The translations under genes and the position numbers were made by a program. Shown piece by piece: positions 1-64,000 of a DNA stretch of 64,000 nt. Origin of the DNA: Planctomycetota bacterium (GTDB taxonomy: Bacteria; Planctomycetota; UBA1135); NCBI GenBank assembly GCA_002705055.1, contig PAHY01000017.1, positions 1 through 64,000 on the forward strand, read 5' to 3'. Every line of letters starts with the position of its first letter. Positions within the stretch are counted from its first letter, which is position 1. The notes beneath the pieces are model-generated. The model had not been told where the DNA came from, did not search any database, and saw nothing but the letters and a program-made list of their open reading frames with translations.

Positions 1-516
1 GATGATCCCGCTGCCGATGCCGGTGTGGCAGGCCTCGCACTGCACCGCAGCGTGGGCGGCGAACAGCGGGAAACGCGTGCTCGCGTGCTCGGCGATCTGC
101 CCCTGTGCGCGCCAGCTCTGCTCATCATGGCAATGCAGACACTCCGCGCCGAGCCGACCCTGGTGCACGTCTTCGTGGCAACCCACGCAGCCGCGCTGAG
201 AGAACTGGGCGACCGGGCCGCGGTCGTTGTGACAGCGCAGACACTGCGCCTCGGCGTGCGCACCCGCCAGCGTCACGCCCGTCTCGGCTTCGTGATCAAA
301 GTGAAAGTCCTCGCGCAGATCCTGCCAGCTCTGGGTGGTGTGACAGAGCGAACACTTGGCCGGGAAGTTGGCGTGCGAAATGACCGGGCCGTGACCGCTC
401 CACCACTCATGCAGGGAGTCCGGCATGGTCTGGACGCAGGCCACGATCACCAGCAGCGCGGGGAGGCCGATCGCGGCTGCGAGCCGGACGCCAGTCGAGG
501 TGCGAGCTTGGTTCAT
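1..516 (-). CDS. Multiheme cytochrome c lipoprotein, C-terminus outside window
   Basis: The first 172 codons are present; the rest lies beyond base 1. The N-terminus is a hydrophobic segment ending in a lipobox (I-V-A-C, lipid-accepting Cys27), so a lipid-anchored, probably outer-membrane, cytochrome is inferred. Five CxxCH heme sites are visible (CSLCH, CLRCH, CVGCH, CLHCH, CEACH). It aligns along its whole visible length with the complete 19-heme gene at 7892-9388 (shared EWWSG.GPV, CSLCHTT and CLRCHNDRGPVA stretches). It begins one base after the stop of the beta-barrel gene, as the last gene of the second conduit operon. Likely role: terminal heme protein passing electrons to or from an extracellular partner. 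Identification as the 19-heme paralogue is firm; its total heme number is unknown. Confidence 0.85.
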   Translation of the reverse strand, partial: MNQARTSTGVRLAAAIGLPALLVIVACVQTMPDSLHEWWSGHGPVISHANFPAKCSLCHTTQSWQDLREDFHFDHEAETGVTLAGAHAEAQCLRCHNDRGPVAQFSQRGCVGCHEDVHQGRLGAECLHCHDEQSWRAQGQIAEHASTRFPLFAAHAAVQCEACHTGIGSGII

Positions 517-517
517 C

Positions 518-2236
518 TCAGAATCGCCGTTGCAGGTAGAAGCCAAAGGAAGGTGCGTCCTGGTCGTCGCCGAAGCGGTAGCCCAGGTCGACGCTCCACG
601 ACCAGCCGCTCTCGGTCCAGCCGTCCAGAGCAAGCCGCAGGTCATGCTGCAGCGCGTCGTCGCTGCCGCTGTCGCGGGCCGCGTAGTTGCCGCTGTCCCA
701 GGTGATGCGCCAGCGCCCGAGGTCCGACTCGCCGCTCTGATCCAGCCGAATGCCGGTCAACTCGACGAAGCTGCCGGTGCGGCGGTAGACCGTCGCGCTG
801 GAGCGAGCGCCCGGTCCCCCGATCCACTCCGTCGCGTCGATCCGCAGCTCGCCTCCGGAGCCGTCCCGGTCTTCGGATTGCCAATGATCCAGACGAGCGC
901 TCAGGCGCAGGTCGGGGCGCAGCCGGATCCACGGCCGCAGATCAAAGCGGGTCGTCTCGCCCTCGAAGAGGTCGGTCTCGCGGAACTCTCCGGCCTGCTG
1001 CCGCAGCAGGCTGGGATAACGCCACTGGCGCAGGCCTGCCGACCAGCCGCTGTCCTCCTGGCGATGACTGAGTCGCACATCAGCCAGGGTCAGTTCGCTT
1101 CCCGCGTCCTTGCCGAAGTCGGCGTCGTCGTACTGATCAACCCAGGCGGTCGCCCGCACATCGAGGCCGCGCAGCATCGGACGCTCGAGGCGCAGCACCA
1201 TCAGCTCGCGATCCTCCTCGCCGTCATGCCAGGTCTTCTGCACCCCCAACCCGCCGCGCCAGCCACCCAGCTGCAGGGGATCGTAGTCGTAGTGAGCCGC
1301 GATCTGGAAATCTGACCCCGTCGAAAGCTCGGCATCGGTCTCCGGCATCCAGCCCACGCTGGCGCCGACGCGATGATGATCGGCCAAACGCCAGCTGACT
1401 TCGGCCCCGTCGATCAGACCGAAGCTGGGCACGCCGCGCTGCAGAAAGCGCCCCGCCTCCCAGGAGAAAGGATGGAAACGATCGCCGCCGTGCGCGTAGG
1501 ACAAGCGCTCGAGGCGGGCGTAGAAATCTGACTCGCTGGGCGCGCCCGCGGATGCGTGGGCCCGGTGGTCCAGATCCATGGCGAAGCGCAGACTCCCGCC
1601 GAAGCCGAAGGGGTTGCTGCCGCGCAGATCGACGCCGGAACGGAAGACGGTGCTCGTCGTGTCGCTGAACTCCTGTTCGCGAATCACACGCCCCAGCGCG
1701 TAGAAGCGCCCGCTCCAGATCGGCTCGCGTTCGTCCGGCCGCTGCGGCTCCGCAGCCAGCAGCGGTCGTTCCGGGTCCCAGTCCTGCTGCGGGTTGTTCC
1801 AGATCGGCGGCTCGCTGGGTACCGGATCCGTCTCGTCGCGTCCGCCGGCCTGGCCGCTGCGCAGGCGCTCCTCCGGAATCAGCACCTCGCAAGCGGTGCC
1901 AATGGCGACCTCCTCGGCACGGCTCTGCAGCAGAGCAACGGTCGCGCTGCGGTCACTCACGGCCTCGACCCTACCTTCGATCGGCCCACGGCCCAACGGC
2001 CGGAAGATGACGCGGTCGCCGGGCTCGACCCGGTCCAGCGCGCCGAGGTCGACCACCAGTCGATCGCCGCTGCGGTCGATGACGCGGCCTTCCAATTCCT
2101 GCTGCCCGACCGACCGCGCGACCCAGGCTCGAGGCGCGCTGGCGAGCGAACTGCCAGCGAGCACCTCGGGGCGCGCCGCCGCGAGCAGCAGGGTGAGGAT
2201 CACCGCCCGCCCCCTGCGGCGTGACAGTCGCCACAT
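518..2236 (-). CDS. Outer-membrane beta-barrel of electron conduit (copy 2)
   Basis: A 572-residue protein with an N-terminal signal sequence (hydrophobic run around residues 11-27). A small soluble domain around residues 48-120 (GDRLVVDLG, VEPGDRVIF) resembles the beta-rich fold seen in FlgT-like C-terminal domains. The rest alternates aromatic and polar residues in typical transmembrane-strand fashion and ends in Phe (LQRRF), the usual C-terminal signature for BAM-inserted barrels. It is a clear paralogue of 9388-11046 (shared GRFLQ.G.P..GL.DG and TWHDG). It overlaps the 26-heme gene by 37 bases and is followed immediately by the lipoprotein cytochrome. By analogy with MtrB/PioB-type porin-cytochrome modules it would sheath a heme chain through the outer membrane. 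No sequence-level MtrB match is claimed. Confidence 0.8.
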   Translation of the reverse strand: MWRLSRRRGRAVILTLLLAAARPEVLAGSSLASAPRAWVARSVGQQELEGRVIDRSGDRLVVDLGALDRVEPGDRVIFRPLGRGPIEGRVEAVSDRSATVALLQSRAEEVAIGTACEVLIPEERLRSGQAGGRDETDPVPSEPPIWNNPQQDWDPERPLLAAEPQRPDEREPIWSGRFYALGRVIREQEFSDTTSTVFRSGVDLRGSNPFGFGGSLRFAMDLDHRAHASAGAPSESDFYARLERLSYAHGGDRFHPFSWEAGRFLQRGVPSFGLIDGAEVSWRLADHHRVGASVGWMPETDAELSTGSDFQIAAHYDYDPLQLGGWRGGLGVQKTWHDGEEDRELMVLRLERPMLRGLDVRATAWVDQYDDADFGKDAGSELTLADVRLSHRQEDSGWSAGLRQWRYPSLLRQQAGEFRETDLFEGETTRFDLRPWIRLRPDLRLSARLDHWQSEDRDGSGGELRIDATEWIGGPGARSSATVYRRTGSFVELTGIRLDQSGESDLGRWRITWDSGNYAARDSGSDDALQHDLRLALDGWTESGWSWSVDLGYRFGDDQDAPSFGFYLQRRF

Positions 2237-4521
2237 TCGATTCCGAGCGGTTTGTAGCGCACCGCGCTGCGACCATCGCGCGCGGTCTCGGTGCGATGGC
2301 AGGCGCTGCAGTCCAGCTTGGCGTGCGTGTCATCCAGCGCGAAGCGCGTCTGCGCGTCGTGATCGAAACGCGGGATCGCGAAGCTGGTCGCCTCACTGCT
2401 GTGACAGCTCGCGCAGTTCGTGCTGCCGCCGCGCGCGAACTGACCGAGGTGCACATCGGCGTGGCAGTCCGCACAGTCGCGACCCGCCGCGCGCTGGCTG
2501 CGCCGCCCGGTCGCGCTGGGCGGATGCAGGCTGGGGTGGCAGGCTGTGCAAGCCGTCCGGGCGTGTGCCCCCTCCAGCGCGAAACCCGTCCACTTGCCGT
2601 GCTCAAAGCTCGGGCCGGCCAGCCGGAAGCTGCGCTCGTCGTGACAGCGCGCGCAGCCGCTCCGACCCTCGACTTGCTGCGGCAGACCGGGGTCCTCGAA
2701 AGCCCCGGCGTGCGGATCGGCGTGACAGCTCGCGCACTGCGCCAGATCGCCGTCGAACTGCTCGTGGACCTTGCCGAGGCGGGTGCTCTCGCCCTGACCA
2801 TGACAGAGCACGCACTCGGTCTGGGCGTGGGCTCCGTCGAGCGCAAACGCGGTCCAGAGGCCGTGATCAAAGCGCTGCACATCAACTGCGTGGAAGGCAT
2901 CCTGCTCGTGGCAGCGGGCGCAACCGAGACGTCCGCCGACGGTCGTCGGCAGGCCGGGCGCGTCAAAGCGCCCGCCGTGCGCATCCTCGTGGCAGGGCGC
3001 GCAGGACGCGGGATTGCCGGGATGCAAATCGGCGACGCGACCGAAGCGTCTTCCCCGCTCATCCGGCTGCGCGGCCCGCGTGTGGCAGGCCTCGCAATCC
3101 AAGGGATCGTGCGCTCCCTCAAGCGCGAAGCCGGTCCACGCGGCGTGGTCGAACTCGCTGTGGATAGACGCGAAGCGCGTGGTGTCATGACAGAGCGCGC
3201 AGCTGCCCGCAGGTGGCGGCGCGCCGTGCGCGGACCAGCCCTGCACGAGCGCGCCATCATGGGCGTCCGCGTGGCAGGCCTCGCATTGCAGCGGCGTGCC
3301 CGCGAACTGACGCACGCCGGCCTCTTCGGCGTGGCAGAGCGCGCAGTCGAGCGACTCATGACTCCCGGTCAGCGCGAAGGCCGTCCGCGCGTGGGCATCC
3401 AGGTCGAAGCCATGCGGGTGAAACTGGTCCTCGGCGTGGCAGCTGAGACAGCCGCGCTCCTGATAGGGAGGACGATCGAACTGGCCGGCGTGCGGATCAT
3501 CGTGACAGCTCGCGCACTGCGCCGCGGCGCGCCCCGGGAAGCGCTCAGCGAAGCTCGTGTCGCTGCCCTCGGGGTGACACGCGGCGCAGGCCAGCTGCGC
3601 GTGCGGCGCCTCGAGAGAGAATCCGCTCGCCGCGTGCTGCGCGGGGCTGAGCTCCACGGCCGGGTCGCGGAAGGCGGCGTGCTGCTCGCTATGACAAACC
3701 GCGCACTGGCCGCCTTCCGGCAAGCCAGATGCGGGCAGCGGCAAGGAAGCCAGGAAGCTCTCGCGGTGCGGCGACTCGTGGCAGTCGGAACAGCTGCGCC
3801 AGGGGATCTCGGCCTGCGGGTCGCTCAGCGCAGCGACCGCGTGCGGCCCCTGGTCCTCGTGACAGGCCGCGCAGTCCAGACCGCTGTGCGAGGCGTGCAG
3901 CGGGAAGCGCGCGTCGTGCGGGAAGTGCGAGAGATCGTCGAAGGCATGCATCTGCCCATGGCACTCCTCGCAGGAGCGCAGCATCGCGCCTTCGTGCGGG
4001 TCGTCGTGGCAGGCCGTGCAATCCTGCACCTGCCCGAGGAAGCGCGACTCCCCTTCCGGAAGCACCGCGACCTCGGCCAGCGGATGGCAGTCCTTGCAAT
4101 CCAGCGCTTCGTGCCGACCGTGGAGATCGAAGGGAACTGAGCCATGCCCGAATCCCTGCGGGCCGGGATGGCCGGACAGCGTGAAGGCCCGCTCGGTCAA
4201 GAGCGCGCCTTCCTTGCCGAGGTGTTCCGGGTGACAGCTGCCGCAGGCATCGCGCTGCGCCTCGGGCAGGGAGCCGTGAATGCCGCGCGCCTGCTCCCGC
4301 TGCGCCGTCACCTGCTGATGGCAGTCCAGGCAGCGGCTCGCTAGCTCTTCAGGCCCGTTGCCGTGGCACAGCACGCAGCCGTCCTGGCCATGCAGCACTT
4401 CGACCTGGGCGTGCGTCGCCGCCAGTCGGCCCGGCCCGACATCTTCGAGGTCGAGCAGGACCAAGAGCAGCACCAGACCTGCCGAGCAGATCGCGATCAG
4501 GGCGCGCATGCCGCGGCTCAT
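2200..4521 (-). CDS. 26-heme c-type cytochrome (copy 2)
   Basis: A 773-residue protein in which I count 26 CxxCH heme-binding motifs spread over the whole length after a hydrophobic N-terminus (residues 7-24). A possible signal-peptidase site follows THA before residue 39; otherwise the helix may stay as an anchor. Many modules share the pattern F(D/E)H..WTGFAL.GAH followed by CxxCH, where the extra His residues are plausible distal heme ligands. The gene overlaps the flavoprotein gene by 4 bases and the barrel gene by 37 bases, so translational coupling is likely. Inferred role: periplasmic wire linking the inner-membrane flavocytochrome to the porin. The paralogue at 11043-13466 has the same heme count and similar heme order. 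Confidence 0.9.
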   Translation of the reverse strand: MSRGMRALIAICSAGLVLLLVLLDLEDVGPGRLAATHAQVEVLHGQDGCVLCHGNGPEELASRCLDCHQQVTAQREQARGIHGSLPEAQRDACGSCHPEHLGKEGALLTERAFTLSGHPGPQGFGHGSVPFDLHGRHEALDCKDCHPLAEVAVLPEGESRFLGQVQDCTACHDDPHEGAMLRSCEECHGQMHAFDDLSHFPHDARFPLHASHSGLDCAACHEDQGPHAVAALSDPQAEIPWRSCSDCHESPHRESFLASLPLPASGLPEGGQCAVCHSEQHAAFRDPAVELSPAQHAASGFSLEAPHAQLACAACHPEGSDTSFAERFPGRAAAQCASCHDDPHAGQFDRPPYQERGCLSCHAEDQFHPHGFDLDAHARTAFALTGSHESLDCALCHAEEAGVRQFAGTPLQCEACHADAHDGALVQGWSAHGAPPPAGSCALCHDTTRFASIHSEFDHAAWTGFALEGAHDPLDCEACHTRAAQPDERGRRFGRVADLHPGNPASCAPCHEDAHGGRFDAPGLPTTVGGRLGCARCHEQDAFHAVDVQRFDHGLWTAFALDGAHAQTECVLCHGQGESTRLGKVHEQFDGDLAQCASCHADPHAGAFEDPGLPQQVEGRSGCARCHDERSFRLAGPSFEHGKWTGFALEGAHARTACTACHPSLHPPSATGRRSQRAAGRDCADCHADVHLGQFARGGSTNCASCHSSEATSFAIPRFDHDAQTRFALDDTHAKLDCSACHRTETARDGRSAVRYKPLGIECGDCHAAGGGR

Positions 4522-6734
4522 CCGAGACCTCCCAGGTCGGCGTAGCGCATCGCGGTGATGATGTGCGCGATCACCAGCAGGACCGCGAGCAGGGCGACCC
4601 AGCGATGCAGATAGCGCCAGGACGCGAGCACCCCGCGCAGATCCTCGAAGTGCGTCGCAGCGATCGCGTCGCGATGGGCGCGCGTCAGGATGGAGAGCAC
4701 CATCTCCAGCTCCTCACGATCGACGCCGAGTCGCTGTCCCTCCCCCTGCAGCGAGCGGCGACTGCGACGCAGCTCGCGCTGGGCCACGACCATGCCCCAG
4801 ATCGCGCCGAAGAAGCCCCGCCGCCAGCGCGCCCGCTGCACGAGCTGGCCTAGCTCCTTGCGCGCCAAATTCCCGAAGGCACGGTGGCCTTCCGGCCAGG
4901 AGCGCGTGCTGTCGCGCAGTCGCACCTCGGCCTCCTCGAGCGCCAGCTCCCGGCCGTTCGCCGCGCGCGGCACGAAGGAATAGAAGTAGCGCCCGATCGC
5001 CCCGGTCACCACCAGCACGAGCAGGCAGAGCAAGGCATGCCCCCCCACCTGGTCGCCGCGCTGAAAGCCAGCGTGCAGGAAGGCGAGCAGCAGGGCGAGA
5101 ATCCCCGTGCCGACGTGCAGCGTCATCCAACGCTGCAAGGAGCCCCAGCGCAGCGGAACGCGGATCGACCGCCGGGCGAGATAGGCGAGGTTGATCACCA
5201 TCGAGCCCGCAGCGGTCAGGCCGGCCAGCAATCCGAAGCCGCGCGCCGGACGCAGCTGATCATGCGCGACGTGGGCGACCCGGCCGACGGCGTCGGCGGT
5301 GTAGTAGTCGCGGTAGAGCCACCAGGCGGCGGCGGCCGCGAGCCCGGCCAGGCAGGCCACGCGGAGCGCGGGCAGGAGGCCGGTGCCGCGCTCGCGGAGC
5401 GGCTCCTCTTCCGGCAGCAGCGCCGGATCAAAAGACACGCCGGCCTCCTTCAGCATCGCAAACGGAGGAATCCCGCCCGCGAGGATGAAGACCTCGTCGT
5501 TGGGGACCGCGAGGGTCTCGGCATCCTGCCCGCCGCGCACCAGCACCACCTGGTCCCGCTCGATCGCGAGCACCTCGGTGTTGAACTCCACCTTGACGCG
5601 GCCCTGCTGCTGCGCCTCCAGGATGTTCATCTCATTGCGCGCCTTAAGGCGGAAGAACCCCTCCTTGCGATAGGACAGCGTGACCACATTCCCTGGCTGG
5701 GCCGCGAGGCCGAGCGCTGCCTCGATCGCGCTGTCGCCGCCGCCGACGACGAGCAGGCGACGCCCCTGGAAAGCCTGCGCATCGATCAGCGAATAGCTGA
5801 CCTTGGAAAGATCCTCACCCGGAACCCCGAGCTTGCGGGGAGTGCCACGTCGCCCCAGCGCCAGGCAGACATGCCGGGTTCGAATCGGTCCGCGCGCCGT
5901 GCGGATCTCGAAGCCGCCGCCGGGCTGCGCGACCACGGCCTCGAGCCGAGCTCCCTCCTGGATGGGCAGCTCGTGTTCCTCACTGAGCCGTGTCCACAGC
6001 TCGACGAGTTCTTCCTTCTGATAGCTGCTGCGATCCAGTCGCCCTGCAAGCGGAAGCTCCATCGGTTGGGTCATCACCAGCTTGCGCCGCGGATACTGCG
6101 CCACGGTCCCGCCGAGTCGCTCTTGTTCCAGGGTGCAGAAACGCAGGCCCAGCCGACGCGCTTCCAATGAACAAGCCAGCCCCGCTGGCCCCGCGCCGAC
6201 TACCACCAGATCGAGCTCATCGGTGGACGGCTCGGCCTCCGCCACCCTTCGTCCGACCTCGGCGGCCACGCGGCGCCCCTGCTCGACGGCGTTGCGGACC
6301 AGCGCGAAGCCGGTGACCTCGCCGGCCAAGAACAGCCCTGGACTGCCGATGGCTTCGAGGTGCGGGCTGAGCGCCGGGAGGTCATCCCGCTGCTTGCGGT
6401 CCCCCAAGGTCAGCGCGATCGCGCCGACCGGGCACTCTTCGGCGCAGCGCCCATGCCCGACGCAGCGGGAGCCGTGCACGACCATGGCTTGGCCGTGGAC
6501 CACTTCGAGCACCCCGTGTTCGGGGCAGGCGCGCACGCAGGTGCCGCAGCCGATGCAGCGACTCATGTCCACCCACGGGTGCTGCAGCCGCGCCTGATGA
6601 CTGCCCCGGGCGCGGGCTTCGCGCCGGGCGTCCAGTGTCGCCCTCAGGCGACGTGCCTCGATCGCTCGCCATTCGACGGCGAGGGTGACGAGGACCAGGA
6701 CCGCGAGCGCGGCGAAGAAAAGGGCGACTTCCAA
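4518..6734 (-). CDS. Membrane FAD/NAD(P) oxidoreductase with ferredoxin and cytochrome-b segments (copy 2)
   Basis: 738 residues. In order: an N-terminal membrane helix (3-20); a 2x[4Fe-4S]-type ferredoxin domain with Cys60/63/66/70 and a second motif Cys91/His94/Cys97/Cys101, where His replaces the usual second Cys; a thioredoxin-reductase-like flavoprotein with the FAD GxGxxG at 180-185 and an NAD(P) site GGGDSA at 331-336; then about five C-terminal helices. Two of these carry His pairs 14 residues apart (His540/His554, His710/His724), the spacing expected for two transmembrane b-hemes. Predicted to move electrons between cytoplasmic NAD(P)H or ferredoxin, or quinol, and the periplasmic cytochrome. 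The start is TTG: no ATG or GTG is available in frame before the upstream stop, and the length then equals that of the paralogue at 13463. First gene of its operon. Confidence 0.85.
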   Translation of the reverse strand: MEVALFFAALAVLVLVTLAVEWRAIEARRLRATLDARREARARGSHQARLQHPWVDMSRCIGCGTCVRACPEHGVLEVVHGQAMVVHGSRCVGHGRCAEECPVGAIALTLGDRKQRDDLPALSPHLEAIGSPGLFLAGEVTGFALVRNAVEQGRRVAAEVGRRVAEAEPSTDELDLVVVGAGPAGLACSLEARRLGLRFCTLEQERLGGTVAQYPRRKLVMTQPMELPLAGRLDRSSYQKEELVELWTRLSEEHELPIQEGARLEAVVAQPGGGFEIRTARGPIRTRHVCLALGRRGTPRKLGVPGEDLSKVSYSLIDAQAFQGRRLLVVGGGDSAIEAALGLAAQPGNVVTLSYRKEGFFRLKARNEMNILEAQQQGRVKVEFNTEVLAIERDQVVLVRGGQDAETLAVPNDEVFILAGGIPPFAMLKEAGVSFDPALLPEEEPLRERGTGLLPALRVACLAGLAAAAAWWLYRDYYTADAVGRVAHVAHDQLRPARGFGLLAGLTAAGSMVINLAYLARRSIRVPLRWGSLQRWMTLHVGTGILALLLAFLHAGFQRGDQVGGHALLCLLVLVVTGAIGRYFYSFVPRAANGRELALEEAEVRLRDSTRSWPEGHRAFGNLARKELGQLVQRARWRRGFFGAIWGMVVAQRELRRSRRSLQGEGQRLGVDREELEMVLSILTRAHRDAIAATHFEDLRGVLASWRYLHRWVALLAVLLVIAHIITAMRYADLGGLG

Positions 6735-6744
6735 GCTGTGACGG

Positions 6745-6772
6745 GTGACAGTCGCCGGGGGACAACTGTCAC
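6745..6772. promoter_or_regulatory. Inverted repeat upstream of conduit operon 2
   Basis: GTGACAGT (6745-6752) and ACTGTCAC (6765-6772) form a perfect 8-bp inverted repeat with a 12-base spacer, 11 bases upstream of the TTG start of the flavoprotein gene. A further partial copy (CTGTGACGGGTGACA) overlaps the left arm. The symmetry suits a dimeric regulator binding at the operon promoter or 5' end; a transcript hairpin is the alternative. Confidence 0.5.
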
Positions 6773-6859
6773 GGTATCGTCATAAGAGCGAGGAGTCGAA
6801 AGGATTTCCCTCAGCGCGGTCGGCCGATTTCGGCGTTGCTTCGTTTTGAAACAAAGAAA

Positions 6860-6889
6860 GGGGCCTTTCCCCCCTGTAGGAAAGGCCCC
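6860..6889 (-). terminator. Rho-independent terminator after fasciclin gene
   Basis: An 11-bp GC-rich stem, GGGGCCTTTCC paired with GGAAAGGCCCC around an 8-base loop, is followed on the minus strand by a T-rich run (TTTCTTTGTTT). It lies 40 bases past the fasciclin stop codon and separates that gene from the second conduit operon. Confidence 0.85.
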
Positions 6890-6929
6890 CGTTGGAAGGC
6901 GGACGAGGTCCGCCGACCAGAAAAGGTGA

Positions 6930-7829
6930 TCAGCGCGGCAGCAGGACCGAGTCGATGACGTGGATCACGCCGTTCGAGGTCTCGATGTCGCTGAGAACCA
7001 CCTTCGAGTCGTTGACCTTCAGCTGGCCGTTCTTGATCGCGATGCGCACCTTGCCACCCTGGACGGTCGCGGCCGCTTCAGCGGCCACTGCATCCTTCGC
7101 GTAGATGCGGCCCGGGACGACGTGGTAGGTCAGAATCGCGGTGAGCTTGGCCTTGTTCTCCGGCTTGACCAGGCTCTCAACGGTGCCTTCCGGCAGCTTG
7201 GCGAAGGCCTCATCGGTCGGCGCGAAGACGGTGAACGGACCTTCGCCCTTCAGCGTTTCGACCAGTCCGGCAGCGCCCAATGCGGCAGCCAGAGTCTTGA
7301 ACGAGCCGTTGTTGACGGCGGTCGTGACGATGTCCTCGGTGGCCGGCAGGATGACGCGGTCGATGACGTGGATCACGCCGTTCGAGCAGGCGATGTCGGT
7401 CTTGAGCACCTGAGCACCACCCACGCTGACGCCTTCGCCGACTTCGACGGCGAGACGCTGGCCGGCGAGGCTGCTCGCCCCGGTGATGTCGACGACGGCT
7501 GCGGCGCGGACTTCACCCGGCACGACGTGGTGCAGCAGAATGGTCTGCAGCAGGTCCTTGTTCTCCGGCTGGAGCAGAGCCTGCAGGGTCTCCTGCGGCA
7601 GCGCGGCGAAGGCCTCATCGGTCGGCGCGAACACGGTGTAGGGGCCGTCGCCCTGGAGGGCGTCCACCAGATCAGCAGCTGTCAGAGCCGCCGCGAGGGT
7701 GTTGAAAGACCCGGCCGAGACTGCCGTCTCGACAATGTTCTTCTCCGGAGCGACCGGAGTTTCGTCGGCGTTGACCGCGATCAGCGCCGCGGGACCGAGC
7801 AGGAAAGGAATGGTGAGGAGCGAGTTCAT
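6930..7829 (-). CDS. Secreted protein with two fasciclin (FAS1) domains
   Basis: 299 residues: a short signal peptide (about residues 1-20) followed by two consecutive FAS1 domains (about 31-165 and 166-299). Each contains the diagnostic [12 protein letters not shown] or [12 protein letters not shown] stretch, a late HHVVPG or YHVVPG motif and a closing [11 protein letters not shown]1 domains mediate adhesion and matrix interactions in secreted bacterial proteins. The gene has its own terminator (6860-6889) and stands between the two electron-conduit operons, 62 bases after the 19-heme gene. A structural role at the cell surface near the cytochromes is possible but only inferred from position. 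Confidence 0.93.
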
Positions 7830-7891
7830 GGCTTCTGTTTCGCCTCTCCTGTCGGCCCGGATGCAACTTGTTCAAGTTTTTTTCAGAACAA

Positions 7892-9388
7892 TCACGGCCG
7901 ACGCCCGTCCGGGTGGCAGCTGTAGCAGGCCGCGGTCTCGTAGGTCCAGCCCGGCACCCCCTGGTGGACCTGCTGCATCGGAATGAACTCGTGGGCGTGG
8001 CAATCCGTGCAGGTGAAGACCGTGAAGTTCGGCTGCGCCTGGTGGCAGTCGTTGCAGGCCAGCCCGCGGTGCCGCCCGGAATCAATCGGGAAGTCGTGGT
8101 CAAACTCACCGTCCCCCCAGTCCTGCGTGGTGTGGCAGAGCTCGCAGGTCGTCGGGAAGTTCAAGGCCGCGTGCGGCGGGTCGCCTGCGCCGAGGTAGTC
8201 CTGGAAGTGGCAGTCGACGCAGCCGTCGACTGTGCCCCCGTGATCGAACTGCGCACCGCGCCACTGGCTCGTCGAGCTATGGCACAGCTCACACTGCGGC
8301 GGGTACCCCTCGAGCTGGTGATTCGGGTCGGTCGTGCCCAGGTAGTTCTGCAGGTGACACTGCACGCAGTTGTCCACGATCCCGGCGTGGTCGAACTGCC
8401 CCGAGCGCCAGTCTGCAGTGCTGTGGCAGTCTTCGCAGCTCTGCGGATAACCCTCGAGCTGGTGGTTCGGGTCGGTCGTCGCGAGGTAGTCATCGATGTG
8501 GCAGTCGACGCAGGCCTGGGTGATCCAGCCATGATCGAAGCGCGCACCGGCGAAGGTCTGGACGCCGTGGCAGCGATCGCAGTTCTGCGGGTAGCCAAAG
8601 GCGAGGTGATCCGGGTCGCGTACGCCCTGGTAATCCTGCAGATGGCAATCGACGCACTCGCCGGGCACCGCGGCAAAAGCCCCCCCGGAGTGACAGGCCT
8701 CGCAGGCCGCGGCGCCGTGGGCGCCGGTCAGCGGAAAGCCATCGTGCCGGAAGCCGTCCTCGGTCCAGACCGTGGGAACGTGACATTCCTGGCAGTTGTC
8801 GACCCATCCCTGCTCGAAGTGGTTGGGCTCGAGCGCCATCGCGAGATCGGCCTGATGGCAGCTCGCGCAATCCACCGGCAGCGGCTCGATGACGCCGGAG
8901 CCGATTCCGGTATGGCAGCGGTCGCAACTGGCCGCCGCGTGCGCCCCGTACAGCGGGAAGCGCGTCCGCGCGTGCTCGGCCAGCTGCCCCTCCGGCTGCC
9001 AGTCATGCTCGTCATGGCAGTGCGCGCAATCCGGACCGTTGCGGCCCTCATGCACATCGCCGTGACATCCGGCGCAACCCTGCGAGGCAAAGGTGGCGAC
9101 CGGGCCGCGGTCGTTATGACAGCGCAGGCACTGCGCCTGCGCATGCTGCCCGTTCAGCGCAAAGCCGGTCTCCGCTTCATGGTCAAAGTCGATCTCCTCC
9201 TTCAACGCGGTCCAGCTGGCGGTCGTGTGACACAACGAACAGTCTCCGGGGAAGGTCTTGTGCGGGACCACCGGGCCGTAGCCGCTCCACCATTCCTGCA
9301 CGGCCTCAAACTCGGCTTGGACACAGGCGATCACCGTGAAGGTGGCCGCCAGCAGACAGGCAAACAGCAGGCGAGCGAGCGTGGACAT
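7892..9388 (-). CDS. 19-heme cytochrome c lipoprotein with tandem diheme modules
   Basis: 498 residues with 19 CxxCH motifs. The N-terminus has a hydrophobic stretch and lipobox V-I-A-Cys22, so a lipoprotein is predicted. Residues 245-437 hold four tandem copies of a roughly 48-residue diheme module beginning at Cys245, Cys293, Cys341 and Cys390. Each runs CVxCH, a DYL..TDPNHQLEGYP-like middle, CE.CH, then an FDH before the next copy. The start codon shares one base with the stop of the barrel gene (TGATG), so the two are translationally coupled. Last gene of conduit operon 1 and the complete paralogue of 1-516. Predicted to sit at the outer face as terminal electron donor or acceptor; surface exposure is inferred. 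Confidence 0.88.
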   Translation of the reverse strand: MSTLARLLFACLLAATFTVIACVQAEFEAVQEWWSGYGPVVPHKTFPGDCSLCHTTASWTALKEEIDFDHEAETGFALNGQHAQAQCLRCHNDRGPVATFASQGCAGCHGDVHEGRNGPDCAHCHDEHDWQPEGQLAEHARTRFPLYGAHAAASCDRCHTGIGSGVIEPLPVDCASCHQADLAMALEPNHFEQGWVDNCQECHVPTVWTEDGFRHDGFPLTGAHGAAACEACHSGGAFAAVPGECVDCHLQDYQGVRDPDHLAFGYPQNCDRCHGVQTFAGARFDHGWITQACVDCHIDDYLATTDPNHQLEGYPQSCEDCHSTADWRSGQFDHAGIVDNCVQCHLQNYLGTTDPNHQLEGYPPQCELCHSSTSQWRGAQFDHGGTVDGCVDCHFQDYLGAGDPPHAALNFPTTCELCHTTQDWGDGEFDHDFPIDSGRHRGLACNDCHQAQPNFTVFTCTDCHAHEFIPMQQVHQGVPGWTYETAACYSCHPDGRRP

Positions 9389-11046
9389 CAGAAGCTCCGG
9401 GATGCAAAGAAACTCAGCGTGGGGTTGTTCTGCTCCTCGCCGTAGCGCCAGCCGAGATCAGCGCTCAGGCTCCAGCCCGCCTCCAGCCGGTTCGACCAGC
9501 GAGCTCGCAGTTCATGCTCCAGGGCGTCGTGCCCGTGGTCGTTCTCCTCGAAGCGGACGGTCTCGAAGTGCAGTTGCCAATGTCCGGCCCACGGAGGCAG
9601 CGACTGATCCAAACGGACGCCGGTCGCGTCGGTGAAGGCTCCCTCGTGCCGAAACGCGCTCAAGCTGGTGGTCAGCCCCGGCGAGAGCAGATCGACCCAG
9701 CTCGAACCCAGCTCGAGGCCCGAACCGTCCCGCTCGCGCGATTGCCAGTGATCGACCCGGACACGGATCCGGGTGCGACTGCGCACCCGCCACCAGAGCG
9801 AGACGTCGGCGCGGGTGGTGTGGTCCTCGAACAGGTCCAGCAGAATGAAGTTGCCGGCCTGAAAGCGCAGCAACTGCGGATAGCGCCAATGCCGCACCCC
9901 GACGCTGCCGCCGCTGCGATCGAGGCTCCAGTGCAGCATCGAGTACGCCAGAGTCGGCTCGAGCCCGGTGTCCTTGCCGAGGTCATCGGCGTCGTAGTAG
10001 TCGATCCAGGCGGCGTTGCGCCACGCCGTTGTTCCGCGCGACCAGCTGCTCTGGAGCAACAGCAGGGAGCGGTCCGGGGTGCCGTCGTGCCAGGTCTGCT
10101 GGACCGCCGCGCCCCAGTGCCAGCGCGTATCCGCCAGGGCGGTGCCGCCCGCCGACCCGCGGTAGAACGCGGCGAGCTGAAAGTCATTGCCCGTCGTCAG
10201 CTCCTGGGTCGCCTCCGGCAGCCAACCGGCGCTGACGCCGACCCGCGCACCATCCTCCCGGCCCCACTGCAGCTCCATGCCATCGAGCAGCCCCAGCTCG
10301 GGGAAGCCGTGCTGGAGAAAGCGGCCAACCTCCAGCCGACGCGTTTCGAAGCGCTGCCCGCCGCGTCGGTAGGACGCGCGCTCCAGCCGGACCGCGGGCT
10401 CGCTCTCGGCCGGATCCCCCTCGGCGTCGTAGGCTCGATAGTCGAACTCGGCGCGAAGCTGCAGCGCCCCGCCATAGCCGAAGGGATTGTCGCCCTCCAG
10501 CTCGAGACCCGCGCGAGCGAACAGGCTGTGGCTGTCGCGCAGCGCGCGCTCGGCCGAGAGATAGCTGCTCATCCAGGTCCGCCCGCGCCAGAGGGATGCA
10601 CGCTCTTCGGGTCGGGTTCCGAGCTGCTCCAGCAAAGGACGTGATGAATCGGTCGGCTCCACCGGGTCGGCCCAGCGCGGCTCCGTTTCCGGCAGCGGCC
10701 CCGAGCGATCCCGAAAGTCCGATTCGCTCGCTGCGGCGCGCCGTCGCTCCGCGGGCAGCTCCAGCTCGCCGCCCGTGCCGATGTCCATCCCCGCTTCGCC
10801 CTCGGGCCCGGGGAGCATCAGCACCCACGCGGTTCGCTCCGCCACGCTTTGCACCCGACCAAACCGCTCGCTCTGCCCCAGCGGCTGCAGACGCAGTCGA
10901 TCGCCCGGCTCGACTCCGGCCTCGCGGCCGCGGTCAATCTGCACCAGCTGCCCCTGCACCGAGAGCACGCGCACTTCCACCCGTTCCCAGGCAGGCTCCT
11001 GATCGACGCACAGCACCGGCGTGAGGAGCAGGCCGAGCCAGCTCAT
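9388..11046 (-). CDS. Outer-membrane beta-barrel of electron conduit (copy 1)
   Basis: 552 residues with a short signal sequence, a small N-terminal beta domain (around residues 22-95, containing GVEPGDRLRL) and a long strand-rich barrel ending in Phe (FASRSF). It matches 518-2236 in architecture and in scattered blocks (NPFGYGGALQ versus NPFGFGGSLR; VGRFLQHGFPELGLLDG). It overlaps the 26-heme gene by 4 bases (ATGA) and the 19-heme gene by one base. Inferred to be the outer-membrane sheath for heme-to-heme transfer, in the manner of porin-cytochrome complexes. Confidence 0.8.
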   Translation of the reverse strand: MSWLGLLLTPVLCVDQEPAWERVEVRVLSVQGQLVQIDRGREAGVEPGDRLRLQPLGQSERFGRVQSVAERTAWVLMLPGPEGEAGMDIGTGGELELPAERRRAAASESDFRDRSGPLPETEPRWADPVEPTDSSRPLLEQLGTRPEERASLWRGRTWMSSYLSAERALRDSHSLFARAGLELEGDNPFGYGGALQLRAEFDYRAYDAEGDPAESEPAVRLERASYRRGGQRFETRRLEVGRFLQHGFPELGLLDGMELQWGREDGARVGVSAGWLPEATQELTTGNDFQLAAFYRGSAGGTALADTRWHWGAAVQQTWHDGTPDRSLLLLQSSWSRGTTAWRNAAWIDYYDADDLGKDTGLEPTLAYSMLHWSLDRSGGSVGVRHWRYPQLLRFQAGNFILLDLFEDHTTRADVSLWWRVRSRTRIRVRVDHWQSRERDGSGLELGSSWVDLLSPGLTTSLSAFRHEGAFTDATGVRLDQSLPPWAGHWQLHFETVRFEENDHGHDALEHELRARWSNRLEAGWSLSADLGWRYGEEQNNPTLSFFASRSF

Positions 11047-13466
11047 CGCCCATCACCCTGCAAGGGTCCGGGAAGGACGCTGTGGCAGTCCGCGCAGGCG
11101 GTGCCCAGCGGCCGGTAGCGGACCGCCTGGCCCCCGCCCTGCAGCGGCGTCGCCGGATGGCAGGAAGCGCAGTCGACCCGGGCGTGGGTCGCGTCAAGCG
11201 GGTAGCGCGTCTGGCTGTGATCAAAGAGCGGCAGCTCCCAGCGCGCGGCCTCGGCATCGTGGCAGCGGAGGCAGTCCGTGCGCCCCTCGCGCTGAAACTG
11301 ACCCTGGTGGGGATCGGCGTGACAGGACTGACAGTCACGCCCTGCCGCGCGCGCGAAGCTGCGCCCTTGGGCGTCCTTGCGCGGGAGCTCGGTATGGCAG
11401 GCGGAACAGGACGCCTCGGCGTGCGCGCCGCTCAGCGCAAAGCGGGTCCATTGCGCGTGGTCAAAGCCGCCCTCGAGCGCGGCGGCCTGGAAGCTGAGCG
11501 TTTCATGGCAGCGCGCGCACCCGACGCGCCCTTGGATGCGGGTGCGCAGTCCGGGCCGCTGGAACAGGCCATCATGCGGATCGCTATGGCAGGTCGCGCA
11601 GCGCGCCGCATCGCCGGGATAGTGATCCTCCACCCGACCGAAGCGGCGCAGCTCGGTTGCTTCGCCGTGGCAGCTCGCACATTCCGCCTGCGCATGTGCG
11701 CCGTCGAGGGCGTAGCCCGTCCAGGCGCCGTGATCGAAAGCCTGATGCAGAGTGCCGAAGAGTTCGACGGTGTGGCAGCGATCGCAACCGACGCGACCCG
11801 CAACGGAGGAGGGCAGATGATCGGCGTGGAAGCTCCCGCCGTGGACGTCCTCATGGCAGCCCTCGCAGTGCGCGGGGTCGCCCGGGTGCAGCACGGCGAC
11901 ACGGCCGAAGCGTCGGCCGAGCTCGTCCGCGAGCGAGGACCGGGCGTGGCAGTCCTCGCAGGACTCGGTCTGGTGCCCCCCCTCCAGCGCGAAGCCGGTC
12001 CAACGGAAGTGGTCAAAGGGGTCGATCGTCTGCGCAAACTGGCCCGCGTCGTGACAACGCGCGCAGTTGCCCCCGGGGAAGGGCCCCAGCTCCGCTTCGC
12101 GCGCTGCGAATGCGCCGGCGTGCGCGTCGGCGTGGCAGGCCTCACAGGCTCGCTCGGTGCCGCGGAAGACGCGACATGGATCGGCATGCTGCGCCAGCGC
12201 GGCAGGGTCTCCGCGCCCGCCGAGCAGCTGGTCGTGACAGGCTTCGCAATCCACCTGCTGGTGACTCTGCTCGAGCGGAAAGCGCGTCGCCGCGTGGGCG
12301 TCCAGGTCGAAGCCATGCGGCGCGAAGCGGTCGCGTGCATGGCAGCTCAGGCAGCCGCGGTCGGCGTAAAGGGGGTGGTCAAACTGCCCCTGATGCATGT
12401 CCTGATGGCAGGCGGCGCAGGAGTCCGCCGCCCGGCCGGGATAGGCCTCGGCGAAGCCCTGGCCGGCATCGCGCGGATGACAGGCGGCGCAGTCCAGGCC
12501 GTCGTGCGGCGCATCCAGCGCGAAGCCCGACGCCCCGTGCCAGCTCGACTCAAAGTGCGGCTCCTCGCCAGTCCAGCCCCGGTGCTCTTCGGAATGGCAC
12601 AGCGCGCAGCCATCCCGCCCGGGCGCGGGCGCCGGCAGGCCGGGCAGCCCGGCCAGGAAGGCGTCCCGGTGCGGAGAGTCATGGCAGCTGGCGCAGCTGC
12701 GCCAGGCCGCGCGGATCGGGTCCTGGGCGTAGTCCGCGTCGGACAGGGCTTCGACCGAGCGATCGCTGCCGGTCTCGTGGCAGTCTGCGCAGGACAGTCC
12801 GCCGTGCGAGAAGTGCAGCGGAAAGCGCGGGTCGTGCGGGAAGGCGCTGAGATCGTCAAAGTCGTGCTCCTGGCCGTGGCATTCCTCGCAGCCGCGCTTC
12901 ATCGCGCCTTCATGCGGGTCCTCGTGACAGTCGATGCAGCGCTGCGTGCGATCCAAGTAGCGCGACTCGCCTTCGGGGAGCACCGCCAGGTCGGCGTTCA
13001 GATGGCAGTCGACGCAGGCCAGAGCGTCGTGGCGACCATCGAGATGGAAGTCGACGGTGCTGTGGTCGAAGCCATCGGGGCCGACGTGCCCGGCGAGGCG
13101 AAAACTCCGCTCGCCGGTCAGCGGGACATCGTGGCCGAGGTGCTCGACGTGGCAGCTGCCGCAGAGCTGCTGCTGCGCCGGTTCGAGCTGGCCGTGCAGC
13201 CCCGCCGCCTGGTCGAGCTGTGCCTGAATCGGCGCGTGGCAGTCGAGACAGGCCTGCGCCAGCTCGGGGGTTCCGGCTGCGCCGAACAGGTGCGCCGGAC
13301 CGGTGCCATGGCAGACCGCGCAGGCACGGCCGCCGTCGAGCTCGTCGACCTGCGCATGCACGGAGGTGATCGGCCCCGGACCGGTGTCCTGCGCGTCCCA
13401 GCTGATCGCCATCACGACCACCGCGGCGGAGAGCAAGGTCAGGGTCCAACGTGCCCAGGCGTTCAT
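11043..13466 (-). CDS. 26-heme c-type cytochrome (copy 1)
   Basis: 807 residues; 26 CxxCH motifs counted. A hydrophobic N-terminus (residues 8-22) is followed by a VHA-QV site equivalent to THA-QV in the paralogue, so both probably share the same export route. Repeated F(D/E)H..WT.(F/Y)AL.GAH segments precede many heme sites. It also carries isolated Cys residues between heme motifs 13 and 14 that the other copy lacks. Gene order and 4-base overlaps with the flavoprotein and barrel genes match operon 2 closely. Predicted periplasmic conductor between the inner-membrane flavocytochrome and the porin. Confidence 0.9.
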   Translation of the reverse strand: MNAWARWTLTLLSAAVVVMAISWDAQDTGPGPITSVHAQVDELDGGRACAVCHGTGPAHLFGAAGTPELAQACLDCHAPIQAQLDQAAGLHGQLEPAQQQLCGSCHVEHLGHDVPLTGERSFRLAGHVGPDGFDHSTVDFHLDGRHDALACVDCHLNADLAVLPEGESRYLDRTQRCIDCHEDPHEGAMKRGCEECHGQEHDFDDLSAFPHDPRFPLHFSHGGLSCADCHETGSDRSVEALSDADYAQDPIRAAWRSCASCHDSPHRDAFLAGLPGLPAPAPGRDGCALCHSEEHRGWTGEEPHFESSWHGASGFALDAPHDGLDCAACHPRDAGQGFAEAYPGRAADSCAACHQDMHQGQFDHPLYADRGCLSCHARDRFAPHGFDLDAHAATRFPLEQSHQQVDCEACHDQLLGGRGDPAALAQHADPCRVFRGTERACEACHADAHAGAFAAREAELGPFPGGNCARCHDAGQFAQTIDPFDHFRWTGFALEGGHQTESCEDCHARSSLADELGRRFGRVAVLHPGDPAHCEGCHEDVHGGSFHADHLPSSVAGRVGCDRCHTVELFGTLHQAFDHGAWTGYALDGAHAQAECASCHGEATELRRFGRVEDHYPGDAARCATCHSDPHDGLFQRPGLRTRIQGRVGCARCHETLSFQAAALEGGFDHAQWTRFALSGAHAEASCSACHTELPRKDAQGRSFARAAGRDCQSCHADPHQGQFQREGRTDCLRCHDAEAARWELPLFDHSQTRYPLDATHARVDCASCHPATPLQGGGQAVRYRPLGTACADCHSVLPGPLQGDGR

Positions 13467-15679
13467 CCGCGGCCTCCCAGGTCGGCGTAGCGCCAGCCCG
13501 CCCAGACGTGAATCAGCACCAGGCCGACCACCAGCAGGCCGACCCAGCGATGGAAGTAGCGCCAGCCCGCCAGCAGACTGCGCAGGTCTCCGTAGTGCGC
13601 CGCGGCGAGCGCATCGCGATGGGCGCGCCGTGCGACCTCCAGCACTTCATCGAGCTCCTCGACGTGCAGGCCGGCGACGACGCCCCGGGTACGCAGGCGA
13701 CGCAAGCTCTGCCGCAGCGCGCGCTGCGAGCGGAACAGTCCCCACACCGAACCCAGGATGCCGCCGTGCCAGCGGGCACGATCCAGCAGCTGCGCGATCT
13801 CGGCGCGCGCTTGCTCGCCGAAGTCGGCGTGGACCTCGGACCAGGCCCGCATCGATTCCTGCAGGCGCAGGCGCGCCTCTTCAAAGGCCAGCTCCCGCCC
13901 ATTCGCAGCCCGCGGCACAAAGGAATACAGGTAGCGACCGATCGCACCCGTGACGACGAGAAAGACCAGACCCCAGAACGCGCGCCCCCCCGGGGTATCG
14001 CGCGGCACGAAGGCGGAGTGGAAGCTGGCGAAGACCAGCGCGAGCAGGCCGGTCGCCACGTGCACGTTCATCCACGCACGCAGCGAACCCAGGCGCAGCG
14101 GGAAGCGCGCGTGGCGGCGCAGCAGGTAGGCAAGATTCGCCAGCATCATGGCCGCCGCAGCCAGGCCGGCCGCCAGTCCCCCGCCATGCGCGGAGTGCAA
14201 CCAGAGATGCTCGGTGCGTTCGCGGCGCGTCAGAAGGTCGGCCCCGTAGTACTCCTGCCAGCCCCACCAGGCGCCGAGTAAGCCGAGGGCCGCAGCGCCG
14301 GCGATGCCGAGCGCCACGAGCAGGCCTGCGCCGCGTTCGGCGGGGGCCGCCAGCTCCGGATGATCCTCCGGGTCGAAAGAAACCCCGGCCGCGGCCAGCA
14401 TCCCAAACGGCGGCTCGCCGCCAAGCAGTAGGAAGACCTCGTCATTCGACAGCTCGCGCGGCTCGCCGTCCGCTCCGATCAGCCGCACGGCGTCTTCGCG
14501 AATCTCGGTCAGCTCGGTCTCGAACAGGACTCGCACGCTCCCGGTGCGCATCGCTTCCAGAATGCGCAGTTCATTGCGTGCCCGCAGTCGGAAGAAGCCT
14601 GCACGCCGATAGGAGAGATGGACTTCATTGCCCGGCTGCGCGGCGAGACCCAGCGCGGCTTCGATCGCGCTGTCGCCCCCGCCCACCACCAGGATGCGTC
14701 GGTCCTGATAGCCCTGCGCGTCGATCAGCGAGTAGGAGACCTTGAGCAGCTCTTCGCCGGGCACACCGAGGGTGCGCGGGATGCCGCGCCGTCCGATGGC
14801 GAGCAGCACATGCCGGGCGCGCACCGGGCCCGCGCTGGTCTCGAGCAGATTCACTCCATCCTCCTGCGCACGCACCGACTCCACCTGCACGTACTCGCGG
14901 ATCGGGAGCTCGTGTTCGCGAGCCAAGCGCTCCCAGAGCTCCATCAGCTCCTCCTTGCGGTAGCCGCGCGCCTCCAGCTCGCCACCGATCGGCAGCTCCA
15001 GCGCTCGGGTCATGAGCAGCTTGCGACGGGGATAGCGCGCCACGGTGCCGCCGAGCGCGTCGCGTTCGAGGGTGACAAAATCGAGCCCGCGTCGACGTGC
15101 CTCGAGCGAGGCCGCCAGCCCGGCCGGCCCGGCGCCGATGATGACCAGATCGTGCGCGTCGGCCGGGCCGCGGGGATCGCGCACTTCCAGTTGGCGCGCG
15201 ACCGCGGCCACGGCGCGACGGCCGTGATCAACCGCCGTCCGAATCAGCGCATAGCCGGTGACCTCGCCGGCGAGATAAAGGCCGGGGCGCCCGACCGCCG
15301 CCAACTCGGAGTCGAGCGCCGGAAGATCATGTCGCTGCGAGCGATCCCCCAAAGTGAGCGAGATCGCGCCGACCGGGCATTCTTCCGCGCAGCGTCCGTG
15401 GCCCACGCAGCGGGAGCCCTGCACGATCGTCGCCTGGCCGTGGACCACCGCCAGAACACCCCCTTCGGGGCAGGCGCGCACGCAGGAGCCGCAACCGATG
15501 CAGCGACTTCGGTCCACCCAGGGGTGCTCCAGTCGCGCCTCGAGCGCGCCGCGTTCGCGCGCCTCCTGCCGCTTCCCCAGGACGGCACGCAGCCGCCGCC
15601 GCTCGTTGCGCCATACCACGCAACCAGCCACCGCTGCCGCCGCACCGAGCGCAGCAAGAATGAGGGGAATCGTCGACAT
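13463..15679 (-). CDS. Membrane FAD/NAD(P) oxidoreductase with ferredoxin and cytochrome-b segments (copy 1)
   Basis: Starting at the ATG at 15679 gives 738 residues, exactly the paralogue's length; an in-frame GTG nine bases upstream is the alternative. It has the same order of parts as 4518-6734: N-terminal helix, ferredoxin motif CIGCGSCVRACP, second motif CVGHGRCAEECP with His at the second ligand position, FAD site GAGPAG, NAD(P) site GGGDSA, then C-terminal helices. Two of these carry His pairs 14 residues apart (HVATG...SFH and FHRWV...LIH). The second-cluster His is therefore conserved in both copies. First gene of conduit operon 1. Electron direction (NAD(P)H to outside, or the reverse) cannot be decided from sequence. 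Confidence 0.87.
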   Translation of the reverse strand: MSTIPLILAALGAAAAVAGCVVWRNERRRLRAVLGKRQEARERGALEARLEHPWVDRSRCIGCGSCVRACPEGGVLAVVHGQATIVQGSRCVGHGRCAEECPVGAISLTLGDRSQRHDLPALDSELAAVGRPGLYLAGEVTGYALIRTAVDHGRRAVAAVARQLEVRDPRGPADAHDLVIIGAGPAGLAASLEARRRGLDFVTLERDALGGTVARYPRRKLLMTRALELPIGGELEARGYRKEELMELWERLAREHELPIREYVQVESVRAQEDGVNLLETSAGPVRARHVLLAIGRRGIPRTLGVPGEELLKVSYSLIDAQGYQDRRILVVGGGDSAIEAALGLAAQPGNEVHLSYRRAGFFRLRARNELRILEAMRTGSVRVLFETELTEIREDAVRLIGADGEPRELSNDEVFLLLGGEPPFGMLAAAGVSFDPEDHPELAAPAERGAGLLVALGIAGAAALGLLGAWWGWQEYYGADLLTRRERTEHLWLHSAHGGGLAAGLAAAAMMLANLAYLLRRHARFPLRLGSLRAWMNVHVATGLLALVFASFHSAFVPRDTPGGRAFWGLVFLVVTGAIGRYLYSFVPRAANGRELAFEEARLRLQESMRAWSEVHADFGEQARAEIAQLLDRARWHGGILGSVWGLFRSQRALRQSLRRLRTRGVVAGLHVEELDEVLEVARRAHRDALAAAHYGDLRSLLAGWRYFHRWVGLLVVGLVLIHVWAGWRYADLGGRG

Positions 15680-15682
15680 CGA

Positions 15683-15726
15683 GGGCACAGGGGAGCCCCG
15701 CCGTGTGCCCCCTCCTGCGCAGGAGG
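15683..15726. promoter_or_regulatory. Two adjacent hairpin elements before conduit operon 1
   Basis: GGGCACA (15683-15689) pairs with TGTGCCC (15704-15710) and encloses a GGGG/CCCC core. It abuts a perfect 16-bp palindrome CCTCCTGCGCAGGAGG at 15711-15726. Both lie in the gap between the UbiD-type gene and the flavoprotein start. They could terminate transcription from the upstream gene, although no T-run follows, or act as a leader structure or operator for the operon. Confidence 0.45.
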
Positions 15727-15747
15727 CGCCCCCCGTCCCTCAGCGAA

Positions 15748-17214
15748 TTAGGAGTTTTTCTCGAAGCCGAACTCGGCCCAGCGCCGATCGATCTGAGCCT
15801 CCATGTCGTCCGACATGACGATCACCTCGGGCCAGTCGCGGGAGAAGCCCTCTTCGGGCCACTTGCGGGTCGCGTCGATGCCGACCTTGCTGCCGTAGCA
15901 GTGGGCGCGGCTGGCGTGGTCCAGCACCTCGATCGGCCCCATCGTGAACTCGAGGTCACGCTGCGGGTCGATGTTGTTGAGGACGCGCCAGGCCACCTCG
16001 CCGTCGTCGTGAATATCGCAGTCGTCGTCGACGACCACGATCACTTTGGTGAACATGGCCTGCCCCAGACCCCAGATCGCGTTCATGATCTTGCGCGCGT
16101 GCCCCGGATAGGACTTCTTGATCTTGAGGTACATCAGGTTGTGGGCGACGCCCTCGAAGGGCATGCGATAGTCCACCACCTCCGGGAACTGCTTCCGCAG
16201 CACCGGCAGCAGCAGGCGCTCGATGCCCTCGGTCATCCAGCAGTCTTCCTGCGGCGGCCGCCCCACCAGCGTGGTGTGGTAGATCGGATCCTTGCGCATC
16301 GTCACGCAATGGACGCGGAAGACCGGATAGTCATCGGCGAGGCTGTAGAAGCCGGTGTGATCGCCGAAGGGACCTTCGCGGCGCAGCTCGTTCGGGTCGA
16401 CGTAGCCCTCCAGCACGATCTCGGCGGTGGCAGGCACCTCGAGCGGCACCGTCTTGCACGGCACGAGCGGCACCGGCTTCTGGCGCAGGAAGCCCGCGAT
16501 CAACAGCTCGTCGATGTCGGGCGGGGCCGGCACCACGCTGGCGAAGCAGGTCGCCGGGTCGGCACCGATCACGACCGCCACCGGGATCTTCTCGCCGCGC
16601 GCGGCAGCCTTGCCGAGATGCCGCTTGGCATCCTTGTGCATATGCGTGTGGAAGCCGGTCTCGTTCTTGGAGAAGACCTGCAGCCGATAGGTGCCGAGGT
16701 TGCGCTTGCCCGATTCGGGATCCTGCGTCACGCACAGCGGGAAGGTGATGAACGGGCCGCCATCGTCCGGCCAGGTGGTGAGGACCGGAATCTTGTTGAG
16801 GTCGACGTCCTCGCCTTCCCAGACCACCTCCTGGCAAGGCGCGCTCGACACCTTCTTCGGGAACATCTTCCCGAGCTGCGCTAGCTTCGGCAGCATCTTC
16901 AGCTTGCCGAGCAGACCTTCAGGCGGCGCCTGATCGAGCAACTCGTCAAGCCGCTGCGCGTGGTCTTCGATCGACTCGGCGCCCAGCGACAGTCCCATGC
17001 GGCGCCGCGAGCCGAAGGCGTTGACGAAGACCGGCATCTCGCTGCCGATCACATTCTCGAACAGCAGCGCGCGATTGGGCGCTCCCTGTTCCTTGGAGAC
17101 TCGGTCGACGATCGCTGAGATCTCCAGCTTCGGATCGACCGGGGCGGAGATGCGCTGCAACTCGCCGGCAGCTTCCAGCACCTCGATCCACTCACGCAGG
17201 CTGTTGATGGCCAT
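15748..17214 (-). CDS. ubiD: UbiD-family prFMN-dependent decarboxylase
   Basis: 488 residues, the usual length of the UbiD family, which decarboxylates aromatic or unsaturated acids (for example polyprenyl-hydroxybenzoate in quinone synthesis) using prenylated FMN. The family's E-x-x-R-E-G-P-F-G-D-H-T-G segment (NELRREGPFGDHTG) that lines the active site is intact, as is the N-terminal LREWIEVLEAAGEL opening. A purine-rich AAAGGTGG lies about 4 bases before the ATG, one of the few convincing ribosome-binding sites in the window. Location just upstream of the conduit operon makes a quinone-pathway role attractive, but UbiD homologues have varied substrates and no prenyltransferase UbiX is seen here. 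Confidence 0.88.
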   Translation of the reverse strand: MAINSLREWIEVLEAAGELQRISAPVDPKLEISAIVDRVSKEQGAPNRALLFENVIGSEMPVFVNAFGSRRRMGLSLGAESIEDHAQRLDELLDQAPPEGLLGKLKMLPKLAQLGKMFPKKVSSAPCQEVVWEGEDVDLNKIPVLTTWPDDGGPFITFPLCVTQDPESGKRNLGTYRLQVFSKNETGFHTHMHKDAKRHLGKAAARGEKIPVAVVIGADPATCFASVVPAPPDIDELLIAGFLRQKPVPLVPCKTVPLEVPATAEIVLEGYVDPNELRREGPFGDHTGFYSLADDYPVFRVHCVTMRKDPIYHTTLVGRPPQEDCWMTEGIERLLLPVLRKQFPEVVDYRMPFEGVAHNLMYLKIKKSYPGHARKIMNAIWGLGQAMFTKVIVVVDDDCDIHDDGEVAWRVLNNIDPQRDLEFTMGPIEVLDHASRAHCYGSKVGIDATRKWPEEGFSRDWPEVIVMSDDMEAQIDRRWAEFGFEKNS

Positions 17215-17258
17215 GGCGCCACCTTTGTAGGCCTGCCGCGCAGAGGGGACAAGCGAAC

Positions 17259-18683
17259 TCAGGCGCGCTTTCGCAGCTCGCCGCGCTGATCCAGCCAGCG
17301 GGCCAGCGTTTCGGCCAATTGGCGCGGATCGACGGGTTTCGACAGATAGTCATCCATGCCGGCCACGAGGCAGCGCATTTCATCGCCTTCCATCGCATTC
17401 GCGGTCAGGGCAATGATCGGCACCTCGGCCACCTTGCCGGGCAGCTGGCGAATCTGGCGGGTCGCCTCATAGCCGTCGAGGACCGGCATCTGGCAGTCCA
17501 TCAGCACGGCGGCGATCTCCGCCTCCTGGACCATCTCCACGGCTTCGCCGCCGTGATGCGCGAGCACGACCCGGAAACCCAGGCGCTCGAGCATGCGAGT
17601 GGCGAGCTTGCGGTTGGTCGGGTTGTCCTCCGCGACCAGGATCAGCTCCTGACGCAGCGCCCGGGGCCGCAGCTCGGCGTAGGGGTTGGGAGACTCGGCG
17701 GTGTGTCCCGCCGCGCTCGGTGAGCTCCCCGTGGTCTCGAGGCTCGCCTCCTCCTGCACCGGCAGCTGAAAGGAGAAGGTGCTGCCCTTGCCCGGCTCAC
17801 TCTGCACCTGAATCTCGCCCCCCATCAGCCCGATCAGCTTCTGGGAAATGGCCAGGCCCAGGCCGGTCCCGCCGAAGCGCCGGGTCGTCGAGCTGTCGGC
17901 CTGGGAGAAGGAGTCAAACAGCAGCGGCAGGTGCTCGGCCGGGATGCCGATGCCGGTGTCCGTCACCGAGAAGCCGACCCGGGAAGGCACCGTTCCTTCC
18001 GTGCGATGCAGCTGAATCGTCACGCCGCCGTGGCGGGTGAACTTGATGGCGTTGCCGATGAGGTTGAGAAATACCTGGCGGAGGCGTCCGGGGTCCCCCC
18101 CCAGGGACTCCGGAAGATCCTCTGCCAGGCGTACCTCCAAAGACAAACCCTTGGCCTCTGCTTGGGGCAACAGGAGCTCATAGACCTCCTGCAGCAGCTG
18201 CCGCGGGCAAAATCGAATGCACTCAAGATCGAGCTTTCCAGCTTCAATCTTGGAGAAGTCAAGGATGTCATTGATGATCCCCAGCAGGGCCATCGCAGAC
18301 TGCTGGACGGTGTGCGCGTAGTCGCGCTGCTCCTCGTCCAGCGGGGTGTCCATCAGCAGCCCGGCCATGCCCAGGATGCCGTTCATCGGCGTGCGGATCT
18401 CATGGCTCATGTTGGCCAGGAACTCCGACTTCGCCTGGCTGGCAGCGTCGGCCTCTTCTTTGGCCTGCTGCAGCTCCGTGTTGGCGCGCTCCAGGTCCCG
18501 GGTCCGCTCGCGCACCTTCTCCTCGATCTGCTTGGCCGCGCGGACCATCGAGAAAGTGTCTCCCTGCCAGTCGTAGCTCTGCTCGACCTGGTTCATCAGC
18601 ACCTGATTGACCTTCTCCAGCTTCTGCACGCGGGCGCGCAGACGCTGCAGCTCGTCATCGGCGGGAGGCAGGGCGTCGGACAT
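17259..18683 (-). CDS. Hybrid histidine kinase (coiled coil-HisKA-HATPase-REC), NahK-like
   Basis: 474 residues, no membrane helix. Residues 10-85 form a coiled coil; the HisKA dimerization helix has the phospho-acceptor His94 ([12 protein letters not shown]). The ATPase domain shows N211 in GNAIKF, a DTGIGIP loop at about 242-248 and the GGTGLGLAI lid at 271-279. A receiver domain (about 345-465) carries acceptor Asp396 (LMDCQMP) and late Lys in LSKPVD. With no sensory domain of its own it probably takes input from the FIST protein encoded 7 bases upstream. NosP-NahK pairs are known in proteobacteria; this pairing is inferred from adjacency. Confidence 0.88.
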
Positions 18684-18690
18684 GGTTGGA

Positions 18691-19845
18691 CTAGGCGGCG
18701 CGGCGGGCGCCGATCACGACTCCGGTGAAGGTCTGGTTCACGTGCATGGCGTCAAACTGCTCGCCGTAGGTCGCGAAGCCCACCGTCTGGTTGCGCTCCA
18801 GTACCTCGGCGACCTGCTCGCGCACCTCGTCGCGCTGCGACTCCAGGCTGCGCAGGATGCAGTCGCAGCCGATCGTGATCTGCGGTTCACCGATGCGGCC
18901 TCGCACCTCATCGAAGGCGCGCTGCAGACTTCCAACCAGATCGACCCCTTGGGCGACAGTCAGCACATTGCCGGGCTCGATCGCGCAGAAGAAGCTCAGG
19001 CTCTCGTCGTCATTCACCTTGGCGATCGAACGGACGAAGGTCTCACCGCCGACCCGGACGAGCACGGGGTGCGCCGCGAAGATCTGAGGCGTCAGCTCTT
19101 CAATCTCGAGCCCGACCTGCGCGGCGTACTCGCGCGCCGCCGGCTCGCCGTTGATCTCGGTCACGATGCGGTTCAGCGGATCCGCTTCGGTGATCACCAT
19201 GCGCGCTTCGGTCTCGACGAAGTGCTGGGTGCGGAAGACCTCAAACGGAAGCTCGGTGTGGACCAGCAGGCAGGTCGCGCAGTCCGCGCGAAACTCCCCG
19301 TCGACGTAGACGAAGGTCGAACCGAAGTCGAGGTCATCGCCTGCCGAGCCACCGAACAGGTGGATCTCGCCGAGCGGACGGTGCAGCGAACTCACCACCG
19401 CCTCCTCGCGCATCGACAGACCGTCGACCAGCAAGAAGCCAAAGCAGTGCTGAGCATCAACCTGCAGCCCGCGGCCACGCAGGCTGTCCATCGCCGCCTG
19501 CATCGCGTGCGTCCCGGCGTCGATCTCGAGTTCCTGCAGCGCGTCCAGGCGCCCCACTTCGAAGGAGAACTCCCCGCGTCGGAAAGAGAATCCACTCAGA
19601 GTTCCCTCGCCATAACCGGCAGGGCCGAACTCACCGGCCGTCGTGCAACCGATGACCTGAGTCGCGGAGAAGTGCTCAGCCAGCGCGGCAGCAAGCTCGG
19701 CGCGGTCATAGACCGGAGAAGCAAAGAAGACGACCAGCTCAGCCTGAGCTGGGTCGAGTTGGGCGGCGAGTTCCGCCACGGCTTCCCGGGCCTCCGTCGC
19801 GCGCGAGGCGCCACGGCGGACCGCATGGGTAGTCGATGAGGGCAT
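18691..19845 (-). CDS. FIST-domain sensor protein, NosP-like
   Basis: 384 residues from the ATG at 19845; a longer TTG-initiated reading is less likely because its extra residues resemble no FIST N-terminus. It contains an N-terminal FIST domain ([21 protein letters not shown]) and a C-terminal FIST_C domain (FGGSAGDDL, then a segment ending in GCDCILR and TYGEQF). FIST proteins sense small ligands. The NosP subgroup binds heme and NO and controls a hybrid kinase, and the next gene downstream, 7 bases away, is such a kinase. Heme binding itself cannot be confirmed by eye. Soluble, no signal peptide. Confidence 0.85.
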
Positions 19846-19930
19846 GGTTGATCGGGGCTGAAAGGGGCAAGGAGGGGAAAGAACAAAGACTCTTCGCCAA
19901 GGTGGGCGACCCAACTTGAGACAGGTGCAC

Positions 19931-19955
19931 CAAAAAGAGACTGACCCCCTTCAGT
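19931..19955 (-). terminator. Probable terminator upstream of FIST gene
   Basis: Minus-strand reading gives ACTGA-AGGGGG-TCAGT followed by CTCTTTTTGG: a short 5-bp stem plus a T5 run. It would end transcription coming from the REC-EAL/REC pair before the FIST-kinase operon begins. The weak stem keeps confidence moderate. Confidence 0.5.
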
Positions 19956-19996
19956 GTGCTCGAATAGAGCTAAGTCCCTACCAGATAGAGATCTAG

Positions 19997-20015
19997 GCGA
20001 GAATTCTCATCTCGC
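19997..20015. repeat. Nested palindromes in the AT-rich intergenic gap
   Basis: GCGAGA (19997-20002) and TCTCGC (20010-20015) form an inverted repeat that contains the perfect 10-bp palindrome GAGAATTCTC (19999-20008). The surrounding gap (19846-20097) is visibly richer in A/T than its neighbours and has no supportable gene. It may hold the control region of the FIST-kinase operon. Confidence 0.45.
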
Positions 20016-20097
20016 TTAGCGGAGATGATAACTGATGCGTAAACCTCCTTATTGAAGTGACTTACGGTGAAGTAGCACCACCCAAGGGGGCCAGCTT

Positions 20098-20733
20098 CTA
20101 GGCGCGGCGCCGCGCAGCCTCAGTCACCCAATGCCGCAAACGGTCCTCCAGTTGCCCCGAATGAACCGGCTTCGCCAGGTAGTCATCCATCCCAGCAACA
20201 AAGCAGCGCAGATCGTCGCCTTCGAGGTTGTTGGCGGTCAGCGCGATCACGGGCACGGACCCCGCCTCGCCGGGCAACTGGCGGATGGCCCGGGTGGCCT
20301 GGTAGCCATCCATCCGCGGCATCTTGCAGTCCATGAGCACGACGTCGTAGTGGCGGCGCTCGAGCGACTCGAGGGCTTCGACGCCGTCTCGGACCCAGTC
20401 CACCGCGAAGCCCATGCGCTCGACGAGGCGGCGCGCGAGCTTGCCCGCGGTGGCGGAGTCTTCGGCGATCAGGATGCGGGCGACCTGACCGGGCTCCGGG
20501 GCCGCCGGTTCCTGCGGCTGCTCTTCCGAGGCTTGCTCGGGATCTTCGTGCTGCGGGAGCTCGGCGGGGCCGGATTGGGCGCGCTCGATGAGCCCGTCCA
20601 ACTCCTCCATCAGCTGGCGCCGGCGCTGCCGCGCCGCGTCCTCGACCGCCTCGAGCTCGGCGAGACTCCGGCGCAGTTCCCTCAGCTCAGCGGCAAGGGA
20701 GAGGCGCATCGAGTCCCGCGGCAGCTCGTTCAT
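20098..20733 (-). CDS. Stand-alone receiver protein with coiled-coil N-terminus
   Basis: 211 residues. Residues 10-60 form a charged coiled coil, then an acidic Pro/Glu-rich linker, then a receiver domain (about 85-205) with acidic pocket AED, acceptor Asp in VLMDCKMP and conserved Lys in LAKPVH. Its closest visible relative in the window is the receiver of the kinase at 17259-18683 ([14 protein letters not shown] versus DGYQATRAIRQLPG). There is no output domain, so it probably acts as a phosphate sink or an adaptor. It overlaps the REC-EAL gene by 4 bases (ATGA), has an AAGGA next to its start, and is therefore co-translated with the phosphodiesterase. Confidence 0.87.
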   Translation of the reverse strand: MNELPRDSMRLSLAAELRELRRSLAELEAVEDAARQRRRQLMEELDGLIERAQSGPAELPQHEDPEQASEEQPQEPAAPEPGQVARILIAEDSATAGKLARRLVERMGFAVDWVRDGVEALESLERRHYDVVLMDCKMPRMDGYQATRAIRQLPGEAGSVPVIALTANNLEGDDLRCFVAGMDDYLAKPVHSGQLEDRLRHWVTEAARRRA

Positions 20734-21935
20734 TCCTTGCTCGAATCCCAGGGATTGGGCGGCTCCTGGGCGTGCCGTTGGGGCTTGGCGATCAGATAGC
20801 CCTGCACGAGATCGACACCGATCCCGGACAGCGCCTGCAACTCCTCAGGGGTCTCGACCCCTTCGGCAATCACTTGCATACCGCCCTGCTCACAGAAGTC
20901 GAACATGACCTGCACCAGGTCCCGTTGCTTCTCCGCACGGTCAAGGTTGCGCACCAGCTTCATGTCCAGCTTGACCACTTCGGGCTCGAGCTGGGCAAAC
21001 GCGGCGAGTCCATTGTGACCCGCGCCCAGATCATCCATCGCGATCTCAAAGCCCAGCGCACGAAGCTGCTGCACTTTGTCCTGCGCCTGCGCGATGGCGT
21101 CCAGCGACTCGCGCTCGGTGATCTCAAGCACAAAGCGCTCGGCGTGACGCGAGAACTCGCTGTTCGGGTCGAACAGCTCGGCGTCGTTCAGATCCGCGTA
21201 GTGCAGATTCACGAACAGGCGCGCGTGCTCCGGCACGCGCGGCAACTCTTCCAGTGCGGCCTGGCGGATCGCACGACCGATTTCATCGGTCCGCCCCAGC
21301 TCGTCACCCGCGCGGATCAGCGCCGGCGGTTCGCTGAGGGTCGCCTCGGTGCAGCGCAGCAGACACTCGTAACCCACGGCGGTGCCGCGGTCGAGCGAGT
21401 AGATCGGCTGAAAGTGCAAGTAGATCGACTCCACCGCGCGCTCGAAGCGCGCAATCTGACCGGCGCGGTCTGAGGCAGTGCCCGGCGTGCCGTTGGTCAT
21501 CTGGAACAGCGAGCGTTTTGCGCTCGCCATCTTCCGCATGTGGATCGCTTCATCGATCACCTGCTCGAGTTCGCGCGGATTGACCGGCTTCTGCAGGTAG
21601 CGGAACGCCCCGTACTCGACCGCGCGAATCGCGCCTTCGAGCTGCGGCTTGCCGGTGACCAGAATCACCGGAATGTCCAGGTCACGCCCGCGGATCTCCT
21701 GCAGCAGGACGGTTCCATCCATGCCGGGCATCGTGATGTCGCTGATGATCAGCTCAGGAATATGTTCCGACAGCACGGCCAGGGCTTCCTGGCCATTCGA
21801 TGCCTGAAGCACCTGAAAGCGCTTTGCGAGCATGGCGCACATCGCCAGACGCAGGTCGCGGTCGTCGTCGACGACCAATACGGTCGGCATCTCGTCGATA
21901 CCGATCTTCGTGCCAAAGGCCAGTTGTTCCGCCAT
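20730..21935 (-). CDS. REC-EAL response regulator, c-di-GMP phosphodiesterase
   Basis: 401 residues from the ATG at 21935. The N-terminal receiver (about 15-130) has DDD, acceptor Asp in IISDITMPGMDG and Lys in LQKPVN. The C-terminal EAL domain (about 160-395) retains catalytic-type residues: the ECL variant of EAL in GYECLLR, LEITERE, MDDLGAG and the late VIAEGVET, VQGYLIAKP. It should hydrolyse cyclic di-GMP when activated by phosphorylation. Organisation beside a FIST sensor and hybrid kinase resembles the Hno network of Shewanella, where a REC-EAL protein is one output of NO sensing; the link is inferred. Confidence 0.9.
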   Translation of the reverse strand: MAEQLAFGTKIGIDEMPTVLVVDDDRDLRLAMCAMLAKRFQVLQASNGQEALAVLSEHIPELIISDITMPGMDGTVLLQEIRGRDLDIPVILVTGKPQLEGAIRAVEYGAFRYLQKPVNPRELEQVIDEAIHMRKMASAKRSLFQMTNGTPGTASDRAGQIARFERAVESIYLHFQPIYSLDRGTAVGYECLLRCTEATLSEPPALIRAGDELGRTDEIGRAIRQAALEELPRVPEHARLFVNLHYADLNDAELFDPNSEFSRHAERFVLEITERESLDAIAQAQDKVQQLRALGFEIAMDDLGAGHNGLAAFAQLEPEVVKLDMKLVRNLDRAEKQRDLVQVMFDFCEQGGMQVIAEGVETPEELQALSGIGVDLVQGYLIAKPQRHAQEPPNPWDSSKE

Positions 21936-22127
21936 GGTTGGAGCGATGGGAAGGAGGGTCAGGAAAGAACCATCGAAGGGATCGGTCTCATCCTGAGAAG
22001 GCCTCTTTCGTCTTCGGCCCGGCGTCCCCCGGATCTGCACTGCTTCCGGCCGATTTTTTTGACCGCTCCGGCAGATTTCCGCCGGATTTCAGCGACTCGT
22101 GGGCCGCACGCCGAAAGGCCACAAGAT

Positions 22128-23090
22128 CTAGTGGTCGGACGCTTCGCCGCTTCCGAGCGCCAGATCGGCGAGCAGCGGCAGGTGATCGCTGCCCACGTCC
22201 GGTCCAAGCCGGAACTGCTCCACCTGCACGGCCCCGCGATAGAGGACGTGGTCAATCGGCAGGCCCACCAGCCAGGATCGGCGCGGCCGCCAGGTCTTGC
22301 GCGGCCATTGACCCCGCCGTGCGTCCTGCAGGCGCGCATCCCTGATCAGGTGGCGGTACGCCGTCGACCAAGGAGTCTGATTGAGGTCCGCCAGCACCAC
22401 CGCCGCGTCGAGCCCGTCCAGCAGCTCGACCAGGGGTGTCAGGGCCGGTTGCGCGCCCGCCCCGACCGGCACCAAGGCATGCGCAGCCACCAGGTCGACG
22501 CGCCGCCCTGCGACGCTCATCTCCAGGTGCAGGATCGGGCGGCCGTTCTGCACCCAGACGCTCTGCATCGCCTTCGGTTCCTCGCGCGTGAGCAGCGCCA
22601 CGCCGGTCGCCCGATCAGCAAGCCCGTGCGGATAGCGCTCACGCAACGCGATCACCGATGCCTCATCGTGCACCTCGGCCAGACCGATCGCCAGCGGCAG
22701 TGGATCGAGCGTCTCCAGCCAATCCAGAAAGGACTCCACCTTGCGCGGATCGTGCTGAAGATTGGCCCAGACGACGCGCATGGACGCCGGGTCATGCAGA
22801 GTCTGCGCGGCAGCCGGAAGCCGCGGCGTGGCCCAGAAGGCAAACAGACCGACCGCAAGGAAAGCGCAGCCACCCTGCAGCACGGTGGCGCTCCGACTCC
22901 AGCGGGCGAGGACGGCGAGGCCCAGCGCAGCCCAGGCGTAGTACGCCGGGAAGTGCTGCAGCAGCGCCGTGAGCCAACCCGTGGGAAGGACATAGGCGAG
23001 CAGCAGGACTCCGAGCAGCGCCGTCAGCCCGAAGCGCACCAGCCCGCGCCCGGTCCGGCGCGCGGCCCCATCGGAAGCGCTGTGCTGCAT
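22128..23090 (-). CDS. Membrane-anchored endonuclease/exonuclease/phosphatase-fold protein (1)
   Basis: 320 residues: about three N-terminal membrane helices (residues 17-36, 48-65, 70-87), then an EEP-fold domain. Family residues visible are Glu in LAEVHD, Asp-Asn in LADLNQTPW, Asp in PIDHVLY and Asp-His in GSDHLPLL. The substrate (nucleic acid, phospholipid or other phosphodiester) cannot be told. The domain probably faces the periplasm. It is a tandem paralogue of the next gene, whose end contains the putative TACCCT promoter hexamer for this one. Confidence 0.8.
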   Translation of the reverse strand: MQHSASDGAARRTGRGLVRFGLTALLGVLLLAYVLPTGWLTALLQHFPAYYAWAALGLAVLARWSRSATVLQGGCAFLAVGLFAFWATPRLPAAAQTLHDPASMRVVWANLQHDPRKVESFLDWLETLDPLPLAIGLAEVHDEASVIALRERYPHGLADRATGVALLTREEPKAMQSVWVQNGRPILHLEMSVAGRRVDLVAAHALVPVGAGAQPALTPLVELLDGLDAAVVLADLNQTPWSTAYRHLIRDARLQDARRGQWPRKTWRPRRSWLVGLPIDHVLYRGAVQVEQFRLGPDVGSDHLPLLADLALGSGEASDH

Positions 23091-23094
23091 CGGT

Positions 23095-24003
23095 TCAGGG
23101 TAGCGCCGGCAGCACCAGATCCACCCAGAGAGGCAGATGATCTGAGCCCAGATCTGAACCGACCGTGAAGGCCGTCACCCCCACGCCGCCGCGGACGAGG
23201 ACGTGGTCAATCGGCCAGCGCAGCAGCGGAAAACTCGGATCGCGCCAGGTGCGCCACGGCCATTGTCCGGCGCGCGCGCTCTGCCAGCCGGCGGCGAGGC
23301 AGGATTGGAAGCCCGCGGCCCAGGGCGTCGTGTTGAGGTCGGCGAACAGCACGGCGGGGCCTGCGCGCTCCGCCGCCGCGCGGATCCGCGTTAGCGTCGG
23401 GGCATGAGCGGTCTGGTCCGGGTGCTGAGCGTGCCCCACCCAGACTTCCACGCCGCCTTCGAGCACCACGCGCAGCCACTTGCGCTCGCGCGGCTTGTGG
23501 CCCGGCTCGCCCTCCAACCACTCGACCTCGGCGATCGGCACCCGGCTGAACAGGCCGATGCGATCGTCGTGGTCGTAGGCCTGGTAGGGGTAATCGGCTG
23601 CCAGCCGGCGCAGCACCGGCGCCCCGCCGGCCTGACAGAGGGCGACGAGGTCCGCACCCTTTTCGACGGCGGCATGGTGGAGCGCCTCGGTCGCGGAAGG
23701 GCTTCCCCAGGCGTTGAACCAGACCGCGCGCAGCTCCTGGCCCGGTCCCGTCGCCCGCGGCGCAGCAGCCCAGAAGGGTTGGGAATAAAGGCCAAAATGG
23801 GCCACTAGCCCCACCGCAGCCACAAAGCGCCCAAGCTGCCCCCCCTTCCAGCACCACCAGGCCAGGGTCAGCGCCCAGGCGGCCACGAACTGCAGCTGCG
23901 CGTGGACCAGCATGCCGAGCCCGAGCAGCTCGAGCTCGGTCCAGGCCGCCACGCTGCCCAGTGTGAGCAAAAAGGTCCACAAAATCCGCAGCCGCCGCGC
24001 CAT
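23095..24003 (-). CDS. Membrane-anchored endonuclease/exonuclease/phosphatase-fold protein (2)
   Basis: 302 residues: two or three N-terminal helices (10-25, 33-50, 58-75) and an EEP-fold domain with FADLNTTPW, PIDHVLVRGG and GSDLGSDHLPLWVDL. The metal-binding Glu expected near the domain's first third is not evident (VALCQAGG where the paralogue has GLAEVHD), so activity may be altered. Stop and start are 5 bases apart from the paralogue in the same direction. A TAACCT hexamer 6 bases before the ATG suggests a leaderless message. Confidence 0.78.
   Translation of the reverse strand: MARRLRILWTFLLTLGSVAAWTELELLGLGMLVHAQLQFVAAWALTLAWWCWKGGQLGRFVAAVGLVAHFGLYSQPFWAAAPRATGPGQELRAVWFNAWGSPSATEALHHAAVEKGADLVALCQAGGAPVLRRLAADYPYQAYDHDDRIGLFSRVPIAEVEWLEGEPGHKPRERKWLRVVLEGGVEVWVGHAQHPDQTAHAPTLTRIRAAAERAGPAVLFADLNTTPWAAGFQSCLAAGWQSARAGQWPWRTWRDPSFPLLRWPIDHVLVRGGVGVTAFTVGSDLGSDHLPLWVDLVLPALP
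23097..23102 (-). promoter_or_regulatory. -10-like hexamer TACCCT, 6 bases before gene start
   Basis: TACCCT ends 6 bases before the ATG at 23090, inside the last codons of the upstream paralogue, and there is no ribosome-binding site. It fits the leaderless-start pattern seen at many genes of this window. Confidence 0.5.
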
Positions 24004-24009
24004 CGGCTC

Positions 24010-24015
24010 AGGTTA
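24010..24015 (-). promoter_or_regulatory. -10-like hexamer TAACCT, 6 bases before gene start
   Basis: TAACCT ends exactly 6 bases before the ATG at 24003 with no Shine-Dalgarno sequence between, implying a leaderless transcript. Confidence 0.5.
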
Positions 24016-24118
24016 CAGCGCCACGAATTCGACCTAAAGAGGAAAGCGGGGCACAGGCGCCTGCCGAAAGGGAAGAGCCGGGGTCCCGCCGCCCGGGCAA
24101 CCGGGGCTCGCTCCTTTC

Positions 24119-24838
24119 ATGCCATTCCATCGCTGGACCCACGCGGAAAAGCATCTCGTCTCCCGGCAATCCGGGCTCGAAGAGACGCTCAATAGCGCCA
24201 CGCACGCCGTCGGCGTCGTGTTTGGCTTGGCGGCCACGGCGATGCTGCTGCGCTTCACCATGGCGCAGGGCGACTTCTGGTTCTCGCTCGGGGTCGCAGT
24301 CTTCGGCTTCACCGTGGTGGTGCTCTACGCAGCCTCGACGCTCTACCACTGGGCCCGCAACCCGGCGCGCAAGCGTTTGCTTCAGGTGATCGACCACGTG
24401 GCGATCTACCTGCTGATCGCCGGCACCTACACTCCCTTCGCGCTCGGCCCGCTCCGCGAAGGTTGGGGCTGGGGCATGCTGGCCCTCATCTGGGGCCTCG
24501 CCCTCGGCGGCATGGCGCTTGAAGCCAAGCGCGCGGTCCGCAACCGCGCCGTTTCGATCGCGCTCTACCTGGGCATGGGTTGGATCGCGGTGCTGAGCTT
24601 CCCGACCCTGCTCGAGCTGCTGCCGATTCAGGCCGTGACCTGGCTGCTGGTCGGCGGCACCGCCTACACGCTGGGGACGGTGTTCTTCCTGTGGACGCGG
24701 CTGCCCTTCCACCACACCGTCTGGCACATCTTCGTGCTGATCGGCACGGTCTGCCACTTCTGCGCGATCCTGCACTTGCTGGCACCGGGCGAGCTGCCGC
24801 CCAACCTGGTGCCAGGGATCAGCATCGCGGGGCGTTAA
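24119..24838 (+). CDS. Hemolysin III / PAQR-family membrane protein
   Basis: 239 residues with about seven hydrophobic helices. Signature residues of the family are present: Glu/Thr-x-x-x-H in EETLNSATHAVG, S-x-x-Y-H-W in ASTLYHWARN, DHVAIYLLIAGTYTPF, and a C-terminal H-x-x-x-H in HHTVWHIFV followed by a third His. The family (TrhA/YqfA) affects membrane energetics and lipid homeostasis; the hemolysin name is historical. The gene is monocistronic and converges on leuS with a 4-base overlap of the coding ends. Confidence 0.93.
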   Translation: MPFHRWTHAEKHLVSRQSGLEETLNSATHAVGVVFGLAATAMLLRFTMAQGDFWFSLGVAVFGFTVVVLYAASTLYHWARNPARKRLLQVIDHVAIYLLIAGTYTPFALGPLREGWGWGMLALIWGLALGGMALEAKRAVRNRAVSIALYLGMGWIAVLSFPTLLELLPIQAVTWLLVGGTAYTLGTVFFLWTRLPFHHTVWHIFVLIGTVCHFCAILHLLAPGELPPNLVPGISIAGR

Positions 24839-27486
24839 CCCGCGACGACGAAGTTGACGAGGCGGCCGGGGACGGCCACCACCTTCTTGATCTCGACGCC
24901 TTCGAGCTGCTCCGCGGCGGCTTCACGCGCGGCGGCCTCGAGTACGGCGCGGTCCTTCTCTTGACCGGCCGGGACGAAGGCTTTGGCGCGCAGCTTGCCG
25001 TTGACCTGGACCGGAATCTCAATCGACTCCGCGACCAGCATCGCCGCATCAAACTCCGGCCAGGGCTGATACGCCAGCGACTCGTTGTGCCCGAGGCGAT
25101 CCCACAGCTCTTCGGCGAGGTGCGGCGCAAAGGGTTCAAGCAGGATGCAGAAACGCTCCGCCTGGCTGCGGCTGAAGCCGACGCCCTCCCGCTTGGTCAC
25201 CTCGTTGATGAACTCCATCATCGCGGCGATCGCGGTGTTGTTGCCCATCTGCTCGAGGTCGCTGCCGACCTTCTCGATGCAGCGATGCAGCGCGCGCTCC
25301 AGTTCGTCGGAACCGTCGGCGTTGGTCAGCAGCGAAGCGTAGATCGGATCGCCGTCGTCCTCCTGCGGCACGAAGACGCGCCAGGTGCGCTGCAGGAAGC
25401 GGTGCACGCCGGGCAGGTCGCGCGGGTTCCACGGGGCGCTGGCGGTGACCGGGCCCATGAAGGCCTCGTAGAGGCGCATGGTGTCCGCGCCGTACTCGCT
25501 CAGCACCTCGTCCGGGTTGATGACGTTGCGCAGCGACTTCGACATCTTAGCCACGATGCGCTCGACTTCGGCGCCGTCGGCCTTGGCGACGAAGGACTCG
25601 CCCTGCTCCTCGACTTCATCGGCCGGGACCAGCGCACCCTGGGCGTTCTTGAACGCGTAGGACTGCACCATGCCCTGGTTGACCAGCTTCTCAAAGGGCT
25701 CGTCAGTCGAGACCAGGCCGCAATCGTAGAGCACCTTGTGCCAGAAGCGCGCGTACAGCAGGTGCAGCACGGCGTGCTCGGCGCCGCCGACGTAGAGGTC
25801 GACCGGCATCCAGTAGTTCTCGGCCTTCTCGCCCCACGCGGCCTCGTCGTTCTGAGGGTCGAGGAAGCGCAGGTAGTACCAGCACGAACCCGCCCACTGC
25901 GGCATCGAGTTGGTCTCGCGGCGCCAGACCTTGCCGTCGGCGTCGACGACTTCGACCCAGTCCTTGGCGCGACCGAGCGGCGGCTCAAGCGCCCCCGCCG
26001 GCTTGAAGTCGTCCAGCTCCGGCAGCGAGACCGGCAGGTCTTCGGCGGGCACCAGCTTGGTCTCGCCGTCCGGGCCGTGCAGGATCGGGAAGGGCTCGCC
26101 CCAGTAGCGCTGGCGGCTGAACAGCCAGTCGCGCAGACGGAAGTTGACTCGCCCGCGGCCATAGCCCTGCTCTTCGAGCCAGGCGATCATCTTCGGCTTG
26201 GCCTCTTCGGTGGGCGTGCCGTCGAGGAAGCCGCTGTTCACCATCACGCCCGGGCCGGAGTAGCACTCGGTGACCATCTCGACCGAAGACATGCCATGCG
26301 TGGCGTCGAAGCCGCTGTCGACGCTGGGCGCGTTGACCGCGAGCGGCTCGGGAGCCACCACCTGGACGATCGGCAGGCCGTACTCGGTCGCAAAGTCATG
26401 GTCGCGCTGGTCGCCGCCCGGCACGCACATGATTGCGCCGGTGCCGTAGCTCATCAGCACGTAGTCGGCGATCCAGATCGGCATCAGGCGACGCGGATCG
26501 CCTTCTTCGAACAGCGGGTTAACCGCGTAGGCGCCGGTGAACACACCGGACTTCTCCTTCTGTAGCTCGCTGCGCTGCAGATCGGTCTTCGAGGCCGCCG
26601 CTTCGCGGTAGACGGTGACCGCCTCCTGCTGATCCGCCCCGGTGATCTGATCGACCAGCGGATGCTCCGGCGCCAGCACGCAGAAGGTCGCGCCGAACAG
26701 CGTGTCCGGCCGCGTCGTGAATACGGTGAAGTTCTGCTCGGTCGCGGCGCCGGCATCGCTGGCGATCGCAAACTCGATCTCGGCGCCTTCGGAGCGGCCG
26801 ATCCACTCGCGCTGCATGGCTTTGACTGACTCGGGCCAGTCCAGCTTGTCGAGGTCGGCGAGCAGCCGTTCGGCGTAGGCCGTGATCTTCAGCATCCACT
26901 GCCGCAGCGGACGCTTCACGCAGGGGTGCCCGCCGCGCTCGCTCAGGCCGTCGATGACCTCTTCGTTGGCCAGCACGGTGCCCAACTCTTCGCACCACCA
27001 GACCGGGATCTCGGCTTCATAGGCCAGGCCCTGCTCATAGAGCTTCGAGAAGATCCACTGCGTCCAGCGGTAGTACTTCGGGTCGGTGGTGTTGACCTCG
27101 CGGTCCCAGTCGTAGCTCAGGCCCAGCGCCTGCAGTTGCTCGCGAAAGCGATCGACGTTCTTGGCCGTCGTCACCGCCGGGTGCGTGCCCGTCTGAATCG
27201 CGTACTGTTCGGCCGGCAGACCGAAGGCGTCCCAGCCCATCGGGTGCAGCACGTTCTTGCCGCGGTGGCGCTGATAGCGCGCCATGATGTCGGTCGCGGT
27301 GTAGCCCTTCGGGTGTCCCACGTGCAGACCGGCTCCCGAGGGGTACGGGAACATATCCAGCACGTAGTACTTGGGCTTGGACGCGTCGAAGTCCGGCTCG
27401 CCGGGCCCCGGCGTGCGGAAGGTCTTTTCGCGCTGCCAGAACTCCTGCCAGCGGGATTCAATCGAGGTGAAGTCGTAGCGCGGCAT
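24835..27486 (-). CDS. leuS: Leucyl-tRNA synthetase
   Basis: 883 residues, normal for bacterial LeuRS. The class I HIGH-type motif appears as HVGH within FPYPSGAGLHVGHPKG near the N-terminus. The large editing (CP1) domain occupies the middle (TTRPDTLFG and YGTGAIMCVPGGDQRD are visible), and the KMSKS loop is AKMSKSLRN. It charges tRNA-Leu in the cytoplasm. A TAGGAT hexamer overlapping the upstream gene's stop codon may serve as promoter, with a leader of about 50 bases. Confidence 0.98.
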   Translation of the reverse strand: MPRYDFTSIESRWQEFWQREKTFRTPGPGEPDFDASKPKYYVLDMFPYPSGAGLHVGHPKGYTATDIMARYQRHRGKNVLHPMGWDAFGLPAEQYAIQTGTHPAVTTAKNVDRFREQLQALGLSYDWDREVNTTDPKYYRWTQWIFSKLYEQGLAYEAEIPVWWCEELGTVLANEEVIDGLSERGGHPCVKRPLRQWMLKITAYAERLLADLDKLDWPESVKAMQREWIGRSEGAEIEFAIASDAGAATEQNFTVFTTRPDTLFGATFCVLAPEHPLVDQITGADQQEAVTVYREAAASKTDLQRSELQKEKSGVFTGAYAVNPLFEEGDPRRLMPIWIADYVLMSYGTGAIMCVPGGDQRDHDFATEYGLPIVQVVAPEPLAVNAPSVDSGFDATHGMSSVEMVTECYSGPGVMVNSGFLDGTPTEEAKPKMIAWLEEQGYGRGRVNFRLRDWLFSRQRYWGEPFPILHGPDGETKLVPAEDLPVSLPELDDFKPAGALEPPLGRAKDWVEVVDADGKVWRRETNSMPQWAGSCWYYLRFLDPQNDEAAWGEKAENYWMPVDLYVGGAEHAVLHLLYARFWHKVLYDCGLVSTDEPFEKLVNQGMVQSYAFKNAQGALVPADEVEEQGESFVAKADGAEVERIVAKMSKSLRNVINPDEVLSEYGADTMRLYEAFMGPVTASAPWNPRDLPGVHRFLQRTWRVFVPQEDDGDPIYASLLTNADGSDELERALHRCIEKVGSDLEQMGNNTAIAAMMEFINEVTKREGVGFSRSQAERFCILLEPFAPHLAEELWDRLGHNESLAYQPWPEFDAAMLVAESIEIPVQVNGKLRAKAFVPAGQEKDRAVLEAAAREAAAEQLEGVEIKKVVAVPGRLVNFVVAG

Positions 27487-27544
27487 CGCGAAACGAGCCC
27501 AGCGCGCGCCCGGTCAGGGTGGGACGCCGCGCGGGGAGCCGCAT

Positions 27545-27550
27545 ATCCTA
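27545..27550 (-). promoter_or_regulatory. Possible -10 element TAGGAT for leuS
   Basis: TAGGAT on the minus strand; its TAG is also the stop codon of the gene at 27548-28849. It lies about 58 bases before the leuS start codon. No clear -35 element is seen. Confidence 0.35.
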
Positions 27551-28849
27551 GCGCGAGGAGCTTCCTAGAGAGCTCAGACGGGCCAGAGCCCGCCAGCGGT
27601 GACGCTCTTGCAGCTCGGGGTTGAGCTTCTGGATGTGCTGCCGAATCCGCGCCCGCGCGGCGCGCTCCTGGGGATCCGCAGCCGGACCCACCGAGGCCAG
27701 CCAGTCGAGCGCAGCCGGACCGGCGGAGATCAGCGCGTGCTCGGCTGCCATCTGATCATTGCGCAGCTTGTTGTCCTGCAGTGCAGCCTGCAGGACGGTG
27801 ATCGACGCGCCGGCGAGCGGATCTCCGGTCGTGATCTGCAGCACGGCGCAACGCACCCTTTGCACTGGATCCCCGGAAACCAGGCCGTGCCGCAGCACAC
27901 CCCAGGCGGCCGCGCCGCGCTGCTCGAAGTAGTGAATCGCGCGCCCGGCGTTGCCCCAGCCCATCGCCCCGCTGGAGAACCGATCCTCGGCCAAGGCCTC
28001 GAGCGCCATCTGATCGAGCGTCTCCCAGGGGATCTCCTGCTCGGGGATCTCCGCGGCTTCGCCCCAGTACGGGTGGACCGCCAGCACCCAGATGCCCCAG
28101 GCGAAGTGGCGACGCTGGTGATCCGCATCAAACAGCGCGCGGCGCAGCGCGCGGCGGATCGGCTCTTCGGTGATGCGCTCCGAGAGTTCGCGCTCGGCAG
28201 CGCTGGCATTGCGGCCCAGCCCATCGGCGCCCAACGCGAGCACCAGCTCGCTGGCATGGCGGGCCGGCGTCCAGCGCGCGGCACGCGGCTGCAGCATCGG
28301 CCAGCTCGCATCCTGACGCAGCACGAAGCGGGGATGAAGCGATGGCCAGGCGTAGATGCGCCGCCAGTCGTCGTGCAGCCCCAGCCGCAGGCCGATGCCT
28401 TCGATGGCCCCAGTCGCCTGGCCGCCGCTGCTGCGGCGCGCCTCGCGGATCCAGCCGATCACCGCGCGCCGGTGCTCGCCGGTGCCCATTCGCGCCAGCG
28501 CCGCCTGGGCCATCTCCAGATCCCCGGGGACCTGATTGGCCTCGAGGTGCGGCCAGAGCACGGCGCAGATCATCCCCACGTCCTCCTTGCGGGCGCCGGC
28601 GTGGGCCAGCGCGGTCGCGCTTAGGAAGCGCTGCTGCGGATCAGCCGACTCCAGTCCGGCCGCCAGCGCCGCCTGCGCCCGCAGCCCCGCCTGCAGCAGC
28701 TGCTGCCAGGCCTGGCGGGCGTTGCCGGCGATGCCGTCGTTGGCCAAGGCCCGGACGAGCGCGCGGGGATCCGGCTCGTGAGCCTGTCGCTGGCGCCCCT
28801 CCCCCTGCTGGGGAGCAGTCAGAGCCAGAATCAGGGACAGCCAGAGCAT
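27548..28849 (-). CDS. Exported Ala-rich helical protein, function unknown
   Basis: 433 residues from the ATG at 28849, which is followed by a good signal peptide (LWLSLILALTAPQQG); the frame stays open further upstream but would run into the tRNA-Ala region. The mature part is rich in Ala, Leu, Arg and Gln and looks like repeated helix pairs (QRFLSATALAHAGA, QRVRCAVLQITTGDP), suggesting HEAT-like repeats and a scaffold role in the periplasm. I do not recognise a family. It is divergent from tRNA-Ala and directly precedes leuS. Confidence 0.75.
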   Translation of the reverse strand: MLWLSLILALTAPQQGEGRQRQAHEPDPRALVRALANDGIAGNARQAWQQLLQAGLRAQAALAAGLESADPQQRFLSATALAHAGARKEDVGMICAVLWPHLEANQVPGDLEMAQAALARMGTGEHRRAVIGWIREARRSSGGQATGAIEGIGLRLGLHDDWRRIYAWPSLHPRFVLRQDASWPMLQPRAARWTPARHASELVLALGADGLGRNASAAERELSERITEEPIRRALRRALFDADHQRRHFAWGIWVLAVHPYWGEAAEIPEQEIPWETLDQMALEALAEDRFSSGAMGWGNAGRAIHYFEQRGAAAWGVLRHGLVSGDPVQRVRCAVLQITTGDPLAGASITVLQAALQDNKLRNDQMAAEHALISAGPAALDWLASVGPAADPQERAARARIRQHIQKLNPELQERHRWRALARLSSLGSSSR

Positions 28850-28888
28850 CGGCCCCCGGATTCTGCCGAGCAGGCCGGGGATCTTCCA

Positions 28889-28904
28889 GGGAATCTTGAT
28901 TCCC
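28889..28904. repeat. Perfect inverted repeat overlapping the tRNA-Ala promoter
   Basis: GGGAATC-TT-GATTCCC is a 7-bp perfect inverted repeat with a 2-base centre. It overlaps the -35 element assigned to tRNA-Ala and lies 40 bases upstream of the divergent gene at 28849, so it could be an operator for either. Confidence 0.5.
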
Positions 28905-28923
28905 CCCGGGGATGCGGTACACT
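28896..28923 (+). promoter_or_regulatory. Promoter for tRNA-Ala
   Basis: TTGATT (28896-28901), a 16-base spacer, then TACACT (28918-28923): a good sigma-70-type match and the best -35/-10 pair seen in the window. The tRNA starts about 58 bases downstream of the -10 element. Confidence 0.6.
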
Positions 28924-28981
28924 TTTCGGCCCGAGCCGGCGATCCTCCGCGTTCGCAAGCTCGTGACAACGCGAGGCACAT

Positions 28982-29057
28982 GGGGCTATAGCTCAGCTGG
29001 GAGAGCGTCGCAATGGCATTGCGAAGGTCTGGGGTTCGAATCCCCATAGCTCCACCA
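28982..29057 (+). tRNA. tRNA-Ala (anticodon GGC)
   Basis: Complete cloverleaf: acceptor GGGGCTA/TAGCTCC with the G3:U70 wobble that identifies tRNA-Ala, D arm GCTC...GAGC, anticodon stem TCGCA/TGCGA around loop ATGGCAT (anticodon GGC), T arm TGGGG-TTCGAAT-CCCCA. The CCA end is encoded at 29055-29057. It reads GCC and GCT codons, consistent with the heavy use of GCC here. Confidence 0.97.
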
Positions 29058-29068
29058 CCTCGCCCGCA

Positions 29069-29104
29069 CGCCCGGCCGGTCCAACCGTCCGGGCGTTTTT
29101 GTTT
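29069..29104 (+). terminator. Rho-independent terminator after tRNA-Ala
   Basis: A stem formed by CGCCCGG-C-CGGT and ACCG-T-CCGGGCG around a 3-base loop is followed by TTTTTGTTT. It ends the tRNA transcript, so lysS, 30 bases further on, needs its own promoter or read-through. Confidence 0.88.
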
Positions 29105-29133
29105 GCCCTCGTCGCAGGGCAGGAACCTTTGGG

Positions 29134-30654
29134 ATGACGGCTCCTTTCCACCCCGACCGCCTGCAGAAGCTCGCCGACCTCCGCGAGCTCGGCGCAGACC
29201 CCTACCCGGCGCGCAGCCCCGAGGGCCGCGAGCTGGGCGCCGATCTGATTGCCGCCTTCGCCCAGCGCGAGGGCCAGCAGGTCACCATCTGCGGTCGGGT
29301 CACCGGCCGCCGCGGCTACGGCAAGCTGGCCTTCCTCGACGTGGTCGATGAGTCCGGTCGGATTCAGGCCGTGCTGCAGAAGGACCGGCTCTCCGCCGAG
29401 GACTTCGCGCTGCTCAAGGCGCTCAACCTCGGCGACTTCGTCAGCGTCACCGGCGAGCTGGCGACCACCGGCAAGGGCGAGATCAGCGTCTTCGGCGACA
29501 GCGACTTCACCATCCTCACCAAGGCGCTCGAGAACCCTCCGGAGAAGTGGTACGGTCTGGCCGACGCCGAGCAGCGCGCGCGCCGCCGCTACGTCGATCT
29601 GTTTTCGAACGAAGAGGTCCGCCAAGACTTCCTGCGCCGGACGCGGATCATCCAGGCGATGCGCGCGGTCTTCCTCGAGCACGGCTACCACGAGGTCGAG
29701 ACCCCGGTGCTGCATCCGATCTACGGCGGCGCCAACGCGCGGCCCTTCGTCACCCACCACAACGCGCTCGATATGCAGCTCTACCTGCGGATCGCGCCGG
29801 AGCTCTATCTGAAGCGCCTGCTGGTCGGCGGCATCGAGCGGGTGTTCGAGTTTGCCCGCGTCTTTCGCAACGAAGGCCTCTCGCCGCGCCACAACCCGGA
29901 GTTCACCATGGTCGAGTTCTACGAGGCCTACACGGACTATCTGGGCATGCTCGAGCTCACCGAGCAGCTGGTGGTCGCCGGCGCGCGCGCGGCTGGCCTC
30001 GAAGCCGAAGACGGCACGATCTGCGCCGAGTTCCGCGGCCAGAGCTACAACCTGACGCCGCCCTTCCAGCGGGTGCGCTACGCCGATGCCTTCGTCGAGC
30101 ACGCCGGCTGCGATCCCACCGATCGCGCTGCTGTCTGGCAGTTGCTGGCGCAGACCTTACCGGAGCACCCGCAGCGGCAAGCCGACCCGGCCCAGCTCGG
30201 CGATTACAGCTACTGGAAGACGGTCAACGATCTGTTTGAAGAGAAGGTCGAGACCGCGCTCCCCGGCCCGGTCTTCGTCTACGACTACCCCGCCGCGATC
30301 TGCCCGCTGGCCAAGCCCTCGGCGGACGACCCGGTGTGGGCCGAGCGCTTCGAGTTCTTCCTCGGCGGCATGGAGCTCGCCAATGCCTTCAGCGAGCTGA
30401 ACGACCCGCAGCTACAGCTGGCCAAGTTCGAAGAGCAGGTCGCCGACAAGGACGACCCCGAGGCGCCCAATGAGGTCGACCTCGACTACGTGCGCGCGCT
30501 GGCCTACGGCATGCCGCCGGCCGGCGGCTGCGGCATCGGCATCGACCGACTGATCATGGTGCTCCTCAACAAGGACACGATCCGCGACGTGCTGCTGTTC
30601 CCGCATATGCGCCCCGAGGCCGGCACCGAAGACGAGCCGGGCGACGCCGAGTAA
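29134..30654 (+). CDS. lysS: Lysyl-tRNA synthetase, class II
   Basis: 506 residues, the standard LysS size. An N-terminal OB-fold anticodon-binding domain (about 50-150) is followed by the class II catalytic core with motif 2 (FRNEGLSPRHNPEFTMVE) and motif 3 (GCGIGIDRLIMVLL). It attaches lysine to tRNA-Lys in the cytoplasm. A weak AGGA about 10 bases upstream could be its ribosome-binding site. It is followed after 9 bases by the LolCDE-like exporter genes. Confidence 0.98.
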   Translation: MTAPFHPDRLQKLADLRELGADPYPARSPEGRELGADLIAAFAQREGQQVTICGRVTGRRGYGKLAFLDVVDESGRIQAVLQKDRLSAEDFALLKALNLGDFVSVTGELATTGKGEISVFGDSDFTILTKALENPPEKWYGLADAEQRARRRYVDLFSNEEVRQDFLRRTRIIQAMRAVFLEHGYHEVETPVLHPIYGGANARPFVTHHNALDMQLYLRIAPELYLKRLLVGGIERVFEFARVFRNEGLSPRHNPEFTMVEFYEAYTDYLGMLELTEQLVVAGARAAGLEAEDGTICAEFRGQSYNLTPPFQRVRYADAFVEHAGCDPTDRAAVWQLLAQTLPEHPQRQADPAQLGDYSYWKTVNDLFEEKVETALPGPVFVYDYPAAICPLAKPSADDPVWAERFEFFLGGMELANAFSELNDPQLQLAKFEEQVADKDDPEAPNEVDLDYVRALAYGMPPAGGCGIGIDRLIMVLLNKDTIRDVLLFPHMRPEAGTEDEPGDAE

Positions 30655-30657
30655 AGT
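30652..30657 (+). promoter_or_regulatory. -10-like hexamer TAAAGT before exporter operon
   Basis: TAAAGT includes the lysS stop codon (TAA) and ends 6 bases before the GTG start at 30664, the same geometry as at selD, selA and recJ. It could give the exporter genes a separate leaderless transcript. Confidence 0.45.
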
Positions 30658-30663
30658 CGGACG

Positions 30664-32025
30664 GTGGCGCGCCTCGCCCTTGCCTACCTGATTCGCCGGC
30701 CAGTCCAGATTCTGGCCGTCTTCGGGGTGGCCATCGGCCTGCTGGCGCTGCTCGTGGTCCTGGCGGTCATGAACGGTCTGATCGAAGAGGACCGCGCCTC
30801 GGTGCGCGGCCCGCTCTCTGATCTGCTGCTGATCCCGGGCGCCGGCGAGGAAGAGGCGAGCTGGGAGCGCTATCAGGCCGTGCTCCAGGAGGTGCCGGAG
30901 GTCGCTGCGGCGGCCCCCCACCTCGTGGTCTATGCGCTGCTCGTCACCGAGAGTTCGCGCTGGCAGTTGCAGTCGACGGCGCACGGCGATTCAAATGCGG
31001 TGCAGTTGGTCGGCATCGACCCTGAACTCGAGGCGGCGGTCACGCCACAGGAAGGCGGCTGGGACCATGCGCTGCAGGAAGCGATCAAGCTGCCGGTCGC
31101 CGACCCCGCTCAGCCTTTCGATTACGAGGGGGAAAATGACCGAAGCCCAGGCGGAGCGATCATCAGTGATCGCTTGCGTCTCGGCGCGGCGGAACGGCCG
31201 CGCGGCGCGGCGCTCAAGGTCGTCGCGCTCCCCAATCAGCTGCCGGCCGCAGACTCGGACGAGCCGCTGGTTCCGGTCAACGGCAGCTTTCGCATCGCGG
31301 GCACCTACGCCGGCAGCGACTACGAGATGTCGCTCGACCGCATCTACGTCCCTCGCACTGGCTGGTTCAAGGGGCTACACGGCACGCTGGTGGGCTCCAA
31401 CGCCGCGGACTTCAGCGAAATCCTGATTCGCGTCGACGAAGGCGTGGCCTTGGAGCACGCGCGCCAGGCGGTGCGCAGCGCGCTGCTGGACGCCGGTTTG
31501 CCCGATCCGCGACCGGAGAACGGCGGTGCCTTGGAGACCTGGGAAGAACGCCAGGCTGTGTTCCTGAGCGCCATCGAGAACGAACGCCGCGTGACCACGC
31601 TGGTGATGTTCTTCATCGTGGTCGTAGCCGCCTTCGGCATCTTCGCCACGCTGTCGGCGCTGGTCCGCGAGAAGGTGCGCGACCTGGGCGTCCTGGCCGC
31701 GCTGGGCTTCAGCCCGCTGCGGCGCGGCGGCCTGCTGCTGTTCGTCGGCTCGCTGGGCAGCGGAGTCGGCGCTGTGCTCGGCTACTTCGGCGCTTACTCG
31801 CTGGTCCAGAATCACGTCGCCGTCGAGCGCTTCCTCAAGGAGGAGTTCGGCTTCGAGATCTTCGCCTCCGACATCTACGTGATCGACGGAATCCCCGTGC
31901 ATTGGGATCCGGCGATGGCGGTCAAGCTGACCCTCGCCGCCTTCCTGACGGGCGTGCTGTTCACCCTCGGCCCGGCGATCCGGGCGGCCTCCCTGTCCCC
32001 GGTCGAAGCCCTTCGCTATGAGTGA
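30664..32025 (+). CDS. ABC transporter permease, LolC/E- or MacB-type (FtsX fold)
   Basis: 453 residues beginning with GTG. An N-terminal membrane helix (about 12-35, ILAVFGVAIGLLALLVVLAV) is followed by a large periplasmic domain (about 40-300) and three C-terminal helices (about 310-450). The conserved FtsX pattern VREKVRDLGVLAALGFSP is present. Together with the ATPase and second permease it forms a LolCDE-like exporter that would release lipoproteins from the inner membrane; that suits the lipoprotein cytochromes elsewhere in the window. A different extruded substrate cannot be excluded. Confidence 0.85.
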   Translation: MARLALAYLIRRPVQILAVFGVAIGLLALLVVLAVMNGLIEEDRASVRGPLSDLLLIPGAGEEEASWERYQAVLQEVPEVAAAAPHLVVYALLVTESSRWQLQSTAHGDSNAVQLVGIDPELEAAVTPQEGGWDHALQEAIKLPVADPAQPFDYEGENDRSPGGAIISDRLRLGAAERPRGAALKVVALPNQLPAADSDEPLVPVNGSFRIAGTYAGSDYEMSLDRIYVPRTGWFKGLHGTLVGSNAADFSEILIRVDEGVALEHARQAVRSALLDAGLPDPRPENGGALETWEERQAVFLSAIENERRVTTLVMFFIVVVAAFGIFATLSALVREKVRDLGVLAALGFSPLRRGGLLLFVGSLGSGVGAVLGYFGAYSLVQNHVAVERFLKEEFGFEIFASDIYVIDGIPVHWDPAMAVKLTLAAFLTGVLFTLGPAIRAASLSPVEALRYE

Positions 32026-32725
32026 TCTTGTCCTCCACGCCGACACGCTGCGCAAGTCCTACCGCATGGGCGTGTCGCGACTCGAAGTACTCAAGGGTGT
32101 TTCGATGTCCCTGCATCGCGGCGAGGTCTGCGCCCTGGTCGGCTCCTCGGGCAGCGGCAAGTCGACTCTGCTCAACCTGCTGGGGCTGCTCGACAAGCCG
32201 GATGGCGGCAAGCTGTGGATTGATGGCAAGGAAGTCCAGAGCCTGGGCAACGCGGCCGCGGCGCGGTTGCGTGCCGCGAAGATCGGCTTCGTGTTTCAGC
32301 AGTTTCAGCTGCTGCCTGAGCTGAACGCACTCGAGAACGTGCTGATGCCGCGCCGGCTGATCGGCGGCAGCTGGCTGGGCCGGCGCCGGAAGGAACGCGA
32401 AGCGGCGCGGGCAGCGCTGCAGCGCGTCGGCCTCGCCCAGCGCCTCACGCACAAACCGGCGCAGCTCTCGGGCGGCGAACAGCAGCGGGTGGCGATCGCC
32501 CGCGCGCTGGTCTGTGGTCCCCAGGTCCTGCTCGCCGACGAGCCCACCGGGAACCTCGACCGCCAGACCAGCGATGAGGTGCTGGAACTGCTGCTGCGAC
32601 TGGGCCGCGAGCAGGGCGCCGCGGTGCTGCTGGCCACCCACGACCCGCGCGTGGCGGGCCGCTGCGATCGGGTGCTCACGATGCGCGACGGTCTGCTGGT
32701 CTCCTCGGAGTACGCCCCCGCATGA
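32018..32725 (+). CDS. ABC transporter ATPase, LolD-type
   Basis: 235 residues with Walker A GSSGSGKST, Q-loop FVFQQFQLLPELNALENV, signature LSGGEQQRVAIARAL, Walker B VLLADEPTGNLD and the H-loop (LATHD). The L-P-E-L-x-A-x-E-N-V segment is typical of the LolD/MacB/FtsE group. It overlaps the flanking permease genes by 8 and 4 bases, so all three are co-translated. It powers the FtsX-type permeases on either side. Confidence 0.95.
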   Translation: MSDLVLHADTLRKSYRMGVSRLEVLKGVSMSLHRGEVCALVGSSGSGKSTLLNLLGLLDKPDGGKLWIDGKEVQSLGNAAAARLRAAKIGFVFQQFQLLPELNALENVLMPRRLIGGSWLGRRRKEREAARAALQRVGLAQRLTHKPAQLSGGEQQRVAIARALVCGPQVLLADEPTGNLDRQTSDEVLELLLRLGREQGAAVLLATHDPRVAGRCDRVLTMRDGLLVSSEYAPA

Positions 32726-33975
32726 CCCTCGCCAGCCTCGGCCTCGCCTACTTCCGGCGTCGTCCCCTGCTGATCTTCTCGGCAGTGGCGATCGCCTTGG
32801 GCGTCGCTGTGCTGTTTGCGGTGCTGGCCGTCATGAACGGCTTCCTCGCCGAGCTGCAGGCCTCGATTCGGAGCATCTCGGGCGATGCCGTCATCGAAGC
32901 GGCGCGGGCACGCGGCGGCGAGTACCGCCCGTTCGAGGCCTATGAAGAGGCCGTCGACGAGGTCGACGGCATCCGCGCCCTCGAGCCGCGCCTCAACTGG
33001 TACGGCCTCATCGGCCGTCGCGGCGCGGCCGCCCTCAGCGACCCGCGCTCGACCGACCTCTCCGGCATGCTGCTGGTCGGCGTCAATCAGGGCTTTGATG
33101 GCTTCGAAACCGGACAGGACGCGCGCGGTCGACCGATCCTGCCAATGCGCCTCGGGGTCGGCGCCGCCGAACGCCTCGGCCTTGAGATCGGCGACATCCT
33201 GGGGGTCATCACCTTCGTCCAGAACGATCGCCCGGGCGGGCGCAGCACGCCGCAGCTCCTGCAAATGAGCTGCCGCCTGGTCGAGACGGTCAAGACGGGG
33301 CGCTACGACCAGGACCTGGACCGCGCCGAGCTGCCGCGCACCGCCTTGGCCGAGTTTCTAGGTTCCGAGACGGGCTTCACCGAGATTCTGATCCGCACCG
33401 AAGACGCGGTGGACCCGGAGCTGGTGGCTGAAGAAGTCGAGAACGCTCTGCAGTTGGCCGGCTACACCCACCCCGGCTTCGGCTGCACCTTCAGCTGGCG
33501 CGACCGCGGCGGCAACCTGCTGCGCGCGGTCGAGAATCAGCGCGGCATGCTGAGCATCGTGTTCTTCTTCATCGTGCTCGTTGCGGCCTATCAGCTGGTG
33601 GCCACGCTCACTCTGACCGTCACCGAGAAGCGGCGCGATATCGGCGTGCTGCGCGCGTTGGGCGCGACGCCAGGTCGCATCATTCGCTTCTACGTTTCGC
33701 TGGGCCTGCTGATCTCGTTGATCGGCATTGGGCTGGGCCTGCTGCTGGGCCAGTGGCTGATTCACAATCTGACCACGGTCGAGAAATGGGTCGGCGGCGG
33801 CCAGCCCATCTTCCGCGCGGAGATCTACAAGTTTGATCACATCCCGGTGGCGGTGGATCTGCCCTCGGTGCTGATCCTGGTCGGTGCCACCTTGGCGGTC
33901 GCCGTGGTGTTCAGCCTGGTCCCGGCCTGGCGCGCCTCGCGCGTGCGCGTTATCGACGGTCTTCGAGCGCGCTGA
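32722..33975 (+). CDS. ABC transporter permease, LolC/E-type (FtsX fold)
   Basis: 417 residues with the same architecture as the permease at 30664: one N-terminal helix (about 12-35), a periplasmic domain, and three C-terminal helices (about 275-410) with TVTEKRRDIGVLRALGATP. The short N-terminal sequence LASLGLAYFRRRPLLIF parallels LALAYLIRRPVQIL in the partner, so the two permeases are paralogues and probably form a heterodimer. Its 3' end overlaps the convergent gene at 33950 by 26 bases. Confidence 0.88.
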   Translation: MTLASLGLAYFRRRPLLIFSAVAIALGVAVLFAVLAVMNGFLAELQASIRSISGDAVIEAARARGGEYRPFEAYEEAVDEVDGIRALEPRLNWYGLIGRRGAAALSDPRSTDLSGMLLVGVNQGFDGFETGQDARGRPILPMRLGVGAAERLGLEIGDILGVITFVQNDRPGGRSTPQLLQMSCRLVETVKTGRYDQDLDRAELPRTALAEFLGSETGFTEILIRTEDAVDPELVAEEVENALQLAGYTHPGFGCTFSWRDRGGNLLRAVENQRGMLSIVFFFIVLVAAYQLVATLTLTVTEKRRDIGVLRALGATPGRIIRFYVSLGLLISLIGIGLGLLLGQWLIHNLTTVEKWVGGGQPIFRAEIYKFDHIPVAVDLPSVLILVGATLAVAVVFSLVPAWRASRVRVIDGLRAR

Positions 33976-34630
33976 GCTCTTGTTCGGTGGCGCGATCTTC
34001 GCCCCACGATTCGATCACGTAGCCGTTCTGCACGCGCAGGTTGATCTCGGCCAGCCGGACCTCCTCGCCTTCGACCATGCCGATCCGCTCGTAGTGCCAG
34101 GTCACGGCGCCCGAGTCTCCGCCGGACCAGACGTGATCCGGGGGTCCGAAGCGCGCCAGCAGCTCGGGCGGAGTCAGCAGCCGCACCTGACGATCGGCTG
34201 CTTCGTCGTCGCGCGACATCAGCTCGGCGAGCGGCTGCAGTTCGGCCCAGTTGGCGGTCTGACGCATCGACCGGGCGCGCTTCAGTCCGGCCACCCCCTG
34301 ACCACCTGATTCGACCTGATCGGCGAGGCCCGCGATCGCCTGCTGGAGATCACGCAGCACCGGCTCGAGATCGACCTGGCGGCCTCCGCTCGCGGCCGCC
34401 CCCGGGAGGGCCGCATGAGGCGCCGCCGCCGCCGCGCCGGGCGCGACGCGGTCCAGAGCCTCCACGCTCGCGCGGAGACGCTGCAGCTCGAGCACGATCG
34501 CCTCCTCTCCGCCTGCATCGGTGCGGGCCGCGGGTGACGCCCCGGGACCCGTCACGCTCCAGACCAGCACGGTGAGCATCGAACCCGCGCAGAACGCGAG
34601 CGCAAGGGGAAGTGGAGAGGAAGCAGCCAA
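33950..34630 (-). CDS. Membrane-anchored coiled-coil protein, unknown function
   Basis: 226 residues from a TTG start at 34630, chosen because TAGGCT lies exactly 6 bases upstream and a membrane anchor (residues 7-27) follows. A helical, Ala-rich region with coiled-coil character (45-120) leads to a small C-terminal domain (about 150-215: TPPELLARFGPPDHVW, then WHYERIG, RVQNGYVIESWG). That tail resembles the BamE/SmpA style of small beta-containing lipoprotein domain, but I would not assign it. Divergent from the sulfatase. Confidence 0.7.
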   Translation of the reverse strand: MAASSPLPLALAFCAGSMLTVLVWSVTGPGASPAARTDAGGEEAIVLELQRLRASVEALDRVAPGAAAAAPHAALPGAAASGGRQVDLEPVLRDLQQAIAGLADQVESGGQGVAGLKRARSMRQTANWAELQPLAELMSRDDEAADRQVRLLTPPELLARFGPPDHVWSGGDSGAVTWHYERIGMVEGEEVRLAEINLRVQNGYVIESWGEDRATEQELSALEDRR

Positions 34631-34636
34631 CGAGCT

Positions 34637-34646
34637 AGCCTAGCGA
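34637..34646. promoter_or_regulatory. Overlapping divergent -10-like hexamers
   Basis: On the minus strand TAGGCT (34642-34637) ends 6 bases before the TTG at 34630. On the plus strand TAGCGA (34641-34646) ends 6 bases before the sulfatase ATG at 34653; TAGCCT, 11 bases before it, is the alternative. The divergent genes therefore seem to share a compact 22-base promoter region. Confidence 0.45.
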
Positions 34647-34652
34647 GCAACC

Positions 34653-36074
34653 ATGCTGGGGTTCGCGACCTTCTTGCTGCTCCTTGCCGCGGGGGATCCC
34701 CCGCCGTCCAGCGAGCGCCCGAACATCCTGCTGATCGTCAGCGACGACGCAGGATGGGCCGACTTCGGCTTTCATGGCGGCCCGGCGGAGCTCACTCCGC
34801 GCCTCGACGCGCTCGCCGCCGAAGGCGTGGTCTGCGAGCAGGCCTACGTTTCCGCCTCGGTCTGCTGCCCGTCCCGCGCTGGCCTGATGACCGGACGCTA
34901 TCAGCAGCGTTTTGGCCACGAGTTCAACGGCCCGGGATCCCCGGAGCCAGGCTTCACACCAGAACAAATGGGGCTCTCGCGCGCGGAGAGCACCCTGGGC
35001 GAGCTACTGAAGGCGCGCGGCTATCGCACCGCCGCGATGGGCAAGTGGCACCTGGGCAGTCAGCCCGGTTTGCGCCCCTTGGAACGGGGCTTTGATCACT
35101 GGTTTGGCTTCCTGGGCGGAAGCCGCTCCTACTTCGCGACCCCCGAGGCGCCCGCGCTGCGCCAGCTGCAGAACGATGAGGCGCGCGTCCCCGAGGATCA
35201 GATCGCGTACCTGACGGATACCCTTGCGGATCACGCGGCCGAGTGGATTGCAGCGCAAGCGGCAGACGAGGGCCAGCAGCCCTGGTTCCTCTACCTCGCC
35301 TTCAACGCGCCGCATACGCCGATGCACGCGCTCGAGCAGGATCTCCAACGCTTCGCCGCGATCGAGAATCTGCGGCGGCGGAAGTACGCCGCGATGCTGT
35401 TCGCGATGGACCGCGGCATCGGCCGGATTCTGGACACGCTCGAGCAGAGCGGTCAGGCCAGCCGCACGCTCGTGGTCTTCCTGAACGACAACGGCGGCGC
35501 GACCAATAACGGTTCCGACAACGGGGCCTGGCGCGGTCGCAAGGGGTCGAAGTGGGAAGGCGGGCTGCGCGTCCCGCTGGTGCTGCGCTGGCCGGGCCAG
35601 CTCCCTGCCGGGAAGCGCCACGCCGCGGTGATCTCCAGCCTGGATCTCGCTCCCAGTCTGCTCGCGGTCGCCGGGCCGGTTCTCGACCCGGACGCACAGC
35701 GCGCCGATCCGGCCGGCCCCTTCGACGGCACCAGCCAATGGGAGGCCTGGCGATCCGACGCAAGTGCGGCGCCTCCCCGTCAGCTCTACTGGCGCCGCGG
35801 CGTGGCGGCCGCCTACCGCGATGGCCCCTGGAAGCTGGTGCGGGTCGACACCCTGCCGCCGCAGCTGATGCACCTCGAACGCGCGCCGCAGGAGTTTGAG
35901 GACTTCGCCGCGGAGGAGCCCGAACGTGTCCGCCGGATGCTGCGGGCGCTGGTCCGATGGGAAGCCGAGCTCGCTCCCCCGCGCTGGACCGAAGGCCCGC
36001 GCTGGGCCAAGAACCAGCTGCGCAAGCATCAACCCGAGGTCGACACGCGCGAGGAAGAGGAAGAGTTCCCCTAG
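34653..36074 (+). CDS. Sulfatase (formylglycine-type arylsulfatase family)
   Basis: 473 residues. A short hydrophobic N-terminus (1-13) may be a signal peptide. Sulfatase hallmarks: metal-binding DD at 31-32 (LLIVSDDAGWADFG), the CxPSR formylglycine motif at Cys71 (CCPSRAGLMTGR), GKWHLG at about 130-136, and a later LVVFLNDNGG. Cys71 would be converted to formylglycine by a sulfatase-maturing enzyme encoded elsewhere. It likely desulfates a polysaccharide or sulfated small molecule in the periplasm. Its 3' end overlaps the convergent FG-GAP gene by 4 bases. Confidence 0.92.
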   Translation: MLGFATFLLLLAAGDPPPSSERPNILLIVSDDAGWADFGFHGGPAELTPRLDALAAEGVVCEQAYVSASVCCPSRAGLMTGRYQQRFGHEFNGPGSPEPGFTPEQMGLSRAESTLGELLKARGYRTAAMGKWHLGSQPGLRPLERGFDHWFGFLGGSRSYFATPEAPALRQLQNDEARVPEDQIAYLTDTLADHAAEWIAAQAADEGQQPWFLYLAFNAPHTPMHALEQDLQRFAAIENLRRRKYAAMLFAMDRGIGRILDTLEQSGQASRTLVVFLNDNGGATNNGSDNGAWRGRKGSKWEGGLRVPLVLRWPGQLPAGKRHAAVISSLDLAPSLLAVAGPVLDPDAQRADPAGPFDGTSQWEAWRSDASAAPPRQLYWRRGVAAAYRDGPWKLVRVDTLPPQLMHLERAPQEFEDFAAEEPERVRRMLRALVRWEAELAPPRWTEGPRWAKNQLRKHQPEVDTREEEEEFP

Positions 36075-37954
36075 CGCTGGCGAATGGTCAGGATCTGGTC
36101 GGCGGGGACATCGTGATAGATGTCCACCTTGCGGTTCGGCCAGACGATGCGCAGCTCACTGACCTGCTCGTGCGGACCCAGGCCGAAGTGCAGCCGCGCG
36201 TGGCTTTGGGTCGAGCGGGTCATGCCACCGGTCTGATCGCGGCGCTGCGTGCCCTGCGGCGTCGTCACCTGAACGATCGCGCCGATCGCGTCCTTGGTGG
36301 TGGCGCCGATCAGGTCGATCTGCAGCCAGTGATGGCTGTTGCCCTGATTGCGGAACAGCTGCACCGGTCCGTCCAGGGACAATGGACGCAGGCCAGCTCC
36401 GTTGGTGATCAGGATGTCGAGGAAGCCATCGCAGTCGTAGTCCGCGACCGAGACTCCATCGCCGACCCCCAGCAAACTCCCCGCCGCGCCCGCCGCCTGC
36501 GGGATCTCGACGAACTCGTCTCCGACGTTGTCATACAGCCGGTTCGGCCGGTTGACCGCGGCGCCGCTCTGCACCACGTAGAGGTCCAGGTCGCCGTCGT
36601 TGTCGAAGTCGGCGGCGACCGCGGCCCGCCCTTCGAACTGGGGATCCAGCGCCTCGTAGCGCGGCTCGGTCGGGCTGGACCACAGCAGGATGTCCGGGCT
36701 CGGTTCGCGCTCGCGCAGACCCTCGACGGAGACCAGCTTGATCGCTTCGTCGCTGCGCAGGATCATCGCGACTTCGGTCTCCTGCGCCGAGGCAACGACG
36801 CACTCCCAGTAATCAGAGTCCGGCTCGCGACCCAGGTAGACCGCGTCGCCTTCCTGCGCCGTCCCAGCCTGCTTGCCCCAGACCCGCCGGTCGCCCTGGC
36901 GCAGCACCAGCGGCAAGCGATCCGCAGGCACGCGCTGGCTGCCCAGCAGGAGGAAGCTCGGGTCAATGCCCTCGATCAGCTCGGCACGCAGCGTGCCGGC
37001 GCAGCGAAAGACCATGCGCAGCTCGCCGGCGCGCACCTTGGCCGCGACCCGCAGCGCGCCATCCGGACCGATCGCGACCTCGTCGCTGCTCCAGTACGGC
37101 TCGCGCGTCAGGTAGAAGTCGAGGTCGAAGTCGCCATCAAAGTTGCCGACCACCACGTCCTGGACGTTGCGCACCGGATCCATCCCAGGCGGCAGATCGA
37201 TGGCCGTGAAGCCCGCCGGCCCGTACTCCATGGCGGAGTCCGGGAAGTTGCGCGACTGCAGCAGCAGCTCCATCTTGCCGTCGGTGTCGAAGTCACCGAG
37301 CTGGGCGAAACGGGTGTTCTGGAAGGTCGGCTGGAAGCCGCTACTGAGCGGCTCGGGCAGAAAGCCGCCCCCCGGCTGCTGGGTAAACAGCACATCCCGC
37401 GACTTGCTGCTCTCGAAGGCCGTGATCACCACATCGAGCAGGCCGTCGGCGTTCCAGTCGAACCAGAGCGGGGTGCGCGAGCGGCCGTTGGGATAGGCCA
37501 GCCCCGCCAGCCCGGCCACTTCCGCGAAGGGCTGGGGATAGCGGCTGAGCCACAGCCGATTGGGGCCGACCCCGGTTCCAAAGCGCGAACCGACGCACTC
37601 GATCAGATCGAGGTCGCCGTCGTTGTCGAAGTCAGCCCAGGCGGCTCCGTGCGAGTCGACCGAGTCCATGCCGGGCATCCAGGTCTTGGTGCGATCGAGG
37701 AAGCCTCCCTGTCGGTCGTTCACCCAGAGCTGCGCCTCGAGGGCGTGATTGCCGAGCCAGAGATCGGGGTAGCCGTCCTGATTGAAGTCCCCCCAGGCGC
37801 CTGCTCCGAAGCTGGGGCCCACCGGCGGGCTGCCCATCGCAGACTTGGAGACGTCTTCAAAGCGAACGCCGTATTCCTGGGCATGCGCGGGCACCACAGC
37901 GAGCGCAAAAAGCACCACGCCCGCGAGAAGACTGCCAAGGTGAGGGGAGTTCAT
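36071..37954 (-). CDS. Secreted FG-GAP/VCBS repeat protein with ASPIC/UnbV domain (1)
   Basis: 627 residues from the ATG at 37954, which gives a clear signal peptide ending near AHA-Q (about residue 26). The body is a beta-propeller-like array of FG-GAP repeats with repeated Ca-binding D-x-D/N-x-D-G stretches (DFNQDGYPDLWLGN, DFDNDGDLDLIE, DWNADGLLDVVI). The C-terminal ASPIC/UnbV domain (about 540-627) has DAIGAIVQV and the ending WPNRKVDIY. Such CRTAC1-like proteins are extracellular binding proteins of poorly known function. Paralogue of the next upstream gene, separated by about 75 bases. Confidence 0.9.
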   Translation of the reverse strand: MNSPHLGSLLAGVVLFALAVVPAHAQEYGVRFEDVSKSAMGSPPVGPSFGAGAWGDFNQDGYPDLWLGNHALEAQLWVNDRQGGFLDRTKTWMPGMDSVDSHGAAWADFDNDGDLDLIECVGSRFGTGVGPNRLWLSRYPQPFAEVAGLAGLAYPNGRSRTPLWFDWNADGLLDVVITAFESSKSRDVLFTQQPGGGFLPEPLSSGFQPTFQNTRFAQLGDFDTDGKMELLLQSRNFPDSAMEYGPAGFTAIDLPPGMDPVRNVQDVVVGNFDGDFDLDFYLTREPYWSSDEVAIGPDGALRVAAKVRAGELRMVFRCAGTLRAELIEGIDPSFLLLGSQRVPADRLPLVLRQGDRRVWGKQAGTAQEGDAVYLGREPDSDYWECVVASAQETEVAMILRSDEAIKLVSVEGLREREPSPDILLWSSPTEPRYEALDPQFEGRAAVAADFDNDGDLDLYVVQSGAAVNRPNRLYDNVGDEFVEIPQAAGAAGSLLGVGDGVSVADYDCDGFLDILITNGAGLRPLSLDGPVQLFRNQGNSHHWLQIDLIGATTKDAIGAIVQVTTPQGTQRRDQTGGMTRSTQSHARLHFGLGPHEQVSELRIVWPNRKVDIYHDVPADQILTIRQR

Positions 37955-38028
37955 CAGCAACCACCCAGTTTGCCCGAGATGAGCGTCCTGCGCAGCGGGA
38001 ATCGCAGGAGATCCGGTGAAGGCGGGCG

Positions 38029-39942
38029 CTAGTAGACGATCCGCAGAATCTGATCGCTCGCGACGTTCTGCAACTGAGTGATCGTCCCGTCCGGCCAGCG
38101 CACCTCGACCAGATCGGCCTGCGCGTGATCCGCCAGACCGCAATGCAGGCGCATGTGATTCTGCCCGAAGCGATGCACGCCGCCGTTCTGCTCGCGCAGC
38201 TGCGTGACGCCGCCGGCGCTGATCCGCACCTGCGCCCCGATCGCGTCGCGGTTGCCCGCCGGACCCTCCAGTTCGATCAGCAGCCAATGGCGCTGCGGAT
38301 GCAGCGCGGCGCCGGTGTTGCGGAACAGCTGATGCGGCCCGTCGCCGCTGAAGAAGCGGTCGCCGAAACCGTTGGTCACGAACAGGTCCAGCCAGCCGTC
38401 GCCGTCGTAGTCCGCGCTGATCACCCCATCGCCCAGACCATAGACCGAGCCAGCCGCGCCGCTGAATCCGGACTGCGCCCCCGCCGCATCGACGCGGCGA
38501 AAGCTGCCATCGCCGAGGTTCTCGTACAGCACATTGGGCCGATTGGCCGCCGCGCCGGCGCGCACCAGATAGAGGTCCAGGTCCATATCGTTGTCGAAGT
38601 CCCCGGCCACCACCGAGCGGCTGGAGACCGGCTGATCGACCTGGCCCGGCTGATAGCCCTGGGCGCTGGCCAGCAGCAGGCTGTCTTCCAGCCCGACGCC
38701 CGCCTGCGGGATCATCCGGACGTCGCGCATCGCGGAACCGGAGAGAATCAGTCCGGCCTGGCTCCGCCCGGGCGAACTCAGCAGGATGGCCCAGCGTTTC
38801 TCCACCGGATCAAAGCCGATGTAGATCCCGCGGTCGACGCCGGCCTGGTGCGCGGCGATCCCGTGCAGCGCAGGATTGCTCGCGTCGAGTTCAAACTTGC
38901 GATCGAGAGGCGAGACGCCCGAGGCGCCCAGGCGGATCTCGCTGCGCGAGGTGCCCTCGGGAAAGACCACCTGCAGCGGGCCCGATGACTGGAAGGAGAA
39001 ACCGCGCTCGTCGCGCTTGGCGAACAGCTTGGCGCGCAGCTCATCGTCGTTCACCAGGACCGCTTCGCTGTCGGATTCGATGCGATCGCGGGACAGATAC
39101 ATATCGACCCGGCCATCCAGATCGAAGTCGGCAAAGACCGCATCCACCACGTTGGGGACTCCGGTGAAACCGGAACCGATCAGGCGGTCCTCCATCGGGG
39201 AGACGGAGAGGTCGTAGAGCCGGCTGGGGAACGGCGAACCATCGACGATTAGGTCGAGCACCCCGTCGCCGGTGAGATCCGCGAGCTGGGCGAACTCATT
39301 GTTCTGGGTCGAGGGTTCAAAGCCGGATCCGGGCCAGTCCATGACGAAGGACAGCGGCTGTCCGGCTGCGCTGATCTGGCGGTACGGCAGGCTCGCCGAG
39401 ATGCCAGCGCGGTACAGGTTGATGGTGATCAGATCGAGCCGACCATCCTGGTCATAGTCCACCCAGAGTGGCGTCCGGCCGCGGCCATCTGCGAAGCCCA
39501 CGCCGCTCGCTGGCGCGACGTCCGTCAGCCTGCCGCCATCGTTGAGCCACAGGCGATTCTGGCCGGTCACGCTGTTGCCGGAACCGACCAGCTCGGCGAG
39601 ATCCTGGTCCCCGTCGCCATCGGCGTCGGCCCAAGCCACGCCGTGCGTGTCGCGGGTGAGCGTGTCCTGCAGCCAGAGATCCGTCTCGTCGACGAAGCCC
39701 CCGCCCGCCTGCTGCACAAACAGCTGGGTGGGGCTGGCGTGGTTGCCCACCCAAAGGTCCGGCAAGCCATCGCCGTTGACGTCGCCCCAGGCTCCGGGGC
39801 CGAAGCTTGGGCCGAAGCCGGAGATCCCCGCGGGCGTCGTGACCTCATCGAAGGCGAAGGGATCGCCCTGCTGCGCGGCGGAGAACGCCGTCAGGGAGGC
39901 GGCAGTCAGCAGGACTGCAGCGGTTCGAAAGGCCCCGATCAT
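38029..39942 (-). CDS. Secreted FG-GAP/VCBS repeat protein with ASPIC/UnbV domain (2)
   Basis: 637 residues with signal peptide (AAVLLTAASLTAFSAAQQ, cleaved about residue 23). FG-GAP repeats include DVNGDGLPDLWVGNHA and DADGDGDQDLAE, and the C-terminal ASPIC/UnbV segment contains NRDAIGAQVRISAGG and ends VRWPDGTI. It shares domain order and many identical blocks with 36071-37954, indicating tandem duplication. GGAG five bases before the ATG is a plausible ribosome-binding site. It could bind glycans or matrix; no catalytic residues are evident. Confidence 0.9.
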   Translation of the reverse strand: MIGAFRTAAVLLTAASLTAFSAAQQGDPFAFDEVTTPAGISGFGPSFGPGAWGDVNGDGLPDLWVGNHASPTQLFVQQAGGGFVDETDLWLQDTLTRDTHGVAWADADGDGDQDLAELVGSGNSVTGQNRLWLNDGGRLTDVAPASGVGFADGRGRTPLWVDYDQDGRLDLITINLYRAGISASLPYRQISAAGQPLSFVMDWPGSGFEPSTQNNEFAQLADLTGDGVLDLIVDGSPFPSRLYDLSVSPMEDRLIGSGFTGVPNVVDAVFADFDLDGRVDMYLSRDRIESDSEAVLVNDDELRAKLFAKRDERGFSFQSSGPLQVVFPEGTSRSEIRLGASGVSPLDRKFELDASNPALHGIAAHQAGVDRGIYIGFDPVEKRWAILLSSPGRSQAGLILSGSAMRDVRMIPQAGVGLEDSLLLASAQGYQPGQVDQPVSSRSVVAGDFDNDMDLDLYLVRAGAAANRPNVLYENLGDGSFRRVDAAGAQSGFSGAAGSVYGLGDGVISADYDGDGWLDLFVTNGFGDRFFSGDGPHQLFRNTGAALHPQRHWLLIELEGPAGNRDAIGAQVRISAGGVTQLREQNGGVHRFGQNHMRLHCGLADHAQADLVEVRWPDGTITQLQNVASDQILRIVY

Positions 39943-39964
39943 GAGCTCCGGTCAAGCTTATCAC

Positions 39965-41077
39965 TCAATCCGAAGTCCTTGCGGGCTTCGCCTCCTCGAA
40001 CAGCGCCGGCTGCCAGGCTCCGCGCTCGATTCCGGCCAGCTTGACGCCCAGCAGCCGGATCGGGGTGCGCCCATCCAGCAGGTCTTCGAGCAGCTGGCGC
40101 GCCGTGGGCAGGAAATCGGCGTCCTCGCGCCCAGGGTGCGGCAGCGTGCGGTCGCGCGTCAGGGTGGTGAAGTCCGTCAGCCGCAGCTTGATCGAGACCG
40201 TCCGCGCGACGGCCTCGCGTTCGCGCAGACGCGAGGCCGTGGCGTGCAGCAGTTCGGCGAGTCGCTTCTCGAGATAGCTCAACTTGCTGCGGTCGACCGG
40301 GAAGGTGGTCTCGTGCGAAATGGACTTGGGCAGGGCGTCGGGCTGAGCCGGCCGGACCGGCGAAGTATCGATGCCGCGCGCTCGCATCTGCAGCCCCTCG
40401 ACATCGCGCCCGAGATGCGCCTCGAGCCGCCGCGGGTCGGCGTCGACCAGAGCCCCGAGCGTCTGGATCCGCAGACCGTGCAGCCGTTCGGCGGTGGCTG
40501 GACCGATGCCAGGGAGCTTGCGAATCGGCAAGGGGGCCAGAAAACGCTGCTCCTGCCCGGGCAGCACCTCGAGGACCCCCACCGGTTTGCTGGCACCCGA
40601 CGCGACCTTCGCGACCAGGCGATTGGAGGCGACCCCCACGCTGAGATCGAGCCGGAATCGCTCGCGTACCTGCTGCTGCAGCCGCAGGGCCGTGTCGAAG
40701 GCGCGCCCGGCGACGAGGGGCTGTCCGCTCAGGTCGAGGTAAGCCTCGTCGATGGACACTTTCTGCAGCCGCGGCGTGAGCTCGCGAAGCAGCCCGAAGA
40801 CCGCGCGCGAAGCACGCCGGTAGGCGTCGCGCGAACCGCGCACCCGCACCAGCTGCGGACACAGGCGGACCGCCCGCGCCATCGGCATGGCCGAGCGCAC
40901 CCCGAAGGCGCGCGCCTCGTAGGAGGCCGCGGCGACGACCCCGCGGCCGTCGGGCGAACCCCCGACGACGACGGGCTTGCCGTGCAGGCTGGGGTCCAGC
41001 ACCCGCTCCACCGCCACGAAGAAGGCGTCGAGATCGACGTGGAAGACGACGCGCCGTGCTTCCGTGGGAGCGGTCAT
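39965..41077 (-). CDS. dinB: DNA polymerase IV (Y family)
   Basis: 370 residues. The Y-family palm motifs are intact: FHVDLDAFFVAVE near the N-terminus (first catalytic Asp), YEARAFGVRSAMP and SIDEAYLDLSG (catalytic Asp-Glu), followed by helix-hairpin-helix (LPGIGPATAERLHGL) and the little-finger domain. Performs translesion synthesis. It overlaps the LexA-like gene by 4 bases (ATGA), the third gene of a lexA-led SOS operon, so induction by DNA damage is expected. Confidence 0.96.
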   Translation of the reverse strand: MTAPTEARRVVFHVDLDAFFVAVERVLDPSLHGKPVVVGGSPDGRGVVAAASYEARAFGVRSAMPMARAVRLCPQLVRVRGSRDAYRRASRAVFGLLRELTPRLQKVSIDEAYLDLSGQPLVAGRAFDTALRLQQQVRERFRLDLSVGVASNRLVAKVASGASKPVGVLEVLPGQEQRFLAPLPIRKLPGIGPATAERLHGLRIQTLGALVDADPRRLEAHLGRDVEGLQMRARGIDTSPVRPAQPDALPKSISHETTFPVDRSKLSYLEKRLAELLHATASRLREREAVARTVSIKLRLTDFTTLTRDRTLPHPGREDADFLPTARQLLEDLLDGRTPIRLLGVKLAGIERGAWQPALFEEAKPARTSD

Positions 41078-41484
41078 CGTTGCTGAGGATCGGCAGCCTG
41101 CAGCTGACGCAGGCGACCGATGACCACACCGTACACCGAAGCCCCGGCCTGCCCGCGCTGCGCGGCGCCGCTGCCCATCAGGATCGGCGCGGGGAAACCC
41201 GCCACTCCGTCGAGTCGGTAGCCATCGCTGACCTCGGCCAGCGCCAGCTGATCAAGCTGTCCCTGCCACCAGACCACGAGGTCTCCGACCTCGGCGTCGG
41301 CGCCGACGGCGACGACCAGGACATCGCCTTCGGCCAAGCCATGTTGGGGATCGACGCGGGCAGCCGCCACCCCGTGAAGACGCAGCGCGACACGGCCGGC
41401 GTCGCCCGCGGTGACTCCCGCCCCCGGCAGCTCTTCCAGCAGCTCGAGCCAAGGCGACGCGGCGCGCGGCAGGGGTTCAGGCAT
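41074..41484 (-). CDS. Degenerate LexA/UmuD-like S24 domain protein
   Basis: 136 residues from the ATG at 41484. The stretch HGLAEGDVLVVAVGADAEVG, then DLVVWWQG, then a closing YGVVIGRLRQL follows the LexA/UmuD C-terminal fold (G-x-x-x-G-D-x-x-V-V...G-D-x-V-V...V-x-G-x-V-x-G). However, the catalytic Ser (usually Ser-Met just before the Gly) is replaced around RVDPQHGL, and the catalytic Lys (usual VKR) is absent. It has no DNA-binding domain. It lies between lexA (8-base overlap) and dinB (4-base overlap), where other bacteria carry imuA or small SOS partners. A non-cleaving partner of LexA or of the polymerase is possible; function unproven. Confidence 0.7.
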   Translation of the reverse strand: MPEPLPRAASPWLELLEELPGAGVTAGDAGRVALRLHGVAAARVDPQHGLAEGDVLVVAVGADAEVGDLVVWWQGQLDQLALAEVSDGYRLDGVAGFPAPILMGSGAAQRGQAGASVYGVVIGRLRQLQAADPQQR

Positions 41485-42106
41485 CGAAGGCCTCCGCGCC
41501 ACGAAACAGACCGACGACCACTCCGGCGATGCGCACGGCGTCGTCGGGCTGCAGTCGACGGGGCGGGAAATCGGGGTGCGCGGCGCGCAGCTCGGGGGCC
41601 TGCCCAGGCTGCTGCCACCAGGTCTTGACGGTGGTCTCGGTGGCCTCGCCGTGGCCGAGCAGCGCGACCACGACCTGCCCCGAGCGGGCCTCTTCCGTCT
41701 GCCGCACGAGGACCAGATCCCCGGCGTGGATGCCGCGCCCGGTCATGGACTGGCCCGTCACCCGCAGCGCAAAGTCCGCGCGAATGCCGGGCGGGACGGG
41801 CGCGAGGCCTTCGGCTTCGGCAATCGCCGGGATGGGATGCCCGGCCTGCACGGCCCCCAGAACCGGAACCTGCTGGACCGCCGCCGCCCCGGCCGCCCGG
41901 ATCGCCCGGGCACCGCGATCGAGCTCGAGGTAGCCCTTGCGCGCCAGCGCGCGGAGGTGGAAATCGGCCGTCTGCGCCCGCACTCCCATGGCCTGGCCAA
42001 GCTCCGCCCGGGTCGGCGGGCGGCCGTGCTGAGCCTGGAATGCCTCGACCGCCTGCAGCGCGTCACGCTGACGGGGACTGAGGCGAGGAAGCTCCGCGGA
42101 GGCCAC
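41477..42106 (-). CDS. lexA: LexA repressor
   Basis: 209 residues from a GTG start at 42106. The N-terminal winged helix (LSPRQRDALQAVEAF, RPPTRAELGQAMG) is followed by a cleavage site Ala88-Gly89 (AVQAGHP) and an S24 protease domain with catalytic Ser120 (GQSMTGRGI) and Lys161 (TTVKTW). It represses SOS genes until RecA-ssDNA triggers self-cleavage. TATACT lies 5 bases before the start, with no Shine-Dalgarno sequence, and an AT-rich palindrome sits just upstream, where autoregulation would be expected. Confidence 0.96.
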   Translation of the reverse strand: MASAELPRLSPRQRDALQAVEAFQAQHGRPPTRAELGQAMGVRAQTADFHLRALARKGYLELDRGARAIRAAGAAAVQQVPVLGAVQAGHPIPAIAEAEGLAPVPPGIRADFALRVTGQSMTGRGIHAGDLVLVRQTEEARSGQVVVALLGHGEATETTVKTWWQQPGQAPELRAAHPDFPPRRLQPDDAVRIAGVVVGLFRGAEAFDA

Positions 42107-42111
42107 GCCCG

Positions 42112-42134
42112 AGTATAGGACAAATATCAGATAT
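42112..42134 (-). promoter_or_regulatory. lexA promoter region with AT-rich palindrome
   Basis: TATACT (42117-42112) ends 5 bases before the GTG start. The 11-bp palindrome ATATC-A-GATAT (42124-42134) lies in the spacer/-35 zone and overlaps the end of the glutamate-cysteine ligase gene. In such GC-rich DNA it stands out and is a candidate LexA box. Confidence 0.5.
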
Positions 42135-43488
42135 CCGTCGAGTCCTGCCGGGCCGGCTGCTCGAAGCGCACCGGAACCTGGGTGCAGCGCCCGTATTCGA
42201 CCGCCTGGGCGAGGTCTTGGCCCCAGTCACCCTGGAACAGATCGCGCACGCGCTCGCCGGTCGAAACTCCCTTCTCGAGCAGTTCGATCAGCGGCTGCAG
42301 GTAGATCGCGTCGCTCGGCTCGAGCACGGCGAGGTCGACCAGCTCGCGCGCGAGGTCCAACAGGCCGCGACGCCCGGGCGATTGCACCCGCTCCGGGAGC
42401 TGGGCAGCCAGGCCATCGCGATGCGCCGCATGCCAGGCTTCCTGGAACTCGGCCATCGTCCAGTCGGCGCACAGCGCTTCCGCCGCCCGCAGCGCGCCCT
42501 CGTCGTAGAAGACACCTTGGACCAGCGCCGCGAAGCCGAGCGTGCGGCGCGGGCACATGGTGTCGGCGCAGCGAATCTCGAGCTGCGGTCGGAAGCGCAC
42601 TTCCGGGAAGGGCGTGGAGAGATGCAGCTCCCAGTCCTCCATGGTCGCTTCGCCGCGGGCAAGGTGTTCGCGGAAGCTGCGACCGCGCAGATCGAACTGC
42701 TGCCCATCCCGTTCGATGAACAGCATCTCGAGGTCGAGCACCCACTCGATGTAGTCCTCGAAGCTGGCGTCCTCACGCATCAGCGACTCGACGAAGCCGC
42801 AGCGCGTGGCGTCGGTCTCGGTCCAGATGTGACCGCGCCAGGAGGCATAGCCGCTGAACTCTCCGGCTTTCAGCGCGCTGTTGGCGAACATCGCATTGAA
42901 GACCGGGGCCAGACGGAACACGGTGCGCAGCTTGCGCATCGCGTCGGCCTCATCGGAGTGATCGAAGTTGATCTGCACCCCGCAGGTGGTCTTCATCATC
43001 CACCAGCCCAGGCCGCCCTTGCCCCGCAGATAGGGCTCGAGGACGTCATAGCGTTGCTTGGGAATCCGCTCGAGTTCTTCCGGGCGCGCGGTCGGGTGCG
43101 AACCCAGCGTGACGAAGCGCACGCCGAACTCGCGCTCGGCCCGTGCCAACAGCTGCATGTACTCGTCGATCTCGATCGCGAGCTGCCCCAGGCTGCGCGC
43201 CGGCGAAGAACCGAACTCGAGCTGCGCCGCCGGCTCGAGCGTGAGCATGCGGCCGTCCTTGGCCTTCAGGCCCAGGATGTGCTCGCCATCCAGCTTGCGT
43301 TCCCAGCCCGTCCAGTCGGCGAACTGGTGCAGCAGCTGCGCCACGCCCGGCTGCGACGAATACTCGACCGCGCGGCCTTGCGGATCGGTGACGAACTGTT
43401 CGTACTCGACTCCGAGCGCCCAGTCCTGCCGAGGCCGGTGCCCCCGCTCGAGAGCGAGGCGAAGATCGTCGCGCGTCAGCGGAGGCAT
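42127..43488 (-). CDS. Glutamate-cysteine ligase, plant/alphaproteobacterial type
   Basis: 453 residues from the ATG at 43488; the frame is open further upstream but would run through the tRNA-Sec gene. GCS2-type features: GVEYEQFV near the N-terminus, LTLEPAAQLEFGSSP, TTCGVQINFDHSDEADAMRK-like substrate loop and SWRGHIWTETDATRCG. It catalyses the first, ATP-dependent step of glutathione synthesis. No glutathione synthetase is in the window, so gamma-glutamylcysteine or another thiol could be the end product. The start codon lies only 6 bases after the tRNA-Sec CCA, so its mRNA may be released by tRNA 3' processing. Confidence 0.92.
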   Translation of the reverse strand: MPPLTRDDLRLALERGHRPRQDWALGVEYEQFVTDPQGRAVEYSSQPGVAQLLHQFADWTGWERKLDGEHILGLKAKDGRMLTLEPAAQLEFGSSPARSLGQLAIEIDEYMQLLARAEREFGVRFVTLGSHPTARPEELERIPKQRYDVLEPYLRGKGGLGWWMMKTTCGVQINFDHSDEADAMRKLRTVFRLAPVFNAMFANSALKAGEFSGYASWRGHIWTETDATRCGFVESLMREDASFEDYIEWVLDLEMLFIERDGQQFDLRGRSFREHLARGEATMEDWELHLSTPFPEVRFRPQLEIRCADTMCPRRTLGFAALVQGVFYDEGALRAAEALCADWTMAEFQEAWHAAHRDGLAAQLPERVQSPGRRGLLDLARELVDLAVLEPSDAIYLQPLIELLEKGVSTGERVRDLFQGDWGQDLAQAVEYGRCTQVPVRFEQPARQDSTDI

Positions 43489-43494
43489 CGAGAA

Positions 43495-43591
43495 TGGCGG
43501 AGGTGCATGGGAATCGAACCCACCGGGCCTGGCCGAACCAAACCCCAGCGGCTTTGAAGGCCGTGCAGGACGCCAGCCCTGATCCACCTCC
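43495..43591 (-). tRNA. selC: tRNA-Sec (anticodon TCA)
   Basis: 97 bases including encoded CCA (43497-43495). Acceptor GGAGGTG pairs with CACCTCC and carries discriminator G. The anticodon arm ACGGC-CTTCAAA-GCCGC has anticodon TCA at 43557-43555. The extra arm is long, the T loop is TTCGATT, and the acceptor/T-arm geometry is extended as in selenocysteine tRNAs. UGA is also used as an ordinary stop in this window (recJ and both barrel genes), so a general UGA-Trp tRNA is excluded. It works with SelA, SelD and a SelB factor not present here. Confidence 0.93.
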
Positions 43592-43602
43592 AACCGAGGG
43601 CC

Positions 43603-43608
43603 ATCCTA
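43603..43608 (-). promoter_or_regulatory. Possible -10 element TAGGAT for tRNA-Sec
   Basis: TAGGAT ends 11 bases before the tRNA 5' end; its TAG is also the stop codon of the upstream kinase gene. Placement would put transcription start within a few bases of the tRNA. Confidence 0.4.
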
Positions 43609-46137
43609 GCGCTGCGGCCAGCCGGAGCGCGCGGTGCCCCAGAAATGGAGCTGACCATTTTGTGTCACAGCCAGCAGCCCGTCCTGTGCGGGCAGGAAGA
43701 ACAGCCCGACCAGGAGATCGCCTGAGACGGTGAGTTCGAGCACCGTCTCTCCGCCCGGCACGCTGCGCAGACTGACCCGCCCCGCCAAGGGCGAGGCCCG
43801 CGCCTCCAGTGCCTCCTGCGGATGACGCGCGGTGAGCGTGGGCCAACGCCATGGATCCTGCGGTCGCTCGGCCGCGCCCAGCTGTGCCGCCGCATGATGC
43901 AGCGCGGGGGCCGCGCTCTGAGTCAGCTGCGCGAGATCCCAGGCCTCCGTCCCGCCCCCTTCTAGCCGCAGCAGGAGGTGCTCCTGAGCGAGGTCCAAGG
44001 CGGCCGCCACGACCGGCTGCGCGGTGCGCCGCGACCAGCGCGCGGGCAGCGGCTCGGGCCGCCACAGCTGCACCGCCCCGTCGTCTCCTCCGGTCAGCAG
44101 GTAGCGCCCACGCGGGTCCACCTCGACCACGTTGGTGAACGCAAAGTGCGCGCGGAAGCCGCGCTGCACGCCGGCATGCGGATCGAGCCGGTGCACCCAG
44201 CCATCTTTGCGCCCGAGCAGCCAGCTTTGGCCGTCGGGTGCCAGCGCGAGACTCTGAATCGCCGAGTCCCCCTGCCAGCTCCATACCGAAGCGGACCGCC
44301 CCGCGGCATCCCAACGCAAGCGCTGTACCGAGCCATCCAGACTCGCGGTCCACAGGCTGCCGTCGTCCGCATACTCAAGATCAAAGACCTGGCCGTCGTG
44401 GAAGACCGCCCGCTCGCCGCGCGGCGTGCCGTCCGCGCTGGCAAAGCGCTGCACGCCGTCCGTGCCATCGGCGACCGCAAACTCGCGGCCATCGGGCGAG
44501 AAGCGCAGCGTGATCGCGCGCGGCTCGACGAACACTTCGAAGCGCTTGCTGCCGTCGAGCGGGTCCCAGATGTGCACCCCGCCGCCATCGTCGATCGTGG
44601 CGATGCTCCGGCCATCCGGACTGAACGCAGCCCAGCCGACTCCGTACTCGTGCTGCTCGTAGCTGAGCACCGGCTCGAGCGTCTCGGTGTCGTAGATGCG
44701 GACGATCGAGTCATCGCCCCCCGCAGCCAGCCAGTGGCCGTCCGGGCTGAACGCGACCGCGAAGACTCCATAGTCGAAGCGGTCCAGTTCGCGGGCTTCC
44801 CGACCGGAGAGCGCGTTCCACCAGCGCAGGGAACCATCGCCGAAGCCGGCGGCGACGAAGCGGCCGCTGGGGTGAATGGCGGCGCCCAGGAGCCGCGGCC
44901 CGCCCGGCGGCTGCAGGGTGATCAGCGGGCGCTCCATGCGCTGCTCGAGGTAGCGTCCCGCCCAGTCACGCAGCTCGGGCTCAGTCAGCGCGAGCAGTTC
45001 GCGCGCATCGCCGAACCGGAAGCCATCCACCGCGCGACCGGCGGCGCGCATCAGGATGGCGTGCCGTTGCGTGCGCGCCATCGACAGGCTCTGCTCGGCT
45101 CGGTAGGTGGCCTGCTCGGCGACGTCCAGTTCGGCCAGCGTGAAACCCAGAGCGGTCAGCGACACCGAACCGACCAGCGACGCGGCGGCCATCCGCGGAT
45201 GGCGTTTCATCCAAGTGCGCAGGCGGCGCGCCCAGCTGGGAGCCTGCGCGCGCACCGGCTCATGACGCAGGAAACGATGCAGATCCGCGGCGAAGTCCGC
45301 CATCGAGGCGTAGCGCTGGCGCGGCTCCTTCTCCATGGCCTTACGGCAGATCAGCGCAAGGTCCGCCGGCAGCTGCGGACGCAGCTTGCGCGGCGCGATC
45401 GGATCGCGATGAAGAATGGCGTGGAAGACCTGCTCCGGGGTCTCGCCCTCGACCGGACGCCGCAGGCACAACAGCTGGTACAGCGTGGCGCCCAGCGAAT
45501 AGACGTCGCAGCGGCCATCACGGCTGAAGGTGCCGAGCCGCACCTGCTCCGGACACATGTAAAACGGCGTGCCCGACATCTCGCCGGTCCGTGACAGGCC
45601 GACGCGATCCCGAATGCTGGCAAGGCCAAAGTCGACCAGCCGCACCCGCCCCTCGCGATCGAGCAGCAGATTGGCCGGCTTCAGATCGCGGTGCAGGACG
45701 CCCGCCGCGTGGGCCTCCGCCAGCGCTTCGGCGACCTCCGCGATCCAGGCCGCGACCCGGCGGACATGATCGGCGGGCAGCTTGCTGGGATCCGCGCGCC
45801 ACTCCTCCCAGACCGATTCCAGATCGCGCGCCCCCGGCACCAGCTCGGTGACGATGTAGGGAATCCCGCGGGTGATGCCGCGCCCGAACACCCGCACCAC
45901 CGCCGGGTGCGTCAGTCGGCCTGCGGCCTCGGCCTCGCGCAGGAAGCGCTCGCCGTCGTCGGCGCTGCTGTCAAAGCGCGGATGAAAGACCTTGAGGGCG
46001 ACACGCCGGCGCAGCGCCAGCTCCTCGGCCTCGAAGACGACGGCCATGCCGCCGCGGCCAATTTCGCGGTGAAGCCGGTAGCCTCCGAACTCGGAGCCGG
46101 CCGCGACCAGGGGAATATCTGCTGGGAGGACGACCAA
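43606..46137 (-). CDS. Ser/Thr protein kinase fused to WD40 propeller
   Basis: About 843 residues from a TTG at 46137. The start is uncertain: the frame stays open through selD but offers no ATG or GTG close to the kinase domain. The Pkn2-type kinase domain (about 15-285) has glycine loop [13 protein letters not shown], Lys in [20 protein letters not shown] (VDFGLAS) and a [10 protein letters not shown] activation segment. A membrane helix at about 330-350 ([15 protein letters not shown]) separates it from a long WD40 region with repeated FSPDG(H/R)WLA/S blocks. Predicted: cytoplasmic kinase, propeller on the periplasmic side. It follows selD after about 60 bases. Confidence 0.85.
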
Positions 46138-46198
46138 AACGGGCGCCGCAACGGGGGGCGAGAAATCGTGCCGGACAGGGCAGGACGCGCCAGGAACC

Positions 46199-47230
46199 CT
46201 AGCGCAAGCGCACCATAGCCTCGCCCGCCTGCACTTCTCCAACGAAAGCGGGCGGCTGCTCGGCGAGCGCTTGCTCGAAGGCGGCGGCGCCTTCGGGGGG
46301 CACGGCGACCAACAGGCCGCCCGAGGTCTCAGCATCGAAGCAGAGCGAGGCCAGCCATGCCGGGATCTCGTCCGAGATCTCGACTGCGGCGGCGAGGTTC
46401 TCGCGACCGCGCGCGGCCGCACCGGAAAAGACACCGTCGGCGGCAAGCTGAGCCGCGCCTTCGTACAGCGGCAGCGCCACCCCGCGCAGCTCCAGGGTGA
46501 CCCCGGAGGCGCGCGCCATGTTCATCGCGTGCCCGAACAACCCAAAGCCGGTGATGTCGGTGGCGGCCCGCGCTCCGGCGGCCCGCATCGCGACCAGCCC
46601 CTGCTTGTTGAGCCGCGCCATGCCGGCGACCGCGGCGGCTTCGTCCTCGGGCCGGACCGCGCCGCGCTTGACCCCGGTGGTGATCGAACCCGAGCCCAGC
46701 GGCTTCGTGAGGTACAGCAGATCCCCCGGCTGACAGCCCGCCTGCGTGATCAGCTGCTCTTCGCTGGCATCGCCGAAGACGGCGAAGCCGAACAGCGGCT
46801 CCTCGGCGCGGACGGTGTGTCCGCCCACCCAGATCGCCCCCGACTCGCGAACCTTGGCGACCGCGGCGTCAAAGATCGGCGTGAGGGTCTCGTCGTCCCA
46901 GTCGGCCGGGAAGCCGGCGATGTTCAGGACGACGCGCGGCTCGCCGCCGCAGGCGTAGATGTCCGAGAGGCTATTGGCCGCCGCGATCGCCCCGAAGGCC
47001 GCCGGATCGTCGACGACTGGCGGGAAGAAGTCGACGGTGTACAGCTGCATCCGGCCGTCGGCAGCGCGCACGATCCCCGCGTCGTCGAAGCCTTCCGGCC
47101 CCACAACCAGGGTGTCCGCGACCGCGGCGGGGGCAATCCGACGCAGAACCTGCGCCAGCTGCCCCTGCGGGAGCTTGGCCGCTCAACCGCTACAGGCGGC
47201 GTATTCAGTCAGGCGCTTGGTCCGTGCCAT
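46199..47230 (-). CDS. selD: Selenide, water dikinase containing selenocysteine
   Basis: 343 residues when the in-frame TGA at 47185-47183 is read as Sec16: the N-terminus then reads [21 protein letters not shown], matching the canonical CSG(C/U)AAK active-site motif. The downstream ATPase features [21 protein letters not shown] and [10 protein letters not shown] are intact, and the length is normal. It makes selenophosphate from selenide and ATP for Sec-tRNA synthesis. TAGAAT ends 6 bases before the ATG. Stopping at TGA, or starting at the internal codon at 47104, would lose the active site. tRNA-Sec and selA nearby support Sec insertion. Confidence 0.95.
47154..47179 (-). promoter_or_regulatory. 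selD: Candidate bacterial SECIS hairpin in selD
   Basis: Starting 3 bases after the UGA: GCC-A-AGCT, an internal CCC/GGG with a small apical loop rich in G/C, then AGCT-GGC. This gives a stem with one bulged A. Position and size suit a SelB-bound bSECIS element within the coding region. The pairing was found by eye. Confidence 0.6.
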
Positions 47231-47236
47231 GCCCAG

Positions 47237-47242
47237 ATTCTA
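47237..47242 (-). promoter_or_regulatory. selD: selD -10 element TAGAAT, 6 bases before ATG
   Basis: TAGAAT-CTGGGC-ATG: a near-consensus -10 hexamer exactly 6 bases before the start codon, no ribosome-binding site. Identical hexamer and spacing occur at recJ. Confidence 0.6.
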
Positions 47243-47296
47243 GGCCGCCGAGCCTCAAGTCCAAGCGCGCGGCACACCGATGAAAGCTTGATTTTC

Positions 47297-47319
47297 CGTG
47301 CTTTCCCCCAAAGCACGGC
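47297..47319. promoter_or_regulatory. 9-bp inverted repeat between selD and hybrid kinase
   Basis: CCGTGCTTT-CCCCC-AAAGCACGG is a perfect 9-bp stem with a 5-base loop, ending 11 bases before the kinase ATG. It may be an operator between the divergent genes or a 5' leader hairpin limiting translation of the kinase. Confidence 0.5.
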
Positions 47320-47329
47320 CCAGGCCTCC

Positions 47330-49972
<2,643 letters not shown>

Positions 49973-50002
49973 TCGCGCCTTCCGCCGGCCTGCTGCATGG
50001 CC

Positions 50003-50008
50003 TAGAAC
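50003..50008 (+). promoter_or_regulatory. -10-like hexamer TAGAAC before peroxiredoxin-like gene
   Basis: TAGAAC ends 5 bases before the ATG at 50014, one mismatch from the TAGAAT of selD and recJ, again without a ribosome-binding site. Confidence 0.4.
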
Positions 50009-50013
50009 CGCGG

Positions 50014-50946
50014 ATGGAAGCTCCGTGGATGCGCCGCGTGCTGCTCGCAGCCGCCGCCTACAACCTGATCTGGGGCGGGCTGGTCGTGCTGTTCCCGCTG
50101 GCCTGGTTCGACTGGCTCGGCGCGCCCCACCCGCGCTACCCCGGGATCTGGCAATGCGTCGGCATGATCGTCGGCGTGTACGGGCTGGGCTACGCGATCG
50201 CGGCCCGCGATCCGATCCGTCACTGGCCGATCGTGCTGGTCGGTCTGCTGGGCAAGATCCTCGGGCCGCTGGGTTTCCTGTTCGCCTGGCAGCGCGGTGA
50301 ACTGCCCGGCAGCTTCGCCTGGATCCTGCTCAGCAACGATCTGATCTGGTGGATCCCTTTCGTCGCGATCCTCGGCAGGGCTGCGCGCGTGCACGCCGAG
50401 GGCGATCAGCCGCGGGCGGCCGCGCTGCCCCCGCTGCAGGCGATGGCCCGCGCCAGAACCCAGCATGGCACGACCCTGCTGGAGCTCAGCCATGACCGCG
50501 AGCTGCTGCTCGTCTTCCTGCGCCATCGCGGCTGCACCTTCTGTCGCGAGGCGCTCGCCGATCTGCGCGAACAGCGCTCGCAGATCGAGGCCGTCGGCAC
50601 CATCCCGGTGATCGTGCACCTCAGCGATGCCGCGCGCGCCGAGGCCTGGCTCGACGAGTACGGGCTCGCCGACCTGCCTCGCATCGCGGACCCCAGCCGA
50701 GAGCTGTACGCCTCCTTTGATCTGCAGCGCGGCGGACCGCTCGCCCTGTTCGGACCGAAGGTCTGGCTGCGCGGACTGCGCGCGGCGCTCGCTGGGCACG
50801 GCCTGGGCCCGCTCGACGGCGACGGCCTGCAAATGCCCGGCGCCTTTCTGGTGCGCGACGGCAAGATCCGAATGGCTTTCCGCCACCGCAGCGCGGCGGA
50901 TCGACCGGACTACGCGCGCTTGGCCGCGGCGATGACCAAAGCCTGA
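50014..50946 (+). CDS. Membrane protein with peroxiredoxin-like (AhpC/TSA-2) domain
   Basis: 310 residues from the ATG at 50014. The N-terminal half has about four helices (residues 8-125, short loops), resembling small alkyl-hydroperoxide-associated membrane modules. The C-terminal half (about 150-310) is a thioredoxin-fold Prx-like2 domain with active site Cys-Thr-Phe-Cys (HRGCTFCREAL) and a late PGAFLVRDGKI. It would reduce peroxides or exchange disulfides at the membrane. In related families the first Cys is sometimes Sec; here both are Cys codons. Its 3' end overlaps selA by 37 bases, convergent. Confidence 0.8.
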   Translation: MEAPWMRRVLLAAAAYNLIWGGLVVLFPLAWFDWLGAPHPRYPGIWQCVGMIVGVYGLGYAIAARDPIRHWPIVLVGLLGKILGPLGFLFAWQRGELPGSFAWILLSNDLIWWIPFVAILGRAARVHAEGDQPRAAALPPLQAMARARTQHGTTLLELSHDRELLLVFLRHRGCTFCREALADLREQRSQIEAVGTIPVIVHLSDAARAEAWLDEYGLADLPRIADPSRELYASFDLQRGGPLALFGPKVWLRGLRAALAGHGLGPLDGDGLQMPGAFLVRDGKIRMAFRHRSAADRPDYARLAAAMTKA

Positions 50947-52295
50947 AGCTCGGCGTCGCGCTGCGGATCGATGGTGCGCAGGTCGAGGACCACGCCGCCG
51001 TCCTGGACGCGGGCGAAGACCCCTGGGCGCCCCATCCGCAAGGCGCGGGCGAATGCGTCGATCTCGACGCCGGCAGGCGGCTCGACCAGGACGCCGCGCC
51101 CCTCCAGGTCGCGGATCGGGGCCGCGCCCGAGCCGACTCGGCCCGCCGTCTCAATGACCCGGGCCGAGACGCCGGCCGCGACCAGGGCGGTCGCCAACGC
51201 TTCCGCGCGCGGGGCCAGTTCGTCGACGCCGAGGGCCAGCTGACGGAGCGCCGGAACCCGGGCCAGGGCGTGTTCTTCGCCCAAGGCGTGCAGCGACAGC
51301 GTGGCCTCGAGCGCCGCCAGCAGCGTCTTGTCGAGCCGCAGGCTGCGAGTGAGCATGTCGCTGCGCAGCTTCTCGACCAGCGGCTTCGGCCCGACGATCA
51401 GACCGGCCTGCGGCCCGCCCAGCAGCTTGTCGCCCGAGAAGGTCACCAGATCGCAGCCTGCCTGCAGCGCGGCCGCGACCGAGGGCTCTTCCTCGGCGCC
51501 GGGCAGGCCGGCGCCGCGCAGCACGCCCGAGCCGAGGTCGTACACCAGCGGCACGCCGCGTTCGCGACACAGCTGGGCGATCTCGTGGGCCTCCGGCTCG
51601 CCGGTGAAGCCGTGCAGCTCGAAGTTGGATCGATGCACCCGCAGCACGCAGCCCACATCCGGGTCTTCTAGCGCGGCCGCATAGTCGCGCAGATGGACCC
51701 GATTGGTCGTGCCGATCTCGATCAGGCGCGCGCCTGCGGAGCGCACCACCTCGGGCATCCGGTAGGCCCCGCCGATCTCGACCATTTCGGTGCGGGCCAG
51801 CACGCAGCTGCGCCCACGCGCCAGCGCCGCCACCGCCAGGGTGAGAGCCGCGGCGTTGTTGTTGACCGCCAGGCCGGCCTCGGCGCCGGTGATCTCGGCG
51901 AGGAGCGCCGACACCGCGCGCTCGCGACGGCCGCGGCGCCCGGACTGCGGGTCGACCTCGAGCACGGCCGCGCCGCTGGCCGCCTGCGCCGCGGCGATGG
52001 CCTCCGGGGCCCAGGGAGCGCGCCCTAGGTTGGTATGGAGCACCACGCCGGTCGCATTGAGCGCCTCGCGCAGCCGCATCGCCGGGAGCACCTGGAGGCG
52101 ATCGTCGACCTCCTGCCAGAACCCCTCGTCGAGCTCGCGCGCCGTGCCAGCGCGGCAATCCGAGCGCAGGCGATCGAGAGTTGCTGCCAGCGCCGCGCGA
52201 TGGGCCTCGCGCCCCCCCGCCAGGCCGCGCTCTGCGGCCGCGTCGAGGAGCTCGTTCATCGGCGGAATGCGGGGAAACGAAGTCGCGCGCGCCAC
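50910..52295 (-). CDS. selA: L-seryl-tRNA(Sec) selenium transferase
   Basis: 461 residues from the GTG at 52295, matching the roughly 460 of other SelA proteins; the GTG is supported by TAGGAT ending 6 bases upstream. PLP-enzyme features: LNATGVVLHTNLGR in the N-terminal third, a VYDLGSG loop at about 251-257, and the PLP-binding Lys290 in FSGDKLLGGPQAG. It converts Ser-tRNA-Sec to Sec-tRNA-Sec with selenophosphate from SelD. It lies about 3.7 kb from selD and 7.3 kb from tRNA-Sec, divergent from recJ. Confidence 0.97.
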   Translation of the reverse strand: MARATSFPRIPPMNELLDAAAERGLAGGREAHRAALAATLDRLRSDCRAGTARELDEGFWQEVDDRLQVLPAMRLREALNATGVVLHTNLGRAPWAPEAIAAAQAASGAAVLEVDPQSGRRGRRERAVSALLAEITGAEAGLAVNNNAAALTLAVAALARGRSCVLARTEMVEIGGAYRMPEVVRSAGARLIEIGTTNRVHLRDYAAALEDPDVGCVLRVHRSNFELHGFTGEPEAHEIAQLCRERGVPLVYDLGSGVLRGAGLPGAEEEPSVAAALQAGCDLVTFSGDKLLGGPQAGLIVGPKPLVEKLRSDMLTRSLRLDKTLLAALEATLSLHALGEEHALARVPALRQLALGVDELAPRAEALATALVAAGVSARVIETAGRVGSGAAPIRDLEGRGVLVEPPAGVEIDAFARALRMGRPGVFARVQDGGVVLDLRTIDPQRDAELQALVIAAAKRA

Positions 52296-52301
52296 GGTTG
52301 C

Positions 52302-52335
52302 ATCCTAGCAGTCGGCCACCCCGCGCTCCTAGAAT
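52302..52335. promoter_or_regulatory. Divergent leaderless promoters of selA and recJ
   Basis: Minus strand TAGGAT (52307-52302) ends 6 bases before the selA GTG. Plus strand TAGAAT (52330-52335) ends 6 bases before the recJ GTG at 52342. Only 46 bases separate the start codons, so no room exists for leaders or ribosome-binding sites. Confidence 0.6.
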
Positions 52336-52341
52336 CAGAGC

Positions 52342-54090
52342 GTGACGCTGACCGCCCCGGTTGCCCGCTGCCGGTGGAGCCTCTTGCCCGAGACTCCGCA
52401 TGAACGCGACCGGCTCTCCTCGGCGCTCAGCCTGCATCCGATCACGGCGCAGCTGCTGGTCAATCGCGGCGTCACCGAGATCGATCACGGCAGCCGGGTG
52501 CTGCAGCCCACGCTCGCTGAGCTGCCGGATCCCAGCCGCCTGCCCGATTTCGGCGCCGCCATCGAAGCGCTCGACCGCGCGCTCGAGCAAGGCCACCCGA
52601 TCCTGGTCCACGGCGACTACGACGTCGACGGAATGTGCGGCAGCGTGCTGCTCAAGCGCCTGATCGAACTGCTCGGCGGCAAAGTCGGCGTCTTCCTGCC
52701 GGACCGCGTCCGCGACGGCTACTCCTTCGGCCCGCGCTCGCTCGAGGCGGTCCGCGACTCGGGGTCGCGGCTGGTGATCGCCGTCGACAACGGCACCACC
52801 GCGCTCGAGCCGCTGCGCGCCATGGCCGACGCCGGAGTCGAGGTTCTGGTGGTCGATCACCACCTCGCCGGGGCCGAGCTGCCGCCCTGCACCGCGCTGC
52901 TCAATCCCTGGGTTGCCCAGGACCAGGACGACCCGATCTTCCCGCACTTCTCCGGCACCGGGGTCGCCTATCTGCTGGCCTGGGGCTATCTGCGCCACCG
53001 CCACGGCGATGGCTCGCTGCCGGAGCACCATCGCCGCTTCCTCTACGACGCGCTGGGCTTCGTCGCGATCGCGACGATCGCCGATGCCATGCGCCTCGAG
53101 GGCCCCAACCGCGGCCTAGTGCGGCGCGGCCTCGAGACGCTGCCGAACTCCAGCTTCGCCGGCCTGCGCGCGCTGTGTGAGATGCTCAATCTCAAACAGC
53201 CCACCGCGACCGATGTCGGCTTCCGCATCGGCCCGCACCTGAACGCCGCCGGCCGGATGGGCTGCACCGAGATCGCCTTTGATCTGCTGGCGGCGCATGA
53301 CCCGCAGGAAGCACGCAAGCTGGCCGAGCGCCTGCGCGATCTCAACCGCGAACGCCAGGATCTGCAGCGCCGCGAGGCCGACGCGCTGCTGCCGCAGATT
53401 GAAGCGCAGCGCGAGCGCGGAGACAGGGTCCTGTTCGCCGGCCGCGACGCGGCGGCCTTCGGTGTCCTCGGCGTGGTGGCGGCGCGCTTTCACGAGGAGA
53501 CCGGGCTGCCCACGCTGCTGTGGGGCGGCTGCGATGGTGGCGTCGCGCGCGGCAGCGCGCGCGGCCCGGCCAGCGTGCATCTGGTCGAACTGATGGACCG
53601 GGTGGCCCCCCATCTCGCCGGCCATGGCGGCCATGCGCAGGCCGCCGGCTTCCACTTCGACCCCACCGAGGCCGACCGCCTCGCCGCCGCCCTGCGCGAA
53701 GCGGCGCAGGATCTGCCCGAACCGCAGCCCCCCTCGCTGCGGGTCGACCTGGAGGTGCAGCCCCAGGACCTCGACCTGGCCGTGCTCGACGAGCTGAACC
53801 TGCTCGAGCCTTTTGGGCAGGCCTTCGAGCTGCCGCGCTTTCTGGCGACCGATATGCAGCTGGTCGCGCCGCCGCAGTTCCTCGGCGCCGAAGCCCGTCA
53901 CCTCGCGCTGCGGCTCGGCAAGCACGGCCAGGTCGTGCGCACTCTCGCCTGGAATCAGGCCGACCGCCTCGGACATCTGCCTGCGGGCCAGTCCGTCGAC
54001 GTCGTCTTCGAACCTTCGATCAACACCTTCCGCGGGCGCCGCAGCGTCGAGTGGATTCTGCGCGACCTGCGCCCAGCCTCCTCGTCGTGA
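52342..54090 (+). CDS. recJ: Single-strand-specific exonuclease RecJ
   Basis: 582 residues from GTG. DHH-family motifs: HGDYDVDGMCG (motif I), AVDNGTT, the VVDHHLAG DHH motif and LNPW, followed by DHHA1 with GHGGHAQAAGFHF and a C-terminal OB domain. It degrades 5' ends of single-stranded DNA in recombination and mismatch repair, using Mn/Mg. It overlaps the VTT membrane protein gene by 4 bases (GTGA). Confidence 0.96.
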   Translation: MTLTAPVARCRWSLLPETPHERDRLSSALSLHPITAQLLVNRGVTEIDHGSRVLQPTLAELPDPSRLPDFGAAIEALDRALEQGHPILVHGDYDVDGMCGSVLLKRLIELLGGKVGVFLPDRVRDGYSFGPRSLEAVRDSGSRLVIAVDNGTTALEPLRAMADAGVEVLVVDHHLAGAELPPCTALLNPWVAQDQDDPIFPHFSGTGVAYLLAWGYLRHRHGDGSLPEHHRRFLYDALGFVAIATIADAMRLEGPNRGLVRRGLETLPNSSFAGLRALCEMLNLKQPTATDVGFRIGPHLNAAGRMGCTEIAFDLLAAHDPQEARKLAERLRDLNRERQDLQRREADALLPQIEAQRERGDRVLFAGRDAAAFGVLGVVAARFHEETGLPTLLWGGCDGGVARGSARGPASVHLVELMDRVAPHLAGHGGHAQAAGFHFDPTEADRLAAALREAAQDLPEPQPPSLRVDLEVQPQDLDLAVLDELNLLEPFGQAFELPRFLATDMQLVAPPQFLGAEARHLALRLGKHGQVVRTLAWNQADRLGHLPAGQSVDVVFEPSINTFRGRRSVEWILRDLRPASSS

Positions 54091-54758
54091 GCTCAGCCGA
54101 CACCCCGGAGTCCGAACCCATCCCCCCGCGGCGCCGCTCGGCTCTGCATCCGCTGCAGTGGATGCGGAACATCTACGAGTGGATGATGCGCTTCGCGCAC
54201 ACCCCGCATGCCGAGCGCGCGCTGTTCGGCATCAGCTTCGCCGAGGCGAGCTTCTTTCCGATTCCGCCCGACCCGCTGCTGATGGTCATGGGCGCGGCGC
54301 AGCCGAAGCGCGCGATCCGTTACGCGGCCGTCACGACGGTGGCTTCGGTCCTGGGCGCGCTGCTGGGTTTCGCGATCGGCATGTTCCTGATGGACACCTT
54401 GGGCGAATGGCTGCTGGGCATCTACGACCCGGACCGCCATATCTGGGGCAAGATCGAGACCTGGTTCGGTGAGTACGGCCTCTACGCGCTGCTGATCGCG
54501 GCGCTCACACCGATCCCCTTCAAGGTCTTCACCATCGCGACTGGGGCCATGGCCGCAAGTGGTCAGGACATCGGCATCGTGGCCTTCGTCGTCGCGAGCT
54601 TCGTCGGCCGCGGCGCCCGCTTCTTCCTCGAAGGCATCCTGCTGCGCCTTTACGGCAAGCCGATCGTCGCCTGGATGGAGAAGTGGTTCGACTGGATCGC
54701 GATCGCCTTCACCGCGATCCTGATCGGTGGATTCTTCGCGCTCAAGTACATCGGATGA
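54087..54758 (+). CDS. YqaA/DedA-like (VTT domain) membrane protein
   Basis: 223 residues from the GTG that overlaps the recJ stop; an in-frame ATG about 75 bases further is the alternative start. It has hydrophobic helices at about 55-75, 78-105, 130-160, 165-185 and 200-220 and the VTT-type motif EASFFPIPPDPLLM with a later LTPIPFKVFTIATGAM. Members move lipids or maintain membrane potential. Sandwiched between recJ and polA with overlaps on both sides, it is co-transcribed with DNA repair genes without an obvious functional link. Confidence 0.88.
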   Translation: MSSADTPESEPIPPRRRSALHPLQWMRNIYEWMMRFAHTPHAERALFGISFAEASFFPIPPDPLLMVMGAAQPKRAIRYAAVTTVASVLGALLGFAIGMFLMDTLGEWLLGIYDPDRHIWGKIETWFGEYGLYALLIAALTPIPFKVFTIATGAMAASGQDIGIVAFVVASFVGRGARFFLEGILLRLYGKPIVAWMEKWFDWIAIAFTAILIGGFFALKYIG

Positions 54759-57475
54759 AGCGGCTCCTCGTCATTGATGGCACGGCCCTGGCTTTCCGCG
54801 CCTTCTTCGCGGTGCGCGGGCTGACCGACGATCAGGGCCGCCCCAGCGGCGCGCTGTATGGCTACATCATGTCGGTGCTGCGCGCGCTCGAGGATCACCC
54901 GGCCGAGTTTGTCGCGGTGGCCTGGGACCGTCCCGAACCCACCTTCCGCCACGAACTGTGCAAAACCTACAAGGCCAATCGCGAGGAGCTGGATCAGGAT
55001 CTCGCGGTGCAGTTCCCGTGGATGCGGGAGGCCACCGAGCTGCTCGGCCTGCCCTCGCTGGATCGGGTCGGCTTTGAGGCGGACGACATCCTGGCCTCGC
55101 TGGCGGTGCAGGCAGCCGAAGCCGGCATCGAGACGCGGATGTTCTCGAGCGACAAGGACCTGGCCCAGGTCGTCAGCGAGAAAGTGCTGCAGTGCCCGCC
55201 GCCGAAGCAGAACGAGTCGGCCAAGCTGATGGGCCCCGCGGAGGTCGAAGAGAAGTTCGGCGTCGCTCCGAAACAGATGGTCGACTGGCAGGCGATGGTC
55301 GGCGACAGTTCAGACAACATCCCGGGGATCCCGGGGGTCGGCCCGAAGCGCGCCACCACCCTGCTGCAGAAGTACGGCGATCTCGAGACGGTGCTGGAAC
55401 GCGGCCCCAGCGAAGAGAAGGGCAAGTTGGCCGAGAACCTGGCCGCGCACGCCGAGGACGCGCGCCTCGCCCGCCAGCTGGTGCGCATGGTGACCGATAT
55501 GGACCTGGGCGAGGTCAGCGCGCTGAAGCCCGGGCCGCGCCAGAGCACGGCGCTGCTTGCCTTCTGCCGCGAGCACGGCTTCCGCACCCTCGCCGAGCGC
55601 TTCGAGGCCGAAGCGGAGCACCCCCCCGCCACGGACGAAGAAGCGGCCCAGGCCAGCGAACGGGACTACCGCACCGTGGACCGCCCCGAACTCCTGGCCG
55701 AGCTGCGCGCGGGGCTCGAAGCAAGCGGCGGCTTCGCCTTCGACACCGAGACCACGGACATTGATCCGATGCGGGCGCGGCTGGTCGGGATGTCCTTCTG
55801 CTGGGAGGCGGGCACGGCCTGGTACGTGCCCATGAATCTGCAGGAAGCTCTGACCGGCCCCGATGGCGAGGATCCGCTTGCCTATCTTGCGCCAGTCCTG
55901 GCCGACGCGGAGCTGCCCAAGCTGGGACAGAACCTGAAGTATGACGCGCACGTGATGCGGCGCGCGGGCGCCCCGCTCGGCGGCATCCGTTTCGACACCA
56001 TGCTCGCCCACTTCCTGCTCCATCCCGAGGAGCGCCACAACCTCGACGAGCTCTCGCTGAAGTACCTGGGCCTGCGCAAGATCCCCACCAAGGAGCTGCT
56101 GGGGACCGGCAAGAACGCGCTGACCATGGACCTGGTGCCGGTGCCGGCGGTGGCCGAGTACGCCTGCGAGGACGCCGACGCGACCTGGCAGCTCGCGCAG
56201 AAGCTGGAGAAGGAACTCGCGGAATCCCCGGACGCCGACCGCGAGCTGCTGGACACGCTCGAGCTGCCCTTGCTGCCGGTCCTGGAGCGGATGGAGGCCT
56301 GCGGCATCGTGCTCGACAAGAGCAAGCTGCGCGAACTCGACCGCCGGCTCGAGAAGCGCCAGGCCGAGCTGGAGAAGATCGTCCACGACGAGGCCGGCGA
56401 GCCCTTCAACCTCAACTCGCCCAAGCAGCTGGGCCCGATCCTGTTCGAGAAGCTGAACATTCAAGAGCAGGCCGGCGTCAAGCGGGTGGGCAAGACGAAG
56501 ACCGGCTACAAGACCGACGCCGCCACCCTGGAGCGCTATCACGGCGTGCCGATTGTCGACGCGCTGCTGGAGTACCGGCAGATCACCAAGCTGCGGGGCA
56601 CCTACCTCGAAGCCCTGCCGCGCTACGTGCACCCCGAGACGGGGCGGATCCACAGCAGTTTCAATCAGGCGGTCGCGGCCACCGGGCGGCTGTCGTCGAG
56701 CGACCCCAACCTGCAGAACATTCCGATCCGCACCGAGGCGGGCCGCGAGATCCGCCGCGCCTTCGTCGCGCCCGAGGGCTGTTCGCTGCTGGCCGCCGAC
56801 TACTCGCAGATCGAACTCCGGCTGGTCGCGCACCTGTCGCAGGATCCGGCGCTGATGCAGGCCTTCCGCGACGGCGCCGACGTCCACGCCCGGACCGCGG
56901 CCCTCGTCTTCGCCGACGGCGACACCGATGCCGTCACCCCGCAGATGCGCTCGCGCGCCAAGGCGATCAACTTCGGCATCCTCTACGGCATGGGCCCGCA
57001 GCGGCTGGCCCGCGAGCTGGACATCGGCTTTGGCGAGGCCAAGGCCTTCATCGAGTCTTACTTCGACGCGCTGCCCGGAGTCCGCGCCTGGATCGATCAG
57101 ACCCTCGCCCAGGCCACCGAAGCCGGCGCGGTCTACACCCTCCTGGGCCGCCGCCGCCGCGTCCCCGAACTGGCCTCGAATGACGGACGCGTGCGCTCGA
57201 ACGCCGAGAACATCGCGGTCAACTCGCCGGTGCAGGGTTCGGCCGCGGACCTGATCAAGCTGGCGATGATCGCGGTGGATCGCCGCCTGCTCGACGAGAA
57301 CTTCGGCGCTCGGATGCTGCTCCAGGTGCACGACGAGCTGGTCTTCGAGTGCCCGGATGAGCAGCTCGACCGGCTCGCTCAGCTGGTACGCGAGGAGATG
57401 GAAGGCGTCTACGAACTCTCCGTCCCGCTGCGGGTCGACATCGGAACCGGACCGGATTGGGCCAGCGCCCACTAA
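54755..57475 (+). CDS. polA: DNA polymerase I
   Basis: 906 residues from the ATG at 54755, which overlaps the previous stop codon. All three activities look intact. The 5' nuclease domain (1-290) shows DGTALAFRAFF, VAWDRP and GIPGVGPKRA. The 3'-5' exonuclease (about 320-500) has FDTETTD, so proofreading is probably retained. The polymerase (500-906) has motif A DYSQIELRLVAHLS, motif B RSRAKAINFGILYGMG and motif C LQVHDELVFE. It functions in replication and repair gap filling. Confidence 0.98.
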   Translation: MKRLLVIDGTALAFRAFFAVRGLTDDQGRPSGALYGYIMSVLRALEDHPAEFVAVAWDRPEPTFRHELCKTYKANREELDQDLAVQFPWMREATELLGLPSLDRVGFEADDILASLAVQAAEAGIETRMFSSDKDLAQVVSEKVLQCPPPKQNESAKLMGPAEVEEKFGVAPKQMVDWQAMVGDSSDNIPGIPGVGPKRATTLLQKYGDLETVLERGPSEEKGKLAENLAAHAEDARLARQLVRMVTDMDLGEVSALKPGPRQSTALLAFCREHGFRTLAERFEAEAEHPPATDEEAAQASERDYRTVDRPELLAELRAGLEASGGFAFDTETTDIDPMRARLVGMSFCWEAGTAWYVPMNLQEALTGPDGEDPLAYLAPVLADAELPKLGQNLKYDAHVMRRAGAPLGGIRFDTMLAHFLLHPEERHNLDELSLKYLGLRKIPTKELLGTGKNALTMDLVPVPAVAEYACEDADATWQLAQKLEKELAESPDADRELLDTLELPLLPVLERMEACGIVLDKSKLRELDRRLEKRQAELEKIVHDEAGEPFNLNSPKQLGPILFEKLNIQEQAGVKRVGKTKTGYKTDAATLERYHGVPIVDALLEYRQITKLRGTYLEALPRYVHPETGRIHSSFNQAVAATGRLSSSDPNLQNIPIRTEAGREIRRAFVAPEGCSLLAADYSQIELRLVAHLSQDPALMQAFRDGADVHARTAALVFADGDTDAVTPQMRSRAKAINFGILYGMGPQRLARELDIGFGEAKAFIESYFDALPGVRAWIDQTLAQATEAGAVYTLLGRRRRVPELASNDGRVRSNAENIAVNSPVQGSAADLIKLAMIAVDRRLLDENFGARMLLQVHDELVFECPDEQLDRLAQLVREEMEGVYELSVPLRVDIGTGPDWASAH

Positions 57476-57485
57476 GACTTCGAGC

Positions 57486-59204
57486 ATGATCGAAGGCGTG
57501 CTGCTGACCATCGGCCTCCTGCTCATCGCAGGCGTGGTCGGCGGTTCGCTCGCCAAGTGGTGCAATCTGCCCAAGCTCACGGGCTACCTCGCCGCCGGAA
57601 TCGTGGTCGGCCACCAGGGCTTCGACCTGCTGCCGCACAACCAGGTCGATGCGCTCTCGATGCCCGTCAACGAGCTGGCGATGGCGCTGGTCCTGTTCGT
57701 CCTCGGCGGCCAGTTCCGCTTCGCCAGCATTCGCCAGCACCTGCGCCCGCTCATGGGCATGTCGCTGCTCGAGTCGGCGATCACCTTCAGTCTGGTCGCA
57801 GCGCTGACCTACCCGGTGCTGGGATCGATCGGCGGCTCGGTGCTGCTGGGCGTCATGGCTGTGGCGGTCGCCCCGGCGACCACCGTGGAGGTCCTGCGCG
57901 AGTATCGCGCCGACGGCCCGGTCAGTGACGGACTGCGCCTGCTGTGCGCGTTGTCCAATGTCTGGGCGATCTTCTTCTTTGAGATCGCGCTGCTCGTGCT
58001 GTTCGCCATGAGCGGCTTTGACGCCTCGCCCTGGGACGCCGCCTGGGATGTGGTGGGTTCGCTGCTGTACGGCCTGGTCGCCGGCCATGTGCTGATCCTG
58101 ATGCAGGAACGGATCGGTCGCGGCAACTACTCGGTCGCCCTGCTCACCACGCTGCTGCTGACGATCGGCGTCTGCCAAGCGACCGGGGTCCCGCACATGC
58201 TGGCGATGCTGGTGACCGGCGCGGTGGTCGTCAACCGCTCTCGCTTCTTCGAGCCGGTGGTCGAGTCGATGGAGCACTTCGCGCAGCCGGCCTACGTGGC
58301 CTTCTTCGTGCTGAGCGGGATGCACCTCGACTTCCAGATCCTGGTCGATAACTGGGTCGCGGCCAGCCTCTACGTCCTGGCGCGGGTGATCGGCAAGGTG
58401 ATCGGCGCTCGGGTCGCTCTGCGCACCACCCAGAATGCGATCCCGGGCCTCGAGAGCCACGGCGGCCCGCCGATCGGCCTGGGCCTGCTGTGCCAGGCGG
58501 GCGCAGCGATCGCCCTGGCCACGCTGGCCGGCGAGTACGACGAGGATCTCGGCAAGCAGCTGCTCTCGATCATCCTCGGCGCGGTCGTCGTCTTCGAGCT
58601 CGTCGGACCGCTGTTCGTGCGCTACGTCGCGATCGCCGCCGGCGAAGTGCGCTTCAGCGAGCTGATGAAGTCCGGGCATCGCAGCGAGGACAAGATGCCG
58701 TGGTTCCGCGTCTTCGGGCGCGCGATGCGCGGGCGCGATGTGGCCGCTCCGGGCATCACCCTCGACGACATCGAGGTGCAGCAGGTCATGCGCCGCGCCC
58801 CCCGCGTGCTGGGCGCCAACGCGGGCCTCGACGAGGTCCTGCGCTTCGCCAATCAGTCACCCTTCAACCACTTCCCGGTGGTCGGTGAGGGCGAGAAGCT
58901 GATCGGCGTGATCGCGCTGGAGGATCTGGAGCAGGTCACCTTTGACCGCCGGGTCGCCGGCCTGGTGATCGCCCGCGACCTCGTCAGCGCCGAACCCGAG
59001 CAGTGTTCGCTCCCGCAGACGGCCAGCCTCGCCGAGGCGGTGCAGTTCTTCCATGCCTATAAACCGAACACCGCCGCGGTCATCGACGAGCGCGACCGCG
59101 GCGTGTTGGTGGGCATGATCGAGCGGGCCGAGGTGCTGGGCCTGGTCCGCTCGATCCAAGCAAAAGCGACGGCTACTCCTGGGGAGACGAGTCCCCTCCC
59201 GTGA
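57486..59204 (+). CDS. CPA2-type cation/proton antiporter with CBS domain pair
   Basis: 572 residues from the ATG at 57486. The N-terminal part (1-390) has about 12 helices of the Na+/H+ exchanger fold (LPKLTGYLAAGIVVG, ELAMALVLFVLGGQF, GLGLLCQAGAAIALA). A linker leads to a cytoplasmic pair of CBS-like repeats (about 430-565: IEVQQVMRRAPRVLGANAGLDEVL, NHFPVVGEGEKLIGVI) that may bind adenine nucleotides. It would exchange K+ or Na+ for protons. It follows polA by 10 bases, and its 3' end overlaps the convergent SPFH gene by 32 bases. Confidence 0.85.
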   Translation: MIEGVLLTIGLLLIAGVVGGSLAKWCNLPKLTGYLAAGIVVGHQGFDLLPHNQVDALSMPVNELAMALVLFVLGGQFRFASIRQHLRPLMGMSLLESAITFSLVAALTYPVLGSIGGSVLLGVMAVAVAPATTVEVLREYRADGPVSDGLRLLCALSNVWAIFFFEIALLVLFAMSGFDASPWDAAWDVVGSLLYGLVAGHVLILMQERIGRGNYSVALLTTLLLTIGVCQATGVPHMLAMLVTGAVVVNRSRFFEPVVESMEHFAQPAYVAFFVLSGMHLDFQILVDNWVAASLYVLARVIGKVIGARVALRTTQNAIPGLESHGGPPIGLGLLCQAGAAIALATLAGEYDEDLGKQLLSIILGAVVVFELVGPLFVRYVAIAAGEVRFSELMKSGHRSEDKMPWFRVFGRAMRGRDVAAPGITLDDIEVQQVMRRAPRVLGANAGLDEVLRFANQSPFNHFPVVGEGEKLIGVIALEDLEQVTFDRRVAGLVIARDLVSAEPEQCSLPQTASLAEAVQFFHAYKPNTAAVIDERDRGVLVGMIERAEVLGLVRSIQAKATATPGETSPLP

Positions 59205-60261
59205 TGCCGATCAGCATCTGGGTGAGCTGACCCAGATCCAGCACCAGCGGCACGGCAGGATCGTCGCTGTTGAGCGTCACATTAGGCATGTTCAGGTTCT
59301 GCGCAGCGTCGAGCGCCAGCAGAATCGAACCACCCTCCGAGTTGAGCGCCTCGGTCCGCAGCTGATTCCGCAAGGCTTCCGCCTTCTCCACGGCCAGCTT
59401 GCCGTTGGCCTCGGCGATCACCCGCCCTGCCTCGCCTTCCGCGAGCGTGCGCTGCTGGTAGATGCGCGCATCCGCCTCGATCTGCGCGATGAGCACTTCG
59501 TACTCCGAGCGCTTCTCCTGAATGCGCTTCTCCCAATCCTGGGTCAGTCCAAGCTCCGCGGCCTGGATCTGACGCTCAATCAGGTTGACCTTCTTTTCTT
59601 CCTCGGCCTGCAGCGTCAGCGCCCCGTCCAGATTGGCCTTCTGGCGCAGGTACTGCTTCTCTTGCAGTTTGGCTTCGTATTGGGCTTCGAAGGAAATGCG
59701 GCGGATTAGGATCGCCTCGGCGGTGCAGAAAAACTCCGAGAAGGCAGCATCCAGGGCCGGCAGCGTCTGCTCGACCTGCGCCAAGCGAATCTCGGTGGAC
59801 TGAAGATCTTCCGAACTCAGGCGCGCCAACTCTGAGCGCAGCACGCTGAGAGCCTTGGACTTGACGCGTTCGCGGTAGCGCTGGGTCAGACCTTCCGAGA
59901 CGATCGAATGGGCTTCGCCTTCGCGGATCTGGTAGGCGACCGAGACATCGATCGAGACCAAGTTGTTGTCGCGCGTTCGGATGTTGAGAGGCGGGTTGAA
60001 CGAATCCGTCTCGCTGATCTTGCGGCCGATCGCACCCGACTCGGTGAAGTGAATGAAGTGCGTCTTGGCCGGGAGCATGTACCACTTGTGGTAGCCGCTC
60101 ACGCCCAGATGGAAGCCGGTGGGGAAGTCATCCTTGACGATGCCTCCACCCCACATGTACTGCTTCACGCCGATCGTCGCCGGCGGCACCCGCTTGAACA
60201 GGACTGCAAGCAGGATCGGGACGAGAATCAGAACAACGATAGTCCAGACGAGCTTTTTCAT
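59173..60261 (-). CDS. SPFH/band-7 membrane protein (1)
   Basis: 362 residues: N-terminal membrane helix (4-22), an SPFH domain (about 25-190; TRDNNLVSIDVSVAYQI, QRYRERVKSKALSVLRSELARL) and a long charged coiled coil (200-310), then a short C-terminal tail. Such proteins assemble into membrane-attached cages that scaffold proteases or microdomains (HflK/C, flotillin type). It overlaps the next SPFH gene by 4 bases, so the two likely form a hetero-oligomer. Confidence 0.88.
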   Translation of the reverse strand: MKKLVWTIVVLILVPILLAVLFKRVPPATIGVKQYMWGGGIVKDDFPTGFHLGVSGYHKWYMLPAKTHFIHFTESGAIGRKISETDSFNPPLNIRTRDNNLVSIDVSVAYQIREGEAHSIVSEGLTQRYRERVKSKALSVLRSELARLSSEDLQSTEIRLAQVEQTLPALDAAFSEFFCTAEAILIRRISFEAQYEAKLQEKQYLRQKANLDGALTLQAEEEKKVNLIERQIQAAELGLTQDWEKRIQEKRSEYEVLIAQIEADARIYQQRTLAEGEAGRVIAEANGKLAVEKAEALRNQLRTEALNSEGGSILLALDAAQNLNMPNVTLNSDDPAVPLVLDLGQLTQMLIGITGGDSSPQE

Positions 60262-61454
60262 TCTTGGCCTCCCGGGCGCACCGCGCCGCCCATGTGTTCA
60301 ATGCGAACCGGTGCCGGATCACGGCGGTAGGGCACGATCTCAAAGACGATCTCCCTGAACTTGCGCGCCAGTTCTTCGCGCACCAGCACTTCACCGCGGG
60401 CTGCGACCGCATCGACGCGTGCCCGCAGGCCCTCGGCCTCCTTGCGGGCCTGCTCTTCCAGACCGCGCGCCCGTTCGATCAGCTGCTGCTCGGAAGCCTG
60501 ACCGGTGGCGAGCTCGGCGATCTTCGAAGCGTCCGCCGACTTCATCACGCGCACCGCGTCCTTTTCCGCCGAGATGCGGCTCGCCTCGAGAGTACCCAGC
60601 AGGAGCTCGTACTCGGTCGCCTTGTCGCGTTCGATGTCGGCCAGTCGCCGTTCCCGTTCCTTCAGCAGCTGTTCGGCCTTCACCTTGAGCTGCTCGACGG
60701 TCTCGTTCGCCACCTTGCGGTCGGCGATCGCCTGCTCGTAGCGGTCCTCGAACTTCGGCTTCGGCGTGATGATCTCGATGATCTCAATCCCGTGCGACTG
60801 CAGCGCGGCGTTCAGCCGATCACGCGCGGCCTGGGTCGCCGTCGTGTAGCCCGCCGGGTCGGCCACGGCTTCGGCGGAGTACTTGCCGAACTCATCGCGC
60901 AGGATTGATCGGGCGAAGGTCCGCATCCAGTTCTGCTTGAAGGAAGCCCCAGTACCGGAGTCGTTCAGCACCACGTTCGCCTCGCTGGGCAGCAACTGGT
61001 ATTGAATGGTCAGCTCTTCAAACCAGAAGTTCGAGCCATCGTTGGCGCGGACGGTCAGCTTGCGGACGTGGTTGTCGTCGATATCGCGGTCCCCCGACAT
61101 CTTGAACTCCTGCGGCGACTTGTCGAACTTGAACGCCTGCTCCGCGAAAGGAATGAAGATCTTGTAGCCAGGTCGGTTGACGACTTCTTGCGAGCCCGTG
61201 ACGTAGTTGACGATGACCGCGACTTCACGGTCATTGACCTCGACGATGCCGGCGCGCCCCGAGACCAAGGCCCCGAGCACGACCACCAGCAGCAGCGCCA
61301 GACCGCCTGCCACGATCAGCAGCTTCTTGGGAATCTTGATTTCCGGGATCTTGCCGCCGCCACCAGGGCGAGGGCGGCCGCGACCGGGCTGGTCGGGGAT
61401 CCGCGGAGGACGTGGCGGCCGGGGGCCACCACCAAAATCGGAAGGATCAGTCAT
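60258..61454 (-). CDS. SPFH/band-7 membrane protein (2), HflK-like
   Basis: 398 residues from the ATG at 61454. A Gly/Pro/Arg-rich cytoplasmic N-terminus (1-45), as in HflK, precedes a membrane helix (48-68). The SPFH domain (about 70-250) contains VNDREVAVIVNYVTG and RTFARSILRDEFGKYSAEAV; a coiled coil with ERERRLADIERDKATEYE follows. The HflK-like N-terminus and adjacency to a second SPFH gene suggest an HflKC-style complex that may control FtsH. It overlaps miaA by 8 bases; miaA-hflKC linkage also occurs in enterobacteria. Confidence 0.88.
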   Translation of the reverse strand: MTDPSDFGGGPRPPRPPRIPDQPGRGRPRPGGGGKIPEIKIPKKLLIVAGGLALLLVVVLGALVSGRAGIVEVNDREVAVIVNYVTGSQEVVNRPGYKIFIPFAEQAFKFDKSPQEFKMSGDRDIDDNHVRKLTVRANDGSNFWFEELTIQYQLLPSEANVVLNDSGTGASFKQNWMRTFARSILRDEFGKYSAEAVADPAGYTTATQAARDRLNAALQSHGIEIIEIITPKPKFEDRYEQAIADRKVANETVEQLKVKAEQLLKERERRLADIERDKATEYELLLGTLEASRISAEKDAVRVMKSADASKIAELATGQASEQQLIERARGLEEQARKEAEGLRARVDAVAARGEVLVREELARKFREIVFEIVPYRRDPAPVRIEHMGGAVRPGGQE

Positions 61455-62412
61455 TTCGGGAGTCGTCCTGGGGCGCAGGAACCGAGGAGTGGAGCGCGGC
61501 CAAACAGGCACGGCCCAACTCCGCCGTGGGACGCGGGCGGCCCGCATCATCGCACATCTCGACCCAGCGGAGATCGGGGAAGGAGCGCAACCAGGTCATC
61601 TGACGGCGAATGTAGGTGCGTGTGCCGGTGACCGCGCGTTCGCGCGCATCCTCCAGCGTGCATTCGCCCTCCAGATAGGCCAGCATCTGCCGATAACCGA
61701 GCGCTTTCGCGGCCGTCGGCCCGAAGCCGCCGGCTGCACGAATGTTCTGAATCTCGGTGAGAAAGCCCTGGTCGAGCATTTGGTCGAAGCGACGCGCGAC
61801 GCGCTCCCGGAGCAGCGTGCGCGGCCAGGCCAACGCCACGGCTGACTCAGCCAGGGGTTGGTCGGGTCGCCACTCCTGCTGCCAAGCAGTCAGAGAGCGT
61901 CCCGTGGCACGATACATTTCGATTGCGCGGCGGATCCGTTGGGAATCATTCGGGTGGATGCGCTGCGCAGATTCCGGATCGACCTCTTGCAATTCCGCGT
62001 ACAGGCGCTCCAGACCGCGCTCGCCCTCCCCATCCGCGGCGACCTGCGCGCGTACCTCGTCAGGAATCGGCGGGCTCTCCAACAGGCCCGCGGTGCGCGC
62101 CTTCAGATAGAGGTTGGTCCCCCCGACATAGAGCGCGTTCTTGCCGCGCGCCGCGAGCTCTGCCTCGACTTCGTCGGCCGCCTGCAGCCAACGCGCGACC
62201 GAGAACTCCTCGTGCGGATCGACCAGATCGATGAGGTGATGCGGGACCTGCGCCTGCTCCTCGGCGGTCGGCTTGGCGGTCCCCAGGTCCATGCCCCGAT
62301 AGACCAGCATCGAGTCCATCGAGAGGATCTCCGCGTCCAGCGGACCGGCGAGCGCGAATGCCACGCGCGTCTTGCCCGAAGCGGTCGGCCCGAGCAGAAA
62401 GAAGCGCTTCAT
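61447..62412 (-). CDS. miaA: tRNA dimethylallyltransferase
   Basis: 321 residues from the ATG at 62412, near the family's usual 300-320. P-loop GPTASGKT at 8-15, SMDSMLVYRGMDLGTAKP, and YVGGTNLYLKA. It prenylates A37 of tRNAs reading codons that start with U, which would include tRNA-Sec in many bacteria. Genes overlap on both sides (4 bases with the M16 peptidase, 8 bases with the SPFH gene). Confidence 0.97.
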   Translation of the reverse strand: MKRFFLLGPTASGKTRVAFALAGPLDAEILSMDSMLVYRGMDLGTAKPTAEEQAQVPHHLIDLVDPHEEFSVARWLQAADEVEAELAARGKNALYVGGTNLYLKARTAGLLESPPIPDEVRAQVAADGEGERGLERLYAELQEVDPESAQRIHPNDSQRIRRAIEMYRATGRSLTAWQQEWRPDQPLAESAVALAWPRTLLRERVARRFDQMLDQGFLTEIQNIRAAGGFGPTAAKALGYRQMLAYLEGECTLEDARERAVTGTRTYIRRQMTWLRSFPDLRWVEMCDDAGRPRPTAELGRACLAALHSSVPAPQDDSRND

Positions 62413-63704
62413 GAAGCCGGGCGATCCTGCGGCAGCAGCAAGGCGGCGGCGCTGCGCTCGGGCAAGAACATCTCCCGGGCACGCTGCGCGACCTCGTCGA
62501 GTTCGATCGAATCGATCACGTCGAGCACCGCGAAGGGGCGCGTATCCCCCAGCAGCGAGGCCAAGTGCGCGGAGGCCAGCTGCGACGGCGCTTGCGACGA
62601 GGACACCGCCCCACCCCAAGCCGCGCGACGAATACGCTCGACCGCGGCCGGATCCGGACCGGCATCGGCAAAGCGCGCGACGGTCGCGCGGATGCCTTCC
62701 AGGAAGCGGTCCGGGTCATCGCTGACCATCTCGACGGCGGCGTGGCTCCAGTCCTCATCACAGCTGAAGGAGCAGCCGAAGCTGTCGTCGACGATGCCCT
62801 GCTGATACAGCTCTTCGTACCAGGGGCTGGAGTGCTCGAAGACCAGGTCCAGGACCAGCGAACTCAGCACGCGATGTCGCAGCTGCGCGAGGCCTTCGCC
62901 CGGCCCCGCCGGATCGCGCCAGCCCAGCCAGACGTGCGGGCGGCTGACCGCGAATCGCTCTTCGAGGCAGGCATGCGCCGGGGTCGGCGGCTCTTCTTCG
63001 AAGATCGCCTCGGCCTTGCCCGGGTTTGGTCCCTTCAGCAGCGGCTCCACCTGAGCCAGAATCTGCTCCGGGTCAAAATCGCCGGCCAGGGAGAGCGCCA
63101 GGTTGTGCGGGCGATAATAGGCGTCGAAGCAGGCCTGCAGATCGGCCGCGGTCGTGCGATGGACTTCGTCCACCGGCCCCCCCGGGGAGATCCGAATCGC
63201 GTGCTTGTGATACAGCGCGCGATGCAGCAGGAAGTAGCCGCGGTAGTTCGGATCATCCTCGTACATCCGCACCTCCTGCTCGATGATCCCCTTCTCCTTC
63301 TCGACGCGCTCTTCGGTGATCAGCGGGTCCTGCACGAAGTCCAGCAGCACTTCGGTCGCCTCTTCAAAGTGCTGACTGGTGACGAAGTAGTAGCTGGTGC
63401 GCGCGAAGCTGGTGCCACCGTTGAAGTTCGCCCCCAGTCGCCCGAAGCGATCAAAGACCTTCTCCTCGCGCCCCTCGAACAGCTTGTGCTCGAGGAAGTG
63501 TGCGCTTCCCCAGGGCACCTGCACCTCCTGACCTTCCGGGTTCCGGAAGTGGACGTGGTTGCTGCCAAAGCGCAGCCCGACGAAAGCGGCTCGGGTCGAG
63601 TAGCCCGGCGTCCTTGCCAGGGCGATGCGCGTACCACCTTCCGACTCGGCGACCAGCACGGTCTCCTGCAGTCGCGGCTCTTGGATCTCTGCGACGATCT
63701 TCAT
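62409..63704 (-). CDS. M16-family zinc peptidase, active subunit
   Basis: 431 residues from the ATG at 63704. The inverted zinc motif HxxEH is intact at His69-Glu72-His73 (SAHFLEHKLFEG), with the downstream Glu expected in the helix EERVEKEKGIIEQEV. YmfH-like size and start pattern (LQETVLVAESEGGTRIAL). It likely degrades peptides or processes a secreted peptide together with the M16 gene upstream (4-base overlap), as M16 proteins often work as active/inactive pairs. Confidence 0.9.
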   Translation of the reverse strand: MKIVAEIQEPRLQETVLVAESEGGTRIALARTPGYSTRAAFVGLRFGSNHVHFRNPEGQEVQVPWGSAHFLEHKLFEGREEKVFDRFGRLGANFNGGTSFARTSYYFVTSQHFEEATEVLLDFVQDPLITEERVEKEKGIIEQEVRMYEDDPNYRGYFLLHRALYHKHAIRISPGGPVDEVHRTTAADLQACFDAYYRPHNLALSLAGDFDPEQILAQVEPLLKGPNPGKAEAIFEEEPPTPAHACLEERFAVSRPHVWLGWRDPAGPGEGLAQLRHRVLSSLVLDLVFEHSSPWYEELYQQGIVDDSFGCSFSCDEDWSHAAVEMVSDDPDRFLEGIRATVARFADAGPDPAAVERIRRAAWGGAVSSSQAPSQLASAHLASLLGDTRPFAVLDVIDSIELDEVAQRAREMFLPERSAAALLLPQDRPAS

Positions 63705-64000
63705 CCCACTTGCTCCGCGAGCTCGGCTTGGGGGGCGGCCATCAGGAAGGCCGTGTCGGCGACCCAACGCTGGGCCGCCGCCTGAATCTGATCGGGGCCC
63801 AGCGCCTCGAGCACCGCCGCGCGCTGCGCCGGGCTACGGTGCAGCCCGAATTGGTACTCGCGGGCGTAGAAGCGCGCGATGCCCCCGGCCGAGTCGCCGA
63901 TGGCCTGCAGGCCGTTGCGGAAACTGGCCTTGGCCATTTCCAGCTCTTCGGCGTTCGGTCCGTGGGCAGCGAGATCCGCGACCTGGTGCAGCACCTCATC
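63701..64000 (-). CDS. M16-family peptidase-like partner, N-terminus outside window
   Basis: Only the last 99 residues lie in the window; the frame is open to base 64000. The visible part (NGLQAIGDSAGGIARFYARE, LGPDQIQAAAQRWV) is the C-terminal repeat of an M16 domain. Whether the zinc motif is present upstream cannot be seen; pairing with the active gene suggests it may be the inactive partner. Confidence 0.75.
   Translation of the reverse strand, partial: DEVLHQVADLAAHGPNAEELEMAKASFRNGLQAIGDSAGGIARFYAREYQFGLHRSPAQRAAVLEALGPDQIQAAAQRWVADTAFLMAAPQAELAEQVG

Follow-up and report, generated by a model that had tools for sequence, protein, structure and literature searches.

The 64,000-nucleotide stretch of a Planctomycetota contig analyzed here (PAHY01000017.1, positions 1 to 64,000, referred to as the window) encodes a 19-heme lipoprotein composed of a fixed five-heme core, an array of triheme (T) and diheme (D) modules, and a five-heme end cap. 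Sequence comparison suggests that its relatives have gained and lost whole blocks of this kind, so that the putative heme wire seems to be sized by evolution one block at a time. The gene (7892 to 9388, minus strand, like all its parts listed below) codes for 498 amino acids with a lipobox-like VIAC at Cys22, and 19 CxxCH motifs were counted in the translation. Comparison with relatives gave the order T-D-D-D-cap downstream of the core. The signal peptide and core take up residues 1 to 173 (8870 to 9388; linkers 32-13-11-29-14), followed by the T module at residues 174 to 244 (8657 to 8869; linkers 20-25-11), the modules D1 (residues 245 to 292; 8513 to 8656), D2 (293 to 340; 8369 to 8512), and D3 (341 to 389, 49 amino acids; 8222 to 8368), and finally the cap at residues 390 to 498 (7895 to 8221; linkers 20-25-10-23), with CYSCHPDG near its end. 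The Pfam model PF14522 (Cytochrome_C7) matched the protein with 72.9 bits against a gathering cut-off of 24.8, while TIGR04257, which we take to be the model for the GSU1996 kind of cytochrome, gave no match to it at E ≤ 0.01 or 1e-3 and matched two of the eight members of our alignment A2 at E ≤ 1e-3. D2 and D3 were the closest pair of modules (33 of 48 amino acids, 69% DNA identity) and the other pairs had 21 to 24 of 48 residues in common, so the array does not look recently duplicated.

An initial annotation of the window had reported four tandem diheme modules at residues 245 to 437. The four near-regular repeats are real and map to 8078 to 8656 (minus strand). They begin at the CxxCH motifs of residues 245, 293, 341, and 390, with spacings of 48, 48, and 49 amino acids before the fourth, and every one contains two CxxCH motifs, a DPxH...(Y/F)P segment, and FDH. 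Outside CxxCH, their mean pairwise identity was 0.43, compared with 0.069 (sd 0.016, maximum 0.151) in 10,000 shuffles that held CxxCH in place, none of which attained the observed similarity. The module count had to be revised at both ends, since the fourth repeat already belongs to the cap and the triheme unit upstream (residues 174 to 244) had been missed. The fourth unit continues through a linker of 25 and FPIDSGRH...CNDCH into a third heme and opens the five-heme cap seen in relatives. We rejected it as an ordinary D module because its second linker of 25 is the T or cap value, while that of D is 18 to 19.

Homologs were found in 50 of 392 sampled Planctomycetota genomes (E ≤ 1e-30) and, with a cut-off of E ≤ 1e-60, in 90 of the 154 genomes of the order. 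One hundred regions chosen from the hits, together with L001, L011, and L042, gave 103 family ORFs that passed a filter for the family motif after the second heme; L094, L158, and L161 yielded no ORF. We parsed 101 of the 103 (L042 and L139 were without a start), and 80 had the standard layout, or 79, including the window protein, once L011 (a repeat of L077) was removed. The remaining 21 parsed ORFs were nine seven-heme short forms, five running off contig ends (L066, L076, L092, L120, and L121), and seven with an irregular stop. A simple rule, hemes = 10 + 3T + 2D, was obeyed by 79 of the 86 long forms that end in a genuine stop codon, over a range of 12 to 37 hemes. Five of the 86 were capless (L065, L070, L122, L150, and L156), each ending two hemes into a module like the short form, and two had an altered cap (L063 and L100); the cap is thus not indispensable. 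Core linkers were 32-13-11-29-14, with the 29 replaced by 31 in 4 of 79, and the others, each within a few residues, were 20-25-11 for T, 20-18 for D, and 20-25-10-23 for the cap.

Eighteen architectures were distinguished in the 79 standard members, from DC (12 hemes) up to nine T modules and a cap (37 hemes), which strongly supports the earlier proposal that length evolves by module number. That this happens purely by expansion of a diheme unit, as had also been suggested, is not the case, with 164 T versus 82 D modules in total. At least one T was present in 77 of the 79 (the exceptions being DC and DDDC; the window protein combines a single T with three D), and T generally came before D where both were present, except in TTDTDDC. 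The span fitted 225.8 + 71.76T + 48.34D amino acids (R2 0.9992, 79 standard members), a fit that is partly circular because the parser admits only preset linker ranges. By module consensus, D resembles a T from which ca. 23 residues, among them one CxxCH and one His, are missing, and T was the nearest neighbor (by prefix) of 6 of the 82 D modules. The strict lipobox pattern was found in 84 of 100 members and failed in 16. One genome (G419, L099 1336 to 5891) carries three adjacent paralogues with 25, 18, and 12 hemes.

Differences by whole modules were seen among close relatives. Architectures differed within 9 of the 12 genera that had standard long forms from at least two genomes, and in two of the nine (g17 and g296) within-genome paralogues contribute to the differences. 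Two sister species of one genus, at a core distance of ca. 0.035, were one 144-bp module apart, with six D modules in G416 and five in G417. Counterparts in this pair were 88 to 97% identical in DNA for the other D modules, 94% for T, and 96% for the cap, and the extra module was closest to its own neighbors, at 78 to 80%. For 22 of 72 D modules (shuffle mean 2.2, maximum 12) and 38 of 87 inner T modules (shuffle mean 1.1, maximum 8), the nearest neighbor was another module of that protein, whereas 39 of 41 first T modules were nearest to the first T of a different protein. Thus, turnover is higher in the interior, and the first module behaves as an orthologous end that stays fixed. Comparing repeat number in homologs, as the initial annotation proposed, bore out its view of module number, both in the sister species and in the interior modules that are often nearest to a neighbor in the same protein. 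On the 79-row core tree the fewest architecture changes were 54, a count to be read on a poorly resolved tree (136 columns, with 37 of its 76 internal branches left open). We considered collapsed assembly repeats as a source of the module differences and found this unlikely, as the top DNA identity between modules within a protein was 87% (median 68%, 62 proteins). Differing architectures also occurred where a genome consisted of at most two contigs (TTTTTC in G387, TTC in G445, and TTTTC in G155).

In all D and T modules, the number of non-motif His equals or exceeds that of the hemes. Outside CxxCH, D modules had two His in 72 cases and three in 10 (at least two in 82/82), and T modules had three in 134, four in 29, and five in one (at least three in 164/164). 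Caps had five in 40, more in 35, and four in 4 (at least five in 75/79), and six non-motif core His were kept in all 75 standard-length cores, a count that left out the 4 of 79 cores that were two residues longer. The window protein has 6 + 3 + 6 + 5 = 20 conserved candidate ligand His for 19 hemes, sufficient for bis-His ligation, the predicted ligation, throughout the protein. This self-sufficient supply within each module, together with whole-module insertions and deletions between fixed ends, suggests that the lipoprotein would form a linear wire. AlphaFold2 scores were low, with a pLDDT of 32 for the mature lipoprotein (three-row alignment) and 42 for D1 to D3 (two rows).

The lipoprotein gene lies at the end of an operon on the minus strand that also contains a 4Fe-4S/FAD pyridine-nucleotide oxidoreductase (13463 to 15688), a 26-CxxCH cytochrome with an N-terminal hydrophobic segment (11043 to 13466), and a porin-like gene of 552 amino acids with no Pfam hit and a C-terminal Phe (9388 to 11046). 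The C-terminal membrane part of the oxidoreductase, which had a weak DUF4405 match below the cut-off, is presumably of cytochrome-b type. The porin-like, 26-heme cytochrome, and FAD/Fe-S genes recur at 518 to 6734 (minus strand), and the four-gene conduit is thus present twice within 1 to 15688, in one orientation, the first copy being cut by the contig start. Both 26-heme cytochromes (2200 to 4521 and 11043 to 13466) resemble ca. eight tandem triheme units. A Fasciclin-domain gene (6930 to 7829) sits between the two copies, and a UbiD-family decarboxylase gene (15748 to 17214) stands beside the operon, with an 85%-identity homolog upstream of the operon in L072 (G346). Farther along the window, two adjacent FG-GAP/ASPIC-UnbV proteins are encoded in overlapping reading frames (36071 to 39942).

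Where 7.4 kb or more of upstream sequence was available, the lipoprotein was preceded by the FAD/4Fe-4S, multiheme, and porin-like genes, in that arrangement, in all 56 loci of the order (48 long, 7 short, and 1 truncated). Outside the order, the barrel was found upstream in order in 2 of 11 loci, and the other nine had FAD and multiheme matches upstream with no barrel found there. A C-terminal Phe was present in 69 of 88 upstream heme-free ORFs and, along with the position, points to the barrel gene being a porin. In the first set, all 66 partner cytochrome ORFs had heme numbers of 17, 20, 23, 26, or 29, rising in steps of three. Partners of long forms from families f1 and f2 had 26 hemes in 31 of 35 cases and 29 in 4, and partners of short forms, where the ORF was found, had 23 in 8/8 and in 14/15, the last having 20. 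Heme numbers of partner and lipoprotein were uncorrelated (rho -0.05, 53 pairs).

The short paralogues had exactly seven hemes and neither array nor cap in 29 of 29 cases (nine from the first set and 20 of 20 fetched later), having been selected for a short match to the query, with the 20 drawn from genomes in which a long form had been hit as well. Their linkers were 32-13-11-29-14-20, the last being once 18 and once 21. Of the 20 later short-form loci, all showed the barrel, 19 the cytochrome, and 17 the FAD gene, with the misses near contig ends. Both forms occurred in 28 genomes (these 20 and eight of the first nine), although the long form was a partial hit in G394 and cut or irregular in G437. 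All 29 short forms fell on one side of a single branch (SH-aLRT 86; fewest changes 2) with just two long forms, so that short and long forms look like old paralogues. The window contains a further paralogue, whose N-terminal part with the five-heme core (1 to 516, minus strand) is cut by the contig start. Another contig of the same genome, C1, terminates in a fragment comprising T, D, D, and cap, with 12 CxxCH motifs, and although no sequence overlap joins the two pieces, they likely belong to one 17-heme protein, one D shorter than the window protein.

Beyond the phylum, a single genome scan returned one contig, which was from Planctomycetota, and one search of viral contigs for relatives found none. 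In plasmids, tblastn returned one record, pEMTOL02 of Emticicia oligotrophica DSM 17448 (L163, NC_018749.1 81148 to 94350). Its protein WP_015031199.1, annotated as just "cytochrome c3 family protein," has 40 CxxCH motifs, a core with linkers 31-11-11-29-14, ten T modules, and a cap, and two neighboring modules (T8 and T9) are 98% identical in DNA; no lipobox was apparent by eye. The gene adjoins FAD/Fe-S, cytochrome-b-like, 23-heme, and porin-like genes. This system differs from the window operon in belonging to a Bacteroidota plasmid, in having the cytochrome-b-like part as a separate gene, and in its porin-like gene, which is downstream of the 40-heme gene and does not end in Phe.

Taken together, the lipoprotein is probably the surface cytochrome of a porin-cytochrome-type conduit, with core, T/D array, and cap forming an extendable heme arm. 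Electrons would pass between a cytoplasmic donor or acceptor and the FAD/4Fe-4S/cytochrome-b-like membrane protein; the large multiheme cytochrome, mostly with 23 or 26 hemes, would span the periplasm and meet the porin-like barrel, where the fixed five-heme core of the lipid-anchored outer cytochrome would dock. The self-contained array would run on from the core, usually ended by the fixed five-heme cap. Since each module carries its own distal His, gain or loss of modules would lengthen or shorten the heme chain and leave the ends undisturbed. Tandem duplication and deletion would change the module number, and the simplest route, which we infer as the mechanism, is recombination between neighboring modules that resemble each other. 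Surface location, linear heme stacking through the array, the direction of electron flow in the conduit, and reach as the selected property are all presumptive parts of this scheme. More tentatively, these bacteria may have long maintained two conduits in parallel, the first with a fixed seven-heme surface cytochrome and a 23-heme partner and the second with an adjustable arm. Such an arm would change in two- or three-heme steps through interchangeable self-ligating modules between fixed docking and exit ends, its length being selected and setting the reach of electrons beyond the outer membrane.

A different function of the added modules, or none, has also to be weighed. Recombination may alter module number with no functional effect, and the frequent changes of this number and its lack of correlation with the partner's heme number fit such neutral drift. 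Nevertheless, CxxCH and the distal His are kept in D and T modules, and the short paralogue stays at seven hemes, an argument weaker than it appears given that these paralogues were picked as short hits; on balance we regard drift as somewhat unlikely. A little less probable, in our opinion, is that modules are added for electron storage and not for reach, as suggested for the Geobacter protein GSU1996, which has been described as able to work as a capacitor (PMC10138318). The wide variation in heme number, next to a fixed seven-heme conduit in the same genomes, would suit storage. Yet the operon position of the variable protein, beside the porin-like gene, is that of the seven-heme form, as befits a terminal conduit part, and the standard cap is retained by 79 of the 86 long forms ending in a genuine stop codon, which suggests a working end.

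We give the same low probability to an unexposed array that bridges the periplasm. GSU1996 and its relatives are periplasmic (PMC10138318), and the Emticicia version lacks an obvious lipobox, but for this task the operon already has the large partner cytochrome with its N-terminal hydrophobic segment, and the size of this partner varies much less than that of the lipoprotein. Polymerization of the lipoprotein into a nanowire like those of OmcS or OmcZ would agree with its dense heme, repetitive chain, and conduit-type operon, and a full supply of its own His is compatible with a filament, since in OmcZ all heme His are described as coming from the same subunit. However, a lipobox-like N terminus, a subunit size that is not constant, single chains that already reach 37 hemes, and the absence of OmcS, OmcE, or OmcZ matches among PDB chains make this reading very improbable. 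The conduit with an extendable arm is of interest in its own right, as the family offers a natural size series of 7 to 37 hemes (40 in Emticicia) in one cytochrome family with constant ends, in which electron transfer versus length and the effect of one extra module would be directly measurable. It also offers a simple growth rule for giant multiheme cytochromes, and a related system is carried by a numbered collection strain, Emticicia oligotrophica DSM 17448.

Porin-multiheme clusters of Verrucomicrobia and Planctomycetota have been proposed before to serve extracellular electron transfer, with eight-heme periplasmic cytochromes (He 2017, PMC5615132), as generic porin-cytochrome conduit (PCC) calls (Suarez 2023, PMC10732223), or as cytochrome groups, one with more than 20 motifs (ghost-rock MAGs 2026, PMC13264449). 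The portions of these three texts that were available describe no array of variable module number. The family was likewise not found among titles and the beginnings of abstracts, nor in the available parts of the MHCscan and Geobacter cytochrome papers. The likeness to filament-forming cytochromes put forward in the initial annotation proved weak. OmcS, OmcE, and OmcZ resemble the lipoprotein in providing long heme chains for extracellular conduction, here predicted, and are described as short polymerizing subunits of 6, 4, and 8 hemes, respectively; none of them matched it among PDB chains at E ≤ 1 (phmmer) or 1e-3 (profile).

A nearer precedent is GSU1996, a single-chain "nanowire" of c7 domains with 12 hemes in tandem triheme domains that are linearly arranged in its structure (PMC10138318). 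With GSU0592 and GSU2210 it makes up the periplasmic Geobacter "nanowires of hemes," with totals of 12, 12, and 27 hemes in one genome (PMC10138318). Diheme modules, a fixed core, and a cap, all present here, are not mentioned for this kind in the available part of that account (PMC10138318). Proteins of the GSU1996 type have one His-Met heme per domain (PMC10138318), whereas the non-motif His of D and T modules, no fewer than their hemes, argue against such ligation in the present family.

In PDB searches the lipoprotein gave only weak c3, HmcA, and MtrC matches, the sole MtrC chain being 9eov_A (E 0.0024, residues 228 to 349), and its 26-heme partner gave none at E ≤ 0.01. PF22113 matched both 26-heme partners and not the lipoprotein, and with this model and the PDB chains no full-length homology of the lipoprotein to the MtrC/OmcA family was found. 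The likeness to MtrCAB and other PCCs is in the clustering of a porin-like gene with a periplasmic-type and an outer multiheme cytochrome, a set present in all 56 loci of the order and in 2 of 11 outside it. Unlike those systems, the conduits described here combine an inner cytochrome of mostly 23 or 26 hemes, an FAD/Fe-S/cytochrome-b-like entry protein, and a terminal cytochrome of variable length.

Follow-up and report, generated by a model that had tools for sequence, protein, structure and literature searches.

The selD gene and its in-frame UGA codon

The window, by which we mean the whole stretch of 64,000 nucleotides analyzed here, contains on its reverse strand (-) the gene selD for selenide water dikinase, or selenophosphate synthetase, at positions 46199-47230. 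When TGA is translated as selenocysteine (Sec, U), this interval forms a single open frame of 343 residues that ends in TAG and has U at codon 16. The only interruption of the frame is that TGA, at 47185-47183 (-), in the motif AACSG-U-AAK, exactly where a previous sequence-only reading of this DNA had described a selD gene split by an in-frame UGA at codon 16, in a CSG-U-AAK motif. With Cys replacing U, the whole product reaches 321.8 bits with the SelD family model TIGR00476, whose cut-off is 125, and it also matches PF00586 and PF02769. The alignment with the SelD structure 3u0o of the PDB (E=4e-56) spans residues 5-325 of the product and covers both sides of the UGA. In the comparison with Cys-type enzymes that the sequence-only reading had suggested as a check, U16 (SGU-AAK) is aligned to the catalytic Cys of 3u0o and of 2yye; the fold and the family are the same, with Cys in 3u0o in place of the Sec predicted here. 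G15, residue 16, A17, A18, and K19 are invariant in the SelD alignment, and the conserved Lys that follows the UGA is present.

Under the standard code, the largest open reading frame starts at an internal GTG, covers 46199-47104, and encodes 301 residues without the active-site residue. A mechanical reading of open frames would drop the first 42 residues of SelD, including the catalytic one, as had been anticipated for automated annotation. This is chiefly an annotation matter, and some current pipelines do handle selenoproteins. A codon-usage scan of the window for further UGA-containing genes left selD as the only candidate supported by homology.

Genes for Sec decoding and their order around selD

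The gene for tRNA-Sec (selC, anticodon TCA) lies at 43495-43591 (-); it was detected by ARAGORN and scores 72.9 bits with the Rfam family RF01852, for which the gathering score is 47. The selA gene for L-seryl-tRNA(Sec) selenium transferase is found at 50910-52295 (-), with 433.5 bits for TIGR00474 and a match to PF03841. Both had been placed within 9 kb of selD in the sequence-only reading, and both lie within 4 kb of it. The selB gene, whose absence from the genome was the outcome that the sequence-only reading had set against its own proposal, was found outside the window in the same genome (contig C64, 646 residues), and ybbB/selU is also present elsewhere in it. The Sec-decoding set, consisting of selA, selB, tRNA-Sec, and selD, is contained in one genome, that of a metagenome-assembled member of the Planctomycetota, about 85% complete, which was examined by targeted searches.

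The order of the genes in the window is selA, selD, tRNA-Sec, and a plant-type glutamate-cysteine ligase (GCS2, 42127-43488, -) that adjoins tRNA-Sec; other genes, encoded on the opposite strand, separate the first two. A gene for a Ser/Thr protein kinase with WD40 repeats (43606-46137, -) stands between selD and tRNA-Sec. It is absent from that place in the closest relatives, in which tRNA-Sec comes directly after selD, at a distance of 15-215 nt in seven close named relatives (L060-L065, L068). At locus L060, selA directly precedes selD, and the glutamate-cysteine ligase, which directly follows tRNA-Sec in L065, is located about 4 kb beyond it. These genes might be regarded as a conserved neighbourhood in which the Sec of SelD makes the selenium economy self-amplifying and the thiols derived from the ligase feed selenide production; the order is shared with relatives, and we nevertheless judge such a functional unit very unlikely.

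Conservation of the UGA codon among relatives

When the single selD protein was used as the query against genome contigs, no relative was found, while the alignment used as the query led to named relatives, all of them metagenome-assembled Planctomycetota. Our order-wide sample comprises 61 genomes, counting that of the window, and provides 55 full-length SelD sequences; two matches truncated before the site and four genomes with distant paralogues only were left outside this count. Of the 55, 53 have exactly one TGA: 22 belong to the same family, in which no full-length SelD departs from this pattern, and 31 come from elsewhere in the order. The two sequences without TGA (genomes G040 and G027, loci L166 and L167) both have Cys at the site. 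In a sample of the phylum that includes 294 genomes, among the matches listed, 17 were full-length and free of a stop, one more was truncated, and every other one had one TGA. Independent relatives thus carry TGA where the sequence-only reading had considered that TGC or TGT might be revealed by resequencing, and the conservation of TGA at the same codon across them excludes an assembly error.

Two side observations concern the Cys-type genes. A genome of another Planctomycetota family (G120:C3:82400-86700, L173) carries selD twice, at a distance of about 2.6 kb; the site is TGA in one copy and Cys in the other, which makes them a natural Sec/Cys pair. In a group of Cys-type SelD genes (L167, L170, L171), the frame continues upstream into an extension with many CxC motifs (HCVCDPKKPCPCDL...).

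The hairpin downstream of the UGA

The RNA located 3' of the UGA folds as CUGGCGCAG-GUU-CUGCGUCGG (47158-47138, -), a bacterial SECIS-type hairpin. Its stem has 9 bp, and the apical loop, GUU, occupies 47149-47147 at a distance of 33 nt from the UGA. In the minimum free energy fold, the stem is lengthened to 16 bp and reaches from 47165 to 47130. The SECIS-like stem mentioned in the sequence-only reading does exist, but the span given for it, 47140-47190, cuts off the 3' arm. According to the bacterial SECIS model, the loop has 3-9 nt with a G in its first two positions and lies 16-37 nt from the UGA (PMC13188914); the selD hairpin agrees with this description, since its loop begins with G and the distance is 33 nt. 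The window is rich in GC, and hairpins that agree with the model follow 69% of all its TGAs, with 2.4% as stable as that of selD. Because such hairpins are frequent, that of selD constitutes weak proof when considered alone.

The comparison of relatives is more informative. The apical pairs of the hairpin persist across 22 relatives, and the closing pair (36-40) is G-C in 14 of the 22 and A-U in seven, with both states occurring within one genus and both sites being synonymous (CAG/CAA and CTG/TTG). Our claim is limited to the apical pairs: the outer stem varies, and sliding its 3' arm by +1 column scores equally well, so covariation of the outer stem was rejected. The ratio of synonymous diversity to its expectation has a mean of 0.60 for the five codons of the hairpin, against 0.94 for the remainder of selD, and the four stretches with the lowest synonymous diversity, among 234 stretches of five codons, overlap the hairpin. 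The Val codon of the loop is GTT in 18 of the 22 sequences, while GTT accounts for 138 of 698 Val codons gene-wide in the same selD set. The low synonymous diversity and the bias toward GTT indicate that selection at the nucleotide level acts where a SECIS is expected. This constraint, together with a TGA kept in 53 of 55 SelD, excludes chance.

When the whole genome was searched with a covariance model built on the selD SECIS, selD itself was the only credible match (80 bits). The next two matches, L140, in the frame of a GspE/PilB-like ATPase, and L141, have no TGA at the start of the model and were rejected.

Proposed function and alternative explanations

The TGA in 53 of 55 SelD, the hairpin, and the Sec machinery strongly support the proposal, already made in the sequence-only reading, that selD is itself predicted to be a UGA-encoded selenoprotein. 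Its product is almost certainly a functional selenophosphate synthetase with Sec as catalytic residue 16, where the insertion of Sec and the activity of the enzyme are what we infer from the gene, its UGA, and the complete machinery. In the mechanism that we propose, SelB would recognize the hairpin that closely follows UGA-16 and bring Sec-tRNA(Sec) to this codon, which the ribosome would read as Sec to produce the full-length enzyme. Sec16, in the N-terminal loop of SelD, would serve the synthesis of selenophosphate, which would be supplied to SelA for the formation of Sec-tRNA and, because ybbB is present, presumably also used for 2-selenouridine in tRNA. The synthesis of SelD would then depend on SelD made earlier.

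This self-dependence is what the sequence-only reading had called a built-in feedback. One extension, which adds to the explanation above and does not replace it, is that the UGA of selD acts as a selenium-dependent attenuator, so that the supply of Sec-tRNA sets the readthrough and the level of SelD and tunes the selenium economy. The self-dependence follows logically from a Sec-containing SelD, and Sec decoding has been suggested to be possibly maintained for a SelD that supports itself and selenouridine synthesis, an idea of self-sustainment discussed in 2006 (PMC1794560). However, any gene with a UGA-encoded Sec shares the same dependence, and a regulatory RNA family was looked for near selD and none was found. 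Five relatives with a Cys-type SelD were tested for selB, which scored above the cut-off in four of them (G040, G027, G325, and G327; the match in G027 leaves some of the family model uncovered) and not in G113. Most of these relatives keep selB, which indicates that Sec in SelD is an option and not a requirement for Sec decoding, and that the loop is dispensable. We consider attenuation unlikely: the logical part of the feedback claim stands and would apply to any Sec-type SelD, whereas regulation, of which no sign was seen in the sequence, is at most conjectural.

A sequencing error might have created the TGA, or a selD of the Cys type or in decay might have acquired it as a nonsense mutation. 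This alternative deserves attention for a metagenome assembly of 85% completeness, in which one in-frame stop in one genome would look identical; the same TGA codon in 53 genomes, in a conserved frame that is otherwise intact, makes it extremely improbable. Equally negligible is a reading of TGA as Trp or Gly through a genome-wide change of the code, or by plain readthrough, which is formally possible in an uncultured lineage and for which we found no supporting evidence: of 12 ordinary window genes that were checked, 7 end in TGA, which is therefore not globally reassigned, the site demands Cys or Sec and has Cys in relatives, and the genome has a complete Sec system.

Comparison with known systems and other predicted selenoproteins

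Sec-containing SelD, or SPS2, is present in many bacteria, in some archaea, and in eukaryotes as SEPHS2. Selenophosphate synthetase is itself often a selenoprotein (PMC4561486), and few bacterial selenoproteins are as common as the Sec-type SelD (PMC1794560, PMC4561486, PMC13188914). The SelD predicted here shares with them a UGA-encoded Sec at the catalytic N-terminal loop and, as in other bacteria, a SECIS just downstream; it differs only in its lineage, a little-studied order of Planctomycetota, and in the local gene order, with no functional difference found. Among planctomycetes, complete sets of Sec insertion genes, in some cases with ybbB, have been described for the Porphyra isolates P1 and P2, Gemmata, and Isosphaera (PMC4807772). 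The genome of the window resembles these in its complete set of Sec insertion genes and, as in some of them, ybbB, and is distinguished by the order selA, selD, tRNA-Sec, and glutamate-cysteine ligase with inserted genes, by a selB located elsewhere, and by the lack of a detected Sec-type formate dehydrogenase (FdhA). Sec-type SelD enzymes are long established in the literature and occur widely in Planctomycetota, and the present case is an ordinary one of a known kind.

A Sec-type FdhA was not found in the genome, which is about 85% complete; one match to the alpha subunit of formate dehydrogenase (L151) was rejected, as it scores under the family cut-off and its frame contains no internal stop. 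Organisms that decode Sec and lack FdhA have been reported to contain a Sec-type SelD and, mostly, the selenouridine trait as well (PMC1794560), and this genome fits that pattern within the limits of its completeness.

A scan of the same genome identified five AhpC-TSA/TlpA-like genes with an in-frame TGA at the position of a redox Cys, which brings the total of predicted selenoproteins to at least six when SelD is included; at least these five further genes could be mis-annotated in the same manner. One of the five encodes a Bcp-type peroxiredoxin (YPKADTPGUTK), and the other four are thioredoxin/TlpA-like, with the motifs YHUGGC, DWUGPC, SWUAGC, and PGUGPC. These thioredoxin-fold genes (L157, L158, L161, L168, and L169) are located on contigs C5, C49, C35, C1, and C43. 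A hairpin that agrees with the SECIS model follows the TGA in all three of those tested (L157, L158, and L161), and it is unusually stable in L161 only.
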